Made by a program: the position numbers and the translations under genes. 64,000 nucleotides of DNA from Streptomyces rimosus (GTDB lineage: Bacteria; Actinomycetota; Actinomycetes; Streptomycetales; Streptomycetaceae): the NCBI RefSeq assembly GCF_008704655.1, contig NZ_CP023688.1, positions 6,067,501 to 6,131,500 of the forward strand. The letters are read 5' to 3'. Below are positions 1 through 64,000 of this stretch, piece after piece (position 1 is the first letter of the stretch; each line of letters begins with the position of its first letter). The notes under the pieces were generated by a model that was given only the letters and a program-made list of their open reading frames with translations, made no database searches and had not been told where the DNA came from.

Positions 1-142
1 CCACGTATTCCAGGTCCGCCACAGCGCGCAGCACCCGGGCGCGGGTGTTCTCGGCAACCGGGTAGTTGCCGTTCAGTACGCGCGAGACGGTCGCCGCCGA
101 GACCCGCGCCCGCGCCGCGACATCCGCCAGCGTCACTGCCAT
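1..142 (-). CDS. LacI-family transcriptional regulator (N-terminal part only)
   Basis: The reverse strand from the ATG at 142 reads [20 protein letters not shown] followed by RVLNG. This is the canonical N-terminal helix-turn-helix and hinge approach of LacI/GalR repressors; the rest of the gene lies outside the window. It is divergent from a carbohydrate operon, and a perfect 12-bp palindrome with a central CG sits in the intergenic DNA. The simplest reading is a local repressor of that operon and of itself, released by a sugar-type ligand. The ligand cannot be inferred because the ligand-binding domain is not in view. Confidence 0.93.
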
Positions 143-210
143 AGTTCGCCCCGCCCCATGTCGGACCCCTTGTCCCTGCCTTGCGCCGCAGGCTAGCTTC
201 TGCCGCGATG

Positions 211-222
211 GAAAGCGCTTTC
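211..222. promoter_or_regulatory. LacI/GalR-type operator palindrome
   Basis: GAAAGCGCTTTC is a perfect 12-bp inverted repeat with the central CG typical of LacI-family operators. It lies between the divergent LacI regulator and the oxidoreductase operon, about 70 bp upstream of the regulator start and 140 bp upstream of the oxidoreductase start. Binding is inferred. Confidence 0.7.
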
Positions 223-362
223 TACGCGATCCGGATTCGCGCTCGCCGTCGTCTTGCTCACCGTTGTCGTTCGCCGTCGTCCGTCGTCATCCGCTCGTTG
301 TGCGCGCCCGGTGCCCGCACCGCGCCCGCCACGCGAGCCGAGTTCTCCAGAAGGGCCGGACC

Positions 363-1514
363 GTGACACGCCAGACCGTACGCATCGCCATGAACGGCGT
401 GACCGGGCGCATGGGCTACCGCCAGCACTTGGTCCGTTCCATCCTCGCGCTGCGCGAACAAGGCGGCCTGGACCTCGGCGACGGCACGGTGATCTGGCCC
501 GAGCCGGTCCTCGTCGGCCGCGCCGAGCACAAACTGCGTGCGCTGGCCGAGCGCCACGGCCTGGAGCACTGGAACACCGACCTGGACGCGGTGCTCGCGG
601 ACGACAGCATCGACATCTACTTTGACGCCCAGGTCACCGCTGCCCGCGAGGACGCGGTGAAGAAAGCGATTGCTGCCGGAAAGAATCTTTACTGCGAGAA
701 GCCCACCGCCACCGGGCTCGACGGCGCACTGGAACTGGCGCGGCTGGCCGACGAGGCCGGCGTCAAACACGGTGTCGTCCAGGACAAACTCTTCCTGCCC
801 GGCCTGCTCAAGCTCCGCCGCCTGGTGGAGGGTGGCTTCTTCGGCCGCATCCTGTCCGTACGGGGTGAGTTCGGTTACTGGGTCTTCGAGGGCGACTGGC
901 AGTCGGCGCAGCGACCCTCCTGGAACTACCGCGCCGAGGACGGTGGCGGCATCGCAGTGGACATGTTCCCGCACTGGGAGTACGTCCTGCACGAGCTCTT
1001 CGGCCGCGTACGGACCGTACAGGCGCAGGTCACCACACACGTGCCGCGCCGCTGGGACGAGAGCGGCAAGCCGTACGAGGCCACCGCGGACGACGCCGCC
1101 TACGGCATTTTCCAGCTCGACGGCGGCATCGTCGCGCAGATCAACTCCTCGTGGGCGGTACGGGTACACCGGGACGAACTGGTCGAGTTCCAGGTGGACG
1201 GCACGGAGGGATCGGCCGTGGCGGGATTGCGTGGCTGCCGCGTCCAGCATCGGGCCGCGACCCCCAAGCCGGTCTGGAACCCGGACGTACCAACCACCGA
1301 GCCCTTCCGCGACCAGTGGCAGGAAGTCCCGGACAACGGGGCCTTCGACAGCGGCTTCAAGGCGCAGTGGGAGCTGTTCCTGCGTCACGTCGTACGCGAC
1401 GAGCCCTGGCGCTGGGACCTGGCGGCGGGCGCGCGCGGTGTGCAGCTCGCCGAACTGGGGCTGAGGTCGTCAGCGGAAGGGCGCCGCCTGGACGTGCCGG
1501 AGCTAGGACGATGA
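363..1514 (+). CDS. Gfo/Idh/MocA family oxidoreductase
   Basis: Probable NAD(P)-dependent sugar or polyol dehydrogenase of 383 residues. The N-terminus carries a Rossmann start (VRIAMNGVTGRMGYR) and the middle has the family EKP signature (NLYCEKPTATGL) near residue 110. The C-terminal half is the usual alpha/beta dimerisation and substrate domain. The GTG at 363 is chosen because it directly precedes the Rossmann strand; longer in-frame extensions run through the promoter and the operator. Its stop overlaps the next start (ATGA), so it is translationally coupled to the DUF993 gene. The substrate is unknown. The operon composition and the adjacent LacI repressor point to catabolism of an uncommon sugar or cyclitol. 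Confidence 0.85.
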   Translation: MTRQTVRIAMNGVTGRMGYRQHLVRSILALREQGGLDLGDGTVIWPEPVLVGRAEHKLRALAERHGLEHWNTDLDAVLADDSIDIYFDAQVTAAREDAVKKAIAAGKNLYCEKPTATGLDGALELARLADEAGVKHGVVQDKLFLPGLLKLRRLVEGGFFGRILSVRGEFGYWVFEGDWQSAQRPSWNYRAEDGGGIAVDMFPHWEYVLHELFGRVRTVQAQVTTHVPRRWDESGKPYEATADDAAYGIFQLDGGIVAQINSSWAVRVHRDELVEFQVDGTEGSAVAGLRGCRVQHRAATPKPVWNPDVPTTEPFRDQWQEVPDNGAFDSGFKAQWELFLRHVVRDEPWRWDLAAGARGVQLAELGLRSSAEGRRLDVPELGR

Positions 1515-2686
1515 GCGGGCGAGTGAACGGGCCCGGACCGATGACCGATCCCCTTCGTACCGACTCCGACTCCGTACGGACGGCCGCGGATCACCCACAC
1601 CGCGCTGCCCCCTTCGTCTCCCGTACCGTCTTCGCCGCCGCCCACGTGGTCGCTGATCCCTTCGCTGACAGCACGCCGGACGGCCCGGCCGCCATTGACT
1701 GGGACACCACCCTCGCCTTTCGCCACCACCTGTGGTCGAACGGCCTCGGCGTGGCCGAGGCCATGGACACCGCGCAGCGTGGCATGGGGCTTGACTGGGC
1801 CTCGGCGGCCGAGCTGATCCGCCGTTCCGCCGCCGAGGCAGCGGCGGTCGGTGGGCGCATCGCTTGCGGTGTCGGCACGGACCAGCTGGGAGGTTCCTCG
1901 GCGAGCCTGGCCGACATCAAGGCGGCCTACGAGGAGCAGCTGTCTCTCGTCGAGGGCGCCGGAGCGCAGGCCATCGTCATGGCGTCCCGGCATCTCGCCG
2001 CGGCAGCCACAGGCCCGGAATCGTACACGGATATGTACGGACATCTGCTGCGTCAGGCTGCCGAGCCGGTGATCCTCCACTGGCTCGGCCCGACATTTGA
2101 CCCAGCCCTGGAGGGCTACTGGGGCAGCTCGGAGCTGGACATCGCCACCGACACGTTTCTACAGATCATCGCCGAGCAGCCCACCAAGGTGGACGGTGTG
2201 AAGGTGTCACTCCTGGATGCCGGCCGAGAGGTCCAGCTGCGCCGACGCCTGCCGGACGGTGTGCGGTGCTACACGGGCGACGACTTCCACTACCCCGAGT
2301 TGATCGCCGGCGACGAACTCGGCTACAGCGACGCCCTGCTGGGCATCTTCGATCCCCTCGCCTCGCTGGCGGCGGATGCCGTACGCCTGCTCGACAGCGG
2401 CGACACGGCAGCGTTCCGCAAGCGGCTGGATCCGACCGTCACACTCTCCCGGCACCTCTTCCAGACACCGACGCGTTACTACAAGACCGGTGTCGTCCTG
2501 CTGGCCTGGCTTGCTGGTCACCAATCGCACTTCACGATGGTGGGAGGCCTCCAGTCGGCCCGATCACTGCCGCACTTGAAGCGCGCGTACGAACTGGTCG
2601 ACGAACTGGACCTGTTCCCGGACCCGGAACTGGCGAAGTCCCGCATGCGTCAGCTGGAATCGGTACTCGGAGGCCGCGGGGCATGA
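1511..2686 (+). CDS. DUF993 family, dihydrodipicolinate synthase-like aldolase
   Basis: A 391-residue protein resembling the DUF993 family, which is predicted to adopt the (beta/alpha)8 fold of dihydrodipicolinate synthase and related aldolases and lyases. Recognisable segments include GGRIACGVGTDQLGG, IVMASRHLA and the central VDGVKVSLLD, where the lysine sits at the position expected for a Schiff-base residue in this superfamily; that assignment is by analogy. The start is the ATG inside the ATGA overlap with the oxidoreductase, and the end overlaps the next ATG in the same way, so the three genes form a tightly coupled operon. Its likely role is cleavage of a keto-sugar intermediate made by its neighbours. 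The exact reaction is not known to me. Confidence 0.8.
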   Translation: MSGRVNGPGPMTDPLRTDSDSVRTAADHPHRAAPFVSRTVFAAAHVVADPFADSTPDGPAAIDWDTTLAFRHHLWSNGLGVAEAMDTAQRGMGLDWASAAELIRRSAAEAAAVGGRIACGVGTDQLGGSSASLADIKAAYEEQLSLVEGAGAQAIVMASRHLAAAATGPESYTDMYGHLLRQAAEPVILHWLGPTFDPALEGYWGSSELDIATDTFLQIIAEQPTKVDGVKVSLLDAGREVQLRRRLPDGVRCYTGDDFHYPELIAGDELGYSDALLGIFDPLASLAADAVRLLDSGDTAAFRKRLDPTVTLSRHLFQTPTRYYKTGVVLLAWLAGHQSHFTMVGGLQSARSLPHLKRAYELVDELDLFPDPELAKSRMRQLESVLGGRGA

Positions 2687-3558
2687 GTGTCGAATTCAGT
2701 GGCGGAGCAGAAGGACCGATCGACCTGTTCGCCCGGTTCAGTCTCAACCAGCAGACGGTCAAGCAATGGTCCCTGCCCGAACTCGCTGACGGCTGCGCCC
2801 GAGCAGGAGTGCGCGGTGTCGGCCTCTGGCGTGCTCCGGTGCAGGAGTACGGAGTGGCTGCCGCCACCCAACTCGTACGGGATGCGGGGCTGGCCGTCAC
2901 GAGTCTGTGCCGCGGTGGTTTCTTCACCGCTTCCGACCCGAAGGAGCGCGCGGACGCGCTGGCAGACAACCGGGCAGCCATCGAGGAGGCGTCCGCGCTC
3001 GGCACCGACACCCTCGTCCTCGTCTCCGGCGGGCTGCCACCCGGCAGCCGTGACCTGTACGGAGCTCGCGAGCGCGTCGCCGATGCGCTGGAGGAGCTGG
3101 CCCCGTACGCGGCCGAGGCAGGAGTGCGGCTCGCGATCGAACCACTGCATCCCATGTACGCGGCGGACCGCTGCGTCGTCTCGACTCTCGCCCAAGCCCT
3201 CGACCTGGCCGAACGGTTCCCGGCCGAGCGGGTGGGCGTGGTCGTGGACACGTACCACCTGTGGTGGGACGACACGATCGGCTCGCAGATCGAACGCGCG
3301 GGAAGCGCCGGACGCATCGCCGCTTTCCAACTCGCCGACTGGGTCACGCCCTTGCCTGCGGGCGTGTTGCTCGGGCGCGGTCAACTCGGTGACGGCGCGG
3401 TGGACCTGCGGTGGTTCCGCGAGCAGGTCGACGCCGCCGGCTACCGGGGGCCTATCGAGGTCGAGATCTTCAATCCGTCGCTGTGGGAGCGGCCGGGCGC
3501 CGAAGTGCTGGCCGAAGTCGTCGAGCGGTTCACCACTCACCTCGTGCACATTAGGTAA
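2683..3558 (+). CDS. sugar phosphate isomerase/epimerase family (AP endonuclease 2-like TIM barrel)
   Basis: A 291-residue protein with the xylose-isomerase-like TIM barrel pattern. Metal-ligand segments visible are LAIEPLHPM (Glu), GVVVDTYHLWW (Asp, His), AAFQLADWV and a C-terminal GPIEVEIFNP (Glu), which fit the usual Glu-Asp-His-Glu divalent metal site. It starts at the ATG overlapping the DUF993 stop. It is the third and last gene of the LacI-linked operon and probably isomerises, epimerises or dehydrates the same carbohydrate handled by the oxidoreductase and the DUF993 protein. Similar sets (oxidoreductase plus isomerase) degrade inositols and keto-sugars, but nothing here fixes the substrate. 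Confidence 0.85.
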   Translation: MSVEFSGGAEGPIDLFARFSLNQQTVKQWSLPELADGCARAGVRGVGLWRAPVQEYGVAAATQLVRDAGLAVTSLCRGGFFTASDPKERADALADNRAAIEEASALGTDTLVLVSGGLPPGSRDLYGARERVADALEELAPYAAEAGVRLAIEPLHPMYAADRCVVSTLAQALDLAERFPAERVGVVVDTYHLWWDDTIGSQIERAGSAGRIAAFQLADWVTPLPAGVLLGRGQLGDGAVDLRWFREQVDAAGYRGPIEVEIFNPSLWERPGAEVLAEVVERFTTHLVHIR

Positions 3559-3907
3559 CGATGGAATAACTCACCGGATCCGTGCAACCGTTCCCGGGCC
3601 GGGTGGGTCGTACATGTCGTCAGGCTCCCAGGGGAGAGGGAACCGGGGGGATCCGAGGGGGGATCAGGGGGCCGAACGGAGGGGGAATCGAGGGGTCCGG
3701 GTGCCAGAACCGGGCCCCTCGAAGTGTCCGCCGCGACGGTCGTCATCAAGGGCGCCGAGTCAGGCGCCGAGGCACTCGCCACGACACCCTCGCAAGCTGT
3801 GCAGCGCGCCCGCGGCGGACCCCGCCGCAAAGCCTCCGCAGCCAGCTCCGACGCGAGTTATCCACAGGCCCGAACGCGATGTCGGACCCTGGCGGTACGG
3901 TCGGTTC
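3559..3907. other. intergenic region with G-tract cluster
   Basis: No convincing gene. The plus strand between about 3631 and 3701 has eight runs of three to six G separated by short spacers, including two copies of GGGGGGATC. This could form G-quadruplexes or act as a purine-rich regulatory tract. The 3' part holds a DnaA-box-like sequence and presumably the recD2 promoter. Confidence 0.6.
3858..3866 (+). promoter_or_regulatory. DnaA-box-like sequence upstream of recD2
   Basis: TTATCCACA matches the classical DnaA box exactly and lies 42 bp upstream of the recD2 start. A single box may be a regulatory DnaA site or chance; function is inferred only. Confidence 0.4.
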
Positions 3908-6175
3908 ATGTTCAATGCAGCCGTGGTCGAAGGGGTCCTGGAGCGGATCACCTACGCCAATGAGGAGACCGGTTACACGGTTGCGCGTCTGGACACGGGC
4001 AACTCCGGTGACCTCCTCACTGTCGTCGGGTCGCTGCTGGGCGCACAGCCGGGGGAGTCGCTGCGTCTGGAGGGCCGTTGGGGCTCCCACCCGCAGTACG
4101 GACGGCAGTTCACCGTCGAGAACTACACCACCGTCCTGCCCGCCACGATCCAGGGCATACGGCGCTACCTCGGCTCCGGCCTGATCAAGGGCATCGGCCC
4201 GGTCATGGCCGACCGCATCGCCGAGTACTTCGGCCTGGACACACTCGACGTCATCGAGCAGGAGCCGAAGCGCCTCGTCGAGGTGCCCGGCCTCGGCCCG
4301 AAGCGTATGAAGCGGATCGCCGACGCCTGGGAAGAGCAGAAGGCGATCAAGGAGGTTATGGTCTTCCTCCAAGGGGTGGGCGTCTCCACCTCCATCGCGG
4401 TGCGCATCTACAAGAAGTACGGCGATGCCTCGATCTCCGTCGTCAAGAACGAGCCCTACCGCCTCGCCGCCGACGTGTGGGGCATCGGCTTCCTGACCGC
4501 CGACCGCATCGCCCAGGCCATCGGCATCCCGCAGGACAGCCCGGAGCGGGTCAAGGCGGGTCTGCAGTACGCCCTCTCGCAATCCACCGACCAGGGGCAC
4601 TGTTACCTCCCGGAGGAGGAACTGATCGCCGCCTCGGTCAAGTTGCTGCATGTCGACACAGGCCTGGTCATCGACTGCCTCGGGGAGCTGGCGGCGAATC
4701 CGGAGGGTGTGGTCCGCGAGACCGTGCCCGCCCCGGACGGCGGGGACCCCATCACCGCCGTCTACCTGGTCCCCTTCCACCGGGCCGAGACCTCCCTGGC
4801 CTCCCAACTGCTGCGGCTGCTGGGCACGAGCGAGGACCGGATGCCGTCGTTCCAGACCGTGCATTGGGACAAGGCGTTGGCCTGGCTCGCCGAGCGTACG
4901 AAGGCCAGCCTGGCGTCGGAGCAGGAGGCCGCCGTACGGCTGGCACTCACGGAGAAGGTCGCGGTGCTGACCGGCGGCCCGGGGTGCGGAAAGTCCTTCA
5001 CGGTCCGCTCGATCGTGGAGCTGGCCCGCGCCAAGAAGGCCAAGGTGGTCCTCGCGGCCCCCACCGGCCGGGCCGCCAAACGTCTCTCGGAGCTGACGGG
5101 CGTCGAGGCGTCCACGGTGCACCGGCTGCTGGAGCTCAAACCGGGCGGGGACGCCGCGTACGACAAGGACCGCCCGTTGGACGCCGACCTGGTCGTGGTC
5201 GACGAAGCGTCCATGCTCGACCTGCTGCTCGCCAACAAGCTGATCAAGGCGGTGCCGCCGGGCGCCCACCTCCTCCTGGTGGGAGACGTGGATCAGTTGC
5301 CCTCGGTGGGCGCGGGTGAGGTGCTGCGCGATCTGCTCGCCGAGCGCTGCCCGGTCCCGTCCGTACGGCTGACCCGGATCTTCCGCCAGGCCCAGCAGTC
5401 GGGCGTGGTCACGAACGCCCACCGCATCAACGTGGGTGTGCTGCCGATCACGGAGGGCATGACCGATTTCTACCTCTTCCCCGAGGAGGATTCCGAGGAG
5501 GCCGGGCGGGTCGCGGTCGATGTGGTGGCCCGCCGTATCCCGGCGAAGTTCGGCCTGGACCCGCGCCGGGACGTGCAGGTGCTCACTCCGATGCACCGTG
5601 GCCCGGCCGGTGCCGGCACGCTGAACGGACTCCTCCAGCAGGCCCTCACCCCGGCCCGGCCGGACGTGCCGGAGCGGCGTGTCGGCGGCCGGGTATTTCG
5701 GGTGGGCGACAAGGTGACGCAGATCCGCAACAACTATGAGAAGGGCGACAACGGCGTCTTCAACGGCACCGTCGGCGTCGTCACCAAGATCAACTCGGAT
5801 GAGCAGTGGCTGACGGTGCTCACGGACGAGGACGAGGAGATCTCCTACGATTTCGACGAGCTGGACGAGCTGGCTCACGCTTACGCGGTGACCATCCACC
5901 GCTCCCAGGGCAGCGAATATCCGGCGGTGGTGATTCCGGTCACCACCGGCGCATGGATGATGCTGCAGCGGAACCTGCTCTATACGGGTGTTACGCGGGC
6001 AAAGCGACTGGTGGTGCTGGTCGGCTCCCGTAAGGCTCTGGGGCAGGCTGTACGCACCGTATCCGCCGGGCGGAGGTGGACCGCGCTACGTCACCGACTC
6101 GCAGGCGCAGTGCGTGGTCACCTCTTCCCCAAACGGGGCGAAGGGGAGCAGGATGGGCAGCTGGAGCGGCACTGA
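3908..6175 (+). CDS. recD2: SF1B DNA helicase RecD2
   Basis: ATP-dependent 5'-3' DNA helicase of the RecD2 (RecD-like, not RecBCD-associated) family, 755 residues. The N-terminal region holds the helix-hairpin-helix repeats seen in RecD2 (SGLIKGIGPVMADRIAEYF, LVEVPGLGPKRMKRI, AADVWGIGFLTADRIA). The motor follows: Walker A GGPGCGKS (Lys362), Walker B VVVDEAS, a LVGDVDQLPSVG motif III, and motif VI YTGVTRAKRLVVLVG at the C-terminus. The ATG at 3908 is chosen because the family begins with a short OB-like segment (VEGVLERITYANEETGYTV). It acts in the cytoplasm in DNA repair. It is monocistronic and followed by the citrate synthase gene 115 bp downstream. Confidence 0.95.
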   Translation: MFNAAVVEGVLERITYANEETGYTVARLDTGNSGDLLTVVGSLLGAQPGESLRLEGRWGSHPQYGRQFTVENYTTVLPATIQGIRRYLGSGLIKGIGPVMADRIAEYFGLDTLDVIEQEPKRLVEVPGLGPKRMKRIADAWEEQKAIKEVMVFLQGVGVSTSIAVRIYKKYGDASISVVKNEPYRLAADVWGIGFLTADRIAQAIGIPQDSPERVKAGLQYALSQSTDQGHCYLPEEELIAASVKLLHVDTGLVIDCLGELAANPEGVVRETVPAPDGGDPITAVYLVPFHRAETSLASQLLRLLGTSEDRMPSFQTVHWDKALAWLAERTKASLASEQEAAVRLALTEKVAVLTGGPGCGKSFTVRSIVELARAKKAKVVLAAPTGRAAKRLSELTGVEASTVHRLLELKPGGDAAYDKDRPLDADLVVVDEASMLDLLLANKLIKAVPPGAHLLLVGDVDQLPSVGAGEVLRDLLAERCPVPSVRLTRIFRQAQQSGVVTNAHRINVGVLPITEGMTDFYLFPEEDSEEAGRVAVDVVARRIPAKFGLDPRRDVQVLTPMHRGPAGAGTLNGLLQQALTPARPDVPERRVGGRVFRVGDKVTQIRNNYEKGDNGVFNGTVGVVTKINSDEQWLTVLTDEDEEISYDFDELDELAHAYAVTIHRSQGSEYPAVVIPVTTGAWMMLQRNLLYTGVTRAKRLVVLVGSRKALGQAVRTVSAGRRWTALRHRLAGAVRGHLFPKRGEGEQDGQLERH

Positions 6176-6290
6176 GTGCCGCCTGGAGGCCCTATGGCCG
6201 ACCCCGAGTGCACAGGCAAGGTCCAAATGGGGGAAGGTATAGGCAGTCAGGGCACCTCGAAGAAGAGGCACAACGTCGGTGAGGGATGAC

Positions 6291-7580
6291 GTGAGCGACA
6301 ACTCTGTAGTACTGCGTTACGGGGACGGCGAATACAGCTACCCGGTCGTCGAGAGCAGCGTCGGCGACAAGGGCTTCGACATCTCGAAGCTGCGCGCCCA
6401 GACCGGTCTGGTGACCCTGGATTCCGGTTATGGCAACACTGCCGCGTACAAATCCGCGATCACCTATCTGGACGGTGAGAACGGGATCCTCCGGTACCGC
6501 GGCTACCCGATCGAGCAGCTCGCAGAGCGCAGCACGTTCGTCGAGACCGCCTACCTGCTGATCAACGGTGAGCTGCCCACCGTGGACCAGCTGGCGAACT
6601 TCAAGCAGGACATCACCTACCACACCCTGCTCCACGAGGACGTCAAGCGGTTCTTCGACGGCTTCCCGCGGGACGCCCACCCGATGGCGATGCTGTCCTC
6701 GGTGGTCAGCGCGCTGTCGACGTTCTACCAGGACAGCCACAACCCGTTCGACGAGCGGCAGCGCCACATCTCGACGATCCGGCTGCTGGCCAAGCTGCCG
6801 ACGATCGCGGCGTACGCGTACAAGAAGTCGGTCGGCCACCCGGTGGTCTACCCGCGCAACGACCTCGGCTACGTCGAGAACTTCCTGCGTATGACCTTCT
6901 CGGTGCCGGCCGCCGAGTACGAGCTCGACCCGGTCGTGGTCAGCGCCCTGGACAAGCTGCTGATCCTGCACGCGGACCACGAGCAGAACTGCTCGACCTC
7001 CACCGTGCGCCTGGTCGGCTCCTCGCAGGCGAACCTGTTCGCCTCGATCTCGGCCGGCATCAACGCGCTGTGGGGCCCGCTGCACGGCGGCGCCAACCAG
7101 TCCGTGCTGGAGATGCTGGAGGGCATCCAGCGCGACGGCGGCGACGTCGACTCCTTCATCCGCAAGGTGAAGAACAAGGAAGACGGCGTGAAGCTCATGG
7201 GCTTCGGGCACCGCGTCTACAAGAACTTCGACCCCCGGGCGAAGATCATCAAGGCGGCGGCGCACGACGTCCTCTCGGCGCTCGGCAAGTCCGACGAGCT
7301 GCTGGAGATCGCGCTCAAGCTGGAGGAGCACGCGCTGTCCGACGACTACTTCGTCGAGCGCAAGCTCTACCCGAACGTGGACTTCTACACCGGTCTGATC
7401 TACCGGGCCATGGGCTTCCCGACCGAGATGTTCACCGTGCTCTTCGCGCTCGGCCGGCTGCCCGGCTGGATCGCCCAGTGGCACGAGATGATCAAGGAGC
7501 CGGGTTCGCGTATCGGCCGCCCGCGCCAGATCTACACCGGCATCGTCGAGCGCGACTTCGTCCCGGTCGAGGAGCGCTGA
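6291..7580 (+). CDS. gltA: citrate synthase
   Basis: Condenses oxaloacetate and acetyl-CoA to citrate at the entry of the TCA cycle. The 429-residue protein is full length for a type II bacterial citrate synthase. The active-site segments are present: LILHADHEQN and WGPLHGGANQ (substrate His), MGFGHRVYKNFDPR (His/Arg) and KLYPNVDFYTG (catalytic Asp). Two in-frame GTG codons exist. GTG 6291 (MSDNSVVLRYGDGEY) is preferred because GAGGGA lies 4-5 nt upstream and known streptomycete homologues begin this way; GTG 6279 would add four residues. It is a single-gene unit with its own terminator downstream. Confidence 0.96.
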   Translation: MSDNSVVLRYGDGEYSYPVVESSVGDKGFDISKLRAQTGLVTLDSGYGNTAAYKSAITYLDGENGILRYRGYPIEQLAERSTFVETAYLLINGELPTVDQLANFKQDITYHTLLHEDVKRFFDGFPRDAHPMAMLSSVVSALSTFYQDSHNPFDERQRHISTIRLLAKLPTIAAYAYKKSVGHPVVYPRNDLGYVENFLRMTFSVPAAEYELDPVVVSALDKLLILHADHEQNCSTSTVRLVGSSQANLFASISAGINALWGPLHGGANQSVLEMLEGIQRDGGDVDSFIRKVKNKEDGVKLMGFGHRVYKNFDPRAKIIKAAAHDVLSALGKSDELLEIALKLEEHALSDDYFVERKLYPNVDFYTGLIYRAMGFPTEMFTVLFALGRLPGWIAQWHEMIKEPGSRIGRPRQIYTGIVERDFVPVEER

Positions 7581-7657
7581 GGCACTCCCGGGTTTCCGGG
7601 ACAGCAGTCGACCGGCCGGCCGCCCGCGTGGCGGCCCGAGCCGGTCCGCCCAGCAGA

Positions 7658-7706
7658 AAGCGCCCCGCCTCCAGATCCCCCCACGGGTCCGGAGCGCGGG
7701 GCGCTT
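7658..7706 (+). terminator. intrinsic terminator after citrate synthase
   Basis: AAGCGCCCCGC (7658-7668) pairs perfectly with GCGGGGCGCTT (7696-7706) across a 27-nt loop, about 80 bp after the gltA stop. There is no long T tract, as is usual in Streptomyces. Confidence 0.7.
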
Positions 7707-7925
7707 CCCTTGTTCCCCGGGTCGGATTCCCCCCACGGGATCCGTCCGGGCGCTTCATGGTGGTACCGCGATCTGCCGGGACGCGCACGTACGGGAGGGC
7801 CGCTCAAAGCTCCCCGGGCACGTCGCCCCGGCCACGCGTTGCCGGGCAAAGTCCCCCAAGACCAGCCTGGCCGTTGCGGTGCAAGCCCCGCCGAGGTGCC
7901 TGCACCGTCCGGTTAGACTCGCGAC

Positions 7926-8030
7926 CCCCCGCAATGGTTACGTTCCAATCGCTGTGATCTGGGTCTCTTGCCATAAGGGGGCGAATACGGTCAAGGGTCT
8001 CGATCTGGAGATCGAGACCCTTGAGTATGG
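7926..8030 (+). ncRNA. candidate small RNA downstream of citrate synthase
   Basis: A TAGACT hexamer at 7914-7919 resembles the HrdB -10 consensus and is followed about 70 nt later by a perfect hairpin (7991-8024). Together they could define a transcript of about 100 nt with no ORF. I recall that a small RNA beside the S. coelicolor citrate synthase gene (SCO2736) has been reported, but I cannot verify that it corresponds. The -35 region is poor and the boundaries are guesses. Confidence 0.35.
7991..8024. terminator. 16-bp-arm palindrome between gltA and copA
   Basis: TCAAGGGTCTCGATCT (7991-8006) and AGATCGAGACCCTTGA (8009-8024) are exact reverse complements separated by GG. As RNA either strand would fold into a stable hairpin, so it can act as a bidirectional terminator between convergent gltA and copA, or as the 3' end of a small RNA. 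A protein-binding site is the alternative. Confidence 0.55.
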
Positions 8031-8091
8031 GTGTTGTGTCAGATGTAGGGAAGTTGTGAAGGCGAAAAATTTTGCCGCCGCCTACATTTCG

Positions 8092-10389
8092 TCACCGGAA
8101 GCGCCGCAACCTGAGGCTGTTACTGACCACGAAGACCGAGGAGAAGGCCATAGCCGCCCCCGCGATCATCGGATTGAGCAGCCCGGCCGCCGCGAGCGGC
8201 ACCGCCGCGACGTTGTAGCCGAAGGCCCAGAAGAGATTTCCTTTGATCGTGGCGAGCGTCCGGCGGGCCAGCCGGATGGCGTCGGCCGCGACCCGCAGGT
8301 CACCGCGTACGAGGGTGAGGTCTCCGGCCTCCATGGCGGCGTCCGTACCGGTCCCCATCGCCAGCCCCAGGTCCGCGGCGGCCAGGGCGGCGGCATCGTT
8401 GACGCCGTCGCCGACCATCGCCACGCTGCGGCCTTCGCCCCGCAGCCGCTCGACGACCGCGACCTTGTCCTCCGGCAGCACTTCCGCGATCACCTCGTCG
8501 ATGTCGACCTCCGCCGCCACCGCATCGGCCACCGCTTTGTTGTCCCCTGTCAGCAGTACGGGAGAAAGCCCCAGCGCGCGCAGCCGGCGGACCGCCTCGG
8601 CGCTGCCCTCCTTGACGGTGTCGGCGACCGACAGCAGGCCGCGTGGCTGCCCGTCCCAGGCGACGAGCACCGCCGTCCGCCCCGCTGCTTCAGCGGCGTC
8701 CCTGGCGGCGGCCAGCGCCTCGGGCAGGCCTCCGGCCGTAAAAGTTTCCTCGGTCTCCTGGCGCAGCAGCCGCTCGCGCCCGACGAGGACGCTGTGGCCG
8801 TCCACCACGCCCCGTACGCCCAGACCCGCTACGTTCTCGAAGTTCTCCGGCTCCGGCAGCTCGCGCAAGCGCTCGCGGGCCCCTTCCGCGATGGCACGCG
8901 CGATCGGGTGCTCCGACGAGTGCTCCAGCGCGCCTGCCAGCCGAAGCAGATCCTCCTCGGCGACGCCCGGTGCCGGTACGGCCTCGTACAGGCTCATCCG
9001 GCCGGTGGTCACCGTGCCGGTCTTGTCCAGCACGACGGTATCGATGCGGCGAGTCGACTCCAGGACCTCAGGACCCTTGATCAGAATGCCGAGCTGCGCG
9101 CCGCGGCCCGTACCGACCATCAAGGCGGTCGGCGTCGCGAGACCGAGCGCGCAAGGACAAGCAATGATCAGTACGGCGACGGCGGCCGTGAAGGACGCGG
9201 TCGCATCGCCGGTCGCCAGCAGCCACCCGGCCAGCGTGCCGGCCGCGATCACCAGCACGACGGGCACGAACACGGCCGAGACCCGGTCGGCGAGCCGCTG
9301 CACACTGGCCTTGCCGCTCTGCGCCGCCTCGACCAGCGCGGCCATCCGCGCCAGCTGCGTGTCGCCGCCGACCCGGGACGCCTCGATCACCAACCGGCCG
9401 CTGGTGTTCACCGTCGCGCCCGTCACATCGTCACCGGGAGCCACGTCGACCGGCACCGATTCGCCGGTCAGCATCGAAGCGTCCACCGCGGCTCGGCCTT
9501 CGACGACCGTGCCGTCCGTGGCGATCTTCTCACCGGGGCGTACGACGAACCGGTCGCCGACAGCCAGCTGCTCCACGGGCACGCGGACCTCGCGCCCGTC
9601 CCGCAGCACCGCCACGTCCTTCGCGCCCAGCTCCAGCAGCGCTCGCAGCGCGGCGCCCGCCTTCCGCTTGGAACGGGCCTCCAGGTAACGGCCGAGCAGC
9701 AGGAATGCCGTCACACCGGCCGCGGCCTCCAGGTAGATGGCGGAGGAACCTTCGGTACGGGCCACGGTGAGGTCGAAACCGTGCCGCATACCGGGGCCAC
9801 CCGCGTCGCCGAAGAACAGCGCCCACAGCGACCAGCCGAAGGCGGCGAGCGTGCCGAGGGAGACCAGAGTGTCCATCGTGGCGGCGCCGTGCCGTAGATT
9901 CGTCCAGGTGGCCCGGTGGAAGGGGAACGCGCCCCAGACCACGACGGGCGCGGCCAGCGTCAGGCACAGCCACTGCCAGTTGTCGAACTGGAAGGAGGGC
10001 ACCATCGACAGCAGGACGACGGGAACGGCCAGGACCACGGATACGGTCAGCCGCTGGCGTAGCCCGGCCAACTCCCGGTCGTGGTCATCAGCGCCGTTCT
10101 CGGTGTCGGCTCTGTCGACGGCTTCGGGCGCGTTAGCGGGTGCTGTTCTCGCAGGCTCGGCCGGCGTCGGCCGCTGTGCCGTGTAGCCCGTCTTCTCGAC
10201 CGTCGCGATCAGGTCGTCCACGGACACCCCGTCGCCGTACTCGACCCGCGCCTTCTCGGTGGCGAAGTTCACGGTGGCGCTGACACCCGGCAACCGGTTC
10301 AGCTTCTTCTCCACGCGCGCCGCGCACGAGGCGCAGGTCATGCCGCCGATGGCGAGCTCGACCCGCGCCTGCGTGGTCGTACCGGTCAT
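8092..10389 (-). CDS. copA: copper-translocating P1B-type ATPase
   Basis: Membrane pump that exports Cu(I) at the expense of ATP, 765 residues. It has one N-terminal heavy-metal-associated domain (GGMTCASC, residues about 14-21). The P1B core follows: TGES actuator loop, transmembrane metal-site CPC motif at Cys411-Pro-Cys413 (IIACPCALG), phosphorylation motif DKTGT at Asp455, an HP motif (SSEHPIARA) and the hinge [10 protein letters not shown]. Seven to eight hydrophobic segments are visible, matching CopA. It lies 5 bp downstream of copZ on the same strand and is probably co-transcribed from the CsoR-type operator upstream of copZ. CPC with a single HMA domain fits Cu(I)/Ag(I) rather than Zn/Cd export. 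Confidence 0.95.
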
Positions 10390-10394
10390 CGGAC

Positions 10395-10691
10395 TCAGGC
10401 CGCCAGACCGTCGAGTTCGTAGCCCGCCTCGTCGACCGCCGCGCGTACGGCCGACTCGTCCAGCGGCGCCTTGGAAACGACGGTCACCAGACCGGTGGAG
10501 GCGGACGCCTGAACCGAGTGCACGCCCGGGATCTCCGAGATCTCGGAGGAGACGGCGCCTTCGCAGTGGCCACAGGTCATGCCGCTGACCTTGTACGTGG
10601 TGGTGACGTCGCCGACCTGGACGTCGGCGGCCCCCGAGTGGCAGGTGCCCTCGGAGGAGCAGCAGGAGCCGTTGGTCGCTTCGGCAGTCAT
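10395..10691 (-). CDS. copZ: copper chaperone, heavy-metal-associated domain
   Basis: Small cytoplasmic Cu(I) chaperone of 98 residues. The HMA domain spans about residues 28-95 with the metal motif [13 protein letters not shown] cysteine-rich N-terminal tail ([12 protein letters not shown]) adds possible extra copper ligands and is longer than in minimal CopZ. The ATG at 10691 is chosen for its AAGGAG Shine-Dalgarno sequence; an in-frame ATG further upstream would add [16 protein letters not shown]. It is the first gene of the copZ-copA operon, with a CsoR-type operator about 120 bp upstream. Confidence 0.92.
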
Positions 10692-10808
10692 GGGTTTCTC
10701 CTTGTTGCGTGTGATCGCCGTGCTCGAAGTGTTCGCCATCAGGCGCGTATGGCGTAGGAAGACCGGGAACCGGAGGGTTTTCCGGTGCTTCCTGATGTCC
10801 ACAACTCT

Positions 10809-10825
10809 ATACCCCTAGGGGGTAT
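10809..10825. promoter_or_regulatory. CsoR-type copper operator
   Basis: ATACCCCTAGGGGGTAT is a near-perfect GC-centred palindrome matching the well-known CsoR operator pattern (ATACCC...GGGTAT). It sits upstream of copZ-copA, where Cu(I)-responsive derepression is expected. No csoR gene is in this window. Confidence 0.85.
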
Positions 10826-11163
10826 GGATGCCAGGTGTTCGCTCTTGTCGCGTCGCTGGGCGTGCCGTCGTGCGTCGACCTTGAGGTATCGGCATCGGGG
10901 GAGGGCTGCGGACCGGCTCTTCCTGTGCGTGACAGTCGTCGTGCTCGCCTCTCCTGTACCTGGTTGCACGGCGCTTCGCCGGTCCCGTACGGTCCTGGAT
11001 GCTCCGGCGGATGCCGCATCAAGTGCTCCTGTAGTGGGCATTCGCGCAGATGAGACGGCACGGAGCGTCGCTCGTAATGGTCTGCGGGGGACGCCGAAAG
11101 GGTGCCGGGGGCAGTGACCCGCAGGACGGGAATGCGCTGCCCGTTATGGTAGAAAAGCGGCTT
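10826..11163. other. intergenic region, copZ to antiporter
   Basis: About 340 bp between the divergent copper operon and the antiporter gene. Several open frames exist on both strands, but none has a convincing start, ribosome-binding site or recognisable product. It presumably carries the antiporter promoter. Confidence 0.5.
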
Positions 11164-12384
11164 ATGTCGCAGTCTGCAACGCTCGTATTGATCATGGCGA
11201 TCGCCGTGGCCGCCCCGCTCCTGGCATACGGCCTCGGCCGCTGGCTGCCCGTACCACTGGTCATCTTCGAGATCGTGCTGGGCATTCTGATCGGCCCGGA
11301 CGTCCTCGGCTGGGCGCACCCGGGAGAAGCCGTCAACGTCCTGTCCGATCTCGGGCTCGCCACCTTGATGTTCATCGCCGGGTACGAGATCGAGTTCGCC
11401 AAGGTGCGCGGCGACACCCTCAAGCGCGCCGGCTACGCCTGGATCGTCGCGCTCGCCCTCGGCCTGGCCATCGCCTTCGGCTTCGCCGCCGGCGACATCA
11501 CCAAGGCGATCGTCGTCGGTACCGCGCTCACCAGTACGGCCCTCGGTACCGTGCTGCCCGTCCTGCGTGACTCCGGGGACCTGGGCACCCGCTTCGGCTC
11601 GGTGATGATGGCCACCGGCGCGGTCGGCGAGTTCGGACCGATCATCGCGATGGCGCTGCTGCTCAGCGGCCGCAACCCCGGCGAATCGGCCATCCTGCTC
11701 TTCGCCTTCGCGCTGCTGACCGCCGGAGCCGTCTATTGGGCCCTGAAGCCCAGCCCGATGTGGTTCTACCGGATCATCGCGCGCACCCTGCACAGCAGCG
11801 GCCAGTTCGCCATCCGGCTGTTCGTCCTGCTGCTGGCCGTCATGCTCGGCATTTCCCAGGTGTTCGGGCTGGACATCCTGCTGGGCGCGTTCGCGGCCGG
11901 GATCATCATGCGGCTGGTGCTGCACGAGGCGGCGCCGGACAGCAGTCAGGAAATCCTCGGAAGGCTGGAGGCGATGGGCTTCGGCTTTCTGGTGCCGGTG
12001 TTCTTCATCGTCACCGGCGTCGAGTTCGACCTGTCGTCCCTCTTCGAGAACGGCAGCTCGCTTCTGCTCCTGCCGCTCTTCCTCGCTCTCCTGCTGGTCG
12101 TACGCGGGCTCCCGCTCGTCCTGCTCGCGCCCCGCGACCTGGGCCGCAAGGACCGCGCCGCGCTGATGCTGTACGGGTCGACGGCGCTGCCCCTGGTCGT
12201 CGCGATCACGACGATCGGCCGGGACAGCGGCGTACTCGACGCGGGGGAGGCGGCGGCCATGGTGGGCGCCGCGATGATCTCCGTACTGGTCTTCCCGTTG
12301 GTGGCGATGCGGTTGCGAGCCGGAGCGGAGGGGCTGGCGCCGCTGCCGGAGGGGCCGCGGGAAGGCGCGTCGGAGTCCTGGTGA
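11164..12384 (+). CDS. CPA2-type cation/proton antiporter (KefB/NhaS-like)
   Basis: Integral membrane monovalent-cation/H+ antiporter of 406 residues with about 12 hydrophobic segments. Family features visible include FEIVLGILIGPDVLGW near residues 35-50, FIAGYEIEF (charged residue in a membrane segment), the conserved GTALTSTALGTVLPVLRD loop and FGLDILLGAFAAGIIMR. It lacks a C-terminal TrkA-N/KTN domain, so it is a bare transporter and not a nucleotide-gated Kef channel. The ATG at 11164 gives MSQSATL; an in-frame ATG at 11146 is the alternative and neither has a strong ribosome-binding site. It is monocistronic and convergent with the TauE gene. Confidence 0.85.
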   Translation: MSQSATLVLIMAIAVAAPLLAYGLGRWLPVPLVIFEIVLGILIGPDVLGWAHPGEAVNVLSDLGLATLMFIAGYEIEFAKVRGDTLKRAGYAWIVALALGLAIAFGFAAGDITKAIVVGTALTSTALGTVLPVLRDSGDLGTRFGSVMMATGAVGEFGPIIAMALLLSGRNPGESAILLFAFALLTAGAVYWALKPSPMWFYRIIARTLHSSGQFAIRLFVLLLAVMLGISQVFGLDILLGAFAAGIIMRLVLHEAAPDSSQEILGRLEAMGFGFLVPVFFIVTGVEFDLSSLFENGSSLLLLPLFLALLLVVRGLPLVLLAPRDLGRKDRAALMLYGSTALPLVVAITTIGRDSGVLDAGEAAAMVGAAMISVLVFPLVAMRLRAGAEGLAPLPEGPREGASESW

Positions 12385-12408
12385 GCGGCCGCGGTCGCCT
12401 TCCGTGCC

Positions 12409-13224
12409 TCACCGCAGCAGGTTGACGCTGGACAGCGTGGTGAAGACGAGCACCAGACGCTCGAAGAGCGCCTGGTCGATACGGTTAACAGCGGCCCGCC
12501 CGAGAAACGCGCCGACGGGTACGGCCAGTACGAGCAGAGCGTCCAGCACCAGCGCGTTCCTATCGATCAGCCCGAGTCCTACGCTGAACGGCAGCTTGAC
12601 CAGATTGACGATCAGGAAGAACCACGCGGCCGTTCCCAGGAAACCGAGCATCGTGAATCCGGCGGAGAGCAGGTAGAGCGACATGGCGGGGCCGCCGGCG
12701 TTGGCGACCATCGTGGCGAAACCGGCGACCAGCCCGAAAGCCAGGGCGCGACCGTGCTGTGTGCGAGCGGTGGGGGCACCGGGCGAGGCCGTGCCGCACT
12801 CCGTATCCGTACGGCCCTTCGGCGCGCCCGTTGTATCCGATCCGCCGCTCGCCGTACGCGTCCTCCGGCGCTGCCACAGGTAGTGCGCAACGATCGTCAG
12901 CAAAAGTACGCCGATGGTGCGACGCATGACTGCGTCATCGACGCGGGCCACGAACACCGCGCCCAGCAACACGCCCGCGGCCACCGACGGCAGCAGGCGG
13001 AGCAGCGCGGGCCAGTCGGCGTGGCGTCGGTAAGCGCTTACTGCCAGCACGTCGCCCACGAGAAGCAGCGGCAGCAGTGCACCCGTGGACTGCTTTGCGG
13101 GCAGTACGGCTGCGAAGAGGGCGACGCTGATGGCGCCGACGCCGCTGACGGCCATCTTGGAGACGCCGACGAGCAGAGCGGCCGCCACCAGCGCGCCGAT
13201 TTGGAGGATGCCCGGGTCGGTCAC
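12409..13224 (-). CDS. TauE/SafE family membrane permease
   Basis: A 271-residue membrane protein with seven to eight hydrophobic helices and the two-repeat layout of the TauE/SafE (sulfite exporter/anion permease) family. The N-terminal repeat shows VGVSKMAVSGVGAISVALFA and the second repeat FGLVAGFATMVANAGGPAMS, with the conserved glycine-rich re-entrant segment. A charged loop of about 40 residues separates the halves. The GTG start overlaps the stop of the upstream inositol-dehydrogenase-like gene (GTGA), so the two are coupled. The substrate is unknown; co-expression with a dehydrogenase suggests export or import of a small organic acid rather than sulfite, but this is inference. Confidence 0.85.
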   Translation of the reverse strand: MTDPGILQIGALVAAALLVGVSKMAVSGVGAISVALFAAVLPAKQSTGALLPLLLVGDVLAVSAYRRHADWPALLRLLPSVAAGVLLGAVFVARVDDAVMRRTIGVLLLTIVAHYLWQRRRTRTASGGSDTTGAPKGRTDTECGTASPGAPTARTQHGRALAFGLVAGFATMVANAGGPAMSLYLLSAGFTMLGFLGTAAWFFLIVNLVKLPFSVGLGLIDRNALVLDALLVLAVPVGAFLGRAAVNRIDQALFERLVLVFTTLSSVNLLR

Positions 13225-14336
13225 GCGCCAGGGGCAGGGGCGCGGACGGCGTCCGAAGCGCGCAACGTATCCGCGGGGCGCGCGGTGCCTGAAGGGCGCG
13301 TGGTTCCGGCGTCGTACGTACCGGCTTCTCCTGCGGCAGCGCGTACGTCCGCGACCCGGACCGGCTCGCCGGTGCGACGGGAGCGGTCGCACGCCTCGGC
13401 GATGTACAGCGCCTCCAGCGCCTCGGCGGGCGAACACGGGCTGTCCGCGCGGCCGGCGGCCACGTCCACGAAGGCACCCAGTTCGGTGACATACGCGTCG
13501 TGGAAGCGCTCCATGAACGTCGTGTACGGGGCGGACCGCTGCCAGGAGACGTGCGGTTCGGCGCTCGGCAGCGGGGCCCGGTCGTCGAGCCCGACGATCC
13601 GCGCGCCCTTGGAGCCGCAAACCTCCAGGCGGACATCGTGACCCGCGCCGTTGTAGCGGGTGGCGGTGACGGTGGCCAGCGTGTCGTCGTCGAAGCGCAG
13701 CAGCGCGGCGCAGGTGTCCACGTCGTCGCCGTCGGCGAAGAACGACGCGCCCCGGTTGGCGCCCTGGGCGTACACGGAGACGACTTCGCGGCCGGTGAGC
13801 CAGCGCAGGATGTCGAAGTCGTGAATGCTGCAGTCGCGGAAGAGCCCGCCGGAGGTGGGGATGTAGACCGCGGGTGGCGGCGACTGGTCGCTGGTGCAGG
13901 CGCGCAGCGTGTGGATCCAGCCGAGGTCGCCGGACCGCAGTGCCTCCCTGGCCGCTTGGTAGCCGCGGTCGAAGCGCCGCTGGAATCCGATCTGTACGGG
14001 GACGGAACCGGCCTCGGCCCGTTCCACGACGGCGACCGTGCCGGGCACGTCCAAGGCCACCGGCTTCTCGCAGAAGACCGGCACCCCGGCATCCAGTGCC
14101 TGGTGGATCAGCTCTGCATGCGCACTGGTCGCAGCGGTGATCACGACGCCGTCCAAGCCGTCCGCGTACATCTGGGGGAGCGTTTCGGCGGCCTCGACGC
14201 CGAGCGTGTCCGCGAGGACACGGGCGCGGGCGGCGTCGGCATCGGCGACGACGATGCGGTCCACGCCGGGGACGGACTTCAGTGTCTCGGCGTGGAACGC
14301 TCCGATGCGTCCGGTGCCGATCAGGCCGATCTTCAT
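13221..14336 (-). CDS. iolG: Gfo/Idh/MocA oxidoreductase, inositol 2-dehydrogenase-like
   Basis: Probable NAD-dependent myo-inositol or related polyol dehydrogenase, 371 residues. Rossmann motif GLIGTGRIGAFHAE is at residues 3-16, the EKP signature is VFCEKPVALD near 95, and the substrate-domain CSIHDFDILRWL carries the conserved Asp/His of IolG. The tail after about residue 340 is Ala/Arg-rich and probably disordered. The ATG at 14336 is selected for its AGGAG site (an in-frame upstream ATG adds an unlikely extension). Its promoter region carries two half-sites found again in the iolE/iolC intergenic region, which ties it to the inositol regulon. It is one of two IolG-like paralogues in this cluster and may act on a different inositol stereoisomer. 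Confidence 0.82.
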   Translation of the reverse strand: MKIGLIGTGRIGAFHAETLKSVPGVDRIVVADADAARARVLADTLGVEAAETLPQMYADGLDGVVITAATSAHAELIHQALDAGVPVFCEKPVALDVPGTVAVVERAEAGSVPVQIGFQRRFDRGYQAAREALRSGDLGWIHTLRACTSDQSPPPAVYIPTSGGLFRDCSIHDFDILRWLTGREVVSVYAQGANRGASFFADGDDVDTCAALLRFDDDTLATVTATRYNGAGHDVRLEVCGSKGARIVGLDDRAPLPSAEPHVSWQRSAPYTTFMERFHDAYVTELGAFVDVAAGRADSPCSPAEALEALYIAEACDRSRRTGEPVRVADVRAAAGEAGTYDAGTTRPSGTARPADTLRASDAVRAPAPGA

Positions 14337-14518
14337 GTGCCAACTCCTGTCGTCTGGGGCGAGGGGGCGGGGGGCCGGAGCGTTTCGAGGAGGCGCGGAG
14401 AGGGCGATGGAACGTTTCGGCGCCTGTGCGGCGGGCGGGCGCGCGCGAGGCGGTGTCACATCGCGGTCCGAGAACGCGGCGCGGTCACAACAACACTTTC
14501 CAGCCTCGCCGCAGACTG
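14337..14518. other. upstream region of the iolG-like gene
   Basis: No gene is recognisable. It presumably contains the promoter of the iolG-like gene, lying between its ribosome-binding site and the operator-like repeats at 14519-14547. Confidence 0.45.
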
Positions 14519-14547
14519 TATGTCAGGACGTATGGATGTCAATACTT
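14519..14547. promoter_or_regulatory. putative inositol-regulon operator A
   Basis: TATGTCAGGACG (14519-14530) is followed by TGTCAATACTT (14537-14547); the TGTCA cores are 16 bp apart. Both pieces recur exactly, on the other strand, at 21042-21053 and 21159-21169 between iolE and iolC. Two shared 11-12-mers in two promoter regions of the same pathway point to one regulator, probably an IolR-type GntR or other repressor outside the window. Confidence 0.6.
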
Positions 14548-14669
14548 ATTGGCAGGGTAGGCCGGAGACGGGCGGGTATGCAGGCGGCTGGAGGCGTGTC
14601 GCGGCGAGCCCGTGGCGTATGCACCCGGGCTTGGTCTTGTGCGGTTGGTCTTGTGCGGTTGGGGTTGGG

Positions 14670-15620
14670 CTACGGGTTGGTGAGCCGGGCGGTGTCCGCG
14701 TCCTTGGCGGCACGGATGTCGCGGTCGACGGCGCGTAGGAGGGTGAGGAGCATGCCGTTGAGGGGTGTGGGAATTCCGTGGCGTTCTCCGGCGCGTACCA
14801 CCGCACCCGTGATGTGTTCGTGCTCCAGAGGACGGCCGGCCAGGCGGTCGTAGAGCATGGACGAGCCGCCGTCCGGCGGAACCAGTCCGTACATTTCCAG
14901 TACGCGGTCGATGTCGGCGTCGCCGATATCCGCGCCCTCGGCCCGTGCCACGGTGGCGGCTTCGCGCAGGATGTCGCGGGTGAGGGTGGCCATACCGGGA
15001 TCGGCGAAGATGCCCATGCGCTGCTGGAGGAGGGCGGTGAGCGGGTTGGCGGCGAGGTTGGTGAACAGCTTCCGCCAGGCGGTCGTCGTGAAGTCCGGTA
15101 CGGCTATGACCTTGAGGCGGTCCGTGCTGAGCAGATCGGCGAGGCGGGCAGCCGTCGGGCCGTCGGGGACGTGGATCTCGTTGCCCGCGTAATGCCGGAC
15201 GTGGCCGGGAGCGGTGCACTCGGCCGATGCGTAGATGACCGCGGGCAGGATGTTCGTACCGTCGGGGGCGTGCGGGGCGGTGCGTTCGGTGTGGTCGATG
15301 CCGTTCTGGAGGGCGACGACGACCGTGCCGGGGTGGCAGAGCCGGTGCAGCCAGCCGGAGGTGCCGGCGGTGTCCTGGGCCTTGGTGGTCAGGAAGACCC
15401 AGTCGGCGGGCCCGGCCGTTTCCGGATCGGTGGCGAAGCGTACGGCGGCGTCGAGGACTTCGCCGTCCGTTTCGAGCGTGAGCCGGTTCAGCGGAGTGCG
15501 CAGGCACAGGGTGACGTCGTGTCCGGCCCGGTCGGCGAGCGTCGCCACGAAGCCGCCGATCGCGCCACCGCCGATCACGGCGATGCGGTGGGGCGTGGCC
15601 GGTGCGGGTATCGGTGGCAT
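14670..15620 (-). CDS. ketopantoate reductase family (ApbA/PanE-like) oxidoreductase
   Basis: A 316-residue NADPH-dependent 2-dehydropantoate 2-reductase family protein. The N-terminus shows the dinucleotide-binding IAVIGGGAIGGFVATL (residues 12-27). The family segment FLTTKAQDT follows, then VVALQNGIDHTE (the conserved Asn-Gly pair). The C-terminal helical domain has the catalytic-lysine region WRKLFTNLAANPLTAL. The family makes pantoate for CoA but includes many paralogues acting on other 2-keto acids; with an inositol cluster next door a catabolic role is possible. It is transcribed away from the operator region and is not obviously in an operon with the inositol genes. Confidence 0.85.
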   Translation of the reverse strand: MPPIPAPATPHRIAVIGGGAIGGFVATLADRAGHDVTLCLRTPLNRLTLETDGEVLDAAVRFATDPETAGPADWVFLTTKAQDTAGTSGWLHRLCHPGTVVVALQNGIDHTERTAPHAPDGTNILPAVIYASAECTAPGHVRHYAGNEIHVPDGPTAARLADLLSTDRLKVIAVPDFTTTAWRKLFTNLAANPLTALLQQRMGIFADPGMATLTRDILREAATVARAEGADIGDADIDRVLEMYGLVPPDGGSSMLYDRLAGRPLEHEHITGAVVRAGERHGIPTPLNGMLLTLLRAVDRDIRAAKDADTARLTNP

Positions 15621-15697
15621 GCATCGAGCCTAAGTGGTCGGGTGGCGGTTGCGGAGGCCCCGCGCACCGGCTGCGCGGGGCCCGGTAGGAGGCGGTG

Positions 15698-15901
15698 TCA
15701 GTCCTTGTCGCGGCGCCCGCCGTGGCCGGGGCGCTGGGCGACCCAGGTGCGGATGGTGTCGGCGAACCAGTACGGTCTTCCGCCTTCCACCAGGTCAGGT
15801 TGCGGCAGAAGTCCGTGCTTGCGGTAGGAGCGCACGGTGTCCGGCTGGACCCTGATGTGTGCGGCGATCTCCTTGTACGACCAGAGTCTGCGGTCGGTCA
15901 T
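15698..15901 (-). CDS. small helix-turn-helix (MerR/excisionase-like) DNA-binding protein
   Basis: A 67-residue protein consisting almost only of a winged-helix segment: LWSYKEIAAHIRVQPDTVR (helix-turn-helix) and YRKHGLLPQPDLVEGGRPYW, resembling the MerR/AlpA/HTH_17 type. The ATG at 15901 is used because GGAGG lies upstream, although the spacing of about 12 nt is long. An alternative in-frame start upstream would add an Ala/Arg-rich extension. It has no ligand or oligomerisation domain and no phage or integrase genes nearby, so it is likely a streptomycete-specific small regulator. Its target is unknown. Confidence 0.75.
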   Translation of the reverse strand: MTDRRLWSYKEIAAHIRVQPDTVRSYRKHGLLPQPDLVEGGRPYWFADTIRTWVAQRPGHGGRRDKD

Positions 15902-16197
15902 AGGTCTTGCACCTCCCTCAGCCGCCCGCAGCGACGGCCGGAGAGCCGATGGAAGAACTGCGCGCGGTCTGGTGATCACTCAGCCTGTGCCCGGTGAACG
16001 ACTCTGAGTGAGCAAGGGCGAGGGGCTGTTGATCGGCTGTGACGGAAGACCCGCGTAACGGTGACAGCTGTGACGTTCGGGGCATCACTGTCACGAAGTG
16101 AGGAAGGTGAAGGAGGTGGGAAGAGAGAGGGCGGGGGTAGGAGGTACGGGGGTGTGAGAGCGGATACGGGCCGCCGGCCACCGGCCGTCTTCGGGCT
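15902..16197. other. intergenic region
   Basis: About 296 bp without a supported gene between the small HTH gene and the 3' end of the sugar porter. A purine-rich tract occurs at 16095-16140 (plus strand). It presumably holds the HTH gene promoter. Confidence 0.45.
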
Positions 16198-17721
16198 TCA
16201 AGCTTCCGCTCCCGCGGCCGTCTTCCGCAGTTCGTGTTCGAGGTCCTCCAGAGCCATGCCCTTGGTCTCCGGGGCGTAGCGCTTGCAGAAGAGCAGGGAC
16301 AGGACGCACATCAGGCCGAAGACCCAGAACGTAACGCCGGCGCCCACAGCGTCGAGGAGGACGGGGAAGACCAGCGCCACGGTGAAGTTGACCAGCCACA
16401 TCACGAACACCGCGGCGCCCATGGCCAGGCCGCGTACCTTGAGCGGAAACATTTCTGCAAGCAGGAGCCAGACACCCGTGTTCAAGGTGGCCTGCATGAA
16501 GCCCATGTACAGGACCATCAGAGCGAGGACGAGGTAGCTGACGCCGGTGGACTTCGGGAGGTGGAAGGAAGCACCCAGCAAGGCCAGTGAGACGGTCATC
16601 CCGGAAAGGCCGGTGAGCAGCATCGGTCGTCGTCCGACCTTGTCGATCAGCGACATCCCGATCGCGGTCGCGATGACGGAGATGGCGCCCACCGCGATGG
16701 TGGCGGTGATCGCTGCGTTGGTGCCCAGACCCGTGGACTGGAGGATCTTGGGCGCGAAGTAGATGACGGCGTTGACGCCGGTGATCTGCTGGACGATCGC
16801 CAGCCCGACACCGATGAGGAGAATGCGCCGCACCCAAGGAGTACGCAGTTCCTGCCAGGCGCCGCGCTGTGCCTCGGCCTCCAGCGCACGCGCTTGATTG
16901 ATACGGCCCAGCTCCCCGTCGACCTCGTCGGCGGGCAGCGTGCGCCGCAGCACGTGCGCGGCCTGTTCCGTACGGCCCTTGCTGATGTACCAGCGCGGTG
17001 TGTCGGGCAGGAAGAAAAGCCCGATGAACAGGGCGACAGCGGGCAGCGCCGCCAGGCCGAGCATCCAGCGCCAGGCTTCCCACTGGGCGAGGACTGCGTT
17101 GATGAGGTACGCCAGCAGCTGGCCGCTGACGATCATCAGCGAGTTGAAGGAGACCAGCCGGCCGCGGATGTGCGGTGGTGCTATCTCCGAGAGGTACAAC
17201 GGCGTGATCACCGAGGCGCTGCCCACCGCCAGGCCCAGGGCGAAGCGCGCCACGACCATGAAGGGGACGGTGGGCGCGAGCGCCACCGCCAGGGCGCCGC
17301 CGATGAACACCGCGCCCGCCCACAGCAGGGAGTTGCGCCGGCCCAGCACGTCCGACATCCGCCCGCCGGCCAGCGACCCGAAGGCCGCGCCGATCAGCAG
17401 GGCGCTGGTGATGACGCCCTCGCCGAGCGAGCTGAGGCCGAAGTGCCGCTCCATGTAGGGGAGCGCGCCGGAGACGACCCCGGTGTCGTAGCCGAACAGG
17501 GCTCCTCCGAGCGCGGCGATGGCGGCGATGGCGAGGATGAAGCGTTTGGCGTTCCGGCCGGGGGAGGGGGCGGAGGACGGCGGGGAAACGGCGTGGGCGG
17601 CGGACGTAGATGTGCGGACATTTGCGTTGCCTTGCGCGGCCGATCGCGTGGCGTCGGGCCCGCCCGTCTCGCCTGCTCCGTCCGCGGGGGTCGCCGATCT
17701 GGTCGGTGCGGCCATCGTCAT
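16198..17721 (-). CDS. iolT: sugar porter family MFS transporter, probable myo-inositol/proton symporter
   Basis: A 507-residue major facilitator of the sugar porter family with 12 predicted membrane segments after a low-complexity N-terminal tail of about 55 residues. Diagnostic motifs are GYDTGVVSGALPYM (helix 1), GRRNSLLWAGAVF (RXGRR loop), YLSEIAPPHIRGRL (PESPR/IRG region), QQITGVNAVIYFAP (helix 7) and KVGRRPMLL (second RXGRR). The QQITGVNAVIYF segment is typical of inositol and hexose importers. The start overlaps the stop of the iolH-like gene (ATGA), so uptake and catabolism are co-translated. Assignment to inositol rests on context; glucose or xylose import cannot be excluded. Confidence 0.85.
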   Translation of the reverse strand: MTMAAPTRSATPADGAGETGGPDATRSAAQGNANVRTSTSAAHAVSPPSSAPSPGRNAKRFILAIAAIAALGGALFGYDTGVVSGALPYMERHFGLSSLGEGVITSALLIGAAFGSLAGGRMSDVLGRRNSLLWAGAVFIGGALAVALAPTVPFMVVARFALGLAVGSASVITPLYLSEIAPPHIRGRLVSFNSLMIVSGQLLAYLINAVLAQWEAWRWMLGLAALPAVALFIGLFFLPDTPRWYISKGRTEQAAHVLRRTLPADEVDGELGRINQARALEAEAQRGAWQELRTPWVRRILLIGVGLAIVQQITGVNAVIYFAPKILQSTGLGTNAAITATIAVGAISVIATAIGMSLIDKVGRRPMLLTGLSGMTVSLALLGASFHLPKSTGVSYLVLALMVLYMGFMQATLNTGVWLLLAEMFPLKVRGLAMGAAVFVMWLVNFTVALVFPVLLDAVGAGVTFWVFGLMCVLSLLFCKRYAPETKGMALEDLEHELRKTAAGAEA

Positions 17722-18581
17722 CGGCTCCAGTTCTTCTTGACGTACGCGTCGATCTGCTCGCGCATGAAGCGGGCCGACTCCTTCGCGCGCTCCTCCCATG
17801 CGAACACGGAGGAGACGAGAGTGCCGTCGAAGCCGTTGGCGGCCAGTTCGCGGAAGAGCTCGTCGAAGTCCACCTCGCCCTGTCCGATGTCCAGGTGCTG
17901 GTGAATGCGTACGGCCGAGCCGGGAGGGTTGACGATGTAGCGCAGGCCGGAGGAGGCGGTGTGGTCGAAGGTGTCGGCGAGGTGGACCGCGGTGGTCAGT
18001 CCGCCGGCGTGCCTGAGGATGCCCGGGGCGTCGTCGCCCTGATGGAAGGTGTGCGGCGCGCAGTACAGGAAGGACACCAGCGGGGAGTTGATGCCGCGGA
18101 TCAGGTCGACCGCGGTGTGCCCGTCCTCGATGAAGTCGTCCGGATGCGGTTCGAGCGCGAGCGTGATGCCCTCGCGCTCGAAGAGCGGCAACAGTTCCTC
18201 CAGCGACCGCCAGAACTGGCCCTCGCTGCGGTCCGCCTTCTCCGGACGCCCGTTGAACTCCGAGTTCATGGCGTTCACGCCGAGGTCGGCGGTGATCTGG
18301 ATGGCGCGCTTCCAGTAGCGGACGGCGGCCTGCCGCTCGTCCTCGTCCGGGGAGGACCACTTGTACAGGGGGAGTACGGAGGAGATGCCGACGCCCGCCG
18401 CGGACAGCTCCCTGCGGAATCTGCGGACGGTGGCGTCGTCGATGCGCGGGTGCAGGAAGAACGGGTTCACGTCGTCGCGTGGTGACAGCTCGATCCACTC
18501 GTAACCCAGCTCGGCCACCAGGGCGGGAAGTTCGAGCAGCGGTACGTCGCGGAACATGTACGGGTCGAGAGCGATCTTCAC
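17718..18581 (-). CDS. iolH: IolH-like sugar phosphate isomerase/epimerase
   Basis: A 287-residue TIM-barrel protein of the xylose-isomerase-like superfamily. The segments YWKRAIQITADLGVNAMNSEF, LALEPHPDDF, VHLADTFDHTASSGLRYI and VRIHQHLDIGQGEVDF strongly recall IolH of actinobacterial inositol clusters. Glu, Asp and His residues in these segments are the likely metal ligands. The GTG at 18581 is chosen because the product then begins at the first barrel strand (KIALDPYMF) with GAAAGG about 9 nt upstream. It is coupled to the sugar porter gene. The precise reaction of IolH is not established to my knowledge. Confidence 0.82.
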   Translation of the reverse strand: MKIALDPYMFRDVPLLELPALVAELGYEWIELSPRDDVNPFFLHPRIDDATVRRFRRELSAAGVGISSVLPLYKWSSPDEDERQAAVRYWKRAIQITADLGVNAMNSEFNGRPEKADRSEGQFWRSLEELLPLFEREGITLALEPHPDDFIEDGHTAVDLIRGINSPLVSFLYCAPHTFHQGDDAPGILRHAGGLTTAVHLADTFDHTASSGLRYIVNPPGSAVRIHQHLDIGQGEVDFDELFRELAANGFDGTLVSSVFAWEERAKESARFMREQIDAYVKKNWSR

Positions 18582-18969
18582 GAGGGGGAGACCTTTCGAA
18601 GGGAGCCTGCCGAGGGGGACTTGTCGGGGAGGACTTGTCGAGGGGAGATCGTTCGAGTGAAGGCGCGGCCCGCAGGACGGGCCCGCAACGGGGCCGGAAC
18701 ATGACCGGCGTCCCAGCTCAAAACGGCCGGACGGCAGCCCGGACACCGGCCATGTCGCAAAGGCGACACACCGGCCGTAACACAGCACGGCGCGATGGCA
18801 GGAAGACAGCACGGCGCACCGACAGGAAGACGAGCCCGCGCGCCAGCCGGAACAAGAGCCGACACTCCAGCCGCCACGCGGCACGGCTCATCGACCCTGA
18901 CAGGAATCGGAACACACCCGCGGCAGCAGCCCCAGCCGCCGCGGACTAAGCAATAAGTCCGCCGTCGCC
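18582..18969. other. intergenic region with short repeats
   Basis: About 390 bp between the iolH-like and iolG genes. An Arg-rich open frame crosses it on the plus strand but looks like a GC artefact. GGACTTGTCG occurs twice, 14 bp apart (18617-18626 and 18631-18640), just upstream of iolH and could be a regulator site. Nothing else is convincing. Confidence 0.45.
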
Positions 18970-19989
18970 TCAGCGGTACAGCGCGGGCCGCTCCACCAGC
19001 TCGACCTCGACGCGCTCGCCGGTGGCCTGGGCCCGTACGCCCGCTTCGCACACCGCGGCCGCCGCGTAGCCGTCCCAGCAGCTGGGGCCCTCGACCTCGC
19101 CGCGTCGCGTGGCGTCCACCCAGCGCTGCACCTGCCGGTCGTACGCCTCCTCGAAGCGCTCCACGAAGCCCGGGGTGATCGAGCCGCCCCATTTGCCGGC
19201 CGCGTTGATGAACACGCCGTGGTCGTCGCCGATCCGGGCGGTGCCGCCTTCGCAGACGGCCTCGCAGCCGACCTGGTAGCCGAAGCCGCAGTTGACGAAC
19301 AGCTCGGTGTCCACGATCTGCCCGGCCGCGGTCTCGAAGAGGATCAACTGCGGGTCGCTCAGGCCCTCGGGCGCGTGGCCGCTGGGGGCCGGGCGCAGCA
19401 CGCGTACGGCGGTGATCTCCTCGTCCAGCAGCCAGCGCGTCACGTCGATCTCGTGGACGACCGAGTCGTGGATCATCATGGCGTTGGTGAAGCCGGGCGG
19501 CGTGTCGGCGTTGCGGTGCTTGTTGTGCAGCATCAGGGGCCGGCCGTACGCGCCCTGGTCGAGCAGGGCCTTGAGTTTGAGGTAGTCGGCGTCGTACCGG
19601 CGCATGAAGCCGACCTGCACCCGGCGGCGCCCGAGCCGCTGTTCGGCCTCCAGGACGCGCAGCGCGGAGGCCGGGTCGGGAGTAAGCGGTTTCTCGCACA
19701 GCACCGGAAGGTCGCGCGCGAACGCCGCGAGCAGGGCTTCCTCGTGGGCCGCGCCCGGCGAGGCGATCAGTACGGCGTCGACGCTCGGGTCCGCCATGGC
19801 GGCGGCCGGGTCGGTGTGGGGTGTACAGCCCTCGATGCCGTCGGCGACGCGTTTGGCCCGGTCCGCGTCGATGTCGACGACGGCCGCCACCCGCGCGCCG
19901 CTGATGACGTCGTTGAGGCGGCGCACGTGGTCGGCGCCCATGCGGCCGGTGCCGACGACCGCGACGACGAGCGTTGCGTACTGGCTCAT
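18970..19989 (-). CDS. iolG: inositol 2-dehydrogenase family oxidoreductase
   Basis: Probable NAD-dependent oxidation of myo-inositol to scyllo-inosose, the first catabolic step. The 339-residue protein is standard IolG length. Rossmann motif [15 protein letters not shown] sits at residues 11-25, the signature LCEKPLTPD near 97 contains the catalytic-face Lys, and the substrate domain has [17 protein letters not shown] with the conserved Asp and His of IolG enzymes. It lies 33 bp downstream of the iolE-like gene on the same strand, so both are probably transcribed from the divergent promoter region in front of iolC. It is the paralogue most likely to be the housekeeping myo-inositol dehydrogenase because of its position. 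Confidence 0.88.
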
Positions 19990-20022
19990 GTGGCAGAACT
20001 CCTTGCTCCGTACGGGAGGTTC

Positions 20023-20943
20023 TCAGGCGCCGCAGGAGCGCAGGAAGCGGCGGGTGCGCCGGGCGATCGGCAGGGGCTGGTCGGCGGGGCAGGGGTACAT
20101 GTCCTGCTCGACGATGGCGAAGAGGTCCACGTCCAGTTCCTGGGCGGCCTCCAGGACGGGCGGCAGCGCGGGCACGCCGAGCGGCGGCTCGCACATCACG
20201 CCCTGCCGGACCGCGGGCCCGAAGGGCGTGCCCTTCGCGACGACGTCGGCGAGGATGTCCGGGTCGACCTGCTTGAGGTGGAGGTAGCCGATCCGTTCGC
20301 CGTAGGTCTTGATGAGCTTGACGTTGTCGCCGCCGCAGTACGCGTAGTGCCCGGTGTCCAGGCACAGGTTGACCAGGGAAGCGTCGGTCCCGTCGAGGAA
20401 GCGCTCGACGTGTTCCTCGGTGTCGATGTGGGTGTCGGCGTGCGGGTGCACGACGATGTCGAGGCCGAACTCCTCGCGTACCTGCTTGCCCAGCCGTTCC
20501 ATGCCGCTGTTCAGGTGGTGCCACTGCTCGGTGGTCAGCTCGCGCGGCTCCAGTTCCTCGGCGGTCTTGTCGTCGCGCCAGAAGGAGGGGATGACCACGA
20601 GGTGCTTGGCGTTCATCGCCCGGGTGAGGGTGGCGACCTCGCTGACGTGCGCCCAGGTCTTGTCCCATACGTCCGGTCCGTGGTGCAGCGAGGTGAAGAT
20701 GGTGCCGGCCGAGACCTTCAGGTCGCGTTCGCCGAGCTCCGCGTGGAGGACGGCGGGGTCGGTGGGCAGGTAGCCGTACGGGCCGAGTTCGATCCACTCG
20801 TACTGGGCCTCGGCGACCTCGTCGAGGAAGCGCCGCCAGGGGACTTGTTGGTCGTCGTCGGGAAACCAGACTCCCCAGGAGTCGGGGGCCGATCCGATGC
20901 GCAGGCGGTCGAGGACGCGCGGGACGGCATGGGGAACGGACAT
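20023..20943 (-). CDS. iolE: inosose dehydratase-like TIM-barrel protein
   Basis: Probable 2-keto-myo-inositol (inosose) dehydratase, the second step of inositol catabolism, 306 residues. The N-terminus RIGSAPDSWGVWFPDD is typical of IolE-like proteins. The metal-binding segments of the xylose-isomerase superfamily are visible: IVVHPHADTHIDTEEHVERF, LCLDTGHYAYCGGD, YLHLKQVDPD and a late Glu in FAIVEQDMYP. It starts a leftward transcription unit with iolG behind it and shares a 280-bp divergent promoter region with iolC. The alternative, an IolI-type inosose isomerase, is less likely given the APDSWG motif. Confidence 0.85.
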   Translation of the reverse strand: MSVPHAVPRVLDRLRIGSAPDSWGVWFPDDDQQVPWRRFLDEVAEAQYEWIELGPYGYLPTDPAVLHAELGERDLKVSAGTIFTSLHHGPDVWDKTWAHVSEVATLTRAMNAKHLVVIPSFWRDDKTAEELEPRELTTEQWHHLNSGMERLGKQVREEFGLDIVVHPHADTHIDTEEHVERFLDGTDASLVNLCLDTGHYAYCGGDNVKLIKTYGERIGYLHLKQVDPDILADVVAKGTPFGPAVRQGVMCEPPLGVPALPPVLEAAQELDVDLFAIVEQDMYPCPADQPLPIARRTRRFLRSCGA

Positions 20944-21030
20944 GCTGCGGCTCTCCTTTCGCCGGTCGACGGTGACCGGGAAGGCGCGGGGCTGGGTTGT
21001 GGGGCACAGCCTCCATCCCGGTCAGAGGAG

Positions 21031-21053
21031 TGTCAAGACTTCGTCCTGACATA
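21031..21053. promoter_or_regulatory. putative inositol-regulon operator B
   Basis: TGTCAAGACTT (21031-21041) faces CGTCCTGACATA (21042-21053); the latter is the exact reverse complement of TATGTCAGGACG at operator A. The two TGTCA cores point at each other, giving an inverted repeat suited to a dimeric repressor. It is followed by tandem AAGGACTT units (21053-21067). Located upstream of iolE. Confidence 0.6.
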
Positions 21054-21158
21054 AGGACTTAAGGACTTTGTAACTCGGGAGTAGGGCGGAGGGGTGTGTG
21101 TGGGTGACGGCGGGACGTGATGTTGCCGGACCGCTTTCAACGTCAGAATGTAAGGACA

Positions 21159-21169
21159 AAGTATTGACA
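21159..21169. promoter_or_regulatory. putative inositol-regulon operator C
   Basis: AAGTATTGACA is the exact reverse complement of TGTCAATACTT in operator A. It lies 55 bp upstream of the iolC start. The related TTCAACGTCAGAATGTAAGGAC lies just before it, so this side also has two weak half-sites. Confidence 0.55.
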
Positions 21170-21223
21170 GTGCCTCGCAAGCCCGGTTAGACCTGTGGTC
21201 AGCGACGAACCGAAGGGGCCCAC

Positions 21224-22279
21224 ATGAGCGAGCCGCGGCAGGCCGGAGAAATGGGACGGGCCGACGAGGCCGTAATGTCCGGTCATTTGGCCGGCCCGTA
21301 CGACCTGATCACCCTCGGCCGTATCGGTGTGGACATCTATCCGCTGCAGACCGGCGTTCCGCTGGCCCGGGTCGAGACGTTCGGGAAGTTCCTCGGCGGC
21401 TCGGCCACCAACGTCGCGGTCGCCGCCGCCCGGCTGGGGCGGCGCACCGCCGTCATCAGCCGCACCGGCCGCGATCCGTTCGGCGACTACGTCCACGAGG
21501 CGCTGCGCGACTTCGGGGTGGACGACCGCTGGGTGACGCCCGTTGAGGAGTACCCGACGCCCGTCACCTTCTGCGAGATCTTCCCGCCGGACGACTTCCC
21601 GCTCTACTTCTACCGCCGCCCCAAGGCCCCCGACCTGGTCATCCATCCCGAGGAGCTGGACCGCGACGCCGTACGGGCCGCCCGCATCTTCTGGATGACC
21701 GGCACCGGCCTGTGCGAAGAACCCAGCCGCGGCGCCACCCTCGCCGCTTTGGAAGCCCGCGCCAAATCGGGCATCACCGTCTTCGATCTGGACTGGCGGC
21801 CGATGTTCTGGGGTGGTGAAGGCGGCGCGTCCGGCGACGGCGGTGCCACCGGGGCCGCCGCGATGGCCGCGGCCCGCCCGTACTACGAGGCCGCGCTCGC
21901 GCACGCGACCGTCGCCGTCGGCAACGTCGACGAGGCCGAGGTCGCCACCGGCGTCCGCGAACCGAAGCGGTGCGCGCAGGCGCTGCTCGACATGGGTGTC
22001 GAACTGGCCGTCATCAAGCAGGGGCCGAAGGGCGTGCTGGCCGTGCACCGCGACGGCCGCACCGCCGAGGTGCCGCCCACCCCCGTAGAGGTCGTCAACG
22101 GCCTGGGCGCCGGTGACGCTTTCGGGGGCGCGCTCTGTCACGGGCTGCTGTCCGGTTGGGAGCTGGAGCCGATGATGCGGTACGCCAACGCCGCAGGCGC
22201 GATCGTCGCCTCGCGGCTGGCCTGTTCGTCCGCCATGCCGACGCGCGACGAGGTCGAGGAATTCCTCGCCGCGCGCTGA
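21224..22279 (+). CDS. iolC: 5-dehydro-2-deoxygluconokinase
   Basis: PfkB-family carbohydrate kinase that phosphorylates 5-keto-2-deoxygluconate in inositol catabolism, 351 residues. N-terminal substrate strand YDLITLGRIGVDIYPLQ and the GGSATNVAVAAARLG motif (PfkB signature 1) are followed by YFYRRPKAPDLVI. The C-terminal PfkB signature VVNGLGAGDAFGGALCHGLL contains the catalytic Asp of GAGD. A 20-residue Gly/Ala-rich insertion (after WGGEGGASG) is slightly unusual. The ATG at 21224 has a GGGGCCC/AAGGGG-like upstream site. It is the first gene of the rightward iol operon, behind the shared operator region. Confidence 0.92.
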   Translation: MSEPRQAGEMGRADEAVMSGHLAGPYDLITLGRIGVDIYPLQTGVPLARVETFGKFLGGSATNVAVAAARLGRRTAVISRTGRDPFGDYVHEALRDFGVDDRWVTPVEEYPTPVTFCEIFPPDDFPLYFYRRPKAPDLVIHPEELDRDAVRAARIFWMTGTGLCEEPSRGATLAALEARAKSGITVFDLDWRPMFWGGEGGASGDGGATGAAAMAAARPYYEAALAHATVAVGNVDEAEVATGVREPKRCAQALLDMGVELAVIKQGPKGVLAVHRDGRTAEVPPTPVEVVNGLGAGDAFGGALCHGLLSGWELEPMMRYANAAGAIVASRLACSSAMPTRDEVEEFLAAR

Positions 22280-22434
22280 GCGCCGGGTGCGGACCGCCGT
22301 ACGCCCACCCCGGTGCCACAGGAGAAATTCGCGCCGATGTCACCGCGCACCCGCCCCGCCCGCCGAGTGCCCGACCGGGCGCCCCGCCCGGCGGCGCCCG
22401 TACGAACCCGTCCCACCAGAAGGTGAGAACCGCC

Positions 22435-23328
22435 TTGACCACTCGGATCTCCGACATCGTGACGCTGCGGGCCCGGCACCCGGAAGCCGTCGCACAGGCC
22501 GCGGCGCGCCGTACCCGCCGCCCCCTGATCGGCGACAGCGGCCGCCTGATGATCGTGGCGGCCGACCATCCGGCGCGCGGCGCGCTCGCCGTCGGCGACC
22601 GCGCACTGGCCATGGCCAACCGCGTCGACCTGCTGGAACGGTTGTGCCTGGCACTGTCGCGCCCCGGTGTGGACGGCGTGCTCGCCACCGCCGACATCCT
22701 GGAGGACCTGCTTCTGCTCGGCGCCCTCGAAGGCAAGGTCGTGATGGGCTCGATGAACCGGGGCGGTATCGCCGGTGCCTCCTTCGAGATGGACGACCGG
22801 TTCACCGGCCACCGCCCGCAGGACATCGCCCGGCTCCGCTTCGACGCCGGCAAACTGCTGCTCCGTATCGACTACGAGGACGCCGGCTCGCTGGCCACCC
22901 TGGAGGCCACGGCGCGCGCCATCGACGCCATGGCGGAGCGGGAACTGCCCACCTTCGTGGAGCCGTTCCTCTCGCGCCGGGTGGACGGAAAGGTCGTCAA
23001 CGACCTGAGCGCGGAGGCCGTCACGAAATCCGTGGCCATCGCCTCCGGGCTGGGCGGCACCTCCGCGTACACCTGGCTGAAGCTGCCGGTGACCGACGAT
23101 CCCGACGCCATGGCGCAGGTCTGCGAGACCTCGACGCTGCCGACGGTGCTGCTCGGCGGCGACATCAAGGGCACGGCGGCGGACCAGGAAGCGGCGTACG
23201 AGAAGTGGCGCAAGGCGCTGCGGCTGCCGACCGTACAGGGATTGGTGGCGGGGCGGTCGCTGCTCTATCCCGCCGACGGGGACGTGACGGCGGCCGTGGA
23301 CACCGCCGTGTCATTGCTCCAGCGGTGA
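22435..23328 (+). CDS. inositol-cluster (beta/alpha)8 aldolase (Cgl0159/IolJ-like)
   Basis: A 297-residue TIM-barrel protein resembling the deoxyribose-phosphate-aldolase-like proteins found in actinobacterial inositol clusters (Cgl0159 type). It most likely cleaves 2-deoxy-5-keto-gluconate-6-phosphate to dihydroxyacetone phosphate and malonic semialdehyde, the step after IolC. Segments seen are MIVAADHPARGAL, VMGSMNRGGIAGASFEMDDR, FVEPFLSRR, TSAYTWLKLP (candidate Schiff-base Lys) and LLGGDIKG. The TTG at 22435 is chosen for AAGGTGAG 8 nt upstream; GTG 22423 in frame is possible. The 155 bp after iolC holds no convincing gene. No IolJ of fructose-bisphosphate-aldolase type is present, which supports this role. 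Confidence 0.82.
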   Translation: MTTRISDIVTLRARHPEAVAQAAARRTRRPLIGDSGRLMIVAADHPARGALAVGDRALAMANRVDLLERLCLALSRPGVDGVLATADILEDLLLLGALEGKVVMGSMNRGGIAGASFEMDDRFTGHRPQDIARLRFDAGKLLLRIDYEDAGSLATLEATARAIDAMAERELPTFVEPFLSRRVDGKVVNDLSAEAVTKSVAIASGLGGTSAYTWLKLPVTDDPDAMAQVCETSTLPTVLLGGDIKGTAADQEAAYEKWRKALRLPTVQGLVAGRSLLYPADGDVTAAVDTAVSLLQR

Positions 23329-23358
23329 CTGTCAGTGGTCAGGAGGAGACTTACGAGC

Positions 23359-24270
23359 ATGACGAACGAGCTGAGGAACACCACCGACTTCCACCTCAAG
23401 GCCGGTGCCGCGGCCGACGGGCCGTACGAACTGGTCATCGCGCCGGAGACGGCGGGCTGGGGCTATTCGTCCCTGCGCGTGCTGCGGCTGCCACCCGGCG
23501 GGAGCCACACCTTCGAAACCGGCGACAGCGAGTGGATCGTGCTGCCGCTGAGCGGCGGCTGTACGGTCACTGCCGACGGCGGCGCACCCTTCGAACTGGC
23601 CGGGCGCAAGGACGTGTTCAGCGGGGTCACGGATTTCGCGTACGTACCGAGAGACGCCGAGGTGGAGATCGGCAGCGCGGCCGGCGGCCGGTTCGCGCTG
23701 ACCGGCGCCCGCTGCACGCGCCGGCTGCCCGCCCGCTACGGCCCCGCGAGCGAGGTGCCCGTGGAACTGCGCGGTACGGGCTCCTGCTCGCGCCAGGTCA
23801 ACAACTTCGGCGCGGCCGGCGTCTTCGAGTGCGACAAGCTCATCGCCGTCGAAGTGCTCACGCCCGGCGGCAACTGGTCCTCGTATCCGCCTCATAAACA
23901 CGACGAGTGCCGGCCCGGTGAGGAGAGCGAGCTGGAGGAGATCTACTACTTCGAGATCGCCTCAGCGCACGGCACCGAAGGGCTCGGCTACCAGCGCGTG
24001 TCGCCGTCCGGCAACGGCCGCGGCACGGACGTCCTCGCCGAAGTCCGCAGCGGCGACGCCGTCCTGATCCCCGACGGCTGGCACGGCCCGTCCGTCGCCG
24101 CGCCGGGACACGCCATGTACTACCTCAACGTGATGGCGGGGCCGGGCGAGGAGCGCGCCTGGCTGATCTGCGACCACCCCGACCACGGCTGGATCCGCGG
24201 CACCTGGCCCGACCAGCCCGTGGACCCCCGTCTGCCCCTCTACGAAGCCCCCGCGGGAGACCCACGATGA
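23359..24270 (+). CDS. iolB: 5-deoxy-glucuronate isomerase
   Basis: Isomerises 5-deoxy-glucuronate to 5-keto-2-deoxygluconate in the inositol pathway, 303 residues. It shows the bicupin pattern of IolB with metal ligands in PPHKHDECRPG and ELEEIYYFEIA, and the late cupin strand VLIPDGWHGPSVAAPGHAMYY. Substrate-family segments VEVLTPGGNWSSYPPH and GRGTDVLAEVRSGD are conserved. The ATG at 23359 follows AGGAGGAGAC with good spacing, while an in-frame GTG 24 nt earlier would include that ribosome-binding site. It overlaps iolD by ATGA, showing coupling. Confidence 0.93.
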   Translation: MTNELRNTTDFHLKAGAAADGPYELVIAPETAGWGYSSLRVLRLPPGGSHTFETGDSEWIVLPLSGGCTVTADGGAPFELAGRKDVFSGVTDFAYVPRDAEVEIGSAAGGRFALTGARCTRRLPARYGPASEVPVELRGTGSCSRQVNNFGAAGVFECDKLIAVEVLTPGGNWSSYPPHKHDECRPGEESELEEIYYFEIASAHGTEGLGYQRVSPSGNGRGTDVLAEVRSGDAVLIPDGWHGPSVAAPGHAMYYLNVMAGPGEERAWLICDHPDHGWIRGTWPDQPVDPRLPLYEAPAGDPR

Positions 24271-26177
24271 CCACTCGACGCCGCACCGTGGCGCAGGCCC
24301 TGGTCGAGTTCCTGGCCCACCAGTACACGGAGCGGGACGGCGCCGCGGCCCCCGGCGGCCAGGACGGCGCGCCCGTCCGGCACCGCCTGATCAACGCCTG
24401 CTGGGGCATCTTCGGGCACGGCAACGTGGCCGGCATCGGCCAGGCCCTCCTGGAGTCGGGCCCGGACACGATGCCCTACCTCCAGGGCCGCAACGAGCAG
24501 GCCATGGTGCACGCCGCCGTGGGTTACGCCCGGCAGTGCGACCGCCTGTCCGCACACGCCGTCACGACCTCCATCGGCCCCGGCGCCACCAACCTCGTCA
24601 CCGGGGCCGCTCTGGCCACGGTCAACCGCCTCCCGGTCCTGCTCCTGCCCGGCGACACCTTCGCCACCCGCCCCGCCGACCCCGTGCTCCAGCAGCTCGA
24701 AGTCCCGTATGCCGGAGACGTGTCGGTCAACGACGCCCTGCGCCCGGTCTCCCGCTACTTCGACCGGATCACCCGCCCCGAAGCGCTGATCCCGGCCGCC
24801 CTCCAGGCCATGCGGGTGCTCGCCGACCCCGTGGAGACCGGCGCCGTGACGCTCGCGCTGCCGCAGGACGTCCAGGCCGAGGCGTACGACTGGCCCGAGG
24901 AGTTCTTCGCCGACCGCGTGTGGCGGGTGCCCCGTCCGGCACCCGACGCCGCCGCGCTCGCCGATGCCGTACGGGCGGTACGGGCCGCCGAGCGGCCACT
25001 GATCATCGCGGGCGGCGGTGTCCACCACAGCGGGGCGGAGGACGCGCTGCGCGCCCTTGCCGACGCCACCGGCATCCCCGTCGCCTCCACCCAGGCCGGC
25101 AAGGGCTCACTGCGCCACGACCACCCCGCCGACGTGGGCGGCATCGGCCACACCGGCACGGCCACGGCCGACGCGCTGGCCCGCCGCGCCGACCTCGTTC
25201 TCGGCGTCGGCACCCGCTACACGGACTTCACCACCGCTTCCGCCACCCTCTTCGCCGCCCCCGGCGTCCGCTTCGTCAACCTGAACATCGCCTCCTTCGA
25301 CGCCCACAAGCTCGCCGCCACCTCGCTCGTCGCCGACGCCCGCGCCGGACTGCAAGCGCTTACCGAGGCCCTGTCCGGACACCGCGTCGCACCGGCCTAC
25401 GAGGAGGAGTACGCCGCCGCCAAGTCCCGCTGGGAATCCCTCGTCGACGCCGCCTACGCCGCGCCCGACGACTCCGTACGCCCCTCCCAGACCCAGGTCC
25501 TCGGCGCGCTGGACGCCACCGTCGGCGAGCAGGACGTGATCATCAACGCGGCCGGCTCGCTCCCCGGCGACCTGCACAAACTGTGGCGGGCCCGCTCCCG
25601 CCGCCAGTACCACCTGGAGTACGGCTACTCCTGCATGGGCTATGAAATCCCCGCCGCCATCGGCGTCCGCCTGGCCGCGCCGGACCGCCCCGTATGGGCC
25701 CTGGTCGGTGACGGCACGTACCTGATGATGCCCACCGAGATCGTCACCGCGGTCCAGGAAGGCATCAACATCAATGTGGTGCTGCTCCAGAACCACGGCT
25801 ACGCCTCCATCGGCGGCCTCTCCGAGCAGACCGGCGGCGAGCGCTTCGGCACGGCGTACCGCTACCGCGCCGCCGACGGCACGTATACGGGCGAACCACT
25901 GCCCGTGGACCTCGCCGCCAACGCCGCGTCCCTCGGCATGCACGTCATCCGCGCCGCGACCGTCGGCGAACTGCGCGCCGCGCTCGCGACGGCCCGCGCC
26001 GACGAGCGCCCCACATGTGTCTATGTCGAGACCGCAACGGCCGACACTGTGCCGGGCGCGCCCGGCGCCCAGGCCTGGTGGGATGTTCCTGTGGCCGAGA
26101 CGGCGACGCGTCCGGCGGCGGTCGAGGCCCGCAAGGAGTACGACCGGCACGCCGCCGAGCGCCGCCGCCACCTCTGA
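24267..26177 (+). CDS. iolD: 3D-(3,5/4)-trihydroxycyclohexane-1,2-dione hydrolase
   Basis: Thiamine-diphosphate-dependent ring-opening hydrolase of the inositol pathway, giving 5-deoxy-glucuronate, 636 residues as usual for IolD. The N-terminal pyrimidine-binding domain has the activating Glu in QGRNEQAMVHAAVGYAR. The central domain shows LIIAGGGVHHSGAEDALRAL and the C-terminal PP domain contains VGDGTYLMMPTEI followed by INVVLLQNHGYASIGGL, the GDG...N ThDP/Mg2+ motif. It is in an operon with iolC, the aldolase and iolB, and is followed 90 bp later by mmsA. Confidence 0.94.
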   Translation: MTTRRRTVAQALVEFLAHQYTERDGAAAPGGQDGAPVRHRLINACWGIFGHGNVAGIGQALLESGPDTMPYLQGRNEQAMVHAAVGYARQCDRLSAHAVTTSIGPGATNLVTGAALATVNRLPVLLLPGDTFATRPADPVLQQLEVPYAGDVSVNDALRPVSRYFDRITRPEALIPAALQAMRVLADPVETGAVTLALPQDVQAEAYDWPEEFFADRVWRVPRPAPDAAALADAVRAVRAAERPLIIAGGGVHHSGAEDALRALADATGIPVASTQAGKGSLRHDHPADVGGIGHTGTATADALARRADLVLGVGTRYTDFTTASATLFAAPGVRFVNLNIASFDAHKLAATSLVADARAGLQALTEALSGHRVAPAYEEEYAAAKSRWESLVDAAYAAPDDSVRPSQTQVLGALDATVGEQDVIINAAGSLPGDLHKLWRARSRRQYHLEYGYSCMGYEIPAAIGVRLAAPDRPVWALVGDGTYLMMPTEIVTAVQEGININVVLLQNHGYASIGGLSEQTGGERFGTAYRYRAADGTYTGEPLPVDLAANAASLGMHVIRAATVGELRAALATARADERPTCVYVETATADTVPGAPGAQAWWDVPVAETATRPAAVEARKEYDRHAAERRRHL

Positions 26178-26267
26178 CACCGCGCGTCACAACCCACGAC
26201 CCGCAGCCGACCGAACCGCCTCCCGACCAGCCCTCCGCCCACCGTCCTCCCTGAGAAAGGCCCCCGC

Positions 26268-27761
26268 ATGAAGACCATCAACCACTGGATCGGCGGCAAG
26301 CCCGTCGAGGGTCTCTCCGGCTCCTTCGGGCCGGTCTACAACCCCGCGACCGGCGCCCAGGAGAAGCGGGTCGCCTTCGCCTCCGTGGACGAGGTGGACG
26401 CCGCCGTGGCCGCCGCCAAGGAGGCGTACCGCACCTGGGGCAGCAGCTCGCTGGCCAAGCGCACGGCCGTACTGTTCGCCTACCGCGAGCTGATCGACGC
26501 GCACCGCGAGGAGCTGGCCGCGCTGATCACCGCCGAGCACGGCAAGGTGCACAGCGACGCGCTGGGCGAGGTCGCCCGCGGCCTGGAGATCGTCGAGCTG
26601 GCCTGCGGCATCCCGCAGCAGCTCAAGGGCGAGCTGTCCACGCAGGTCTCCACCCGCGTGGACGTGGCCGCCATCCGCCAGTCCCTCGGCGTGGTCGCCG
26701 GCATCACGCCGTTCAACTTCCCGGCGATGGTACCGATGTGGATGTTCCCGCTGGCCGTCGCCTGCGGCAACACCTTCGTCCTCAAGCCCAGCGAGAAGGT
26801 GCCGTCCGCCGCCCTGAAGCTCGCCGAGCTGGCGGCCGAGGCGGGCCTGCCGGACGGCGTGCTGAACATCGTCAACGGCGACAAGGTCGCGGTGGACCGC
26901 ATCCTGGAGCACCCGGACATCGCCGCGGTCTCCTTCGTCGGCTCCACCCCCATCGCCCGCTACATCCACACCACGGGCACGGCCAACGGCAAGCGCGTCC
27001 AGGCCCTCGGCGGCGCCAAGAACCACATGCTGGTGCTGCCGGACGCCGACCTGGACCTTGCGGCGGACTCCGCGATCAACGCCGCGTACGGCTCGGCGGG
27101 CGAGCGCTGCATGGCGATCTCCGTCGTGGTGACCGTCGGCGACACCGCCGATCCGCTGATCGAGAAGATCAAGGAGCGGGCCGCGGCGCTGACCATCGGC
27201 CCCGGCGACGACCCGTCCTCCGAGATGGGCCCGCTCATCACCAAGGCGCACCGCGACAAGGTCGCCTCCTACGTGACCGGCGCCGCGGCCCAGGGCGCGG
27301 ACGTGGTGATCGACGGTACGGACTTCACCGTCCCCGGCCACGAGAACGGCCACTGGATCGGCGTCTCGCTGCTCGACAACGTCACGCCCCAGATGGACGC
27401 CTACCGCGACGAGATCTTCGGCCCGGTGCTGTCCGTCGTCCGCGTGGAGACGTACGACGAGGCGATCTCGCTGATGAACTCCTCGCCGTGGGGCAACGGC
27501 ACCGCCATCTTCACCCGGGACGGCGGCGCGGCCCGCCGCTTCCAGCTGGAGGTCGAGGCGGGCATGGTCGGCGTGAACGTGCCGATCCCGGTGCCGGTGG
27601 GCTACCACTCCTTCGGCGGCTGGAAGGACTCGCTCTTCGGCGACCACCACATCTACGGCAACGACGGCATTCACTTCTACACCCGCGGCAAGGTCGTCAC
27701 CACGCGCTGGCCCGACCCTTCCGACGGCGGTATCAACCTGGGCTTCCCCAGCAACCACTGA
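26268..27761 (+). CDS. mmsA: (methyl)malonate-semialdehyde dehydrogenase, CoA-acylating
   Basis: NAD- and CoA-dependent aldehyde dehydrogenase (IolA/MmsA) converting malonic semialdehyde to acetyl-CoA and CO2 at the end of inositol catabolism; it may also serve valine breakdown. The 497-residue protein carries the NAD-binding GVVAGITPFNFPAMVPMWMF, SFVGSTPIARYI, the MmsA-typical ALGGAKNHMLVLPDADL, and the nucleophile Cys281 in SAGERCMAIS. The C-terminal FGGWKDSLFGDHHIYGNDG is also diagnostic. AAAGGC lies upstream of the ATG. It is the last gene of the rightward iol operon, followed by a strong GC hairpin. Confidence 0.95.
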   Translation: MKTINHWIGGKPVEGLSGSFGPVYNPATGAQEKRVAFASVDEVDAAVAAAKEAYRTWGSSSLAKRTAVLFAYRELIDAHREELAALITAEHGKVHSDALGEVARGLEIVELACGIPQQLKGELSTQVSTRVDVAAIRQSLGVVAGITPFNFPAMVPMWMFPLAVACGNTFVLKPSEKVPSAALKLAELAAEAGLPDGVLNIVNGDKVAVDRILEHPDIAAVSFVGSTPIARYIHTTGTANGKRVQALGGAKNHMLVLPDADLDLAADSAINAAYGSAGERCMAISVVVTVGDTADPLIEKIKERAAALTIGPGDDPSSEMGPLITKAHRDKVASYVTGAAAQGADVVIDGTDFTVPGHENGHWIGVSLLDNVTPQMDAYRDEIFGPVLSVVRVETYDEAISLMNSSPWGNGTAIFTRDGGAARRFQLEVEAGMVGVNVPIPVPVGYHSFGGWKDSLFGDHHIYGNDGIHFYTRGKVVTTRWPDPSDGGINLGFPSNH

Positions 27762-27772
27762 CACCGGCGGCA

Positions 27773-27806
27773 CCCGGCGGCCCGCGCGAGCGGACGGGCC
27801 GCCGGG
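27773..27806 (+). terminator. intrinsic terminator of the iol operon
   Basis: CCCGGCGGCCCG (27773-27784) and CGGGCCGCCGGG (27795-27806) form a perfect 12-bp stem with a 10-nt loop, 12 bp beyond the mmsA stop. Confidence 0.8.
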
Positions 27807-27903
27807 CGGCGGGACCTCCGGCGGCGCACCGTTCCCGGTGGTCCCGGAAAACCCGTCGTCATACCGGGGAACCGTTCGGGCCGGATGGCGCATGATGCTG
27901 CGT

Positions 27904-27969
27904 ATGAATGATGAACAACAGCCCACGGGGGCCGTGAAGATGCTCTGTGCCGTGGCGGGTGCGCCATGA
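27904..27969 (+). CDS. possible 21-residue leader peptide before the GNAT gene
   Basis: An ATG-started frame (MNDEQQPTGAVKMLCAVAGA + P) ends with a TGA that overlaps the ATG of the acetyltransferase gene (ATGA). Such overlap is the normal coupling geometry in this window, which is the only support. There is no clear ribosome-binding site and no homologue that I recognise. Confidence 0.25.
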   Translation: MNDEQQPTGAVKMLCAVAGAP

Positions 27970-28445
27970 CCGCGGCACCGGTCATCCGCCACGCGGTGCG
28001 TACGGATCTGGCGGAGGTGGCCGCGCTCGCCGCGGAGCACGCCGCGTACGAACGGGCCGCGCCGCCCGCCGTCGACCTGGAGGACCGGCTCGCGGAAGCG
28101 CTCTTCGGCACGCGCCAGCCGTGGCTGCGCTGCCTGGTCGCCGAACTGTCCGGCGGCGAACTCGCCGGGTACGCCACCTGCGCCACGGCCTTCGACACCT
28201 GGCAGGGCCGCGAATACCTGCACCTGGACTGCCTCTACCTGCGTGCCGAGCACCGCGGCCTCGGGCTGGGCGCCCTGCTCGTCGAGGCGGTCATCGCCGA
28301 GGGCAAGGTGCTGGGCGTGGCGGAGATGCAGTGGAACACGCCCGACTGGAACGCCGGAGCGATCCGCTTCTACGACCGGTTCGGCGCGACGCGTAAGGAC
28401 AAGAAACGTTTCACTCTGGCGCTGGAGCCGAGCGGCAGGAACTGA
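27966..28445 (+). CDS. GNAT family N-acetyltransferase
   Basis: A 159-residue acetyl-CoA-dependent acetyltransferase. The acceptor side begins IRHAVRTDLAEVAALAAEHA. Core strand 4 and the acetyl-CoA loop read LHLDCLYLRAEHRGLGLGAL (motif A, Q/RxxGxG/A) with VEMQWNTPDWNAGAIRFYDRFGA-like motif B (AEMQWNTPDWNAGAIRFYDR) after it. The EMQWNTPxWN segment is typical of the diamine/spermidine N1-acetyltransferase-like branch, so a polyamine or amino compound substrate is plausible. It is convergent with the monooxygenase gene and separate from the iol operon. Confidence 0.85.
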   Translation: MTAAPVIRHAVRTDLAEVAALAAEHAAYERAAPPAVDLEDRLAEALFGTRQPWLRCLVAELSGGELAGYATCATAFDTWQGREYLHLDCLYLRAEHRGLGLGALLVEAVIAEGKVLGVAEMQWNTPDWNAGAIRFYDRFGATRKDKKRFTLALEPSGRN

Positions 28446-28509
28446 GGAGGCAGGTGTCCGGCCCCCCGACCGGACACGGGCCACCCGTACGAAGAGGGTG
28501 ACGGCGCCG

Positions 28510-29739
28510 TCAGCTGCCGGCGGTGGCCAGATAAGCGTCCGCGTCGGCCGCCGTCATCAGCCAGCCGTGGTAATCCGCCGGATCGGCATAGCCGTTGACG
28601 AAGCGGTGCGCCACGGCGGGGTGTTCGGCGGCGGCCGCCAGCAGGCGGTGGATGTGCTGCGGCGGCGGCTCCAGCATCAGGTTGGTGAATTCGGTGACCT
28701 GCCGGGCATGCCGCCAGAACACGGCGAAGGCCGCGCGCATCCACTCCGGGTCGAAGGGCGCGCCGCCCCGCTCCAGGATCGCCTCCAGATAGGCGGCCGC
28801 GCTGCGGGCGGCGTTGTTCGAGCCCTGGCCGGTGATCGGATCGTTGGTGACGACCGTGTCGGCCATCCCCAGGACGTACGTGCCCGGCGCGACCTCGGCG
28901 ACCGGATGCCGGACCGTCGGTGTGATCGCGCCGTACAGGGTCGCGCCCGCGTCCGTGGGCACGGCGTCCTTGCACAGCTCGTACTCGCCCGGCGCGTGGG
29001 TGCGCAGCAGATCGAGCGCCCGGGCCACGCAGCCGCCCGGCGACGGCTGGTCGTGCCAGCAGTCGAACGGCCCGCCGGGCAGCGCCTCGAACAGCACGAT
29101 GTCGCACGGCCCGCCCGTCGTCAGCGCCGGCATGACGAACACCTCGCCCGCCCCGGCCACCACGTTCGTCCGCACCTGAGGGTCCGGGTGGTCGGCGGGC
29201 GCCGCGACGCCGCGCACGTAGACGCAGGCGAGGGTGCGCTGCGGGCGGTCGAAGGGGCAGTACAGCGGGTTGCGCGCGAAGAGCCGGGTGAGGTCGCCGC
29301 GGCCGGAGGCGACGATCGTCAGGTCGTGGCCGGCGGCGAGCGCGGGCAGGGTGTCGGAGGAGACCGGGCCGTACCGGACGCGGCCGCCCCTGGCCTCGTA
29401 CAGACCGAGCCAGCCGGCCATCTTCACCCGCTGGTCGACGGAGTGCGGCGGTTCGTCGAAGCGCCCGGTGAACGTCAGCGCGGCTTTTCCGGGCGGGTCC
29501 CACACCGTGACCCGCAGCGAGGTCGCGCCGGGTGCGGTGGCGTCCCAGAGGTTGAGTCCGGCGGCCCGTTCCAGGCGGCGCGCCGGGCCGAACATCATCT
29601 GTGACGACATCACCCGCCCCGCGCGGACCTGCTGTGCCGTACGGTCGGTGAGCAACGTGACGTCGTAGTCCGCGGCCAGAAGCGCCAGGGCGAGATGCAG
29701 CCCCGCTTGGCCCGCGCCGACGATGGCGATCCTGCGCAT
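28510..29739 (-). CDS. StyA/indole monooxygenase-like FAD-dependent oxygenase
   Basis: A 409-residue flavoprotein monooxygenase resembling styrene/indole monooxygenase oxygenase subunits (group E, StyA-like). The N-terminal FAD site is RRIAIVGAGQAGLHLALAL (residues 2-20). The segments SSQMMFGPARRLE, VYVRGVAAP and TYVLGMADTVVTNDPITGQG (second FAD-contacting loop, GQGSNNA) are visible. Group E enzymes receive reduced FAD from a separate reductase (StyB), which is absent here, so a housekeeping reductase must serve. The ATG at 29739 has GGGAGG 6 nt upstream; the longer frame is rejected. The natural substrate is unknown, possibly an aromatic alkene or indole. Confidence 0.8.
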   Translation of the reverse strand: MRRIAIVGAGQAGLHLALALLAADYDVTLLTDRTAQQVRAGRVMSSQMMFGPARRLERAAGLNLWDATAPGATSLRVTVWDPPGKAALTFTGRFDEPPHSVDQRVKMAGWLGLYEARGGRVRYGPVSSDTLPALAAGHDLTIVASGRGDLTRLFARNPLYCPFDRPQRTLACVYVRGVAAPADHPDPQVRTNVVAGAGEVFVMPALTTGGPCDIVLFEALPGGPFDCWHDQPSPGGCVARALDLLRTHAPGEYELCKDAVPTDAGATLYGAITPTVRHPVAEVAPGTYVLGMADTVVTNDPITGQGSNNAARSAAAYLEAILERGGAPFDPEWMRAAFAVFWRHARQVTEFTNLMLEPPPQHIHRLLAAAAEHPAVAHRFVNGYADPADYHGWLMTAADADAYLATAGS

Positions 29740-29948
29740 GGCGCCTCCCCGGGGCCGAACCGGCCCACCCCACATCGTCTTTTGTAGCGGCGGGTTTGTG
29801 CGGTGTACAGAGGGCCACGGGGCGCACGGGCGCGTTGCGCGTACTGCGGGCGCGGTATGTGCGGCGGCGCCCGTACTGCCCAGGGAGGTGCGCGGGTTCG
29901 CCCCGGCGGCCCGGTGGTCCGCCGGACGGCGTCCTTAGGATTCACCGT
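29740..29948. other. divergent promoter region
   Basis: 209 bp between the monooxygenase and the hydrolase-ABC fusion gene. Both promoters must lie here; no clear palindrome or consensus hexamers stand out. Confidence 0.4.
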
Positions 29949-32804
29949 ATGACTTTCCGACTCCGCGGACGGCGGCTGTACGCGACGGTGGCCGTGCTGG
30001 CCGTGCTCGCCGGGTCAGGCACGTGGGCGGCGGTCGCCGCGGACGATCCGCCCGCCGTGCACCGGGAGGACCGGGCGTTCACCATGCCCGAGAGCGCCGA
30101 CGGCGGGTCCGGGGGCGAGAAGGCGGCCGCCGGCGACTCGGTCCGGATCGACGCGTCTTTCTTCACCGCGGGCGGAACCGGCCCCCGGCCCGCCGTCCTC
30201 CTGGGGCACGGTTTCGGTGGCAGCAAGGAATCCGTACGCGAGCAGGCCGAGCAGCTGGCCCGCGACGGGTACGCCGTACTGACCTGGTCGGCGCGCGGCT
30301 TCGGCACATCGACCGGGAAGATCGGGCTCAACGACCCGGACCGCGAGGTGTCCGACGTGCGCCGGCTGATCGACTGGCTGGCCACGCGGCCCGAAGTACG
30401 GCTCGACGGCAAGGGCGACCCGCGGGTCGGTGTCGCCGGAGCCTCGTACGGTGGCGCGATCGCGCTGCTGGCGGCCGGCTACGACAAGCGGGTGGACGCG
30501 ATCGCCCCGCAGATCACGTACTGGAACCTGGCCGACGCGCTGTTCCCCAACGGCGTCTTCAAGAAGCTGTGGGCCGGCATGTTCTTCTCCACCGGGTCGG
30601 TCGGTGCGGTTGGCGCCGACGGTGGCTCCGGGAGCGGCGCCGCCGGCGGTGGCGGTACGCAGGAGGGGACCGGCGGCAGTGGGGCGGGCACCGGCGGCAG
30701 CGGGAGGTCCGCGTCCGGCGGCGAGGCGGGCGAATCCGCCGAATCCACGGGGTCCGCTGCCCGGAACGCCGCCGACGGCTGCGGCCGGTTCGAGCCGCAG
30801 CTCTGCGAGATGTACGAGCGGATCGCCGTCTCCGGCAGGCCCGACGCCGCCGCCCGTGAACTCCTCGAAGCCCGCAGCCCCGTCGCCGTCGCGGACCGGA
30901 TCAAGGTTCCGACGCTCATCATGCAGGGCAGAACCGATTCGCTGTTCCCACTCGGCCAAGCCGACGCCCTGTACAAGGCGCTCCGCAAGAACGGCGCTCC
31001 GGTATCCGTCGACTGGCTCGCGGGCGGACACGACGGCGGCGACCGGGAGTCCGGCCGCGTCGCGAACCGTACGAAGGCATGGTTCGACCACTACCTGAAG
31101 GGCGACGCGAACGCGGACACCGGGCCCGCCTTCCGTGTCAGCCGCGGCGGGGCCGTGGATTCCACCAACGGCGCCGCCCGGCTGCGCGGCGCGAGCGCCG
31201 ACGGCTACCCGGGCCTGGCCAACGACCCCCGCCCGGTCCGCCTGACCGGCCGCGAACAGCGCTTCAGCAATCCGGCCGGGGCGAGCCCGCCGTCCATCTC
31301 CACGGTGCCCGGCGTCGGCGCCCTCAACAGCCTCTCCGGCATGGGCGCCGGATTCTCCCTCGACTCCCCGGGTCAGTACGCCGGTTTCCAGTCGCGGCCG
31401 CTCGCCGAACCGCTGCGCGTCACCGGCGCGCCGACGGCCCGCGTACGCCTCCGCGCCACCACCGACGAAGCGGTGATCTTCGCCAAGGTCTACGACATCG
31501 GGCCGAACGGCAACAGCCGCCCGGTGCTGCCCGCCGGACTCGCCGAGCCGTACCGCATCACCGGCGCCAAGGCGGGCAAGAGCGTCGAACTGCGGCTGCC
31601 CGCCATCGACCACGAATTCGCGGCGGGGCACCGGCTGCGCCTGGTCCTCTCCTCGACGGACCTCGCGTACGCCTCGCCCGCCGAGCCCGCCACGTACACC
31701 GCCTCCCTGGACGGCGACGGCGTGCTGAACGTGCCGACCGCGCCCGAGGTGAAGAGCGCCGCGGCGCCGTTGCCCGCGTGGACCTGGGCGCTGCCCGTCG
31801 CCGGCGCGGTCATCGCCGTCCTCCTGCTGCTCGTCGGCAGGCGGCGGTTCGCGGCCCACGCCCCCGACCCGGACCTGGCGGACGTGCCGCTGCAGATCAC
31901 CGGCCTGACCAAGCGGTACGCCAAGTCCGCCGACCGCTACGCCGTCCAGGACCTCTCCTTCCGCGTCGAGAAGGGCCAGGTGCTCGGCCTGCTCGGCCCG
32001 AACGGCGCGGGCAAGACCACCACCCTGCGCATGCTGATGGGCCTGATCGGGCCGGACGCCGGTGAGATCCGCGTGTTCGGGCACGCGATCCGGCCGGGCG
32101 CGCCGGTGCTGTCGCGGGTCGGCGCGTTCGTGGAGGGCGCCGGTTTCCTGCCGCATCTGTCGGGACGCGCCAACCTCGACCTGTACTGGCGGGCCACCGG
32201 CCGCCCGGCCGAGGACGCGCACGTCGAGGAGGCCCTGGAGATCGCCGGGCTGGGCGACGCGCTGGAGCGCGCCGTCCGCACGTACTCGCAGGGCATGCGG
32301 CAGCGCCTGGCCATCGCGCAGGCCATGCTCGGCCTGCCGGACCTGCTCATCCTGGACGAGCCGACCAACGGACTCGACCCGCCGCAGATCCGCGAGATGC
32401 GCGATGTGATGATCCGGTACGCGGCCGGCGGCCGTACCGTGATCGTCTCCAGCCATCTGCTGGCCGAAGTCGAACAGACCTGCACGCATCTGGTCGTCAT
32501 GGACCGCGGCCGGCTCGTCCAGGCGGGTCCGGTCGCCGAGATCGTCGGCACCGGCGACACCCTGCTCGTCGGCGTCACGGACGGAACACCGCTGTCCGAC
32601 GTCCTCCTGGAGAAGGTGGCCGCGCTGCCCGGGGTGGCCACCGCCGACCGGGCCGACGAGGGCCTGCTCGTCACGCTGGACGGCACGACGAGCGTCCCCG
32701 AGCTGCTGCCGGAACTGCTGCGGCTGGAGATCCCGGTCGCCCGCATCGGCCCGCACCGGCGCCTTGAGGACGCCTTCCTCACCATGATCGGAGGTGACCG
32801 GTGA
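29949..32804 (+). CDS. fusion of S15-type alpha/beta hydrolase and ABC transporter ATPase
   Basis: A 951-residue two-part protein. After an N-terminal signal anchor (about residues 9-30) comes an X-Pro dipeptidyl-peptidase (S15/CocE-like) hydrolase with GASYGG nucleophile Ser166, Asp in IMQGRTDSLFPLG and His in LAGGHDGG, followed by its C-terminal jelly-roll domain. A Gly/Ser-rich insertion of about 50 residues interrupts the hydrolase. One hydrophobic helix (AWTWALPVAGAVIAVLLLLV) then leads to a cytoplasmic ABC ATPase: Walker A GPNGAGKT (683-690), signature YSQGMRQRLA, Walker B LLILDEPTNGLDP. Topology implies an outside hydrolase tethered to an inside ATPase. The GTGA overlap couples it to a permease gene. 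Family members are annotated as 'alpha/beta fold hydrolase/ABC transporter'; the biological role is unknown to me. Confidence 0.85.
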   Translation: MTFRLRGRRLYATVAVLAVLAGSGTWAAVAADDPPAVHREDRAFTMPESADGGSGGEKAAAGDSVRIDASFFTAGGTGPRPAVLLGHGFGGSKESVREQAEQLARDGYAVLTWSARGFGTSTGKIGLNDPDREVSDVRRLIDWLATRPEVRLDGKGDPRVGVAGASYGGAIALLAAGYDKRVDAIAPQITYWNLADALFPNGVFKKLWAGMFFSTGSVGAVGADGGSGSGAAGGGGTQEGTGGSGAGTGGSGRSASGGEAGESAESTGSAARNAADGCGRFEPQLCEMYERIAVSGRPDAAARELLEARSPVAVADRIKVPTLIMQGRTDSLFPLGQADALYKALRKNGAPVSVDWLAGGHDGGDRESGRVANRTKAWFDHYLKGDANADTGPAFRVSRGGAVDSTNGAARLRGASADGYPGLANDPRPVRLTGREQRFSNPAGASPPSISTVPGVGALNSLSGMGAGFSLDSPGQYAGFQSRPLAEPLRVTGAPTARVRLRATTDEAVIFAKVYDIGPNGNSRPVLPAGLAEPYRITGAKAGKSVELRLPAIDHEFAAGHRLRLVLSSTDLAYASPAEPATYTASLDGDGVLNVPTAPEVKSAAAPLPAWTWALPVAGAVIAVLLLLVGRRRFAAHAPDPDLADVPLQITGLTKRYAKSADRYAVQDLSFRVEKGQVLGLLGPNGAGKTTTLRMLMGLIGPDAGEIRVFGHAIRPGAPVLSRVGAFVEGAGFLPHLSGRANLDLYWRATGRPAEDAHVEEALEIAGLGDALERAVRTYSQGMRQRLAIAQAMLGLPDLLILDEPTNGLDPPQIREMRDVMIRYAAGGRTVIVSSHLLAEVEQTCTHLVVMDRGRLVQAGPVAEIVGTGDTLLVGVTDGTPLSDVLLEKVAALPGVATADRADEGLLVTLDGTTSVPELLPELLRLEIPVARIGPHRRLEDAFLTMIGGDR

Positions 32805-33721
32805 CGGCCGTCACCAAGCCCGGCACCGACGGGCAGTCCCCGCTGCCCGATGGCCCCGCGGGCGCGTCCGTACCCGGCGCGCCGCACGCCCCCGGCTACC
32901 GCCCGCACCGCACCCTGCCGCTGCGCGTTGAAGCGCTGCGCCAGCTCAAACGGCGCCGGACATTCGTCATCGCGGCGATTCTGGCGCTGCTGCCGTTCGT
33001 GCTGGTCGCGGCCTTCGCGATCGGCGGCGAACCGGGCGGCCGGAACAACCGCATCACGCTGATGGACACGGCCACCGTGTCCGGCGCCAATTTCACCGCG
33101 ACCGTGCTGTTCGTCTCGGCGGGCTTCCTGCTGGTCGTGCCGGTGGCGCTGTTCTGCGGGGACACGGTCGCGTCGGAGGCGAGCTGGTCCTCGCTGCGGT
33201 ACCTGCTGGCGGCGCCGGTTCCGCGCACCCGGCTGCTGTTGAGCAAGCTCACCGTCGCGCTGCTCTTCAGCGCGGCGGCGATGGTGCTGCTGCCGCTGGT
33301 CGCGCTCGCCGTCGGCACGGCCGCGTACGGGTGGGGGCCGCTGCAACTGCCCACCGGCGGCGCGCTGGCGGCGGGCGACGCGCTGCCCCGCCTCGCCCTG
33401 GCCGTCGCGTACATCTTCGTCAGCCAGCTGGTCACCGCGGCGCTCGCCTTCTGGCTGTCGACGGTAACGGACGCGCCGCTGGGCGCGGTCGGCGGCGCGG
33501 TCGGCCTGACCATCGTCGGCAATGTGCTCGACCAGGTCACCGCCCTGGACCAGTGGCGCGACTTCCTCCCGGCGCACTGGCAGTTCGCGTGGGCCGACGC
33601 CCTACAGCCCCAGCTGGACGCCACGGGCATGATCCAGGGAGCGGCGGTGTCGGTGGCGTATGCGCTGGTGCTGTTCGCGCTGGCGTTCCGCGGGTTCGGG
33701 CGGAAGGACATCGTGTCGTAG
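32801..33721 (+). CDS. ABC transporter permease (ABC-2 type)
   Basis: A 306-residue integral membrane protein with about six hydrophobic helices after a 50-residue cytoplasmic tail. The order RVEALRQLKRRRTFVIAAIL, FVSAGFLLVVPVALFCGD, SLRYLLAAPVPRTRLLLSK is typical of ABC-2 permeases of export or antibiotic-resistance transporters. The GTG start overlaps the stop of the hydrolase-ATPase fusion, so the two make one transporter, with the ATPase supplied by the fusion's C-terminus. The substrate is unknown; an exported compound processed by the extracytoplasmic hydrolase is possible. Confidence 0.85.
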   Translation: MTAVTKPGTDGQSPLPDGPAGASVPGAPHAPGYRPHRTLPLRVEALRQLKRRRTFVIAAILALLPFVLVAAFAIGGEPGGRNNRITLMDTATVSGANFTATVLFVSAGFLLVVPVALFCGDTVASEASWSSLRYLLAAPVPRTRLLLSKLTVALLFSAAAMVLLPLVALAVGTAAYGWGPLQLPTGGALAAGDALPRLALAVAYIFVSQLVTAALAFWLSTVTDAPLGAVGGAVGLTIVGNVLDQVTALDQWRDFLPAHWQFAWADALQPQLDATGMIQGAAVSVAYALVLFALAFRGFGRKDIVS

Positions 33722-33744
33722 GAAGGGGAGGGGCGGAGTGCTGG

Positions 33745-34284
33745 TCAGGCCGGGTGACCGGTCCCCGGGCCGCAGGGCTCCGCCCCCGCCTCACGGCCGC
33801 AGACTTCCCTGACCGCGTCCTGCCCACAGGTCTCCGCCACCGCCGCCGGGTCCCAGTAGAACGGCCGGACTTCGCGGATACGGCCGTCCCGTACGGTCAT
33901 CAGCTGCACGATCGTGGTCGTCAGCACGCGCCCCGTGGCGCGGGCCGTGAACCGTACCCGGCTGGTGACGACGACCTCTTCCCCGTCCACCAGCTGCCGC
34001 TGCTCCAGGAATTCCATCGACCGCCAGAGCCTGCCCATCACGGCCATGAACCGCTCCATGCCCGCCGGGCCGCGCCATGCGCCGGCGTACGGCAGGCCGG
34101 GGGACTGGTGGAGGACGACGTCCGGGGCCAGGCAGGCGGCGAGGGCGGAGAAATCCGCCCGGCCGGGGCCGCCCGCCGCGACGTACGCCCGCTCCGCCTC
34201 GTAGAACCGCTCCAGTACGGCGCGGGTACGGGCGCTGTCGTCTTCGTACGCGTACGGGGGTGTGCTCGCGGCGCGCTGTGTCAT
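33745..34284 (-). CDS. SnoaL/NTF2-like protein
   Basis: A 179-residue protein with the cone-shaped SnoaL/NTF2 fold pattern: helix ARTRAVLERFYEAERAYVAA, then LAACLAPDVVLHQSPGLPYA, WRGPAGMERFMAVMGRLW and strands EVVVTSRVRFTARATG, VLTTTIVQLMTVRDGRI. The start at 34284 is chosen because the fold begins shortly after it; the longer open frame has no ribosome-binding site. These proteins serve as isomerases, cyclases or small-ligand binders, and this one cannot be assigned a substrate. It is convergent with the ABC permease gene, with only 23 bp between. Confidence 0.78.
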   Translation of the reverse strand: MTQRAASTPPYAYEDDSARTRAVLERFYEAERAYVAAGGPGRADFSALAACLAPDVVLHQSPGLPYAGAWRGPAGMERFMAVMGRLWRSMEFLEQRQLVDGEEVVVTSRVRFTARATGRVLTTTIVQLMTVRDGRIREVRPFYWDPAAVAETCGQDAVREVCGREAGAEPCGPGTGHPA

Positions 34285-34475
34285 GGCGCCAGCCAAGCGC
34301 CCGCGGCCGTCAGGTACCGGCGGAAATCCGCCGTCGCGCTCGCGGGCGGCAGGGCCGTTGGGCCACTCGGGTGGCGTGTGCGGTGCCACGCAACCATGGG
34401 GCGGCCCCGGTTGTCTCAGTCGGTGAAGACCGGCAATGCGCACAAAGAACAGAAGTCGGAAGTCGAGGACATCTC

Positions 34476-34964
34476 ATGCTCCGTCACGCTTCGCGCACCA
34501 CCGCCACCGTCGTTGCCACCGCGACCGCCGTCGCTCTCGGCCTGACCTTGACCGCCGCGTCCGCCGTTCCGGCTGCCGCCGCCACCCAGAGCACCTCCAT
34601 ACAGCCGTCCAGCGCGGACCTGCGTACCGATCCGAACGGCCGCTACACCGCCGAGGAGATCCGCCGCTTCCTGGTCTCCTTCTACGGAAAGCACGGCCCG
34701 AGCGCCTGGCAGCGCGAGCACCAGGTCTCCGCCGAGCTCAAGAAGAAGGCCGCCGAGACACCCGACTACGACCTGCTGCTGTGTGCCCAGAACACGCCGC
34801 GCAACATCACCGTCGGCAAGGTCACCACCGCGCAGTCCGCAAGGGTCGGCTGGGCGACGATCACCACGTACTGGAGCGGCAACCGCAAGCAGAACTTCAC
34901 CGCGTACGTGGACCTGGACGCCACGCGGCCCATCGAATTGCTGGACGTCTCCTGCTCGGTGTGA
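34476..34964 (+). CDS. secreted protein of unknown function
   Basis: A 162-residue exported protein. A Sec signal peptide covers about residues 1-36: LRHASR basic start, hydrophobic TVVATATAVALGLTLTAASA, and cleavage near AVPAAAAT. The mature part (about 125 residues) begins with a predicted helix (YTAEEIRRFLVSFYGKHGP), has one Cys pair (LLCAQNT and DVSCSV) that could form a disulfide outside the cell, and ends with strands around ARVGWATITTYWSGNR. Start ATG 34476 follows GAGG. I do not recognise the family. Confidence 0.7.
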   Translation: MLRHASRTTATVVATATAVALGLTLTAASAVPAAAATQSTSIQPSSADLRTDPNGRYTAEEIRRFLVSFYGKHGPSAWQREHQVSAELKKKAAETPDYDLLLCAQNTPRNITVGKVTTAQSARVGWATITTYWSGNRKQNFTAYVDLDATRPIELLDVSCSV

Positions 34965-35022
34965 GGCGCGGGACGAGGAGGAGGGGACTCGATGCGGTGG
35001 GCGGCTCGGGGGAGAGGCAGGG

Positions 35023-36045
35023 TTACTCCGCCGGCCCCTGCATGTGCGCGCTGACCCACTGCATCGTGCCTTCGCCCATGCCCTTCACATAGGTGTCGGC
35101 GCCGTGCATGCCGCCGGCCACCATCTGCAGCCGCGTTTTGACCGGGCCGCGGCCGTACCGTGCGATGAATTTCTTGACCTTCGGCACGATCGTCGACTCC
35201 TTGGTGCCGTCCTGGAAGGCGAGGTAGACCTCGGGCCCGCCCTTGTTGATCAGGCGCTGGGCCAGGACCTCGGGGTTGTTCTCCCGCTCCTCCTTGGCGT
35301 GCCCGCGCCACAGCGGCGAGTCGGGGACGATGTCGGGACCGCTCGGTATCGCTGCTTTGAAGGTCCCCGGGTGCTGAAGAACATTCTTCAGCGCGGCGAA
35401 ACCGCCGGACGACGAACCCATGATCGCCCAGCCGTCGCGGCCCTTGAGCGTACGGAAGTTCTGCCGGACGAAGTCGGGCACGTCCTCGTTCAGCCAGGTG
35501 CCCATCTTCGGCTGGCCGGGGATGTCGCTGGCGTCGTAGTACTGCTTGGCGTTGGGATTGAGCACCGGCATCACGACGATGAAGGGCAGGCTCTTGCCCT
35601 CCTTCGACCACTGCGCGATGTTCTCCTCCAGCTTGAGATCGCCGCCTATCCAGTAGTTGACGGGGTAGCCCTCGGCGCCGGGCAGCGCCATCAGGACCGG
35701 GAACCCCTTGTCCGCGTTCTTCTTCTCGTAGTACTCCGGCGGCGCCCACACCCACACCTTGCCGGTGAACCCGGACTTCGGGCCGTGATACGTGGCCACG
35801 CCGATCGGGGTGCCGTCGCCGGCGCCGCCGACCTTGCGCTGCTCCTTGAAGCTGATGGGGTGGGTGGGCATCTGGGCGAGCGTTCCCTTGCCCGGGTGCG
35901 TGGCGCCGTCCGAGCCGGGGCCCGTCGCGTTGCCGAAACGCACCGGCCCGTCCTTGTCGGAGCCGCCCGAGCCGCAGCCGGCGGTGGCGGCGAGGGCGGC
36001 CAGGGTGGTCACTACGACCACGGGGGTGAGCAGGGCTTTGCGCAC
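35023..36045 (-). CDS. secreted lipoprotein esterase (alpha/beta hydrolase, PF00756-like)
   Basis: A 340-residue predicted lipoprotein. The signal peptide KALLTPVVVVTTLAALAAT ends in AGC, with Cys about residue 23 as the lipidation site; the lipobox is slightly degenerate. The body resembles the esterase D / antigen 85-like family: KVWVWAPPEYYEKKNADKGF, VLMALPGAEGYPVNYW, and the nucleophile elbow MGSSSGGFAALKN. A late GGMHGADTYVKGM supplies the likely catalytic His. The GTG start is preferred because AAGGAGAAGG lies immediately upstream. It probably hydrolyses or transfers acyl esters on the cell surface. It is convergent with the small secreted protein gene. Confidence 0.82.
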   Translation of the reverse strand: MRKALLTPVVVVTTLAALAATAGCGSGGSDKDGPVRFGNATGPGSDGATHPGKGTLAQMPTHPISFKEQRKVGGAGDGTPIGVATYHGPKSGFTGKVWVWAPPEYYEKKNADKGFPVLMALPGAEGYPVNYWIGGDLKLEENIAQWSKEGKSLPFIVVMPVLNPNAKQYYDASDIPGQPKMGTWLNEDVPDFVRQNFRTLKGRDGWAIMGSSSGGFAALKNVLQHPGTFKAAIPSGPDIVPDSPLWRGHAKEERENNPEVLAQRLINKGGPEVYLAFQDGTKESTIVPKVKKFIARYGRGPVKTRLQMVAGGMHGADTYVKGMGEGTMQWVSAHMQGPAE

Positions 36046-36399
36046 GGGACCTTCTCCTTGCTGAGCGGGCCGGGGGTATCCGGCTGGTGAGCAAGAGGGT
36101 GCGGCCGGGTCCGGGGTTTCCCGTCGCGGCAGGTTGCGTTGCCCGCGAAAACCCGTCCGTACCGGCCGATCCGCCGCTGACCTGGGCGGTTTACCCGCAG
36201 CGGAAACGGGCTTTACGGTGATTTTCACGGCGAATCACTGTGGGCGAGGCGGCGGCGTACGACGCGGAGCAGCCCATGCCTGCCCGCGAACGGGCCGGGT
36301 TAAAGCGCGGGATCCGGCCCGGGACACGGCCCGCGACCCGCCAGGGAACCGGCGCCGATCATTCCGGTTCACCGTCCCCGAATCCGTATTCTCGGACAC
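36046..36399. other. divergent intergenic region
   Basis: 354 bp between the lipoprotein esterase and the FUSC gene. No ORF with a good start is seen; it should hold both promoters. No clear operator is visible. Confidence 0.45.
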
Positions 36400-38550
36400 A
36401 TGACCTGGTCGCGAGCGCTGATGAAGACCGCCCGCTCCGGGCTGACCATCGAAAAGGCCAAGCTCACCCCGCTCATCGCGATCCGCGGCTCGGTCGGTGT
36501 CGCCATCGTCATCGGGCTGTGCCTCTACCTCGGCAGCCCCGCCCTCGCGGTCTCGTCGGCCTTCGGCGCGTTCGCCGCCGGCATCGCCACCTTCCAGCGC
36601 AGCTGGCGCCCGCGCCCCGTGCTGGCCCTCGCCGTCGCGGGCGGCCTCTCGGTCTCCACCTTCCTCGGCTACCTGGCCGCCGCGCACATCGTCGGCTTCC
36701 TGGTCCTGCTCTCCCTGTGGACCTTCCTGGCGGGCCTGGCCTGGTCGGTCGGGCCGGTCTCCGGGCTGGTCGGCACGCAGACCGTCTCGGTCATGCTCGT
36801 CACCGTCACACTGCCGACCTCCATCCTCGGGGCGCTGGAACACGCGGCGCTCATCGCGTTCGGCGGACTCGTCCAGGCCGCGCTCATCGTGCTCTTCCCC
36901 GTACGGCCCTGGGGCGCGCAGCGCGACGCGCTCGCCGACGCGCTGGCCGCGGAGGCGGACTACGCACGACGGCTGCGGCACGACCCGGTCGCCCCCTTCG
37001 ACCCGCAGCCGCTGATGGACGCGCGCCTCGCCTCCGCGGTGACCCCGCGTCAGGCCAAGCGCCGGCCGGTCCAGCTGCACGGTCCGCGGGCGCTGGCCGA
37101 ACAGGTCAGGCCGGTCCTGGCCTCGCTCGCCGACCCGGTCGTCGGCGCCCCCGTAGAGGGCCCCGAACGGGACCGGGCGCGGGAACTGCTCGGCGCGGCC
37201 GGCACCGTACTGGACGCCGTCGCGACCGCCATCCGGCGCGGCAAGCCCGTACGGCTGCCGCCCGAGGCGATGGCGACCCTCGAAATGCCGCAGGACGGCG
37301 ACGGGCCGCGGCTGACCGGCGCCGCCCGCCGCTCCGCGCTGCGGCTGATCTCGCTGCTCGCCGACGCCGTCGAATTCACCGACGAACCCGTCCAGGCCAC
37401 CCGGCCCACCACCGAGGCGGAACGCGGGCACCTGCTGCGCCCGAGCGTGCCGAAGCTGGTGCCGGTGGCGCTGCGCTCCGTACGCCGTGAGCTGCGCTGG
37501 TCCTCCCGTTTCTTGCGGCACGCGCTGCGGGTCAGCGCGGTGGCCGCCGCCGGCTACCTCATCGGCCAGGCGCTGCCCTTCGGGCACGGCTACTGGGCGC
37601 CGCTCGCCTCGGTGATGGTGATGCGGCCCGATTTCGGGCAGACGTACGCGCGCGGCGTCGCCCGCTTCATCGGCACCCTGGTCGGCGTCGCGGTGGGCGG
37701 CACGATCATGGGCCTCACCCACCCGAACCTGTACGTGAGCGCGGCGCTGGCCGTCGTGTGCGTCCTGGCGATGTACCTGCTGATGCGTACGGGAGTGTCG
37801 GTGACCTCGGCGTGCGTCGCCGCCTACGTCGTCTTCCTGCTCGGCATCGCGGGCGCCGGCTGGGAGCAGACCGTCCAGGAACGCGTCGTCCTCACCCTCG
37901 TCGGCGGACTCCTGGCGATGCTGTCGTACGCGATCTTCCCCGCCTGGGAGACGCCACGGCTGCGCGAACGGCTGGCCCAGTGGCTGGAGGCGAACGGCCG
38001 GTACGCCATCGCCGTGTTCGACAGTTACGCGCGGCCCGCCGAGCGCCGCCCCCGCCAGGTGCGCGAAGCCCTCCTGGACGCCCGCGCGGCCCGCGCCGCC
38101 TGGGAGGAGAGCGAATCCCGCGCGGAGAAGGAACCGGTCCGCCACCGAGGGCTGTCGCTGAGCGCGGCGGCGGCCGCGCAGTCCGCGCTGTCCACGATGG
38201 GCCGGGTGACGATGATTCTGGAGGCCCACCTCCCCGACAAGGAGGCGGAGCCTTCACCGGGCGCACACGCCTTCACGGAGGCACTGCGCGAGTCGCTGCC
38301 GCGCGCGGTCGAGGCCGTACGGGAGCGGAGGAGCCTGGACTGGAGCGCGCTGCGCTCCGTATGGGAAGAATGGGAGGCCCGGTCCGAAACGCGCGGGGTC
38401 GCGCTGCGCGGCGCCGAACTGCTGCTGGACGCGCTGGACGACCTGGCCGAGGCGCTGTCGCGGGGGCCGGGCGGCAAGAATCGCGCGGCGCGGGGGACCT
38501 CCACCGCGGCCTCCCGGTCCGTACGGCTCCCGTCGTCCCCGCCGAGCTGA
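36400..38550 (+). CDS. FUSC family membrane protein (fusaric-acid-resistance/aromatic acid exporter-like)
   Basis: A 716-residue protein with the duplicated FUSC layout: an N-terminal block of about six helices (IRGSVGVAIVIGLCLYLGSP to LIVLFPVRPWG, residues about 28-170), a soluble region of about 200 residues, a second six-helix block (LRVSAVAAAGYLIGQALPFG to LSYAIFPAWE, about 370-515) and a helical cytoplasmic C-terminus. The conserved YWAPLASVMVMRPDFGQTYARGVARFIGT segment is diagnostic of this family. Such proteins are thought to export aromatic acids or lipophilic toxins. It stands alone, upstream of the mbl-like gene. Confidence 0.85.
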   Translation: MTWSRALMKTARSGLTIEKAKLTPLIAIRGSVGVAIVIGLCLYLGSPALAVSSAFGAFAAGIATFQRSWRPRPVLALAVAGGLSVSTFLGYLAAAHIVGFLVLLSLWTFLAGLAWSVGPVSGLVGTQTVSVMLVTVTLPTSILGALEHAALIAFGGLVQAALIVLFPVRPWGAQRDALADALAAEADYARRLRHDPVAPFDPQPLMDARLASAVTPRQAKRRPVQLHGPRALAEQVRPVLASLADPVVGAPVEGPERDRARELLGAAGTVLDAVATAIRRGKPVRLPPEAMATLEMPQDGDGPRLTGAARRSALRLISLLADAVEFTDEPVQATRPTTEAERGHLLRPSVPKLVPVALRSVRRELRWSSRFLRHALRVSAVAAAGYLIGQALPFGHGYWAPLASVMVMRPDFGQTYARGVARFIGTLVGVAVGGTIMGLTHPNLYVSAALAVVCVLAMYLLMRTGVSVTSACVAAYVVFLLGIAGAGWEQTVQERVVLTLVGGLLAMLSYAIFPAWETPRLRERLAQWLEANGRYAIAVFDSYARPAERRPRQVREALLDARAARAAWEESESRAEKEPVRHRGLSLSAAAAAQSALSTMGRVTMILEAHLPDKEAEPSPGAHAFTEALRESLPRAVEAVRERRSLDWSALRSVWEEWEARSETRGVALRGAELLLDALDDLAEALSRGPGGKNRAARGTSTAASRSVRLPSSPPS

Positions 38551-38752
38551 AACGTGCCACCCGGAACCGTTCGGCGGCGCCTGTAGTCTTGATAATTGCC
38601 CGCAAATGGCGCCATTGGCGAGCTTGACGAGCCCGGTGGGTCTCCCGTGCCACCTGCTCCGCGAGCCACGCGTGCCGCCCGGGGGCGCGATGTTCGGGGG
38701 CGCCGCCTGCGGGGCCCTGTCGTCCAGTCGAGAGAGAGCAAGCGAACCTCCC

Positions 38753-39832
38753 ATGGCGTCCAGCACTTCGTCCGGTACGTACGACATAGGCATCGACCTG
38801 GGCACGGCCAACACCCTGGTCTACTCACGCGGCAAGGGCGTCGTCCTGAACGAGCCGTCCGTCGTCGCCGTCAACGCGTCCGGTGAGGTGATCGCCGTCG
38901 GGACGGAGGCCAAGCGCACCATCGGCCGTACGCCGTCCGGCATCACCGCGATGCGTCCCCTCCAGGAAGGCGTGATCGCCGACTTCGACGCTGCCGAGCA
39001 GATGCTGCGCGCCCTGATGAAGAAGGCGCTGCCCACCCGCCGCTTCTCCAGGCCGCGCGTCGTGATCTGCGTGCCCTCCGGCATCACCGGCGTCGAACGG
39101 CGGGCCGTCATCGACTCGGCGCGCAGCGCCGGCGCCCGCGAGGTGCACCTGATCGAGGAGCCGATGGCGGCGGCGATCGGGGCCGGGTTGCCGGTCGCCG
39201 AGCCGGTCGGCTGCATGGTGGTGGACATCGGCGGCGGGACGACCGAGGTGGCCGTCGTCTCGCTGGGCGGCATCGTCACCGCCCAGTCGGTACGGGTCGC
39301 GGGCGACGCGCTGGACGCGGCGATCATGTCGTACGTCAAGAAGAAGCACTCCCTGGCGATCGGCGAGCGCACCGCCGAAGACATCAAGATCGCGATCGGC
39401 TCCGCGGCCTGGACTCCGGTCGACGTGGACGAGGAGGGCGAGCCCGAGCGCCGCACGTCCTACACCGTGCGCGGCCGCGACCACGTCAGCGGCCTGCCGC
39501 GCATCCAGGAGATCACCGAGGAGGAGATCCGCTCCGCGCTCGCCGAACCGGTGGACGCCATCGTCCAGGCCGTGCACCGCACCCTCGACGAGTGCCCGCC
39601 CGAGCTCTCCGGCGACATCATCGAGCACGGCATCGCGCTCACCGGCGGCGGCGCACTCCTGCGCGGCCTGAGCCAGCGGCTGCGCCAGGAGACGGGCGTA
39701 CCGGTGGTGGTCGCCGACGACCCGCTGGACTGCGTGGTCAACGGCACGGGGCGGTGCGTGGACGAATTCGCTTCGCTGCAGGGACTGTTGGCGGGGGCGA
39801 TGGAGCAGCCGCGGAAGGCTGTGCGGCTTTGA
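38753..39832 (+). CDS. mbl: MreB/Mbl-family actin-like protein
   Basis: A 359-residue bacterial actin homologue. The ATPase fold motifs are complete: phosphate-1 DIGIDLGTANTLVY, connect-1 around IADFDAAEQMLRALM, the LIEEPMAAAIGAG segment, phosphate-2 MVVDIGGGTTEVAV and the adenosine motif GIALTGGGALLRGL. In streptomycetes MreB and Mbl act in spore-wall assembly and stress resistance rather than tip growth. No mreC, mreD or rodA follows, which argues for the stand-alone Mbl-type paralogue rather than the mreBCD operon gene. The ATG at 38753 matches the family start; the ribosome-binding site is weak. Confidence 0.88.
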   Translation: MASSTSSGTYDIGIDLGTANTLVYSRGKGVVLNEPSVVAVNASGEVIAVGTEAKRTIGRTPSGITAMRPLQEGVIADFDAAEQMLRALMKKALPTRRFSRPRVVICVPSGITGVERRAVIDSARSAGAREVHLIEEPMAAAIGAGLPVAEPVGCMVVDIGGGTTEVAVVSLGGIVTAQSVRVAGDALDAAIMSYVKKKHSLAIGERTAEDIKIAIGSAAWTPVDVDEEGEPERRTSYTVRGRDHVSGLPRIQEITEEEIRSALAEPVDAIVQAVHRTLDECPPELSGDIIEHGIALTGGGALLRGLSQRLRQETGVPVVVADDPLDCVVNGTGRCVDEFASLQGLLAGAMEQPRKAVRL

Positions 39833-40022
39833 GGGGAAGGTGCGTGCGTACGGGAGCTGTCCCTGTATAGGTGGCTCTCGGTGAGCGGCGCGGGCGTGGC
39901 GCCTTCCCGTCCGTAGGCCGCCGGACGCGTCGACGTGCGGTAACCCCCGGAACGGGTGAAGATGATTGCGCCGGCTGCGAGGCCGGTCGCGGTGCGTAAC
40001 CTTCGCCCTGGAAGGAACGGTC
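39833..40022. other. intergenic region
   Basis: About 190 bp after the mbl-like gene with no gene and no clear terminator. Confidence 0.4.
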
Positions 40023-40160
40023 ATGCCGAACGGGATGGCGTTTTCGATCGGTAGGGGGCCGGGTTTGCTCGCCGTAGCGGGGGCGGCGGGGTGCCCGGCT
40101 GTCCGTGGCGTGACCTGGCCCGCAAGGGTGTCCACACCCGCGTCCGGCAGCGGAAGCTGA
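40023..40160 (+). CDS. possible small protein (45 residues)
   Basis: The ATG follows a strong AAGGA site at good spacing (GGAAGGAACGGTC then ATG). The product starts MPNGMAFSIGRGPGLLAVAG and has a short hydrophobic stretch, then a Ser/Gly tail. No homologue is recognised. It ends 5 bp before an in-frame ATG of the next reading frame, so it could be a coupled small ORF. Only the ribosome-binding site supports it. Confidence 0.3.
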   Translation: MPNGMAFSIGRGPGLLAVAGAAGCPAVRGVTWPARVSTPASGSGS

Positions 40161-40279
40161 CTCCGATGCTGCATCCCAAGGTCCTCCAACCGGCCGAACG
40201 GGTGCGGACGGAGTCCGTACCGCCGCGCCGCTGGGCCGTCGCGCACGGCCGGTCGGCGGCAGAGGAGACGGAGTGTGTT

Positions 40280-40645
40280 TTGGCGACCGACGCCGAACGG
40301 GAAGGCGGCCCGGTCAGGGGGCTACGGCCGCACATCGCGGTCGTACTGATGGAGTCGCCGAGCACGGGTGGCAGTGATCCGCTGTACGAGGAGAGCGTGG
40401 TCCTCGTATACGCGACGGACGAGGCGGACGCCCGGAAGCGGGCCGAGCGCAGAGCCCGTTCCCGGGAGACCAGTTACCTCAATGACCGGGGCGAAACGGT
40501 GTCCTGGAGCCTGAAGCGCGTGGTGGACGTGAGCGCGGCACTCGATGAGGACCTGACGCAGGACGCCGATCTGTATGCGCGGCACTTTCGTGACTATGGC
40601 GCTTATGAGCGCTTTGAGCCGCTGTTGTCTGGTGAGGAGCTTTGA
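40280..40645 (+). CDS. DUF4288-like protein
   Basis: A 121-residue cytoplasmic protein whose core (HIAVVLMESPSTGGSDPLYE, then EESVVLVYATDEADARKRAE and ETVSWSLKRVVDVSAAL) resembles DUF4288, a small family of unknown function with an alternating strand-helix-strand pattern. The TTG at 40280 is preferred because GAGGAGACGGAG lies about 7 nt upstream. An in-frame ATG at 40166 would add 38 residues that look non-coding. It is the last native gene before the transposon's left target duplication. Confidence 0.65.
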   Translation: MATDAEREGGPVRGLRPHIAVVLMESPSTGGSDPLYEESVVLVYATDEADARKRAERRARSRETSYLNDRGETVSWSLKRVVDVSAALDEDLTQDADLYARHFRDYGAYERFEPLLSGEEL

Positions 40646-40741
40646 GGGGGGCGGGGCGGTGAGGCGGTGGGGCGGTGCTTGAGTTGCGGTGTTGCCGCCC
40701 TTTCAGTGGGGCGCCGTCGTTGTGTCGGCGAGCTGCTCGGC

Positions 40742-40746
40742 GTCGT
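40742..40746 (+). repeat. left 5-bp target-site duplication of the Tn7-like element
   Basis: GTCGT immediately precedes the terminal TGT of the element and is repeated exactly after the right end (47445-47449). A 5-bp duplication is the hallmark of Tn7-type transposition. Confidence 0.8.
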
Positions 40747-40805
40747 TGTCCTATGACAACGCAGATTGAGCAGTGCCATCGAAGTTTGAGTGGTTCAGAT
40801 CACTC
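40747..40805 (+). repeat. transposon left end with two TnsB-type boxes
   Basis: The terminus TGTCCTATGACAACG is followed by a degenerate box (40753-40770) and a better one, GTGCCATCGAAGTTTGAG (40773-40790). The second box and the 15 bp after it match the internal end at 42,815 closely (GTGCCAYCGAAGTTYGAG, then TGG and TCACT). Confidence 0.75.
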
Positions 40806-40812
40806 ACCTGGT

Positions 40813-40992
40813 GGCGGCCACGAGATCCGCGACGAGGGCGTCGCCCGGCTCTCCCCGCTCAAGGACCGCAACCTCAACGTGCTCGGCCGCTACAGCTTCA
40901 CCGCCCAGGTTCCGGCAGGCGGGGCCTTGAGGCCGCTGCGCGCCCCGGAGGCACCCGGGCTCGACGAGGACGACGACGGCACCGAGGACTGA
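40813..40992 (+). pseudogene. Tn3-family transposase, C-terminal fragment
   Basis: The frame reads HEIRDEGVARLSPLKDRNLN, then VLGRYSFTAQVPAGG and ALRPLRAPEAP before an acidic tail and stop. This looks like the extreme C-terminus of Tn3-family TnpA (the LSP...LN..G.YSF...LRPLR pattern). The rest of the gene is gone: the sequence is cut by the left end of the Tn7-like element, so it has neither start nor catalytic core. It is a relic of an older mobile element now inside the transposon. Confidence 0.6.
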
Positions 40993-41200
40993 CCGTGATC
41001 GGTCGGGCCAGGATGATCGGGGTGTGTTCGCTGGGTGCGGGCGTGGAGTGGGTACCGCATCTGTCACGTAGAGGCCGGATTGACCGGAAAAGACGGACTG
41101 TGGGCGGTTCTTGTTCGCTCGGCAGCCCCTCGTCAGGGTGGTCCGAGAACTGTCGGGAATGGCGAGCAGGGAACAGGGGTAGACAGGGGCGACCTATCTC
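40993..41200. other. cargo intergenic region
   Basis: 208 bp between the Tn3 scrap and the LPMO-like gene. No gene is seen; it presumably holds the promoter of the next gene. Confidence 0.4.
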
Positions 41201-41680
41201 ATGACCCAGCAGGAGAGCCTGTGTCCGGATACATCACTGTCCCTCCCAGCCGCCAGGCCCGGGCGGCTGGGTGAAATCCCCGGTGTCGGAGACGTCCAGT
41301 ACGAGCCGCAGAGCGTCGAAGGCCCCAAGGGTTCCTTTCTCCCCAACGGGGACGGCGCCCGCTTTCCCGAGCTGAACGATGACAGCCTGTTCGCGGATCA
41401 TTTTTTCACGGTTCCGGCGGGTGTCCCCGAAATCGGTTTCACATGGACGCTCACGGCACCCCGCCGCACTTTGACGTGGGACTACGTCATGATCACGGCC
41501 GACAACACCGTGCTCGCCACGTTCGACAGCCACAACACGACCCCGCCGTACGTTGTGGAGCACATCGTTCCCCTTGGCGGGTTCACCGGCCGTCACACCG
41601 TCCTCGGGGTGTGGAACATCGGGGACACTCCGCACGCCTACTACTCGGCCGTCGACCTCCTCATCGAGCCAGGTGACTGA
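41201..41680 (+). CDS. small LPMO-like (AA10/chitin-binding type-3 fold) protein without signal peptide
   Basis: A 159-residue protein whose second half resembles the immunoglobulin-like core of AA10 lytic polysaccharide monooxygenases: EIGFTWTLTAPRRTLTWDYV, VLATFD, VVEHIVPLGGFTGRHTVLGV and WNIGDTPHAYYSAVDLLI match their TW.LTAPH.T..W.Y and ILGVWNI.DT.NAFY.AIDV pattern. However, there is no signal peptide and no mature N-terminal His, so the copper His-brace is missing. The protein is either non-catalytic (carbohydrate or other ligand binding) or unrelated in function. The start ATG lacks a strong ribosome-binding site. It is a cargo gene of the Tn7-like element. Confidence 0.55.
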   Translation: MTQQESLCPDTSLSLPAARPGRLGEIPGVGDVQYEPQSVEGPKGSFLPNGDGARFPELNDDSLFADHFFTVPAGVPEIGFTWTLTAPRRTLTWDYVMITADNTVLATFDSHNTTPPYVVEHIVPLGGFTGRHTVLGVWNIGDTPHAYYSAVDLLIEPGD

Positions 41681-41925
41681 GCCGTAAGAACCTGCTTGTG
41701 AGGCCGACATGCCAAGTGAGCCGGGCAGTCGGCCTGTATGCGGGTGGCCGTGCCCGGTGAGGTGGCGCCCGGAGGCATGACGTGGAAGGTGCCGTGTGGC
41801 TGGTTCGCGCTCCTGGAGGGGAGTAGTTTGGCGGTAGGTCAGCGCCTCGGCGGGTGGTATTCCACCCAGCCCCCGTAGCGTGCTTCCGGCCCCGGTTGCT
41901 GGCACCGTCCCGACCGGAGGCCGTC
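41681..41925. other. cargo intergenic region before the GAF-ANTAR gene
   Basis: 245 bp with no supported gene; it should include the promoter of the downstream regulator. Confidence 0.4.
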
Positions 41926-42726
41926 ATGACCAGTTCGCCTTTTCCCCCGCCGGATGATCCGTCTTCGTCGAACGGGCCGCCCCGGCTGCCGCGTGAGGCG
42001 CGGATCACCGCCGCGCTGATCGACCTGGCCGACACCCTGGTCGACGACTTCGACCCCGCCGAGTTCCTCTACCGCGTCGCCGAACACTGCATGGACCTGC
42101 TCGACATCGGCGACGCCGGTGTCATGCTCGCCGTGCCCGGCGGGCCGCTGCGCCTGGTCGCCGCCTCCTCCGAACGCGTGCGCCTGGTCGAACTCTTCGA
42201 ACTCGACGCCGCCGAAGGCCCCTGCTGCACCGCTTTCGACAAGGCCGTCCCCGTCGACCACACCTTCACCGCGTCACCTTCACCGCGCTGGCCACGCTTC
42301 AGTGCCCGCGCCCACCGCGCCGGCTACACCTCCGTGCACGCCACCCCGATCCGGCTGCGCCGCGACACCCTCGGCGTGCTGAACCTCTTCCGCCGCACGC
42401 CCGGCCCGCTGCTGGAAGCCGACCGGCACCTGGCCCGGGCCCTGGCGGACGCCACCGCCATCTCCCTGCTCCAGCAGACCACCCTCGACGAGCATCGCAC
42501 CGTCCGCGCCCAGCTCGAAAAGGCCCTGGACACCCGCACCGTCATCGAACAGGCCAAAGGTTTTCTGACCGCCCGCCACGAAACCGACCCCGACACCGCC
42601 TTCCACCGCCTGCGCGCCCACGCCCGCCACCACCACCTGCGCCTGGTCGACCTCGCCCGCGACATCGTCGACGGCACCACCACCCTGCCGCCCCCGGACA
42701 CCGACAAGGCCCCCACCCTGCCCTGA
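41926..42726 (+). CDS. GAF and ANTAR domain regulator (RNA-binding antiterminator)
   Basis: A 266-residue signalling protein. A GAF sensor domain spans about residues 30-185 (FLYRVAEHCMDLLDIGDAGV, DAAEGPCCTAFDKAVPVD, TSVHATPIRLRRDTLGVLNL). An ANTAR domain follows at about 190-250: LEKALDTRTVIEQAKGFLTA and ETDPDTAFHRLRAHARHHHL. ANTAR domains bind paired RNA hairpins and prevent termination. A 13-bp direct repeat (CACCTTCACCGCG, one base apart) inside the GAF coding sequence creates the ASPSPR loop and looks like a recent slippage event. GGAGG precedes the ATG. It is the last cargo gene before the internal left end of the transposon. Confidence 0.87.
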   Translation: MTSSPFPPPDDPSSSNGPPRLPREARITAALIDLADTLVDDFDPAEFLYRVAEHCMDLLDIGDAGVMLAVPGGPLRLVAASSERVRLVELFELDAAEGPCCTAFDKAVPVDHTFTASPSPRWPRFSARAHRAGYTSVHATPIRLRRDTLGVLNLFRRTPGPLLEADRHLARALADATAISLLQQTTLDEHRTVRAQLEKALDTRTVIEQAKGFLTARHETDPDTAFHRLRAHARHHHLRLVDLARDIVDGTTTLPPPDTDKAPTLP

Positions 42727-42808
42727 ATCCTGGGTGCCGGCATGGCTGCTCACGCGGCCTGGACGAGTTCGGCGGGCCGCGGTGCCGCTGCGGTGGGGTA
42801 GCAGTGGG

Positions 42809-42832
42809 TGTCCTGTGCCACCGAAGTTCGAG
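42809..42832 (+). repeat. internal second copy of the transposon left end
   Basis: TGTCCTGTGCCACCGAAGTT, then CGAG, matches the inverted right terminus in about 20 of 23 positions, better than the outer left terminus does. Its flank is GTGGG, which does not match the GTCGT duplication, so the last transposition did not use this end. It sits directly beyond the end of tniQ, where a minimal 4.6-kb element would end. Confidence 0.75.
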
Positions 42833-42841
42833 TGGCCTGGG

Positions 42842-43492
42842 TCACTGATCCATTCGGGCTGTTCTCCGTTCCAGGTCGAGTAGCCGAAAGCGTTGTTGGA
42901 GGGAGGAGACGGGGACCCAGGTGTCCTGGTTGTCGAAGAGGTCGTGCCATGCCTGATAAGCCGTCTTGCCCTGTTCGTGGTAACCAACGAGCTGGGAGTA
43001 GAGGCGCTCAGAGAGCGTTGACCTTGCAGAGGTCCGCTCGGGGAAGTGGGGGCTGAGGATTCTCCTGATGAGCCAGCGTGGCAGCCCCCACTTGTCCGCG
43101 ATCTGCCGCAGAGTGCCCTTGTTCCTGCGGGCGTCTTCCTTGATCTGTCCCACGATGTTGAACCCGTGGCTGCGGGCCTTGCTGGAAGCGGTTTGTTCGA
43201 TGCGAATAGTGGCCTTGGTGTGGATATACACCCGAGTGGGACGGGCCGGAGCGGTGTCCGCCAGCGTGTTCTTCAGAACGTCCGTGGTGCGTCCGCTCAG
43301 GGTGGCCAGCCTGTCCAGCTTCACCCTGCCGGTCTTGGTGTTCGACGGCATGGTGAGGATGCTGAGCAGGTAGCTGGGCTTGAGGTGGTTGGCGCGGGCG
43401 AGACGCTGAACGTAGTGGATGGTGGTCTCGCCGAGCCGGGGGCGGACGTTGATCGGCAGCGGGGCAAGCGGTCTGTTCGAGTGGTGATTCAC
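42842..43492 (-). CDS. tniQ: TniQ family target-selection protein (short TnsD-like)
   Basis: A 216-residue protein beginning with the TniQ zinc/helical module sequence PLPINVRPRLGETTIHYVQR LA..., equivalent to the 'P.R..PGE....+L.RLA..N' start of TniQ/TnsD. The rest includes LRQIADKWGLPRWLIRRIL, a likely helix-turn-helix, and an Arg-rich tail. At 216 residues it is much shorter than Tn7 TnsD (about 500), so it lacks most of the DNA-recognition region and may act as an adaptor. The GTG overlaps the tniB stop (GTGA). Confidence 0.75.
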   Translation of the reverse strand: MNHHSNRPLAPLPINVRPRLGETTIHYVQRLARANHLKPSYLLSILTMPSNTKTGRVKLDRLATLSGRTTDVLKNTLADTAPARPTRVYIHTKATIRIEQTASSKARSHGFNIVGQIKEDARRNKGTLRQIADKWGLPRWLIRRILSPHFPERTSARSTLSERLYSQLVGYHEQGKTAYQAWHDLFDNQDTWVPVSSLQQRFRLLDLERRTARMDQ

Positions 43493-44544
43493 CGGCGGAC
43501 CTTGATGGGGCTGTGGGCCAGGGACTGCGCGGAGTGGTCCAGCGGGATGGCCGCGAGAGAGTCTTTGGTGATGGCTTCGCTGCCGGTGAGGATGGCGTCG
43601 ATCGCGGCTCCGCGGATCGCGTGGGACAGGGCACCGATCATGCCGCCGGTCCGGTCGTGCAGGTAGCGGTCCAGGCGGGCGAGAGTGCCGGGCGTGTGGT
43701 GGTGCAGGAGAAGGGTGCTTTCCAGCGTGGCGATCAGGCCCTGCCATTCCGTGTTGTAGGGGAACGGGGTGGTGGGGATGAGCGTGAACCGGCCGGCGAT
43801 CTGCTGGCCGCGGGTCCCGGACAGCAGGTTGGAGTTTTCGATGTCGATGCCCGCGTAGATGAACGTCGCCGGGATCCGCTCCGAGAAGTACTTCAGGGTG
43901 TCGGCGACTTCGGCCCCCGTGCGGCTGGTGAGGGAGACGTTGTGGAGTTCGTCGACCAGGACCAGTCCGGTACGGGTGTCGGTGCAGACGCCGACGACGG
44001 CCTCGATGATGTCGGTGATGTTGGAACTGCGGCGGACCGGCAGCCCGAGGAAGCGGGCGAACTCGGCCGCGACCATGCGGGCGGTCGCGGCAGGCGGGAC
44101 GGTGATGTAAACGACCGGGATGCGGTCGGTGGCGTGCGGGTGGCGGGCCTGGTCGAGAAGTTCGTGGGCCCGGCCGAGCTGGGTGATGGCGATGGTCTTG
44201 CCGGTGCCGGCGGGGCCGGACACGATCAGGCCGCGGCGGGCGCTGATCGCATGCTTGTTGAGCAGGACCAGCCGGCGGCCGCAGGTGACGGTGTGGCGGA
44301 CTGCGGAAGTGGCGACCACCCGCAGCCGGGCATGATGGTCGAGCCGATTCTCGTCGTAGATCTGCCGCTCCAGCGGTTCCAGCCGTTCGTACTTCTCCGC
44401 GCTCAGCAGCGCGGGCGGTGCGGGCGCGTCAGCGGTGAAGCGGCGCCATCCCTGCCGAGTGGTCAGCTGGAACCCGGCCTGATCGTCCGCCGTGTTCACG
44501 GCGGCGTCGGCTATGTGGCCGGCAGAGGTCACGAGCGTCTCCAT
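43489..44544 (-). CDS. tniB: TniB/TnsC-like AAA+ ATPase of the transposon
   Basis: A 351-residue AAA+ regulator that links target recognition to the transposase. It has Walker A GPAGTGKT (Lys116), sensor and strand segments IPVVYITVPPAATARMVAAE, Walker B VLVDELHN, and the AAA+ body PATFIYAGIDIENSNLL. A leading region (residues 1-90) precedes the ATPase, as in TniB/TnsC. The start overlaps the 3' end of tniA by 16 bp and its stop overlaps tniQ. It would polymerise on target DNA and recruit the transposase, by analogy with TnsC/MuB. Confidence 0.9.
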   Translation of the reverse strand: METLVTSAGHIADAAVNTADDQAGFQLTTRQGWRRFTADAPAPPALLSAEKYERLEPLERQIYDENRLDHHARLRVVATSAVRHTVTCGRRLVLLNKHAISARRGLIVSGPAGTGKTIAITQLGRAHELLDQARHPHATDRIPVVYITVPPAATARMVAAEFARFLGLPVRRSSNITDIIEAVVGVCTDTRTGLVLVDELHNVSLTSRTGAEVADTLKYFSERIPATFIYAGIDIENSNLLSGTRGQQIAGRFTLIPTTPFPYNTEWQGLIATLESTLLLHHHTPGTLARLDRYLHDRTGGMIGALSHAIRGAAIDAILTGSEAITKDSLAAIPLDHSAQSLAHSPIKVRR

Positions 44545-46595
44545 GGATCTTCGAGTGGATTGAACAGTCCCAGCGGGATCACTTCGGCCAGCGGCTCGGT
44601 GTCCTCGCCGGGCGCCTGCGGGACGGCGGGCTCGGGCTCGGCCGGGGCCGCGGGGAGAGGAGCGGCGGGCCCGGCGGCGCGGGTGCGGGCGGTGACCCGC
44701 TTGTCGCGAGCGGTCCGCTTCGGTTTCGCCTGCTGGCCGGGGCCGGCATGGGCCTTGGCCAGCAGGGCGGCGACCGCGTTGGCGATCTCGGCCTCGGTCG
44801 CCTCGGGCAGGCCCTGGGAGGCGTGGTCCCAGGCCAGTTCACCGAAGGGGACCGGAACGCGGTGCAGATGCTTCCAGGTGGCCTCGATCCAGCCGCTGCC
44901 CGCGTGATGGTCGCGTACCCAGATCCGGGAGACGTCGTAGGGATCGTGGTGGACCTCCCACAGCCCCTTCTTCTCCTTGATGCCGGAGTGCTGGCGGCGC
45001 AGGCCGGCCAGGGCCGGGCTGTCGTAGGTGCGGCGCTTGATTGTGACGCCGTAGTCGTTGACCGCCCGCCAAAGCGAGGGCAGCAGTTCGACGTAGTCGT
45101 CGCCGCTGAGCGCGACCGGGACGTAGCCGCAGGCTTCGACCAGTGCGGCGTACTTCTCGTTGGGCGTGAACGACCGGCCCGGGCTGACTGGGTCCCGCAG
45201 CCCGTCGTGCGGGCGGTTCTGCCAGTGGGCAACGATCCACTCGTCCAGGAGTTCCTGCAGTTCCAGCAGGGACCACAGAGGCTGCTGTTCCAAGTGCCGA
45301 CCGCGATGCTCGGTCGTATTGCCGGTGAAGCCGGGCAGGAACTGGGTGAACAGGGTGCCCACGGAGGCGAGCGTTTTCTCGATCGTGCCCTTCTCGAAGG
45401 GCGAGCCCTTATGCGCGGGCTGGAGATCGATCTGAAGGAAGCGGCAGGACGCGAGGAAGTTGCGGGACATGAACGCCTTGCCGTGGTCACAGACGATCAT
45501 TTCGGGGACGATCACCGGCCGGGCAGCGGCGTGCTCCAGGCGCTCGTCCAGGGGCAGCAGCCGCCGGTGCGGCAGCACCGAGCGGGACATCCGCAGGGCG
45601 TCGACCCAGCCCGGCCGCATCAGTTCCGGGGTGACCGTGCGAGCCAGCAGCACACTGGCGTCGACCGCCTTCGTCGTGGGCCGCAGCACCGCCGCGGTCA
45701 CCGTCCTGGTCGCGACGTCGACCATGCCGGTCAGCTCGACGGTGCCGGCCACTCCGTCGTCCAGGCGAACCAGCACGTCCAGCGGGGTGGAGTCGATCTG
45801 CATCACCTCGCCCGGCGCGAACGCGGGCAACTCGCCGAACGGAGCGGTCGCCCCATGAGCCCGTGATCTGCGGGTTTTCGCCGAGCCGGTGGTGTGGGTG
45901 CCAGTGGTGAGCTTGTCCAGCAGCCGGTAAAGCGTGCGGCGTGAGGGCAGCTTCGTCTCCTGGCCGGATTCATCGGCTTTGAGGATCTGCTCGGTCCGCC
46001 AGAGCAGGAAGGTGCCGGTGCGGGTCGAGGCGTCGGTGGCCTCGCTGATCGCCTGGCGCATCGCGTCCACCACCGCGTCGTCCACCGCGCCGTACCGTGG
46101 CGTCCTGCGGACCGGCCGGTGATCGGCCAGACCGATGACCCCGTCCTTTTCGTAGCGGCGCCGGTAGTTTGCAACGGTGCCCGCGGTCACCTTGTGCCCC
46201 TCCCCGGTGAGTTCGGCAGCTTTCGCACGCTCGCGTGCGGTCAGCGAACGCGACGGGGCGTACTGAGGCTTCGGCTCCGTGCCCGCATCCGCGTCCGGAG
46301 GCAGGCCATGCAGGACCTCCAGGATGTGGCCCTCCCACCACAGGGCCTTCTCCAGCACCGCTTGCGGCAGCGTCTCCAGCAGGGACACCGGCGGCAGCGG
46401 CCTCCGTCCCGAGCTGTCCACGACCTCGAACTGACCGTCGGCGAACAGCACAGCCGGCGGAACAGCCCGCGGTGTGCCGCCCAGGTCCGACAGCGTCACC
46501 GACCGGCCCGAAACCGCCAGGACCAGACGGACCTGTCCGTCGAACCGCACCCGTTCCCCGACCGCCAGGCCCTCCGGCCGCTTGAGCCGTCCCAT
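44529..46595 (-). CDS. tniA: TniA/TnsB-like DDE transposase (Mu transposase/integrase core)
   Basis: A 688-residue transposase that binds the end boxes and joins 3' ends to the target. Two N-terminal HTH regions are visible (LTARERAKAAELTGEGHKVTA, VANYRRRYEKDGVIGLADHR). The catalytic RNase H core has Asp268 (MQIDSTPLD), Asp370 (IVCDHGKAF) and Glu406 (KGTIEKTLAS), i.e. the D-D-35-E spacing of this superfamily, so it should be active. A beta-barrel and a C-terminal Pro/Ala-rich tail follow, probably the TnsC/TniB contact. The ATG at 46595 overlaps the tnsA stop (ATGA). Confidence 0.93.
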   Translation of the reverse strand: MGRLKRPEGLAVGERVRFDGQVRLVLAVSGRSVTLSDLGGTPRAVPPAVLFADGQFEVVDSSGRRPLPPVSLLETLPQAVLEKALWWEGHILEVLHGLPPDADAGTEPKPQYAPSRSLTARERAKAAELTGEGHKVTAGTVANYRRRYEKDGVIGLADHRPVRRTPRYGAVDDAVVDAMRQAISEATDASTRTGTFLLWRTEQILKADESGQETKLPSRRTLYRLLDKLTTGTHTTGSAKTRRSRAHGATAPFGELPAFAPGEVMQIDSTPLDVLVRLDDGVAGTVELTGMVDVATRTVTAAVLRPTTKAVDASVLLARTVTPELMRPGWVDALRMSRSVLPHRRLLPLDERLEHAAARPVIVPEMIVCDHGKAFMSRNFLASCRFLQIDLQPAHKGSPFEKGTIEKTLASVGTLFTQFLPGFTGNTTEHRGRHLEQQPLWSLLELQELLDEWIVAHWQNRPHDGLRDPVSPGRSFTPNEKYAALVEACGYVPVALSGDDYVELLPSLWRAVNDYGVTIKRRTYDSPALAGLRRQHSGIKEKKGLWEVHHDPYDVSRIWVRDHHAGSGWIEATWKHLHRVPVPFGELAWDHASQGLPEATEAEIANAVAALLAKAHAGPGQQAKPKRTARDKRVTARTRAAGPAAPLPAAPAEPEPAVPQAPGEDTEPLAEVIPLGLFNPLEDPWRRS

Positions 46596-47344
46596 CACTG
46601 CCCCCTTGCCGTGTGGACCACGGAGTCGGAACCCAACAGCCGCGAGATCATGTCCGTCACCAGGGCGCCGGACCACAGCAGATGGAACAGCACCGGCAAG
46701 ACCACCAGCGGATCACCCGCCACCGCGGCCCCGGAACGCAACGGCTGCGGCTCGCTGAAGACCTCCAGCAGCCGACCGGCGACGTCCTGGCGCAGGCACC
46801 GCCGTCGGCGATAGCGCGACAGCCACCGCATGTTCGCCATCGGCACCGGATCCGCGACCCCGGCCCGGACAAACTCCCAGCCCACCGCCCGGCAGGCCCG
46901 CTCCGTTGCCGCGAACGCCTCCGCCGCCGCCTCATCGACACGATCGGCGGCCCTGACATCCACCACCCGGCCCTGCCCGTTCGCAAGGCGTACGAAGTAG
47001 TCAGGAGCGTGCCGGCGCCGCCGGCCGTCGTGCCAGTGCAGCCAGAACGGCTGCGACGCGATCCCCGTCACCTGCGGATCGGCATCCAGGAGGATCAGCC
47101 GGTCCCGCTCCAGCCACGACTCGTAGCCGATGTGCTCACCCGTGGTCGCGCAGAAGTACCAACCCGCAAAGCTCCTCCCGCCCTGGGGCCAGCGGAACGG
47201 ACGCACCGGCGCCGCCCGCTCGAAACGGACGCCCCAGCAAGCCGCAAGCGACCGCCTGACCCGTACACCATCCTCCAAGAACCCCAGGTCAAACGCCCCA
47301 AGGTCTGGATCTGCGTACGCGTCCGCAAGCTCCCCCACCGCCAC
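46595..47344 (-). CDS. tnsA: TnsA-like endonuclease
   Basis: A 249-residue restriction-endonuclease-fold protein that would cut the 5' ends of the element, allowing cut-and-paste transposition. The catalytic pattern is present: Glu75 (GYESWLERD), Asp115 (HAPDYFVRLA) and a final VVDVRA strand where Arg131 occupies the place of the usual Lys (Tn7 has Q-x-K). The Lys-to-Arg change is unusual but conservative. It is the first gene from the right end, as in Tn7, and is overlapped by tniA. Together with TniA it forms a heteromeric TnsAB-type transposase. Confidence 0.82.
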   Translation of the reverse strand: MAVGELADAYADPDLGAFDLGFLEDGVRVRRSLAACWGVRFERAAPVRPFRWPQGGRSFAGWYFCATTGEHIGYESWLERDRLILLDADPQVTGIASQPFWLHWHDGRRRRHAPDYFVRLANGQGRVVDVRAADRVDEAAAEAFAATERACRAVGWEFVRAGVADPVPMANMRWLSRYRRRRCLRQDVAGRLLEVFSEPQPLRSGAAVAGDPLVVLPVLFHLLWSGALVTDMISRLLGSDSVVHTARGQ

Positions 47345-47368
47345 CCCTGATCACCAGCACCCCATGCC

Positions 47369-47444
47369 GATCAAACTTCGATGGCACGAACTTACTGATG
47401 ATCAACCTTCGGTGGCAAAGATCAAACTTCGGTGACACGGGACA
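47369..47444 (-). repeat. transposon right end with three TnsB-type boxes
   Basis: Three 20-bp boxes: GATCAAACTTCGATGGCACG (47369-47388), GATCAACCTTCGGTGGCAAA (47400-47419) and GATCAAACTTCGGTGACACG (47420-47439), the last two abutting, followed by the terminal GGACA. Starts are 31 and 20 bp apart. This is typical Tn7R architecture. Confidence 0.85.
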
Positions 47445-47449
47445 GTCGT
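47445..47449 (+). repeat. right 5-bp target-site duplication
   Basis: GTCGT, identical to 40742-40746, one base before the TetR stop codon on the minus strand. Confidence 0.8.
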
Positions 47450-47450
47450 C

Positions 47451-48323
47451 TCAGGGAGTGCCGGACACTGATCCGGGCTCGGCCTCGGGGCGCTGCGCCG
47501 CTCGACGGGTCATGAAACTCTCCAGGCCGTCGAAGATCCGCTCCAGGCCGAATTCGAGTGCCTGGTCGTGGGAGTCGTCGGCCGCTGCCGACGCGACGGC
47601 GGCGGTGAGTGCGGGGTAGCGGTCGGAACGGCCGGCGAGGAGTTCGTTCAGCGCCGCGCTCATGACCTGCTCGGGGCTCTTTGTCCGCGTACTGCCCACG
47701 CCCATGGACGCGGCGACCTGGGCCAGGGTGCGGATGTGGCCGTTGATCACGACCACGGCGTCCAGCTTCTCGGCCCCGTCCAGGCCGGTGTCGGCGAGAG
47801 CGGCGAGTGCGCTCTCCACCCAGCCGAGCTCGTTGGGGCCCATGACGCGGGAGCCCATCATCGCCGGCAGCAGCCAGGGGTGGCGGTGGAGGACGGCGGA
47901 CAGGCTGTCGGCCCATTCGCGCAGCGCGGGCCGCCAGTCCGAGTCGGTGCGCAGGGCGGGCGGCTCGCCCATCGCGGTGTCGATCATGAGGGCGACCAGC
48001 TCGGTCTTGCCCGGGACGTAGCGGTAGAGGGACATCTTGGTGAAGTTCAGTTCGCCCGCGATCCGCTGCATGGAGACGGCCGCGAGCCCGCCCGCGTCGG
48101 CGAGCGCGATCGCCGTCCGCGTGATCCGGTCCAGGCTCAGCGCGGGCTTGGGGCCGCGGCTCGGCCGCCCGCGACCGCCCCACAGCAACTCGATGCTTCC
48201 CGCCTGCTCGGCGAACACATCGGCCGCCACCTCCGGGACCTGCCCGGACCGCCCACTGCTCTCCTCGGCGTCCCGGCTCTTCCGGCTCTTTTGGATCTTC
48301 TTGCTCGTCCCGTCTTCGCCCAC
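47451..48323 (-). CDS. TetR-family transcriptional regulator
   Basis: A 290-residue repressor. The DNA-binding domain is at residues about 62-110: LDRITRTAIALADAGGLAAV, SMQRIAGELNFTKMSLYRYV, followed by the TetR C-terminal ligand/dimer domain of the TetR_C type (DWRPALREWADSL, HPWLLPAMMGSRVMGPNELGW). The first 60 residues are charged and probably disordered. The GTG at 48323 is the longest start, but its GGAG touches the codon, so a downstream start is possible. It is divergent from an FAD monooxygenase with two operator-like repeats between them, so it most likely represses that gene. The Tn7-like element ends 6 bp beyond its stop. Confidence 0.85.
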   Translation of the reverse strand: MGEDGTSKKIQKSRKSRDAEESSGRSGQVPEVAADVFAEQAGSIELLWGGRGRPSRGPKPALSLDRITRTAIALADAGGLAAVSMQRIAGELNFTKMSLYRYVPGKTELVALMIDTAMGEPPALRTDSDWRPALREWADSLSAVLHRHPWLLPAMMGSRVMGPNELGWVESALAALADTGLDGAEKLDAVVVINGHIRTLAQVAASMGVGSTRTKSPEQVMSAALNELLAGRSDRYPALTAAVASAAADDSHDQALEFGLERIFDGLESFMTRRAAQRPEAEPGSVSGTP

Positions 48324-48340
48324 CTCCGCATCCTAAAACT

Positions 48341-48377
48341 GTGTCCGGGGTATACAAAACAGTGTCCGGCGGATACA
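48341..48377. promoter_or_regulatory. twin TetR-type operators
   Basis: GTGTCCGGGGTATACA (48341-48356) and GTGTCCGGCGGATACA (48362-48377) agree in 14 of 16 positions, are imperfect palindromes (GTRTCC...GGATAC) and start 21 bp apart, two helical turns. They are flanked by AAAACTGT and ACAGTTTT. Confidence 0.7.
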
Positions 48378-48419
48378 GTTTTTTATGTCGCAGTGACGAC
48401 TCAACGTGGGGAGCGTGTG

Positions 48420-49730
48420 ATGGCGTACGAAACGACGTGCACGGTCGGCGGACCGACCGTGCTGATCTCGGGGGCTAGCGTCGCCGGCCCGGCCGTGGCG
48501 TACTGGCTCAGGCGCTACGGGTACCGCCCGACCGTGATCGAGATGGCCCCGGCGCTGCGCGGCGGTGGATTCGCGGTCGACTTCCGCGGCGGTGCGAGTC
48601 TGACGGTGCTGGAGCGGATGGGGGTGCTGGACGAGATCCGGCGGCATCGCACCGGCGGCAGCCCGATGAGCTTTATTGACGAGCGCGAACGTGAAATTGC
48701 CGCGCTACCACCGGAGTTCGCCGGAGGAGAAGTGGAGCTCCTCCGCTCCGACCTCTCTCACATCCTTTATGAGCACAGCTTGTACGGTCACGGTCACGGC
48801 CGCGCTGACGGGCCGGAGGACCGTGCTACCGAACCGCTCCCGGAGAAGGGAGGCGAAGCGGGTGCGCCGCTTGTCGAATACGTCTTCGGCGATTCCATAG
48901 CTTCCCTGACCGAGATGGCGGACGGTGTGCACGTCACCTTCGAACGGGAAGCCCCGCGCACATTCGACCTCGTGATCGGCGCGGACGGCCTGCACTCCAC
49001 CGTGCGGCGGCTCGCCTTTGGTCCGGAGGAAGAGTTCGTCAGCCACCTCGGCTACTACATAGCGGGCTGGGACCTACCGGCCGAGAGCAGAGATTTCGGA
49101 TCCCGGCCCGTGGGCTACAACGAGCCCGGCCGGTTCATCAGCGCGGGCCGTACGGCCAGGCGGGCGGACGAGCCGGGATATGCGGGCGAGACGTTCTGCG
49201 TCTTCGCCTCGGATGAGCTGACCTACGACCGACGGGACACGGAAAGACAGAAGAAGCTGATAGCCCGGGCGTACGAGGGAGGCGGCTGGCGGACGGAGGA
49301 ATTGGCGCAGACGGTATGGGGCGCTGACGGGCTCTATTTCGACTCCATCAGCCGGGTGGATGTTCCACGCTGGTCCACGGGCCGAATAGCCCTGCTCGGC
49401 GATGCGGCGTACGGCGCCACCGTCGGGGGCATGGGCACCGGGTCGGCCGTCGTGGGTGCGTACGTCCTCGCGGGCGAACTGGCGGCGGCCGGCGGTGACC
49501 ACGGCCGGGCGTTCGCGCGCTACGAGGAACTGCTGCGGCCTTTCGTCACACAGTGCCAGGAGGGCGGCCGCCGAGCCGGCGAATTCCTGGCCCCACCTAC
49601 CCAGGAGGCCATCGACGCCCGCAACGCCCTGCTGAACGATCCGCAGGCCGTAGCCGCGATGCTCCAAGAGGGCGAGGACATATCCGCAGCCGTTGAGCTG
49701 CGCACATATGGGGCCGACGAGCGGGGGTGA
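48420..49730 (+). CDS. FAD-dependent monooxygenase (PHBH/TetX-like)
   Basis: A 436-residue group A flavoprotein monooxygenase. The FAD-binding Rossmann segment VLISGASVAGPAVAYWLRR is at residues 14-32, the middle DLVIGADGLHSTVRRLAFG is the family DG motif, and RIALLGDAAYGATVGGMGTG is the GD motif. GASVAG replaces the usual GxGxxG, as in many actinomycete members related to tetracycline-inactivating and anthracycline hydroxylases. A His/Gly/Glu-rich insertion (YGHGHGRADGPEDRATEPLP) follows the SDLSHILYE helix. GGGGAG precedes the ATG. The divergent TetR gene and twin operators suggest induction by its aromatic substrate. Confidence 0.88.
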   Translation: MAYETTCTVGGPTVLISGASVAGPAVAYWLRRYGYRPTVIEMAPALRGGGFAVDFRGGASLTVLERMGVLDEIRRHRTGGSPMSFIDEREREIAALPPEFAGGEVELLRSDLSHILYEHSLYGHGHGRADGPEDRATEPLPEKGGEAGAPLVEYVFGDSIASLTEMADGVHVTFEREAPRTFDLVIGADGLHSTVRRLAFGPEEEFVSHLGYYIAGWDLPAESRDFGSRPVGYNEPGRFISAGRTARRADEPGYAGETFCVFASDELTYDRRDTERQKKLIARAYEGGGWRTEELAQTVWGADGLYFDSISRVDVPRWSTGRIALLGDAAYGATVGGMGTGSAVVGAYVLAGELAAAGGDHGRAFARYEELLRPFVTQCQEGGRRAGEFLAPPTQEAIDARNALLNDPQAVAAMLQEGEDISAAVELRTYGADERG

Positions 49731-50101
49731 GGGGGAGGGGGCGGGGGGGAGGCCCCCCGGAAGGCCCCGCCCAGAGGTGCAACCCCCGCCCGCCCCACCC
49801 CTGCGGCCTCCCGGCCCGGACCAACTCGCTCGGCATACGCGGCCGCCTGCAAGCGCCACCACTCGCCTGCCCCCCCACGCCACCGCTCGCCCCCCGGCCC
49901 ACCCTCCGGGCGCCTCCGATCGACCGGTTAACGCAATGGCTCCATAAGCGAGTCCCGAAGTTTGAGACAGGGGGCGGGGGACTTCCCGTTGTTGTCGTTG
50001 AAGTAAGTCGACGCCAGGAGGGCGACGGCTTCGGGCGGGCGCTGCACCAGGGTGCAGCCGGCGGACTGAGCACGCAGGAGCTGCACGAGAACAGCGACCG
50101 T
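49731..50101. other. intergenic region with G/C tracts and a TnsB-like box
   Basis: 371 bp without a supported gene. It opens with a run of G tracts followed by C tracts (49731-49800). At 49955-49966 it has CCGAAGTTTGAG, identical to the core of the transposon end boxes. Nothing else is recognisable. Confidence 0.5.
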
Positions 50102-50515
50102 CTACGGAGCCTCGTCGGCCAGTCCGGCCAGTCCGCTCAATCCGGCCAATCCAGCCGGTCCAGCCAGCCCGGCCGGTTCAGCCGGTTCAGCCCGAGCCTC
50201 CAGAGTCCGCCTCGCCTCGGTCCACAGACAGTCGAACTCTTCCGCCGTCAGTTCGGCCGCGTGGGGCTGGTCCTGCCAGCCGTCCAGAGAGCCCTCGGCC
50301 AGGACTCCGTATCGGTGCTCGTAGCGGAGCATTGCTGGGACATCTGCGTGGTCACGCAGGTGCAGCACCTCGTCCAGGGAGGCAGCCGTCACGGGGTGGG
50401 CGTCCTTTCCGCGGATTTCGATATGGCGGGCTGCCCAGCCCTCCTCGTCCGTCTCGAAGTACAGCCACAGGTCTTCGTCCTCGTAGTACATGCGGAACCG
50501 GGTCGGGGGTGTCAT
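50102..50515 (-). CDS. hypothetical acidic protein with Ala-Gly-Leu repeat tail
   Basis: A 137-residue protein. The first 100 residues are rich in aromatic and acidic residues (FRMYYEDEDLWLYFETDEEG, ARHIEIRG, VLHLRDHADVPAML, EEFDCLWTEARRTLE) and look like a compact domain; I do not recognise the family. The C-terminus is a short repeat of the type AGLAGPAGLAGLSGLAGLA, encoded by near-identical 9-15 bp units that probably expand and contract by slippage. It stands alone between the FAD monooxygenase and the conservon. Confidence 0.65.
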   Translation of the reverse strand: MTPPTRFRMYYEDEDLWLYFETDEEGWAARHIEIRGKDAHPVTAASLDEVLHLRDHADVPAMLRYEHRYGVLAEGSLDGWQDQPHAAELTAEEFDCLWTEARRTLEARAEPAEPAGLAGPAGLAGLSGLAGLADEAP

Positions 50516-50902
50516 GCCCTCATCATCACCCGCGCACCCCGTCGAGACGCCTCATCCAAGCCCGCCAAGGGGCGCCCTCAAGGCGAGCCTCCTCGCGCGG
50601 CACCTGTACGTACATGCGGAGGCGGCGTTCTTCGCTCATCGGCCGGTCCGCTTGGCCAGGTCCGTACGCGTCGCCGACAGAGGGCGAACAAAGGACCAAC
50701 GCCCCTGGCGGAGCGCCCCGATCCGCCCGCTACTGACGAGTCATGACCTGGCGTCAGTCCTTGATCAAAGGCGGTTATGCTACTACCGGCCCAGTGTATG
50801 AAGGCAGTTACCGCAGGTCACTCTGTGGCGGCGCCATACGGGGAGCTGGGGCCCGCTAGACGTCCTGTGATCTGTCGATGTTTTGAGGGTTTTAGGGTGC
50901 AG
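50516..50902. other. upstream region of the conservon
   Basis: About 387 bp with no convincing gene; it must contain the cvnA promoter. Local AT-rich stretches occur at 50755-50780 and 50878-50895. Confidence 0.45.
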
Positions 50903-52864
50903 ATGGTTCGAGAAGGATCGTCGCCCGAGGGGCCGCGTCCTACCTCGGTTCTCGCGTGGATACTGCCCGCCGCGGCCACCGCGGTGGCCGCGGCCGTCGC
51001 CACCGCGACGGTTCCCTCGCAGGCGAGCACGCCGGTCATCTGGATCGGCGCGGTCGCCACCGTGGCGGTCGCGCTGGTGACCGGTGAGGTCTCCCGTCGC
51101 GGCCGGGCGCTCGCCGCGCTGCGTGAGCGGACCGCGACCCAGCAGGCCGCGCTCGGCCGGCAGGAGGCCGAGACCGTCCGGCTGGCCGAGGAACTGCTGC
51201 CCGAGGTGGTGGCCCGGCTCAGTCACGGCGAGTTCCCCGAGGACGTGTACGCCGCGATGACCGAGCGGATCACGCGTCATGCGCGTGAGGCGGGTCTGAC
51301 GCCCGAGTTCACCGCGGCGCACCAGGCCGTACTGCGCTCCGTTCTCGACGCCGTCGTCGGCGAGGAGGACCTCCGCGAGTCCGCCCAGCGCGCGTTCGTG
51401 AACATCGCCCGCCGTGTACAGGCGATCGTCCACCAACAGGCGCAGGAACTGCGGGACATGGAGGACCGGCACGGCCAGTCCCCGGACGTCTTCGGTGACC
51501 TGCTGCGCCTGGACCACGGTACGGCCCTGATCGGCCGCCTCGCCGACTCCATCGCCGTCCTCGGTGGCGCGCGCCCCGGCCGCCAGTGGAGCCGAGCGGT
51601 TCCGCTGTTCAGCGTGCTGCGCGGCGCGATGTCCCGGATCATCGACTACCAGCGCGTCGAGCTGCACTCCGTGTCGGAGGTCGCGGTCGTCGGTACCGCC
51701 GTCGAGCCGCTGATCCACGCCCTCGCCGAGCTGCTCGACAACGCCACCCGCTACTCCCCGCCGCAGACCCGGGTGCACCTGACCGCCGTCGAGGTGCAGT
51801 CCGGTATCGCCGTGGAGATCGAGGACGGCGGCGTCAGCATGAGCGAGGAGGCCCGCAAGCGGGCCGAGCGGATGCTCCAGCAGGCGCAGCAGGGCATCGA
51901 CGTCAACGACCTGGGCGAGACTCCGCGGCTCGGCCTCGCGGTGGTCGGTCGGCTGGCGCAGGCGTACAACTTCCAGGTTTCGCTGCGGCCTTCCGCGTAC
52001 GGCGGTGTGCGCGCGGTGCTGATCGTTCCGCAGGACCTGATCACCACGGCCGCCGCGACCGGCCGCGCGCACGGCATCGGCGCGTCCTCCGGCCCGCGTA
52101 CGGCCCGTACGGAGCGCCGCGAGGTGAGCGCGGCCCCGCAGGCCACCGGCCCCCGGCACGCCGCACCGGCCCCGTCCGTACCGGCGGCCCAGGCCCGTAA
52201 CGGATTCCCGACCCAGTCCCAGAACGGCTTCTCGGCTCAGGCTCAAGCCCAGAACGGCTTCCCGCCCCAGGCTCAAGCCCAGCCCCCGGCTTCGGCTCCG
52301 TTCGCGCCGTCGATGCCCCCTGCCGCAGCGGCAGTGCCCCAGCAGTTCCGGGACGACGTCCGGGAGGAGACCCAGGATGACCTCCCCGTGGTGACCGAGC
52401 GGACCGCCAACGGGCTGCCGCAGCGGCGCCGCAAGTCCCGTGCCACCGCGCCCGTGCCCCCGGCGACCCCTGGTGCGCACGCGGCTCCCGCCGCCTCCCC
52501 GCCCGCCGTTCCCTCCACCGGAGGGACGGAGAGCGCCGCGCCGGTGCAGCCCGGCATGTGGCTCGCCGCGTTCCAGAGCGGTCTGTCCGGCGAAAGTCAC
52601 TCGGGACAGTCGGGGCAGTCAGGCCGGGCGAATGCCTCGGGCCAGGCGAACGCGTCGGGGCAGACGGGCCAGCCGGAACGTTTCGGCAACACGGATACGT
52701 CGGGTCGGCCGGGGCACCTGCGCCCGGACCCGCCCGCCGAGCAGTCCGGCCCGGTCACCGACCGGACCGGCAACCCGGCCCCCGCGGCCGGTACGGGGAC
52801 TTCAGTCAGTGCCGCAAGTGCAGCCAGTGAGAAGAGTGACGAGTCGTCGGAAAAGAGTGAGTAG
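50903..52864 (+). CDS. cvnA: conservon sensor histidine kinase-like protein CvnA
   Basis: A 653-residue membrane-associated sensor kinase homologue, first gene of a conservon. Two N-terminal membrane helices (SVLAWILPAAATAVAAAVAT; TPVIWIGAVATVAVALVTGE) are followed by a helical dimerisation region with LRLDHGTALIGRLADS (candidate phospho-His) and a HATPase domain: N box ALAELLDNATRYSPP, G1 EIEDGGVSMSE, G2 GLAVVGRLA. After about residue 385 the tail is long and disordered, with QNGF/QAQ repeats and GQSGQSG-type repeats. In S. coelicolor CvnA is thought to sense a signal and act on CvnB-D. The ATG at 50903 has AGGG upstream. Confidence 0.88.
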   Translation: MVREGSSPEGPRPTSVLAWILPAAATAVAAAVATATVPSQASTPVIWIGAVATVAVALVTGEVSRRGRALAALRERTATQQAALGRQEAETVRLAEELLPEVVARLSHGEFPEDVYAAMTERITRHAREAGLTPEFTAAHQAVLRSVLDAVVGEEDLRESAQRAFVNIARRVQAIVHQQAQELRDMEDRHGQSPDVFGDLLRLDHGTALIGRLADSIAVLGGARPGRQWSRAVPLFSVLRGAMSRIIDYQRVELHSVSEVAVVGTAVEPLIHALAELLDNATRYSPPQTRVHLTAVEVQSGIAVEIEDGGVSMSEEARKRAERMLQQAQQGIDVNDLGETPRLGLAVVGRLAQAYNFQVSLRPSAYGGVRAVLIVPQDLITTAAATGRAHGIGASSGPRTARTERREVSAAPQATGPRHAAPAPSVPAAQARNGFPTQSQNGFSAQAQAQNGFPPQAQAQPPASAPFAPSMPPAAAAVPQQFRDDVREETQDDLPVVTERTANGLPQRRRKSRATAPVPPATPGAHAAPAASPPAVPSTGGTESAAPVQPGMWLAAFQSGLSGESHSGQSGQSGRANASGQANASGQTGQPERFGNTDTSGRPGHLRPDPPAEQSGPVTDRTGNPAPAAGTGTSVSAASAASEKSDESSEKSE

Positions 52865-52866
52865 CC

Positions 52867-53274
52867 ATGATTCAGCACCGGCCCAACATGGACTGGATGC
52901 TCAAGGACCTCGCGGAGAGCGTTCCGCAGACCCGTCACGTGGTCGTGCTGTCCTCGGACGGCCTGCGCATGGCCCAGTACGGTACGGACACCGATACCGC
53001 CGACCGGCTGGCCGCGGCCTGCGCCGGCCTGCAGAGCCTGGCGGGCGCGGTGGCCGCGGAGTTTCCGCACAGCGACGGCCGGATGCGCATGGTCGTGATC
53101 GAACTGGACGGTGGCTTCTTCTACTTGATGGCCGCGGGCGCCGGCGCTTATCTGGCGGTCCTGGCCGATGAGGGTGTGGACGCCGGGCTGATAGGGCAGC
53201 GGATGCGGGACCTGGTGGCCCGTATCGGCGAGCACCTCAGCAGCCCACCGCGCCACGACGGACAGGGCGCATGA
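52867..53274 (+). CDS. cvnB: conservon roadblock/LC7 protein CvnB
   Basis: A 135-residue roadblock/LC7-domain protein. The fold covers most of it: MDWMLKDLAESVPQTRHVVV, LSSDGLRMAQYGT, AACAGLQSLAGAVAAEF and MVVIELDGGFFYLMAAGAG. Such proteins bind or activate small GTPases, matching the GTPase CvnD in the same operon (MglB/MglA-like). It starts 2 bp after the cvnA stop, so translation is probably coupled. Confidence 0.92.
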   Translation: MIQHRPNMDWMLKDLAESVPQTRHVVVLSSDGLRMAQYGTDTDTADRLAAACAGLQSLAGAVAAEFPHSDGRMRMVVIELDGGFFYLMAAGAGAYLAVLADEGVDAGLIGQRMRDLVARIGEHLSSPPRHDGQGA

Positions 53275-53347
53275 TCCAGGGCGGCGAACGGATCGGCAGG
53301 CGGCCGGGGCCGCACGGGGGCACGGCAGGGCGAAGCGGGGACACGGC

Positions 53348-53710
53348 ATGAGCGGAGCGGACCAGGACTGGGAGGACCAGAGCCCCGAGCGGCTCTACGT
53401 GATCACCGGCGGGCGCAGCGGCGCCTCCGGCCACACCACCTCTCTCGACCTGGTCACGCTGATCGTGTCGAAAACCGGCCCGCAACCGGGCATGCAGCCG
53501 GAGCAGGCGTCGATCATCCGGCTGTGCCACTCCCCGCTCTCCGTGGCGGAACTCTCCGCCTACCTGCAGTTGCCGGTCAGCGTGGTCACCGTCCTGCTCG
53601 GTGACCTGCTGGCCGACGGGCGGGTGGTGGCACGCGCGCCCGTGCCGCCCGCCCAACTTCCCGACCGTGCCCTTATTGAGGCGGTGATCCATGGACTTCA
53701 AAAGCTCTGA
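53348..53710 (+). CDS. cvnC: conservon DUF742 protein CvnC
   Basis: A 120-residue DUF742 protein, the third conservon component. DUF742 proteins look like winged helix-turn-helix folds: VTLIVSKTGPQPGMQPEQAS, IIRLCHSPLSVAELSAYLQL, PVSVVTVLLGDLLADGRVV. The N-terminal RLYVITGGRSGASG segment is also typical. DNA binding has not been shown as far as I know; it may instead bridge CvnB and CvnD. It overlaps cvnD by 20 bp. Confidence 0.92.
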   Translation: MSGADQDWEDQSPERLYVITGGRSGASGHTTSLDLVTLIVSKTGPQPGMQPEQASIIRLCHSPLSVAELSAYLQLPVSVVTVLLGDLLADGRVVARAPVPPAQLPDRALIEAVIHGLQKL

Positions 53711-54314
53711 GACGCTCGTCGAACACCCCGCCCAGGGGCCGCGGAGCGAGGACGAACTGCCCGAGACCGCCGCGGCCGCGGTCAAGGTGGTGATCGTGGG
53801 CGGATTCGGGGTCGGCAAGACGACCCTGGTGGGCTCGGTGAGCGAGATCCGCCCGCTGACCACCGAGGAAACGATGACCCAGGCCGGTGTCGGCGTGGAC
53901 GACATCGTCGGCATCGAGCGCAAGACCTCGACGACCGTCGCGATGGACTTCGGCCGCATCAGCCTCAACGAGGAACTGGTGCTGTACCTGTTCGGCACGC
54001 CGGGCCAGCAGCGCTTCTGGTTCCTGTGGAACGGCCTGTTCGACGGCGCGCTGGGCGCGGTGGTCCTCGTCGACACCCGCCGCCTGGAGGTCAGCTTCGA
54101 CGTCATCGGGCGCCTGGAGGAACGCGGCGTCCCGTTCGTCGTCGCCATCAACTCCTTCCCGGACGCGCCCGTCCACCCCGTCGAGGAGATACGGGGCGCC
54201 CTCGACCTGCCCCCGGAGGTGCCGATCGTCGAGTGCGACGCCCGGCTGCGGTCCTCCAGCCGGGACGTGCTGATGACGCTGATGCGGTATCTGCATTCGC
54301 TGGCGGTGAGCTGA
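53691..54314 (+). CDS. cvnD: conservon Ras-like GTPase CvnD
   Basis: A 207-residue small GTPase of the MglA/CvnD type. P-loop VVIVGGFGVGKTTLVGS (residues about 33-49), switch region with TEETMTQAGVGVDD, switch II DFGRISLNEELVLYLFGTPGQQRFW (a G3-like GTPGQ in place of DxxGQ), and base-recognition AINSF where Ras has NKxD. The atypical G3 and G4 are normal for this family. It overlaps cvnC and is the last conservon gene. CvnB would be its regulator, and signalling starts at the CvnA membrane protein. Confidence 0.92.
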   Translation: MDFKSSETLVEHPAQGPRSEDELPETAAAAVKVVIVGGFGVGKTTLVGSVSEIRPLTTEETMTQAGVGVDDIVGIERKTSTTVAMDFGRISLNEELVLYLFGTPGQQRFWFLWNGLFDGALGAVVLVDTRRLEVSFDVIGRLEERGVPFVVAINSFPDAPVHPVEEIRGALDLPPEVPIVECDARLRSSSRDVLMTLMRYLHSLAVS

Positions 54315-54703
54315 GCCGGTCCGTCCGCTCGTGGAGGGTCGAGACGACTGCCGGGTGGCCGGCCGTACAAGCCGAGCGGAAAGCCCAGGAGTAAGCGCTT
54401 ACATCTGCACGGGAGCGACGCCCGCGAGCCCGGCAGAAGCTGCGAATCGGGGAGTTCAGGAGTTCGGGAGGTTCGGGGAGTCAGGGGGGGTGAGGGGGGC
54501 GAGGAAGCAGGAGACTCAAGGGGTTCGGGGGAACCCGTGGGGTACGAAGAACCCGAGGCGATCGCAGCACGCCATCGGGCGGCCATCGCCCCTCTCGAAC
54601 CATCCCAATTACTCCCAAATCCCTCCCTTGCGCTTCGGTACCGGCGCCTCCTCCCGCATAATCCAAATCTCACCGGTAACTCCTTCACCGAGAGGTCACC
54701 CGC
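54315..54703. other. intergenic region with palindrome and G tracts
   Basis: 389 bp before the mbtH gene. It holds the GTAAGCGCTTAC palindrome and, from 54449 to 54543, a purine-rich plus strand with many runs of three to seven G. No gene is supported. Confidence 0.5.
54391..54402. promoter_or_regulatory. LacI-type palindrome upstream of mbtH
   Basis: GTAAGCGCTTAC is a perfect 12-bp inverted repeat with the LacI-family central CG, in intergenic DNA about 300 bp before mbtH. The same 12-mer occurs inside the TauE gene (13030-13041), so chance cannot be excluded. Confidence 0.4.
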
Positions 54704-54913
54704 ATGACGAACCCCTTCGAAGACCCGGAGGCGCAGTACCACGTCCTGACGAACGACGAGAACCAGCACTCGCTGTGGCCGGCGTTCGCGGAGATCCCGG
54801 CCGGCTGGCAGAGCGTGTACGGTCCGGAGGGTCGTCAGGCGTGCCTGGACTACGTCGAGGAGCACTGGACCGACATGCGGCCCCGCAGCCTGGCGGAGGC
54901 CATGGCCGACTGA
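54704..54913 (+). CDS. mbtH: MbtH-like protein
   Basis: A 69-residue MbtH-family chaperone of non-ribosomal peptide synthetase adenylation domains. It shows the signature nearly complete: [23 protein letters not shown]...PAGW (N-E-x-Q-x-S-x-W-P) and [25 protein letters not shown] precedes the ATG. Such genes normally sit in NRPS clusters; here no NRPS or siderophore gene is nearby, so it is an orphan that may serve NRPSs elsewhere in the genome. It ends at a strong bidirectional hairpin. Confidence 0.95.
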
Positions 54914-54924
54914 GTACGCGTACT

Positions 54925-54967
54925 GAATGGGAGGTACCACTCCGGCGCGGAGTGGTACCTCCCATTC
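54925..54967. terminator. bidirectional terminator between mbtH and the acyltransferase
   Basis: GAATGGGAGGTACCACTCCG (54925-54944) is the exact reverse complement of 54948-54967, with a 3-nt loop. A perfect 20-bp stem lies between convergent genes. Confidence 0.85.
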
Positions 54968-55005
54968 ACGCTTCATCAGCTCTTCCCACCCCACCCCCCC
55001 CGCTG

Positions 55006-56247
55006 CTAGACCAGCGTCAACCGCAGCGCGAACGCCGCGAACCCCACCGCCAGCGCCCCCGCGCACACCCGCCGCCCCCGCGACACCCCAGTCCACGGCG
55101 TCTCCAGCCGTCTCGCCACCCGGGCGATGAGCACGAGCGTGACGGCGAAGAGCGGCAGCCACGGCAGGCGGGTCGCCATCCAGGTGGGGAAGTCCGGGGC
55201 GGTGGTCAGGCCCTGCACCGTCGTACCGACGAAGGAGGCAGGTACGGCGATCGCGAGCATCGCCGTCTGGTGCCAGCACAGGATCGTCATCGCGGACCGG
55301 TTGACGGCCGTGACCGGCGCCCACAGCGCGGGCCGTCGCAGCAGGTCCGCTATTCGGTCGCGCAGCAGGATCGCCGCGCCGGACTGCGCCGCGGCCAGGG
55401 CGATGACGAGCAGCGACGGCGGGTGCGAGTTCGTACGGTCGTGGCCGGGGACGCCGACCAGGCTCGCCGGATAGTGGAAGACGAGGAGCAGCAGCGCGAA
55501 GAGTGCCGTGCCCCCGGCGAACAGCAGCCAGGCGCCGCGCCTGCCGAGCCGCTTCTCGCCCCAGGAGACGCCCAGTTGGTAGCCGAACATCCAGCCGGGG
55601 ATCAGGCTGATCAGCGTGACCCAGTACGGTATGGAGTCGGCGAACGGCCCGTAGCGCAGGAAGTCCATGACGGCGATGACCGCCGCCAGCGGTGCCGCCG
55701 CCCAGCCCCCGAGCCGCCGCGAAGCCGCCATGCAGTACGGGGTCAGCGCCGTCACCATCGCGTACACACCGACGAACCACAGCGGTTGGACGACCAGGGT
55801 GGCGGCCGTGTGCAGGGTCGTGACGGGCACTCCGGCCGCGTACAGGACGGCGGCGAGCACGGCCCAGACGGCGGTGACGCCGACGGCCGGCCGCAACAGC
55901 CGGGCCAGGCGGCCGCGCAGCCAGTCGCCCGGTGTCGCGCCCCGCTCGGCGGCGCGTCGGAAGGACAGGACGGAGGCGTAGCCGCCGACGAGGAAGAAGA
56001 TGCCCAGCATCTGGAGCACCCAGGTGATCGGCGCCAGCGGGGCGAACGAGGACAGCGGGCTGGCGTTGTGCAGCGAACTGTCGGCGTCACGGACGAACCC
56101 GCCGACGAGCCAGTGACCGGTCGGCACGGCCAGCAGCGCCAGCGCCCGCAGTCCGTCGACGGCCCGGTCACGCAGGACCGGGTCGGGGCCGCCGGTGGCC
56201 GGGTAGGGGCGCGGGGTACGGGGGCGGGACCGTTCGTCCAGGCTCAT
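55006..56247 (-). CDS. acyltransferase 3 family membrane protein
   Basis: A 413-residue integral membrane protein with about ten helices, of the acyltransferase 3 (OafA/NodX-like) family. The first helix has RAVDGLRALALLAVPTGHWL with the conserved Arg and His, and the second HNASPLSSFAPLAPITWVLQMLGIFF carries the family pattern. Later helices include FVGVYAMVTALTPYCMAASR and MTILCWHQTAMLAIAVP. Such enzymes transfer acyl groups to sugars or lipids of the cell envelope. The ATG at 56247 is used because the extended frame upstream is Arg-rich and improbable. The acceptor is unknown. Confidence 0.85.
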   Translation of the reverse strand: MSLDERSRPRTPRPYPATGGPDPVLRDRAVDGLRALALLAVPTGHWLVGGFVRDADSSLHNASPLSSFAPLAPITWVLQMLGIFFLVGGYASVLSFRRAAERGATPGDWLRGRLARLLRPAVGVTAVWAVLAAVLYAAGVPVTTLHTAATLVVQPLWFVGVYAMVTALTPYCMAASRRLGGWAAAPLAAVIAVMDFLRYGPFADSIPYWVTLISLIPGWMFGYQLGVSWGEKRLGRRGAWLLFAGGTALFALLLLVFHYPASLVGVPGHDRTNSHPPSLLVIALAAAQSGAAILLRDRIADLLRRPALWAPVTAVNRSAMTILCWHQTAMLAIAVPASFVGTTVQGLTTAPDFPTWMATRLPWLPLFAVTLVLIARVARRLETPWTGVSRGRRVCAGALAVGFAAFALRLTLV

Positions 56248-56559
56248 GCTCCGGCACCCGGTCTTCCGGTGGGACGCGGCATGGCAGCATTCCTCTCCTC
56301 GCACACGGCCGGCCCGCGGGGTGCCGCGGGCCGGCCGGAAGTCCGTCATGAAGGCGATCGCCGATCGACCTCCATGCTGGTGCGAGGAGCGGCGGAACAC
56401 AGTCGGGCCAGGGCCCGGATCGTGGTGGGGCAAACCCTCCTGTACGCCTGGGTGCCAGCACCCCATGGGGCGCGGACGAACGCTCACGCGCTCCCCGGGA
56501 CGGCGCGAGCGCAATCGTCACGCGCCCTACGGCGCCCCTTTGTTCGTATCATCGGCCCC
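56248..56559. other. divergent intergenic region
   Basis: 312 bp between the acyltransferase and DUF1707 genes, presumably holding both promoters. No gene is supported. Confidence 0.4.
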
Positions 56560-57162
56560 ATGACCGCCAAGACTCCGGAACCCGCCGCCTGGGGCGAGCT
56601 GCGCGCCTCCCACTCCGACCGGGACGCGGTGGTGGAGCAGCTCAGGGGGGCGGCGGCCGAGGGCCGTCTCGACCTCGACGAGTTGGAGGAGCGGCTGGAA
56701 CAGGCGCTCACCGCTAAGACCTTCGCCGACCTGGCCCCGCTCACCGCCGACCTGCCCCGCTCCGCCTCCGTACTGGACCCGGGCGAGCCGCTGGTCCTCA
56801 AGGGCGGTTTCCACGGCGCCGCCCGTACGGGACGCTGGCGGGTGCCCGCGCACATCACCGCGCACGGCGGCATGGGCGGCGTCCGGCTCGACTTCACACG
56901 CACCGAGTGCCGACTTCCCGAGGTCGAGGTGGAGGTGTACGGCGAGATGGCGGGCGTCACGGTGATCATCCCCGAGGGCTGGGCCGCGGACACCGACGGC
57001 ATCACCACCGGCACGGGCGCCCTCAGGAACAAGACCACCCCCGACCGGCTCCCGGACACCCCGCTGATCCGCCTCACCGGCTCCGTCGGGATGGCGGGCG
57101 TGGTGATCCGCCACCCCAACGCCCGCGAACGCCGGGCGCTGAAGCGCGAGCAGGGGAAGTAG
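56560..57162 (+). CDS. DUF1707 domain protein with LiaF-like C-terminal domain
   Basis: A 200-residue cytoplasmic protein. Residues about 13-67 are a DUF1707 (SHOCT-like) helical module: ELRASHSDRDAVVEQLRGAA, EGRLDLDELEERLEQALTAK, TFADLAPLTADLP. Residues 75-190 form a beta-rich segment (GGVRLDFTRTECRLPEVEVE, VYGEMAGVTVIIPEGWAADT) similar to the C-terminal domain of LiaF/DUF2154 proteins that respond to cell-wall stress. No membrane helix is present. The exact role is unknown; a link to envelope stress is inference from the family. The next feature downstream is a tRNA gene on the other strand. Confidence 0.87.
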   Translation: MTAKTPEPAAWGELRASHSDRDAVVEQLRGAAAEGRLDLDELEERLEQALTAKTFADLAPLTADLPRSASVLDPGEPLVLKGGFHGAARTGRWRVPAHITAHGGMGGVRLDFTRTECRLPEVEVEVYGEMAGVTVIIPEGWAADTDGITTGTGALRNKTTPDRLPDTPLIRLTGSVGMAGVVIRHPNARERRALKREQGK

Positions 57163-57314
57163 GCGACGTCGTACGCCGGGCGGGTGGCGGGGCGCGCAGC
57201 GGTAGCGCGTCGGCACCTGCCGCCACGGCCCTACGAAGAGTCACGGAAGACGCGGTGACCGGCGAGGCGTCTTCACACCGCCGTACCCACGGGCGCCCGG
57301 CGGTGAGGGATGTG

Positions 57315-57387
57315 CGCCCCCGGCAGGACTCGAACCTGCGGCCAAGTGCTTAGAAGGCACCTGCTCTATCCACTGAGCTACGGGGGC
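57315..57387 (-). tRNA. tRNA-Arg (anticodon UCU)
   Basis: The minus strand folds as a 73-nt tRNA: acceptor GCCCCCG pairs with CGGGGGC, the D arm starts GCTCAGTGG, the anticodon stem GGTGC/GCACT encloses loop CTTCTAA with anticodon TCT (reads AGA), and the T arm has GGTTCGAGTCC. CCA is not encoded. AGA is very rare in this GC-rich genome. Confidence 0.95.
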
Positions 57388-57690
57388 CAGATGGTGGGCG
57401 TGGATCACGGGCCGCCGACAAGGATAGGGCTCCGTGTGCCTCGTCCCGGTTGCTTCACCTCCGTGGCACGTTGTGGAGGTTCGGTGAAGCGGTCCCGATA
57501 ATCGCAGGCAGGTACGAATTCTGCATCGCTTTTGGCGCCTCACGCGTCGGGTGTTGTGCACTCGTTATGCCTGCGCCCCTCTGATCGCGACTGCCTCATG
57601 CGTCGCTGATCCCGTTCTGTACCGATTTACGCGGCGCGCACAGAGGGCTATACGCTTCAAAAACCCGCCAAAATTGGGCATTCTGCACCT
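57388..57690. other. intergenic region before the GTPase pair
   Basis: 303 bp, locally less GC-rich than the rest (57650-57685 especially). No gene is seen; it should contain promoters for the rightward GTPase operon and the leftward tRNA. Confidence 0.45.
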
Positions 57691-59607
57691 GTGGCAACCT
57701 TGGACGTACAACCCCGGCTCCTTGACGTTCTGTCCGCGCTGCGCGACCGCGTCGACGCCGCGCGCTTCCCGCTGCCACTGCCCGGCGCCGCCCGCGCCCG
57801 GCGCACCCGGTCCGAATTGCTGGACCAGCTCGACGACTATGTGATGCCCCGGCTGCGCTCTCCTCAGGCCCCGTTGCTCGCGGTCATCGGCGGATCGACC
57901 GGGGCCGGCAAGTCCACGCTCGTCAATTCGCTGGTCGGCCGTCGTGTCAGCGAGGCCGGCGTGCTGCGGCCGACGACGCGTACGCCGGTGCTCGTATGCC
58001 ATCCGGACGACCGGCACTGGTTCGCCGACCGGCGCGTACTGCCGCAGTTCACCCGGGTGCGGGTGCCCGTGCAGGACGGCCCCGACGCCATGGAGGCGTA
58101 CGACGGGACGGGCCCGTACGACGAAACGCGTGCGTACGTCGAAACGCACCCGTACGACGAAACGGGCCCGTACGGCGGGGCGGGGCCGTACGGCGGGGCG
58201 GGGCCGTACGGCGGGGCGGGGCCGTACGAGGGCGGAGACTCCCGGGCGGGCGGGAAATCGGCTTCCGAAGGCGGCGGGGGCGCGAGCGGCCCGGCCGTGG
58301 CCCGTGGCCCCGGCGGGCCGACGGGGGCCGGGAGCGCGGTGGGCATGGTGCGCGCGGCGGGCGTGGCGCCCCTGCGCATCGAGACGGACCCGGCGCTCCC
58401 CAGCGGCCTGGCCCTCCTGGACGCCCCGGACATCGACTCGCTCGTCGCGCGCAACCGGGAACTGGCCGCCGAGCTGATCTGCGCGGCCGACGTATGGGTC
58501 CTGGTCACCACCGCCGCCCGGTACGCGGACGCGGTGCCGTGGCACCTGCTGCGTACGGCGAAGGAGTACGACGTCACGCTGGTGACGGTGCTGGACCGGG
58601 TGCCGCACCAGATCGCCTCCGACATCTCGGCGCGGTACGCGGCACTGCTGACCCGCGCCGGGCTCGGCGACGTGCCCCGCTTCACCATCCCCGAACTGCC
58701 CGAGTCGGCCGGCGGCGGCAGCGGCCTGCTGCCCGCCACGGCGGTCGCGGCGCTGCGGCGCTGGCTGGAGCGGCACGCCCAGGACACCGCGGTACGGAAC
58801 GCGGCGGCAGCCCGTACCACTGCCGGGGTCCTCGCCTCGCTGCGCTCCCGTATGCCTGCCCTCGCCGGTGCCTCCGCCGCCCAGCACGCGGCCGCGGTCC
58901 GGCTGGCCGACCAGGTGGAGCAGGCGTACGAGGAGGCGGCGGCACGGGTGCGGCGGGAGATCGAACAGGGGGAGGTGCTGTCCGGGGACGCGCGGGCCCA
59001 CTGGCGCGACCACGAACTCGGCGGCCGCCCCGACGAACTCCTGGACGCGCTCACCCACGGCCTCACCTCCCTGCTGCGCTGCGCCGTGGAACAGGCCGAC
59101 GAGCGGGCCGCCGACGCGTGGCGCCGGGACCCCGCGTCGGCCGACGCGCCCCTGGCCGAGGTGGCGGAGGTGGCGGCCTCGGCAGCCCGCCTGGGCGTCG
59201 TCGTACGGCGCTGGCGGCGCTGCCTGGAGGAACTGGCGGAGGAGGGCGTACGGGAGGCCCGCGCGGCCCGCGGCGTACGTACGGGGCGCGGGACCGTGCG
59301 GGCCGGAGAACGGACCAGGGCCGCGGCCGACCCCGAGGAAGCGGCGGCCCTGCTGGCCACCACGCTGCTGGGCGGCCGGCGGGCCCGTACGGCGGGCGAT
59401 GCGCTCGCGGAACTGATGGGGGCTCAGGCAGCGCTACGGCTGCGCGACCGGGGCGGCCGGCTGCTCGAAACGTACCTTCAGCGCGCGTTGGACGGCGAAC
59501 GGGAGCGGCGCTTGGCGCCGCTGGAGTCGCTGGGCGTACGGCCGGAACACCAGGCCGCGCTGATCGCCGCGCTGTCTCTGCTTCAGAAGGAGAGGGTGAC
59601 GCGGTGA
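57691..59607 (+). CDS. dynamin-like/YfjP-type GTPase 1
   Basis: A 638-residue GTPase. P-loop [10 protein letters not shown] (residues 67-76), a threonine switch near PTTRTPV, a G3-like [10 protein letters not shown] and base-recognition VTVLDRVP are followed by a long helical region ([20 protein letters not shown] onward) rich in Ala/Arg heptads. Between P-loop and G3 there is an insertion of roughly 90 low-complexity residues, including a tandem GPYGGA repeat. The GTG start is the only one before the family core. Its stop overlaps the second GTPase start (GTGA), so the pair is made together, as in other actinomycetes. Bacterial dynamin-like proteins remodel or sense membranes; this role is inferred. 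Confidence 0.82.
58160..58230 (+). repeat. in-frame tandem repeat encoding GPYGGA units
   Basis: Near-perfect 18-bp units (CGGGGCCGTACGGCGGGG) repeat about three times inside GTPase 1, preceded by looser YDET/YVET units. Variable-number slippage is likely. Confidence 0.8.
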
Positions 59608-62057
59608 CTGCTTCTGTAGGGCGTTCGGGTGGGGATGGCGTACACGAGAGCGCACCCGAGGGTGAGCCCGAGCCGGTTGTGGAGCCCGGCCGGGAGACGG
59701 GTTGGGTCGCGGAGCCGACGGCAGCGGCTGCCCAGGAACGGGGGACGAGCAGCGGAGTGACGGTGGGCGCCGAAGCGGTGACGGGCACCGACGCAACGAT
59801 GTCCGCTCGGGGTGGAACGGCGCCGGACCCGAGTTCCAGCCCGGCCCCGGACCCGCACCCGAGCCCCGCCTCCTGCTCGGACGCCTCCGACTCGGACACC
59901 TCCGCCCCTGCCCCGACCTCAGAGGCCACCGCCCCGCACTCAGATCCCCCAACCCCGGAAACCACCCCGCCCCCCAGCGCCCCCGACACTTCCACCACCT
60001 CCTGGAACGACGGCCTGATCGCCCGCCGTGCGAACGGCCCCGACACGAAGCACGGCGCTGGGCGCCGCCCCGCCCCGGAAGCGGGGGCGGAGTCGCGCGG
60101 CGGAGGGCGCCCTGCGTGGCGGGACTGGGCCGAGTCGCAGGAGTGGGACGAGCGGGACCAGTGGCTCGCGCAGGACGAGTGGCTGGACGACGACGAGTGG
60201 CGCAGGCAGCGTGACTGGCAGGAGTGGGAGGATGAGGGGGAGAACGAACTCGAAGCCGTACTGTCCGTACTGAAGGAGACGGGGGAGCCCGTACAGGAGC
60301 CGCGGGGCAGACGGGACCGCCTGCCGGAGATGCAGGAGTACGGGCCCGCGCCCTCCAGGAAGCGGCGTTCCCCGGCGGAGCGGCTGCGGCCGCGGCTGGA
60401 TGCCCTGCGTGAGCTGATCGGGCTGTCCCGGACGCGGCTGGATGGGGCCACGCTGGCGGAGGCGGGGCGCGTGCTGGACGCGGCGGACGAGCGGTACCAG
60501 CTGTCCGGTGAGCACACCGTCGTCGCGGTCGCCGGGGCAACCGGCAGTGGCAAGTCGTCGCTGTTCAACGCGCTCGTGGGCGCGGACCGGTCGGACGTGG
60601 GCGCGCGCCGGCCGACGACCGCGGAACCGGTGGCGTGTGTGTGGTCCGGCGGATGGCCGGGCGCGGAAGCGCTGCTGGACCGGCTCGGCGTGTCGGCGCG
60701 CCGCCGGTACGCGCCGGCACCCGGCGCCCCCGCACTGCCCGGCCTTGTCCTCCTGGACCTCCCCGATCACGACTCGGCAGCCGTCGGGCACCGCGAGCAG
60801 GTCGACCGGATGCTGGAACTGGTGGACGCGGTGATCTGGGTCGTCGATCCGGAGAAGTACGCGGACGCGGTGCTGCACGAAAGGTATCTGCGGCCGCTGG
60901 CGGGCCATGCCGAGGTCACGTTCGTCGTACTCAACCAGGTGGACCGGCTGCCGGGAGACGCCGCCGTACAGGTGGTGGACGACCTGCGCCGGCTGCTGGA
61001 CGAGGACGGGCTGGCCCTCGGGGAGCACGGCGAACCGGGCGCGGCCGTACTGGCGCTGTCGGCGGCCACGGGGGAGGGCGTCGGAGAGCTGCGGGAGACC
61101 CTGCGGCAGTTCGTCGCGGAGCGGGGCGCCGCGGACCGGCGGCTGACCGCGGACGTGGACGCGGCGGCGGGCCGGTTGTGGCCCGCGTACGTGACGGACG
61201 GGCGGTACGGGCTGACCGAACCCGCCCGGGAGGAGTTCGAGGACTGGCTCGCCGAGGCGGTCGGCGCCGGAGCGATGGGGAGCGCGGCGGAGCGCGACTG
61301 GCTGCGGCATGCGGAGCGGGCGTGCGGCACGCCCTGGTCGCGGCTACGGCTGCGCAGACGGGCGGGGGCGCGCGGCCGGGGCGGACGGCCGGGCGGCGGG
61401 CGTACGAGTCCGGGACGTACGGGGGCGTCGCGGCTCTGGCACCGGGACGCGTGTACGGAGGTGGACGCGGGCGGGGACGAGGCGTGCGCGACGGTGGGCG
61501 GCTGGGTTCCGGTGGACGGGCGGGCGACGGCGCGGCCGCTGGTGGAACAGGCCGTACGGACCGTGGCGGGGGAGGCGGCGGAGGGGCTGCCCGGGCCCTG
61601 GGCGCAGGCGGTGCGCGAGGCGGCGACCCGGGGCGCCGAGGGGCTGCCGGAGGCGCTGGACCGGGCGGCCGCGGTCTCCGAGGGAGCGCTTCGGGCCGGG
61701 CCGCAGGTACGGCCGCGGTGGTGGTCGGTGGCCGGCGTCGCACAGGGGCTGCTGGCGTTGTTGCAGGTGACCGGGGTGTTGTGGCTGCTGGCTGTGGCGG
61801 TGGGCGCGGTCGAGGCGGGGGAGTGGTTCTCCGCGCTGCTGGTGGCGGGCATCGGGACGGCGGGCGGCCCGGCGCTGTCGTGGGCGTGCGGCGTGGCGGG
61901 GCGCGGTCCGGCCCGCCGGTACGGCCAGGAGGCGGAGCGGCGGCTGCGTACGGCAGCGGCGGTCTGCGGACGGGCCGCGGTGCTGGAACCGGTCGCCGCC
62001 GAGCTGTTGCGCTACCGGGAGGTGCGGGAGCAGTACGCGGTGGCGGCGGGGTTGTGA
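59604..62057 (+). CDS. dynamin-like/YfjP-type GTPase 2
   Basis: An 817-residue GTPase partner. The first 240 residues are disordered (Pro/Ser/Thr-rich, then a W/E/D-rich stretch around [20 protein letters not shown]). The GTPase domain has P-loop [10 protein letters not shown] (310-319), switch RRPTTAEP, G3 [10 protein letters not shown] and NQVD ([10 protein letters not shown]), a classical G4. The C-terminal part contains two membrane helices ([20 protein letters not shown] and [20 protein letters not shown]), so it is probably membrane-anchored, with a coiled C-terminus. It is coupled to GTPase 1 by a GTGA overlap, suggesting a hetero-oligomeric membrane GTPase. Confidence 0.85.
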
Positions 62058-62110
62058 GCGGGGGCGCGACGGTGACGGCCCGTCGGGGTGGGCAACCCGG
62101 TCGGGTGACG

Positions 62111-62126
62111 GAGTTGTCCACAACTC
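62111..62126. promoter_or_regulatory. DnaA-box-like palindrome upstream of ssb
   Basis: GAGTTGTCCACAACTC is a perfect 7+2+7 inverted repeat whose core TTGTCCACA matches the GC-adapted Streptomyces DnaA box. It lies about 115-135 bp before the ssb paralogue start. A regulatory DnaA site is possible. Confidence 0.5.
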
Positions 62127-62246
62127 GGCGGTAACGCACAGGCCCCGGCGGGCATCGGCGAATCCGTGCAGCATGGGTCCCACGCGAACAGGCCCGGGAC
62201 CGGGCCGGGGGCCCGCCGGGGGCCTGTGACGGGGGAGTTGATGACG

Positions 62247-62969
62247 ATGTACGACACGATGGTGACGCTGGTGGGGAACGCCGCGACGGCGGTGGAGCAC
62301 CGGCAGACCACGGCGGGCGTTCCGATGGTGCGGTTCCGCCTGGCGACCTCCACGCGGCGCTGGGACAAGGAGCGCTGCTGCTGGGTCGACGGCGACACGA
62401 GCTTCTACACGGTCCGCGCGTGGCGGACGCTCGCGGACAACGTCGCCGCGTCGGTCTCACGCGGCGAACCCCTCGTCGTACACGGCCGCATGCGGGTGTG
62501 GGATCGGGAACTGCCCGAGGACAAGGGCGGACAGCGGCGGGTGTCGGTCGAGGTCGACGCGGTGGCGGTCGGGCACGACCTGACGCGCGGCACCTCCGCG
62601 TGGCGTCGGGTCGTCCGGCCGCGTATGGAGGCGATGGTGCCGTCCGCCGAAGGGTGGGTGCCCGAGGTTCGGGCGCCGGCGCCACCGGTCCCACCGCCTC
62701 CGCGTGGGTCGGCACCGCAGGCGCCGCTGGATCGCGTACCGAACGAACCTGACTGGACGTCTCCGGAGCCGGCGGTCGGCCCGCTGCCCGGGACGGCAGT
62801 TGGGACAGAACCCGGGGAAGCGGCCGGAGCGGCATCCGGGTCTGTGGGCGGCAGCAGCCCGCCCCCGCGCACCGGCGTCGAATTGGGCGACAAGTCACCG
62901 CCGGATGTGGACGGCCGCGGCGTACCGGCCGCAATCCCCGCTTCGGAGGACGCTGTTGCCGGGGCCTGA
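62247..62969 (+). CDS. ssb: single-stranded DNA-binding protein paralogue
   Basis: A 240-residue OB-fold SSB. The DNA-binding domain occupies residues 1-115: VTLVGNAATAVEHRQTTAGV, RFRLATSTRRWDK, DTSFYTVRAWRTLADNVAAS and GRMRVWDRELPEDKGGQRRV. The remainder is a Pro/Gly/Ser-rich linker. It does not end in the acidic DDD.PF tip that recruits partners in housekeeping SSB; the last residues are SEDAVAGA. It is thus a specialised paralogue (like those linked to sporulation or competence elsewhere). Start 62247 is chosen for GGAG with 9-nt spacing; ATG 62241 is an alternative. Confidence 0.85.
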   Translation: MYDTMVTLVGNAATAVEHRQTTAGVPMVRFRLATSTRRWDKERCCWVDGDTSFYTVRAWRTLADNVAASVSRGEPLVVHGRMRVWDRELPEDKGGQRRVSVEVDAVAVGHDLTRGTSAWRRVVRPRMEAMVPSAEGWVPEVRAPAPPVPPPPRGSAPQAPLDRVPNEPDWTSPEPAVGPLPGTAVGTEPGEAAGAASGSVGGSSPPPRTGVELGDKSPPDVDGRGVPAAIPASEDAVAGA

Positions 62970-63308
62970 CAATGCGTGATCGGAGCGCCACCGGGAGCCG
63001 TCTCTTTACCACTTCCGGTACCGCCCCGGCCACCTCGGTGAGCGATAAGCCTGAGAAGGCGTCAGTGCCCGGAAAGTCCCGGAGATTTGTCGATAATGCC
63101 AGGTCAAGTGGGGTGTAGTCGATAACGATTGCGATTCGGATCGCTTATGGGACGGTATTACGGGGGACCCTGTTGCGCCCGCTCTCTAGGATCCGACGGG
63201 TACTCACGAGTACTCACGGGGGCTGATGTATTCGGCTGTTGAGTTCCTTGGGTTCATTCCGGCGAGGCTTCTCCCCAATCGATCCCGCCTCGCCCAGAGG
63301 GGAAATTC
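62970..63308. other. upstream region of the thioester protein gene
   Basis: 339 bp without a supported gene. TACTCACG occurs twice, 10 bp apart (63201-63208, 63211-63218), around a GAGTACTC palindrome, and GTCGATAA-like repeats occur at about 63090 and 63118. These may be regulator sites. AT content is higher near 63090-63160. Confidence 0.5.
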
Positions 63309-64000
63309 ATGATTTCAGTGAAGAGGCGGGGCGCAGCCCGCCTTGCCGCCGCGGTCCTGGCGTCGGGCCTGGTCGCGGCGGGTGCGATAGCGACCGCGGG
63401 TCCCGCTGCCGCGGACGAGACGACGCCCGCTCACGGGGGCGCCAGCGCGACGCTGGACGGTCTGAAGACCTACGGCCAGGCGGTGCTCCACGCCAACGGC
63501 CGCGACCAGGAGATCGGCGCCGGACTCTTCGAGATGAAGGTCGACCACGGCGGCATCCTCCAGACGTACTGCATCGACATCAGCACGCCGACGCAGCAGA
63601 TGGCGAAGTACCAGGAGGTGCCCTGGAGCGCGTCCTCGCTGCACGACAACAAGGACGCCGGCAAGATCCGCTGGATCCTGCAGAACTCGTACCCCCAGGT
63701 GAACGACCTGGCCTCGCTCGCCAAGAAGGCCGGTGCGCCGAGCCTGAGCGAGAAGACCGCTGCTGCCGGTACGCAGGTCGCGATCTGGCGCTTCTCCGAC
63801 CACGTCAAGGTCGACGCCGTCGACCCCGCGGCCGAGAAGCTCGCCGACTACCTGGAGAAGAGCGCGCAGAGCCTCTCCGAGCCCGAGGCGTCGCTGAAGC
63901 TGGACCCGCCGGCCGTCTCCGGCAAGTCCGGCAGCAAGCTCGGCCCGGTCACGGTGCACACCAACGCCGGCAGCGTCACCGTCTCCCCGGCCGCCGGTGC
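63309..64000 (+). CDS. secreted thioester-domain (TQXA) surface protein, 3' truncated by the window
   Basis: The visible 230 residues start with a Sec signal (KRRGAARLAAAVLASGLVAA, cleavage near GPAAADE). A thioester domain follows: Cys88 in LQTYCIDIS and Gln156 in GTQVAIWRFSD are the pair that forms the internal Cys-Gln thioester in TQXA/TED adhesins. In Gram-positive bacteria such domains bind host or surface molecules covalently; related streptomycete proteins are usually sortase-anchored, but the C-terminus is outside the window. GAGGGG precedes the ATG. Confidence 0.8.
   Translation, partial: MISVKRRGAARLAAAVLASGLVAAGAIATAGPAAADETTPAHGGASATLDGLKTYGQAVLHANGRDQEIGAGLFEMKVDHGGILQTYCIDISTPTQQMAKYQEVPWSASSLHDNKDAGKIRWILQNSYPQVNDLASLAKKAGAPSLSEKTAAAGTQVAIWRFSDHVKVDAVDPAAEKLADYLEKSAQSLSEPEASLKLDPPAVSGKSGSKLGPVTVHTNAGSVTVSPAAG

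Follow-up and report, generated by a model that had tools for sequence, protein, structure and literature searches.

The 64,000-nucleotide stretch of the Streptomyces rimosus chromosome analysed here (the window) contains what can be taken, with high confidence, to be an intact, very probably active and autonomous Tn7-like transposon of the type found in actinobacteria. A sequence-only reading of this DNA had described a complete Tn7-like transposon, and this description is borne out by the gene content, the structure of the ends, the 5-bp duplication, an empty site in another genome and the predicted fold of TnsA. The features of the element, in window positions, are as follows.

40742..40746, no strand: target duplication, left copy, GTCGT (a single GTCGT in the empty site of genome G036)
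40747-47444: Tn7-like element, 6,698 bp, with GTCGT outside both ends
40747..40812, plus strand: left end, TGTCCT and boxes at 40753-40771 and 40773-40791
40816..40992, plus strand: passenger, C-terminal fragment of a Tn3-family transposase, 83% identical to annotated stretch H53
41201..41680, plus strand: passenger ORF, 159 aa, LPMO_10/GbpA-like
41854..42726, plus strand: passenger GAF-ANTAR regulator, 290 aa if read from its first GTG
42809..42833, plus strand: inner box of the left type, next to tniQ on its outer side and preceded by a TGTCC of its own
42842..43492, minus strand: tniQ, 216 aa, predicted target selector with a TniQ core and a C-terminal double helix-turn-helix
43489..44544, minus strand: tniB/tnsC, 351 aa, AAA+ ATPase, Walker A GPAGTGKT, Walker B LVLVDE
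44529..46595, minus strand: tnsB/tniA, 688 aa from ATG, DDE transposase, D268-D370-E406
46595..47344, minus strand: tnsA, 249 aa, TnsA-fold endonuclease, Arg131 in place of Lys
47369..47444, minus strand: right end, GGACA terminus and three boxes
47445..47449, no strand: target duplication, right copy, GTCGT

The two GTCGT copies directly abut the TGTCC terminus beginning at 40747 and the GGACA terminus ending at 47444, and the stop codon of a tetR-type gene begins 1 bp past the right copy. The exact repeat and the TGTCC...GGACA termini were thus found where they had been claimed, as were the three right-end boxes (47420-47438, 47400-47418 and 47369-47387) and the two left-end boxes, the outermost of which (40753-40771) is degenerate. 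The boxes of both ends follow one consensus and are putative TnsB binding sites. TGT...ACA termini, multiple end boxes and a 5-bp duplication are the end structure of Tn7-like elements, and the left end of a relative, L032, strongly resembles that of the window element. In the base composition of the window, a matching 5-mer would arise by chance at about 0.002 (0.2%) per end pair. Of the 81 loci surveyed (80 found with TnsB, plus the window), 17 have two recognisable ends; an exact 5-bp duplication is present in 11 of the 17, window included, against 0.05 expected. For some of the six loci with no matching repeat (L032, L037, L048, L054, L058 and L065), the ends may have been miscalled or the locus may be rearranged.

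When the joined flanks were compared with 392 genomes of the genus, they were adjacent, among the matches listed, in G036, G048 and G353. The junction stretch is missing from G048 and too diverged in G353, so that G036 alone provides a base-exact empty site. This site, CGGtGTCGTCTCAGGGAGcGCCGGA, has one GTCGT and no insert, and the flanks of G036 are collinear with the window. The comparison proposed in the sequence-only reading therefore yielded an uninterrupted site with a single GTCGT. The same genome bears on the case named there as refuting, in which both borders are kept in a genome devoid of tns genes; its flanks meet at a single GTCGT, as insertion predicts.

The core genes run leftwards from the right end on the minus strand, in the order tnsA, tnsB, tniB and tniQ. 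All four frames are open and overlap by 1 (tnsA/tnsB), 16 (tnsB/tniB) and 4 (tniB/tniQ) bases, in agreement with the overlapping tnsA-tniA-tniB-tniQ genes first described. The gene names in that description mix tns and tni. The catalytic residues of TnsB, D271/D373/E409 in the 691-codon frame, are the D268-D370-E406 given earlier when numbered from the ATG, and with the 35-residue D-E gap they identify the DDE transposase TnsB of Tn7-like elements. The rve and HTH_32 scores of this protein fall under their Pfam cut-offs, and a PDB search at E 0.01 returned six matches, all TnsB or TnsAB, though weak. TniB matches PF05621 at 52.1 bits (cut-off 22.4), as an AAA+ regulator should, while the TniQ Pfam score of 26.7 lies just below the gathering cut-off of 27; the protein has the features of the TniQ/TnsD target selector of Tn7-like elements.

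TnsA matches NF033179 at 299.6 bits, in keeping with a TnsA endonuclease, and its predicted structure resembles the Tn7 TnsA fold. The TnsA active site that had been reported holds in part: E75, D115 and D129 are present, and the position where lysine is usual is occupied by Arg131. Among 100 TnsA sequences (window included, 93 distinct loci) this position is Arg in 97, Cys in two and a gap in one, and E75, D115, D129 and R131 are invariant in a 64-sequence alignment. The retention of TnsA with these invariant residues argues for a kept function, and Arg131 may be part of a variant active site. Excision by TnsA is not certain, because the catalytic lysine is replaced. TnsA-like genes are widespread in Streptomyces: at E 0.001 a match is present in 89 of 150 genomes, own included, many of the matches being distant or partial. 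Distant TnsA relatives also occur near both ends of several linear replicons.

A mechanism can be proposed in which TnsB would bind the boxes at both ends and, together with TnsA, excise the element for probable cut-and-paste transposition. The TniB/TnsC ATPase would connect the end complex to TniQ, which would pick the target, presumably selecting the site alone by means of its C-terminal double helix-turn-helix, and 5 bp would be duplicated on insertion.

Evidence for movement comes from PMC9045324, in which S. rimosus ATCC 10970 is said to carry a 6.7-kb segment (6,694-6,708 bp) with a 'TnsA-like and Mu transposase'. One chromosome assembly has this segment twice, and strain M4018 has it as a new insertion in its giant linear plasmid (MZ502218, at about position 204,853), where it was detected in PFGE-purified plasmid DNA. 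By its size, gene description and chromosomal place, it is very probably the window element. The published assembly is without 1,771 bp of the left telomere, and this, combined with one extra 6.7-kb copy, predicts an offset of ~4,932 bp between the second published copy and the window copy; the offset is 4,960-4,964 bp, with ~30 bp unaccounted for. On this comparison the window probably comes from ATCC 10970 or a strain very near it. The genome of the window (G000), a single contig of 9,361,154 bp, has the complete element once, at 6108247-6114944 excluding the repeats. The published 4.68-Mb copy would correspond to an insertion point in G000 near 4,681,931, with an uncertainty of at least 40 bp, and this position falls between a PaaA-like ORF (named by eye) and a divergent ORF. 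Because the published mobile segment matches it in size and place, the window element is very probably active, and it appears to have jumped recently, in laboratory lineages of S. rimosus. Its earlier description as possibly active is strengthened by this published comparison of genomes.

Could the element instead be a decayed or immobile relic, with the published copy differences due to assembly error or homologous recombination? PMC9045324 calls its own genomes difficult to assemble, only one complete copy is present in G000, and relics exist in the family, as two relatives at recA (L057 and L058) are both interrupted. The window element, however, was aptly called intact, its four genes being open and its ends and duplication perfect. 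The plasmid insert came from purified plasmid DNA, and a clean 6.7-kb insert is not expected from recombination between unrelated sites; a relic is therefore very improbable. An element of the Tn5053/Tn402 type, forming replicative cointegrates and with a TnsA made non-catalytic by the lost lysine, would account for the TniB and TniQ naming, the 5-bp duplication, the Arg in TnsA and the copy gain reported in PMC9045324. This reading is nevertheless unlikely, as no resolvase is found among the element ORFs tested, the 4,507-bp relative L067 leaves scant space for one, and TnsA is kept with E75, D115, D129 and R131 invariant across 64 sequences. Copy gain is also expected from cut-and-paste behind a replication fork.

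A further alternative concerns the extent of the element. The inner left-type box at 42809 was missing from the box list of the sequence-only reading. Compact relatives such as L032 and L067 have their left end at the equivalent position, beside tniQ, which would suit a true element consisting of the 4.6-kb core at 42809-47444, the outer left end being derived from a second element and the 6.7 kb being a composite. The ~2-kb segment between tniQ and the outer left end is likewise suggestive of such an origin, as it includes the Tn3 fragment and a host-like gene: the GAF-ANTAR ORF, the true start of which may be internal to the 290-aa frame, has a paralogue with 78% identity at 702504-703336 of the window's own chromosome. 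The third passenger, the 159-aa ORF, matches GbpA far under the cut-off of that model. The inner end, however, adjoins the 5-mer GTGGG with no matching 5-bp duplication, and in L058 the inner box is present with no trace of the terminal TGTCC. Since only the outer pair of ends has the duplication and the empty site, and the mobile unit published in PMC9045324 measures 6.7 kb, it is this pair that moves now, and the composite reading is quite unlikely to describe present function. It may well hold as history, in that a 4.6-kb element could plausibly have gained a second, outer left end and thereby 2 kb of passengers. The preferred reading thus remains that of an intact 6.7-kb Tn7-like transposon.

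Of 106 loci with TnsA, the window among them, 99 provided the flank outside the right end; seven flank pairs represent the same locus twice, leaving 92 distinct flanks. Recurrent sites lie upstream of aconitase (eight distinct loci by flanks, nine counting L074), upstream of a PadR-family gene (eight distinct loci), near an XRE-type regulator named by eye (seven loci, ~1 kb off in one example), beside one unnamed gene (six loci), before another HTH gene (three loci) and before recA (two loci), with smaller groups besides. A PadR gene is found on the left-end side in eight more loci (L048, L049, L050, L073, L081, L086, L094 and L108). One flank group of four represents other transposon copies, and 42 of the 99 flanks have nothing in common with any other. 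Pfam confirms the identity of the flanking RecA, aconitase and PadR genes and of those in the smaller HTH group. Directed target choice is clear in the relatives, and the window's site is a single example outside the recurrent sites. The repeated insertion of relatives just upstream of recA, aconitase and a PadR gene is less known; among the titles and abstracts searched, none reported that Tn7-like elements of Streptomyces target recA or aconitase, and neither gene occurs in the main text of PMC10293859.

Site labels were given to 25 loci found with TnsB (the PadR-left, XRE and smallest groups being left out), and a TniQ sequence was obtained for 20 of these. Within target classes the TniQ proteins are 61% identical, and between classes 29%; the corresponding values for TnsB in the same 20 loci are 79% and 67%. 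After correction for TnsB identity, a within-between difference of 20 points remains for TniQ, which was reached in none of 20,000 label shuffles, a procedure that ignores relatedness among loci. Two classes with the first 70-100 bp of flank in common were merged before this test; with classes unmerged and the window as its own class, the TniQ means are 54% within and 33% between. On these sequence comparisons, TniQ similarity tracks the target gene more than the transposase. L055 (aconitase) and L056 (PadR) are 83% identical in TnsB and 23% in TniQ, while L040 and L055, both at aconitase, share 63% and 41%, respectively. Contrary cases are L044 and L107, which are at the PadR target yet have TniQ proteins only 18-30% identical to the others, and the HTH loci L034 and L039, at only 30%. 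TniQ is the likely selector because the four genes nearly fill L067, a whole 4,507-bp element with its duplication at a site common to L066 and L090. The relatives thus appear to choose their landing site by a small, swappable DNA-binding protein. A broader proposal, to which an even chance may be given, is that in four-gene elements of Streptomyces the double helix-turn-helix of a ~216-aa TniQ alone would read the target, and that exchange of tniQ would switch them among fixed sites in housekeeping control regions (recA, aconitase, the PadR regulator and others), the S. rimosus element being a living member that also reaches the giant linear plasmid.

The window insertion lies in the gap between two convergent genes. 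Its nearest TniQ relatives with known sites, L057 and L058 (50-55% identical), are both at recA, with the right end 35 and 33 bp upstream of the recA -35 hexamer (as read), respectively. They are the two independent loci at 50% TniQ identity or more, L057 being taken as the same contig as G643 and L058 being the same locus as L003 of G010. L057 is interrupted by ~5.6 kb in tnsB and also, in L187, by ~5.2 kb in tniB, and L058 by ~2.8 kb in tnsB. A recA rule for the window site was rejected, as the site is a convergent intergenic gap and the promoter of the genome's own recA, at 2.545 Mb, is unoccupied. The window TniQ may either read another sequence or be relaxed, and if the segment in PMC9045324 is the window element, a single TniQ has served for three or more sites. 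TniQ searches of the genus (11 of 392 genomes at E 1e-15, own included), the family (two of 394 at E 1e-25, own included) and plasmids (nine records, best 46%) provided no new site for the close TniQ group. For P0002 (73%, S. chrestomyceticus) and P0003-P0008, only the TniQ protein itself is known. A TetR-type gene common to the flanks of the window and L021 was set aside as likely chance, because such genes are abundant.

The window element is a small, intact four-gene transposon with mapped ends, an empty site and published evidence of movement in an antibiotic-producing, industrially important and non-pathogenic host. This makes it directly amenable to tests of excision, of target choice and of the unusual TnsA active site. 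The family provides a natural series in which to study DNA recognition by a small TniQ, and may supply integration tools for actinomycetes of high GC content.

Tn7 of E. coli has TnsA beside the right end, a 5-bp duplication and multiple boxes per end, and the window element resembles it in all these and in the modelled TnsA fold. Tn7 also has TnsE and a larger TnsD, whereas no TnsE was seen in the window element, which has one 216-aa TniQ and Arg for Lys in TnsA. Unlike Tn5053/Tn402, which have the resolvase TniR and a res site and no TnsA, the element has TnsA, and no resolvase was found in the ORFs tested. Judged by its seven tested ORFs, none of which is a cas gene, it also differs from CRISPR-associated transposons, which carry cas genes and a CRISPR array. 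Telomeric Tn7-like transposons of linear Streptomyces replicons were reportedly described in 2025; these share the host group, whereas the window element lies 3.2 Mb from the nearer chromosome end (6.11 of 9.36 Mb). In the available part of PMC9045324 the mobile segment is labelled only as a TnsA-like/Mu-like transposase fragment, and the paper nowhere uses the term 'Tn7'. In Rhodococcus erythropolis, Tn7706 (PMC12915292) likewise has tnsA, tnsB, tniB and tniQ, is multicopy and occurs on plasmids, but spans 19.4 kb with many passengers, as against 6.7 kb. Rhodococcus plasmid relatives of the window element show ~69% DNA identity, a figure that does not refer to Tn7706. The actinobacterial Tn7-like elements surveyed in PMC8649781, which lists an actinobacteria-dominated clade as experimentally uncharacterised in 2021, have an actinobacterial host and the tnsA-tnsB-tnsC-tniQ core in common with the window element, and by host and gene core it belongs with them.

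The two relatives whose TniQ, the target selector, is at least 50% identical to that of the element, L057 and L058 (the latter the same locus as L003), are both inserted upstream of recA, as read 33-35 bp before its -35 region, with the right end facing the recA promoter. Close to these insertion points lies a sequence resembling a LexA (SOS) box. Both recA-site elements (2/2; L057 on the SM11 contig, and L058) are interrupted, and the SM11 contig carries an insert in the further region L187 as well:

L057, about 3352-8954 (SM11 contig): insert of ~5.6 kb in tnsB
L187, about 1229-6453 (SM11 contig): insert of ~5.2 kb in tniB
L058, about 3175-6018: insert of ~2.8 kb in tnsB

Just upstream of the aconitase gene, eight distinct elements spanning more than one transposase clade are found (L015, L040, L047, L055, L059, L063, which equals L012, L068, which equals L008, and L070).

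Additional left-type boxes adjoin tniQ within the element and within L058, and these may represent remnants of an ancestral left end. A gene pair lies directly beyond the right end of the element:

42809-42833 (window): inner left-type box with its own TGTCC, adjoining tniQ
9292-9310 (L058): inner left-type box lacking TGTCC, adjoining tniQ
47451-49730 (window): tetR-type gene and adjacent, divergent FAD-binding monooxygenase gene (PF01494)

At the locus L066, a sequence resembling the right-end boxes, as of a second copy, was seen by eye directly adjoining the left end, and this arrangement suggests a tandem insertion.

Distant TnsA relatives are encoded at contig ends in five of the compared genomes (G117, G094, G098, G108 and G066), where they are located near both ends of linear replicons or, in mirror image, where two contigs begin; they probably belong to the telomeric class of Tn7-like elements.
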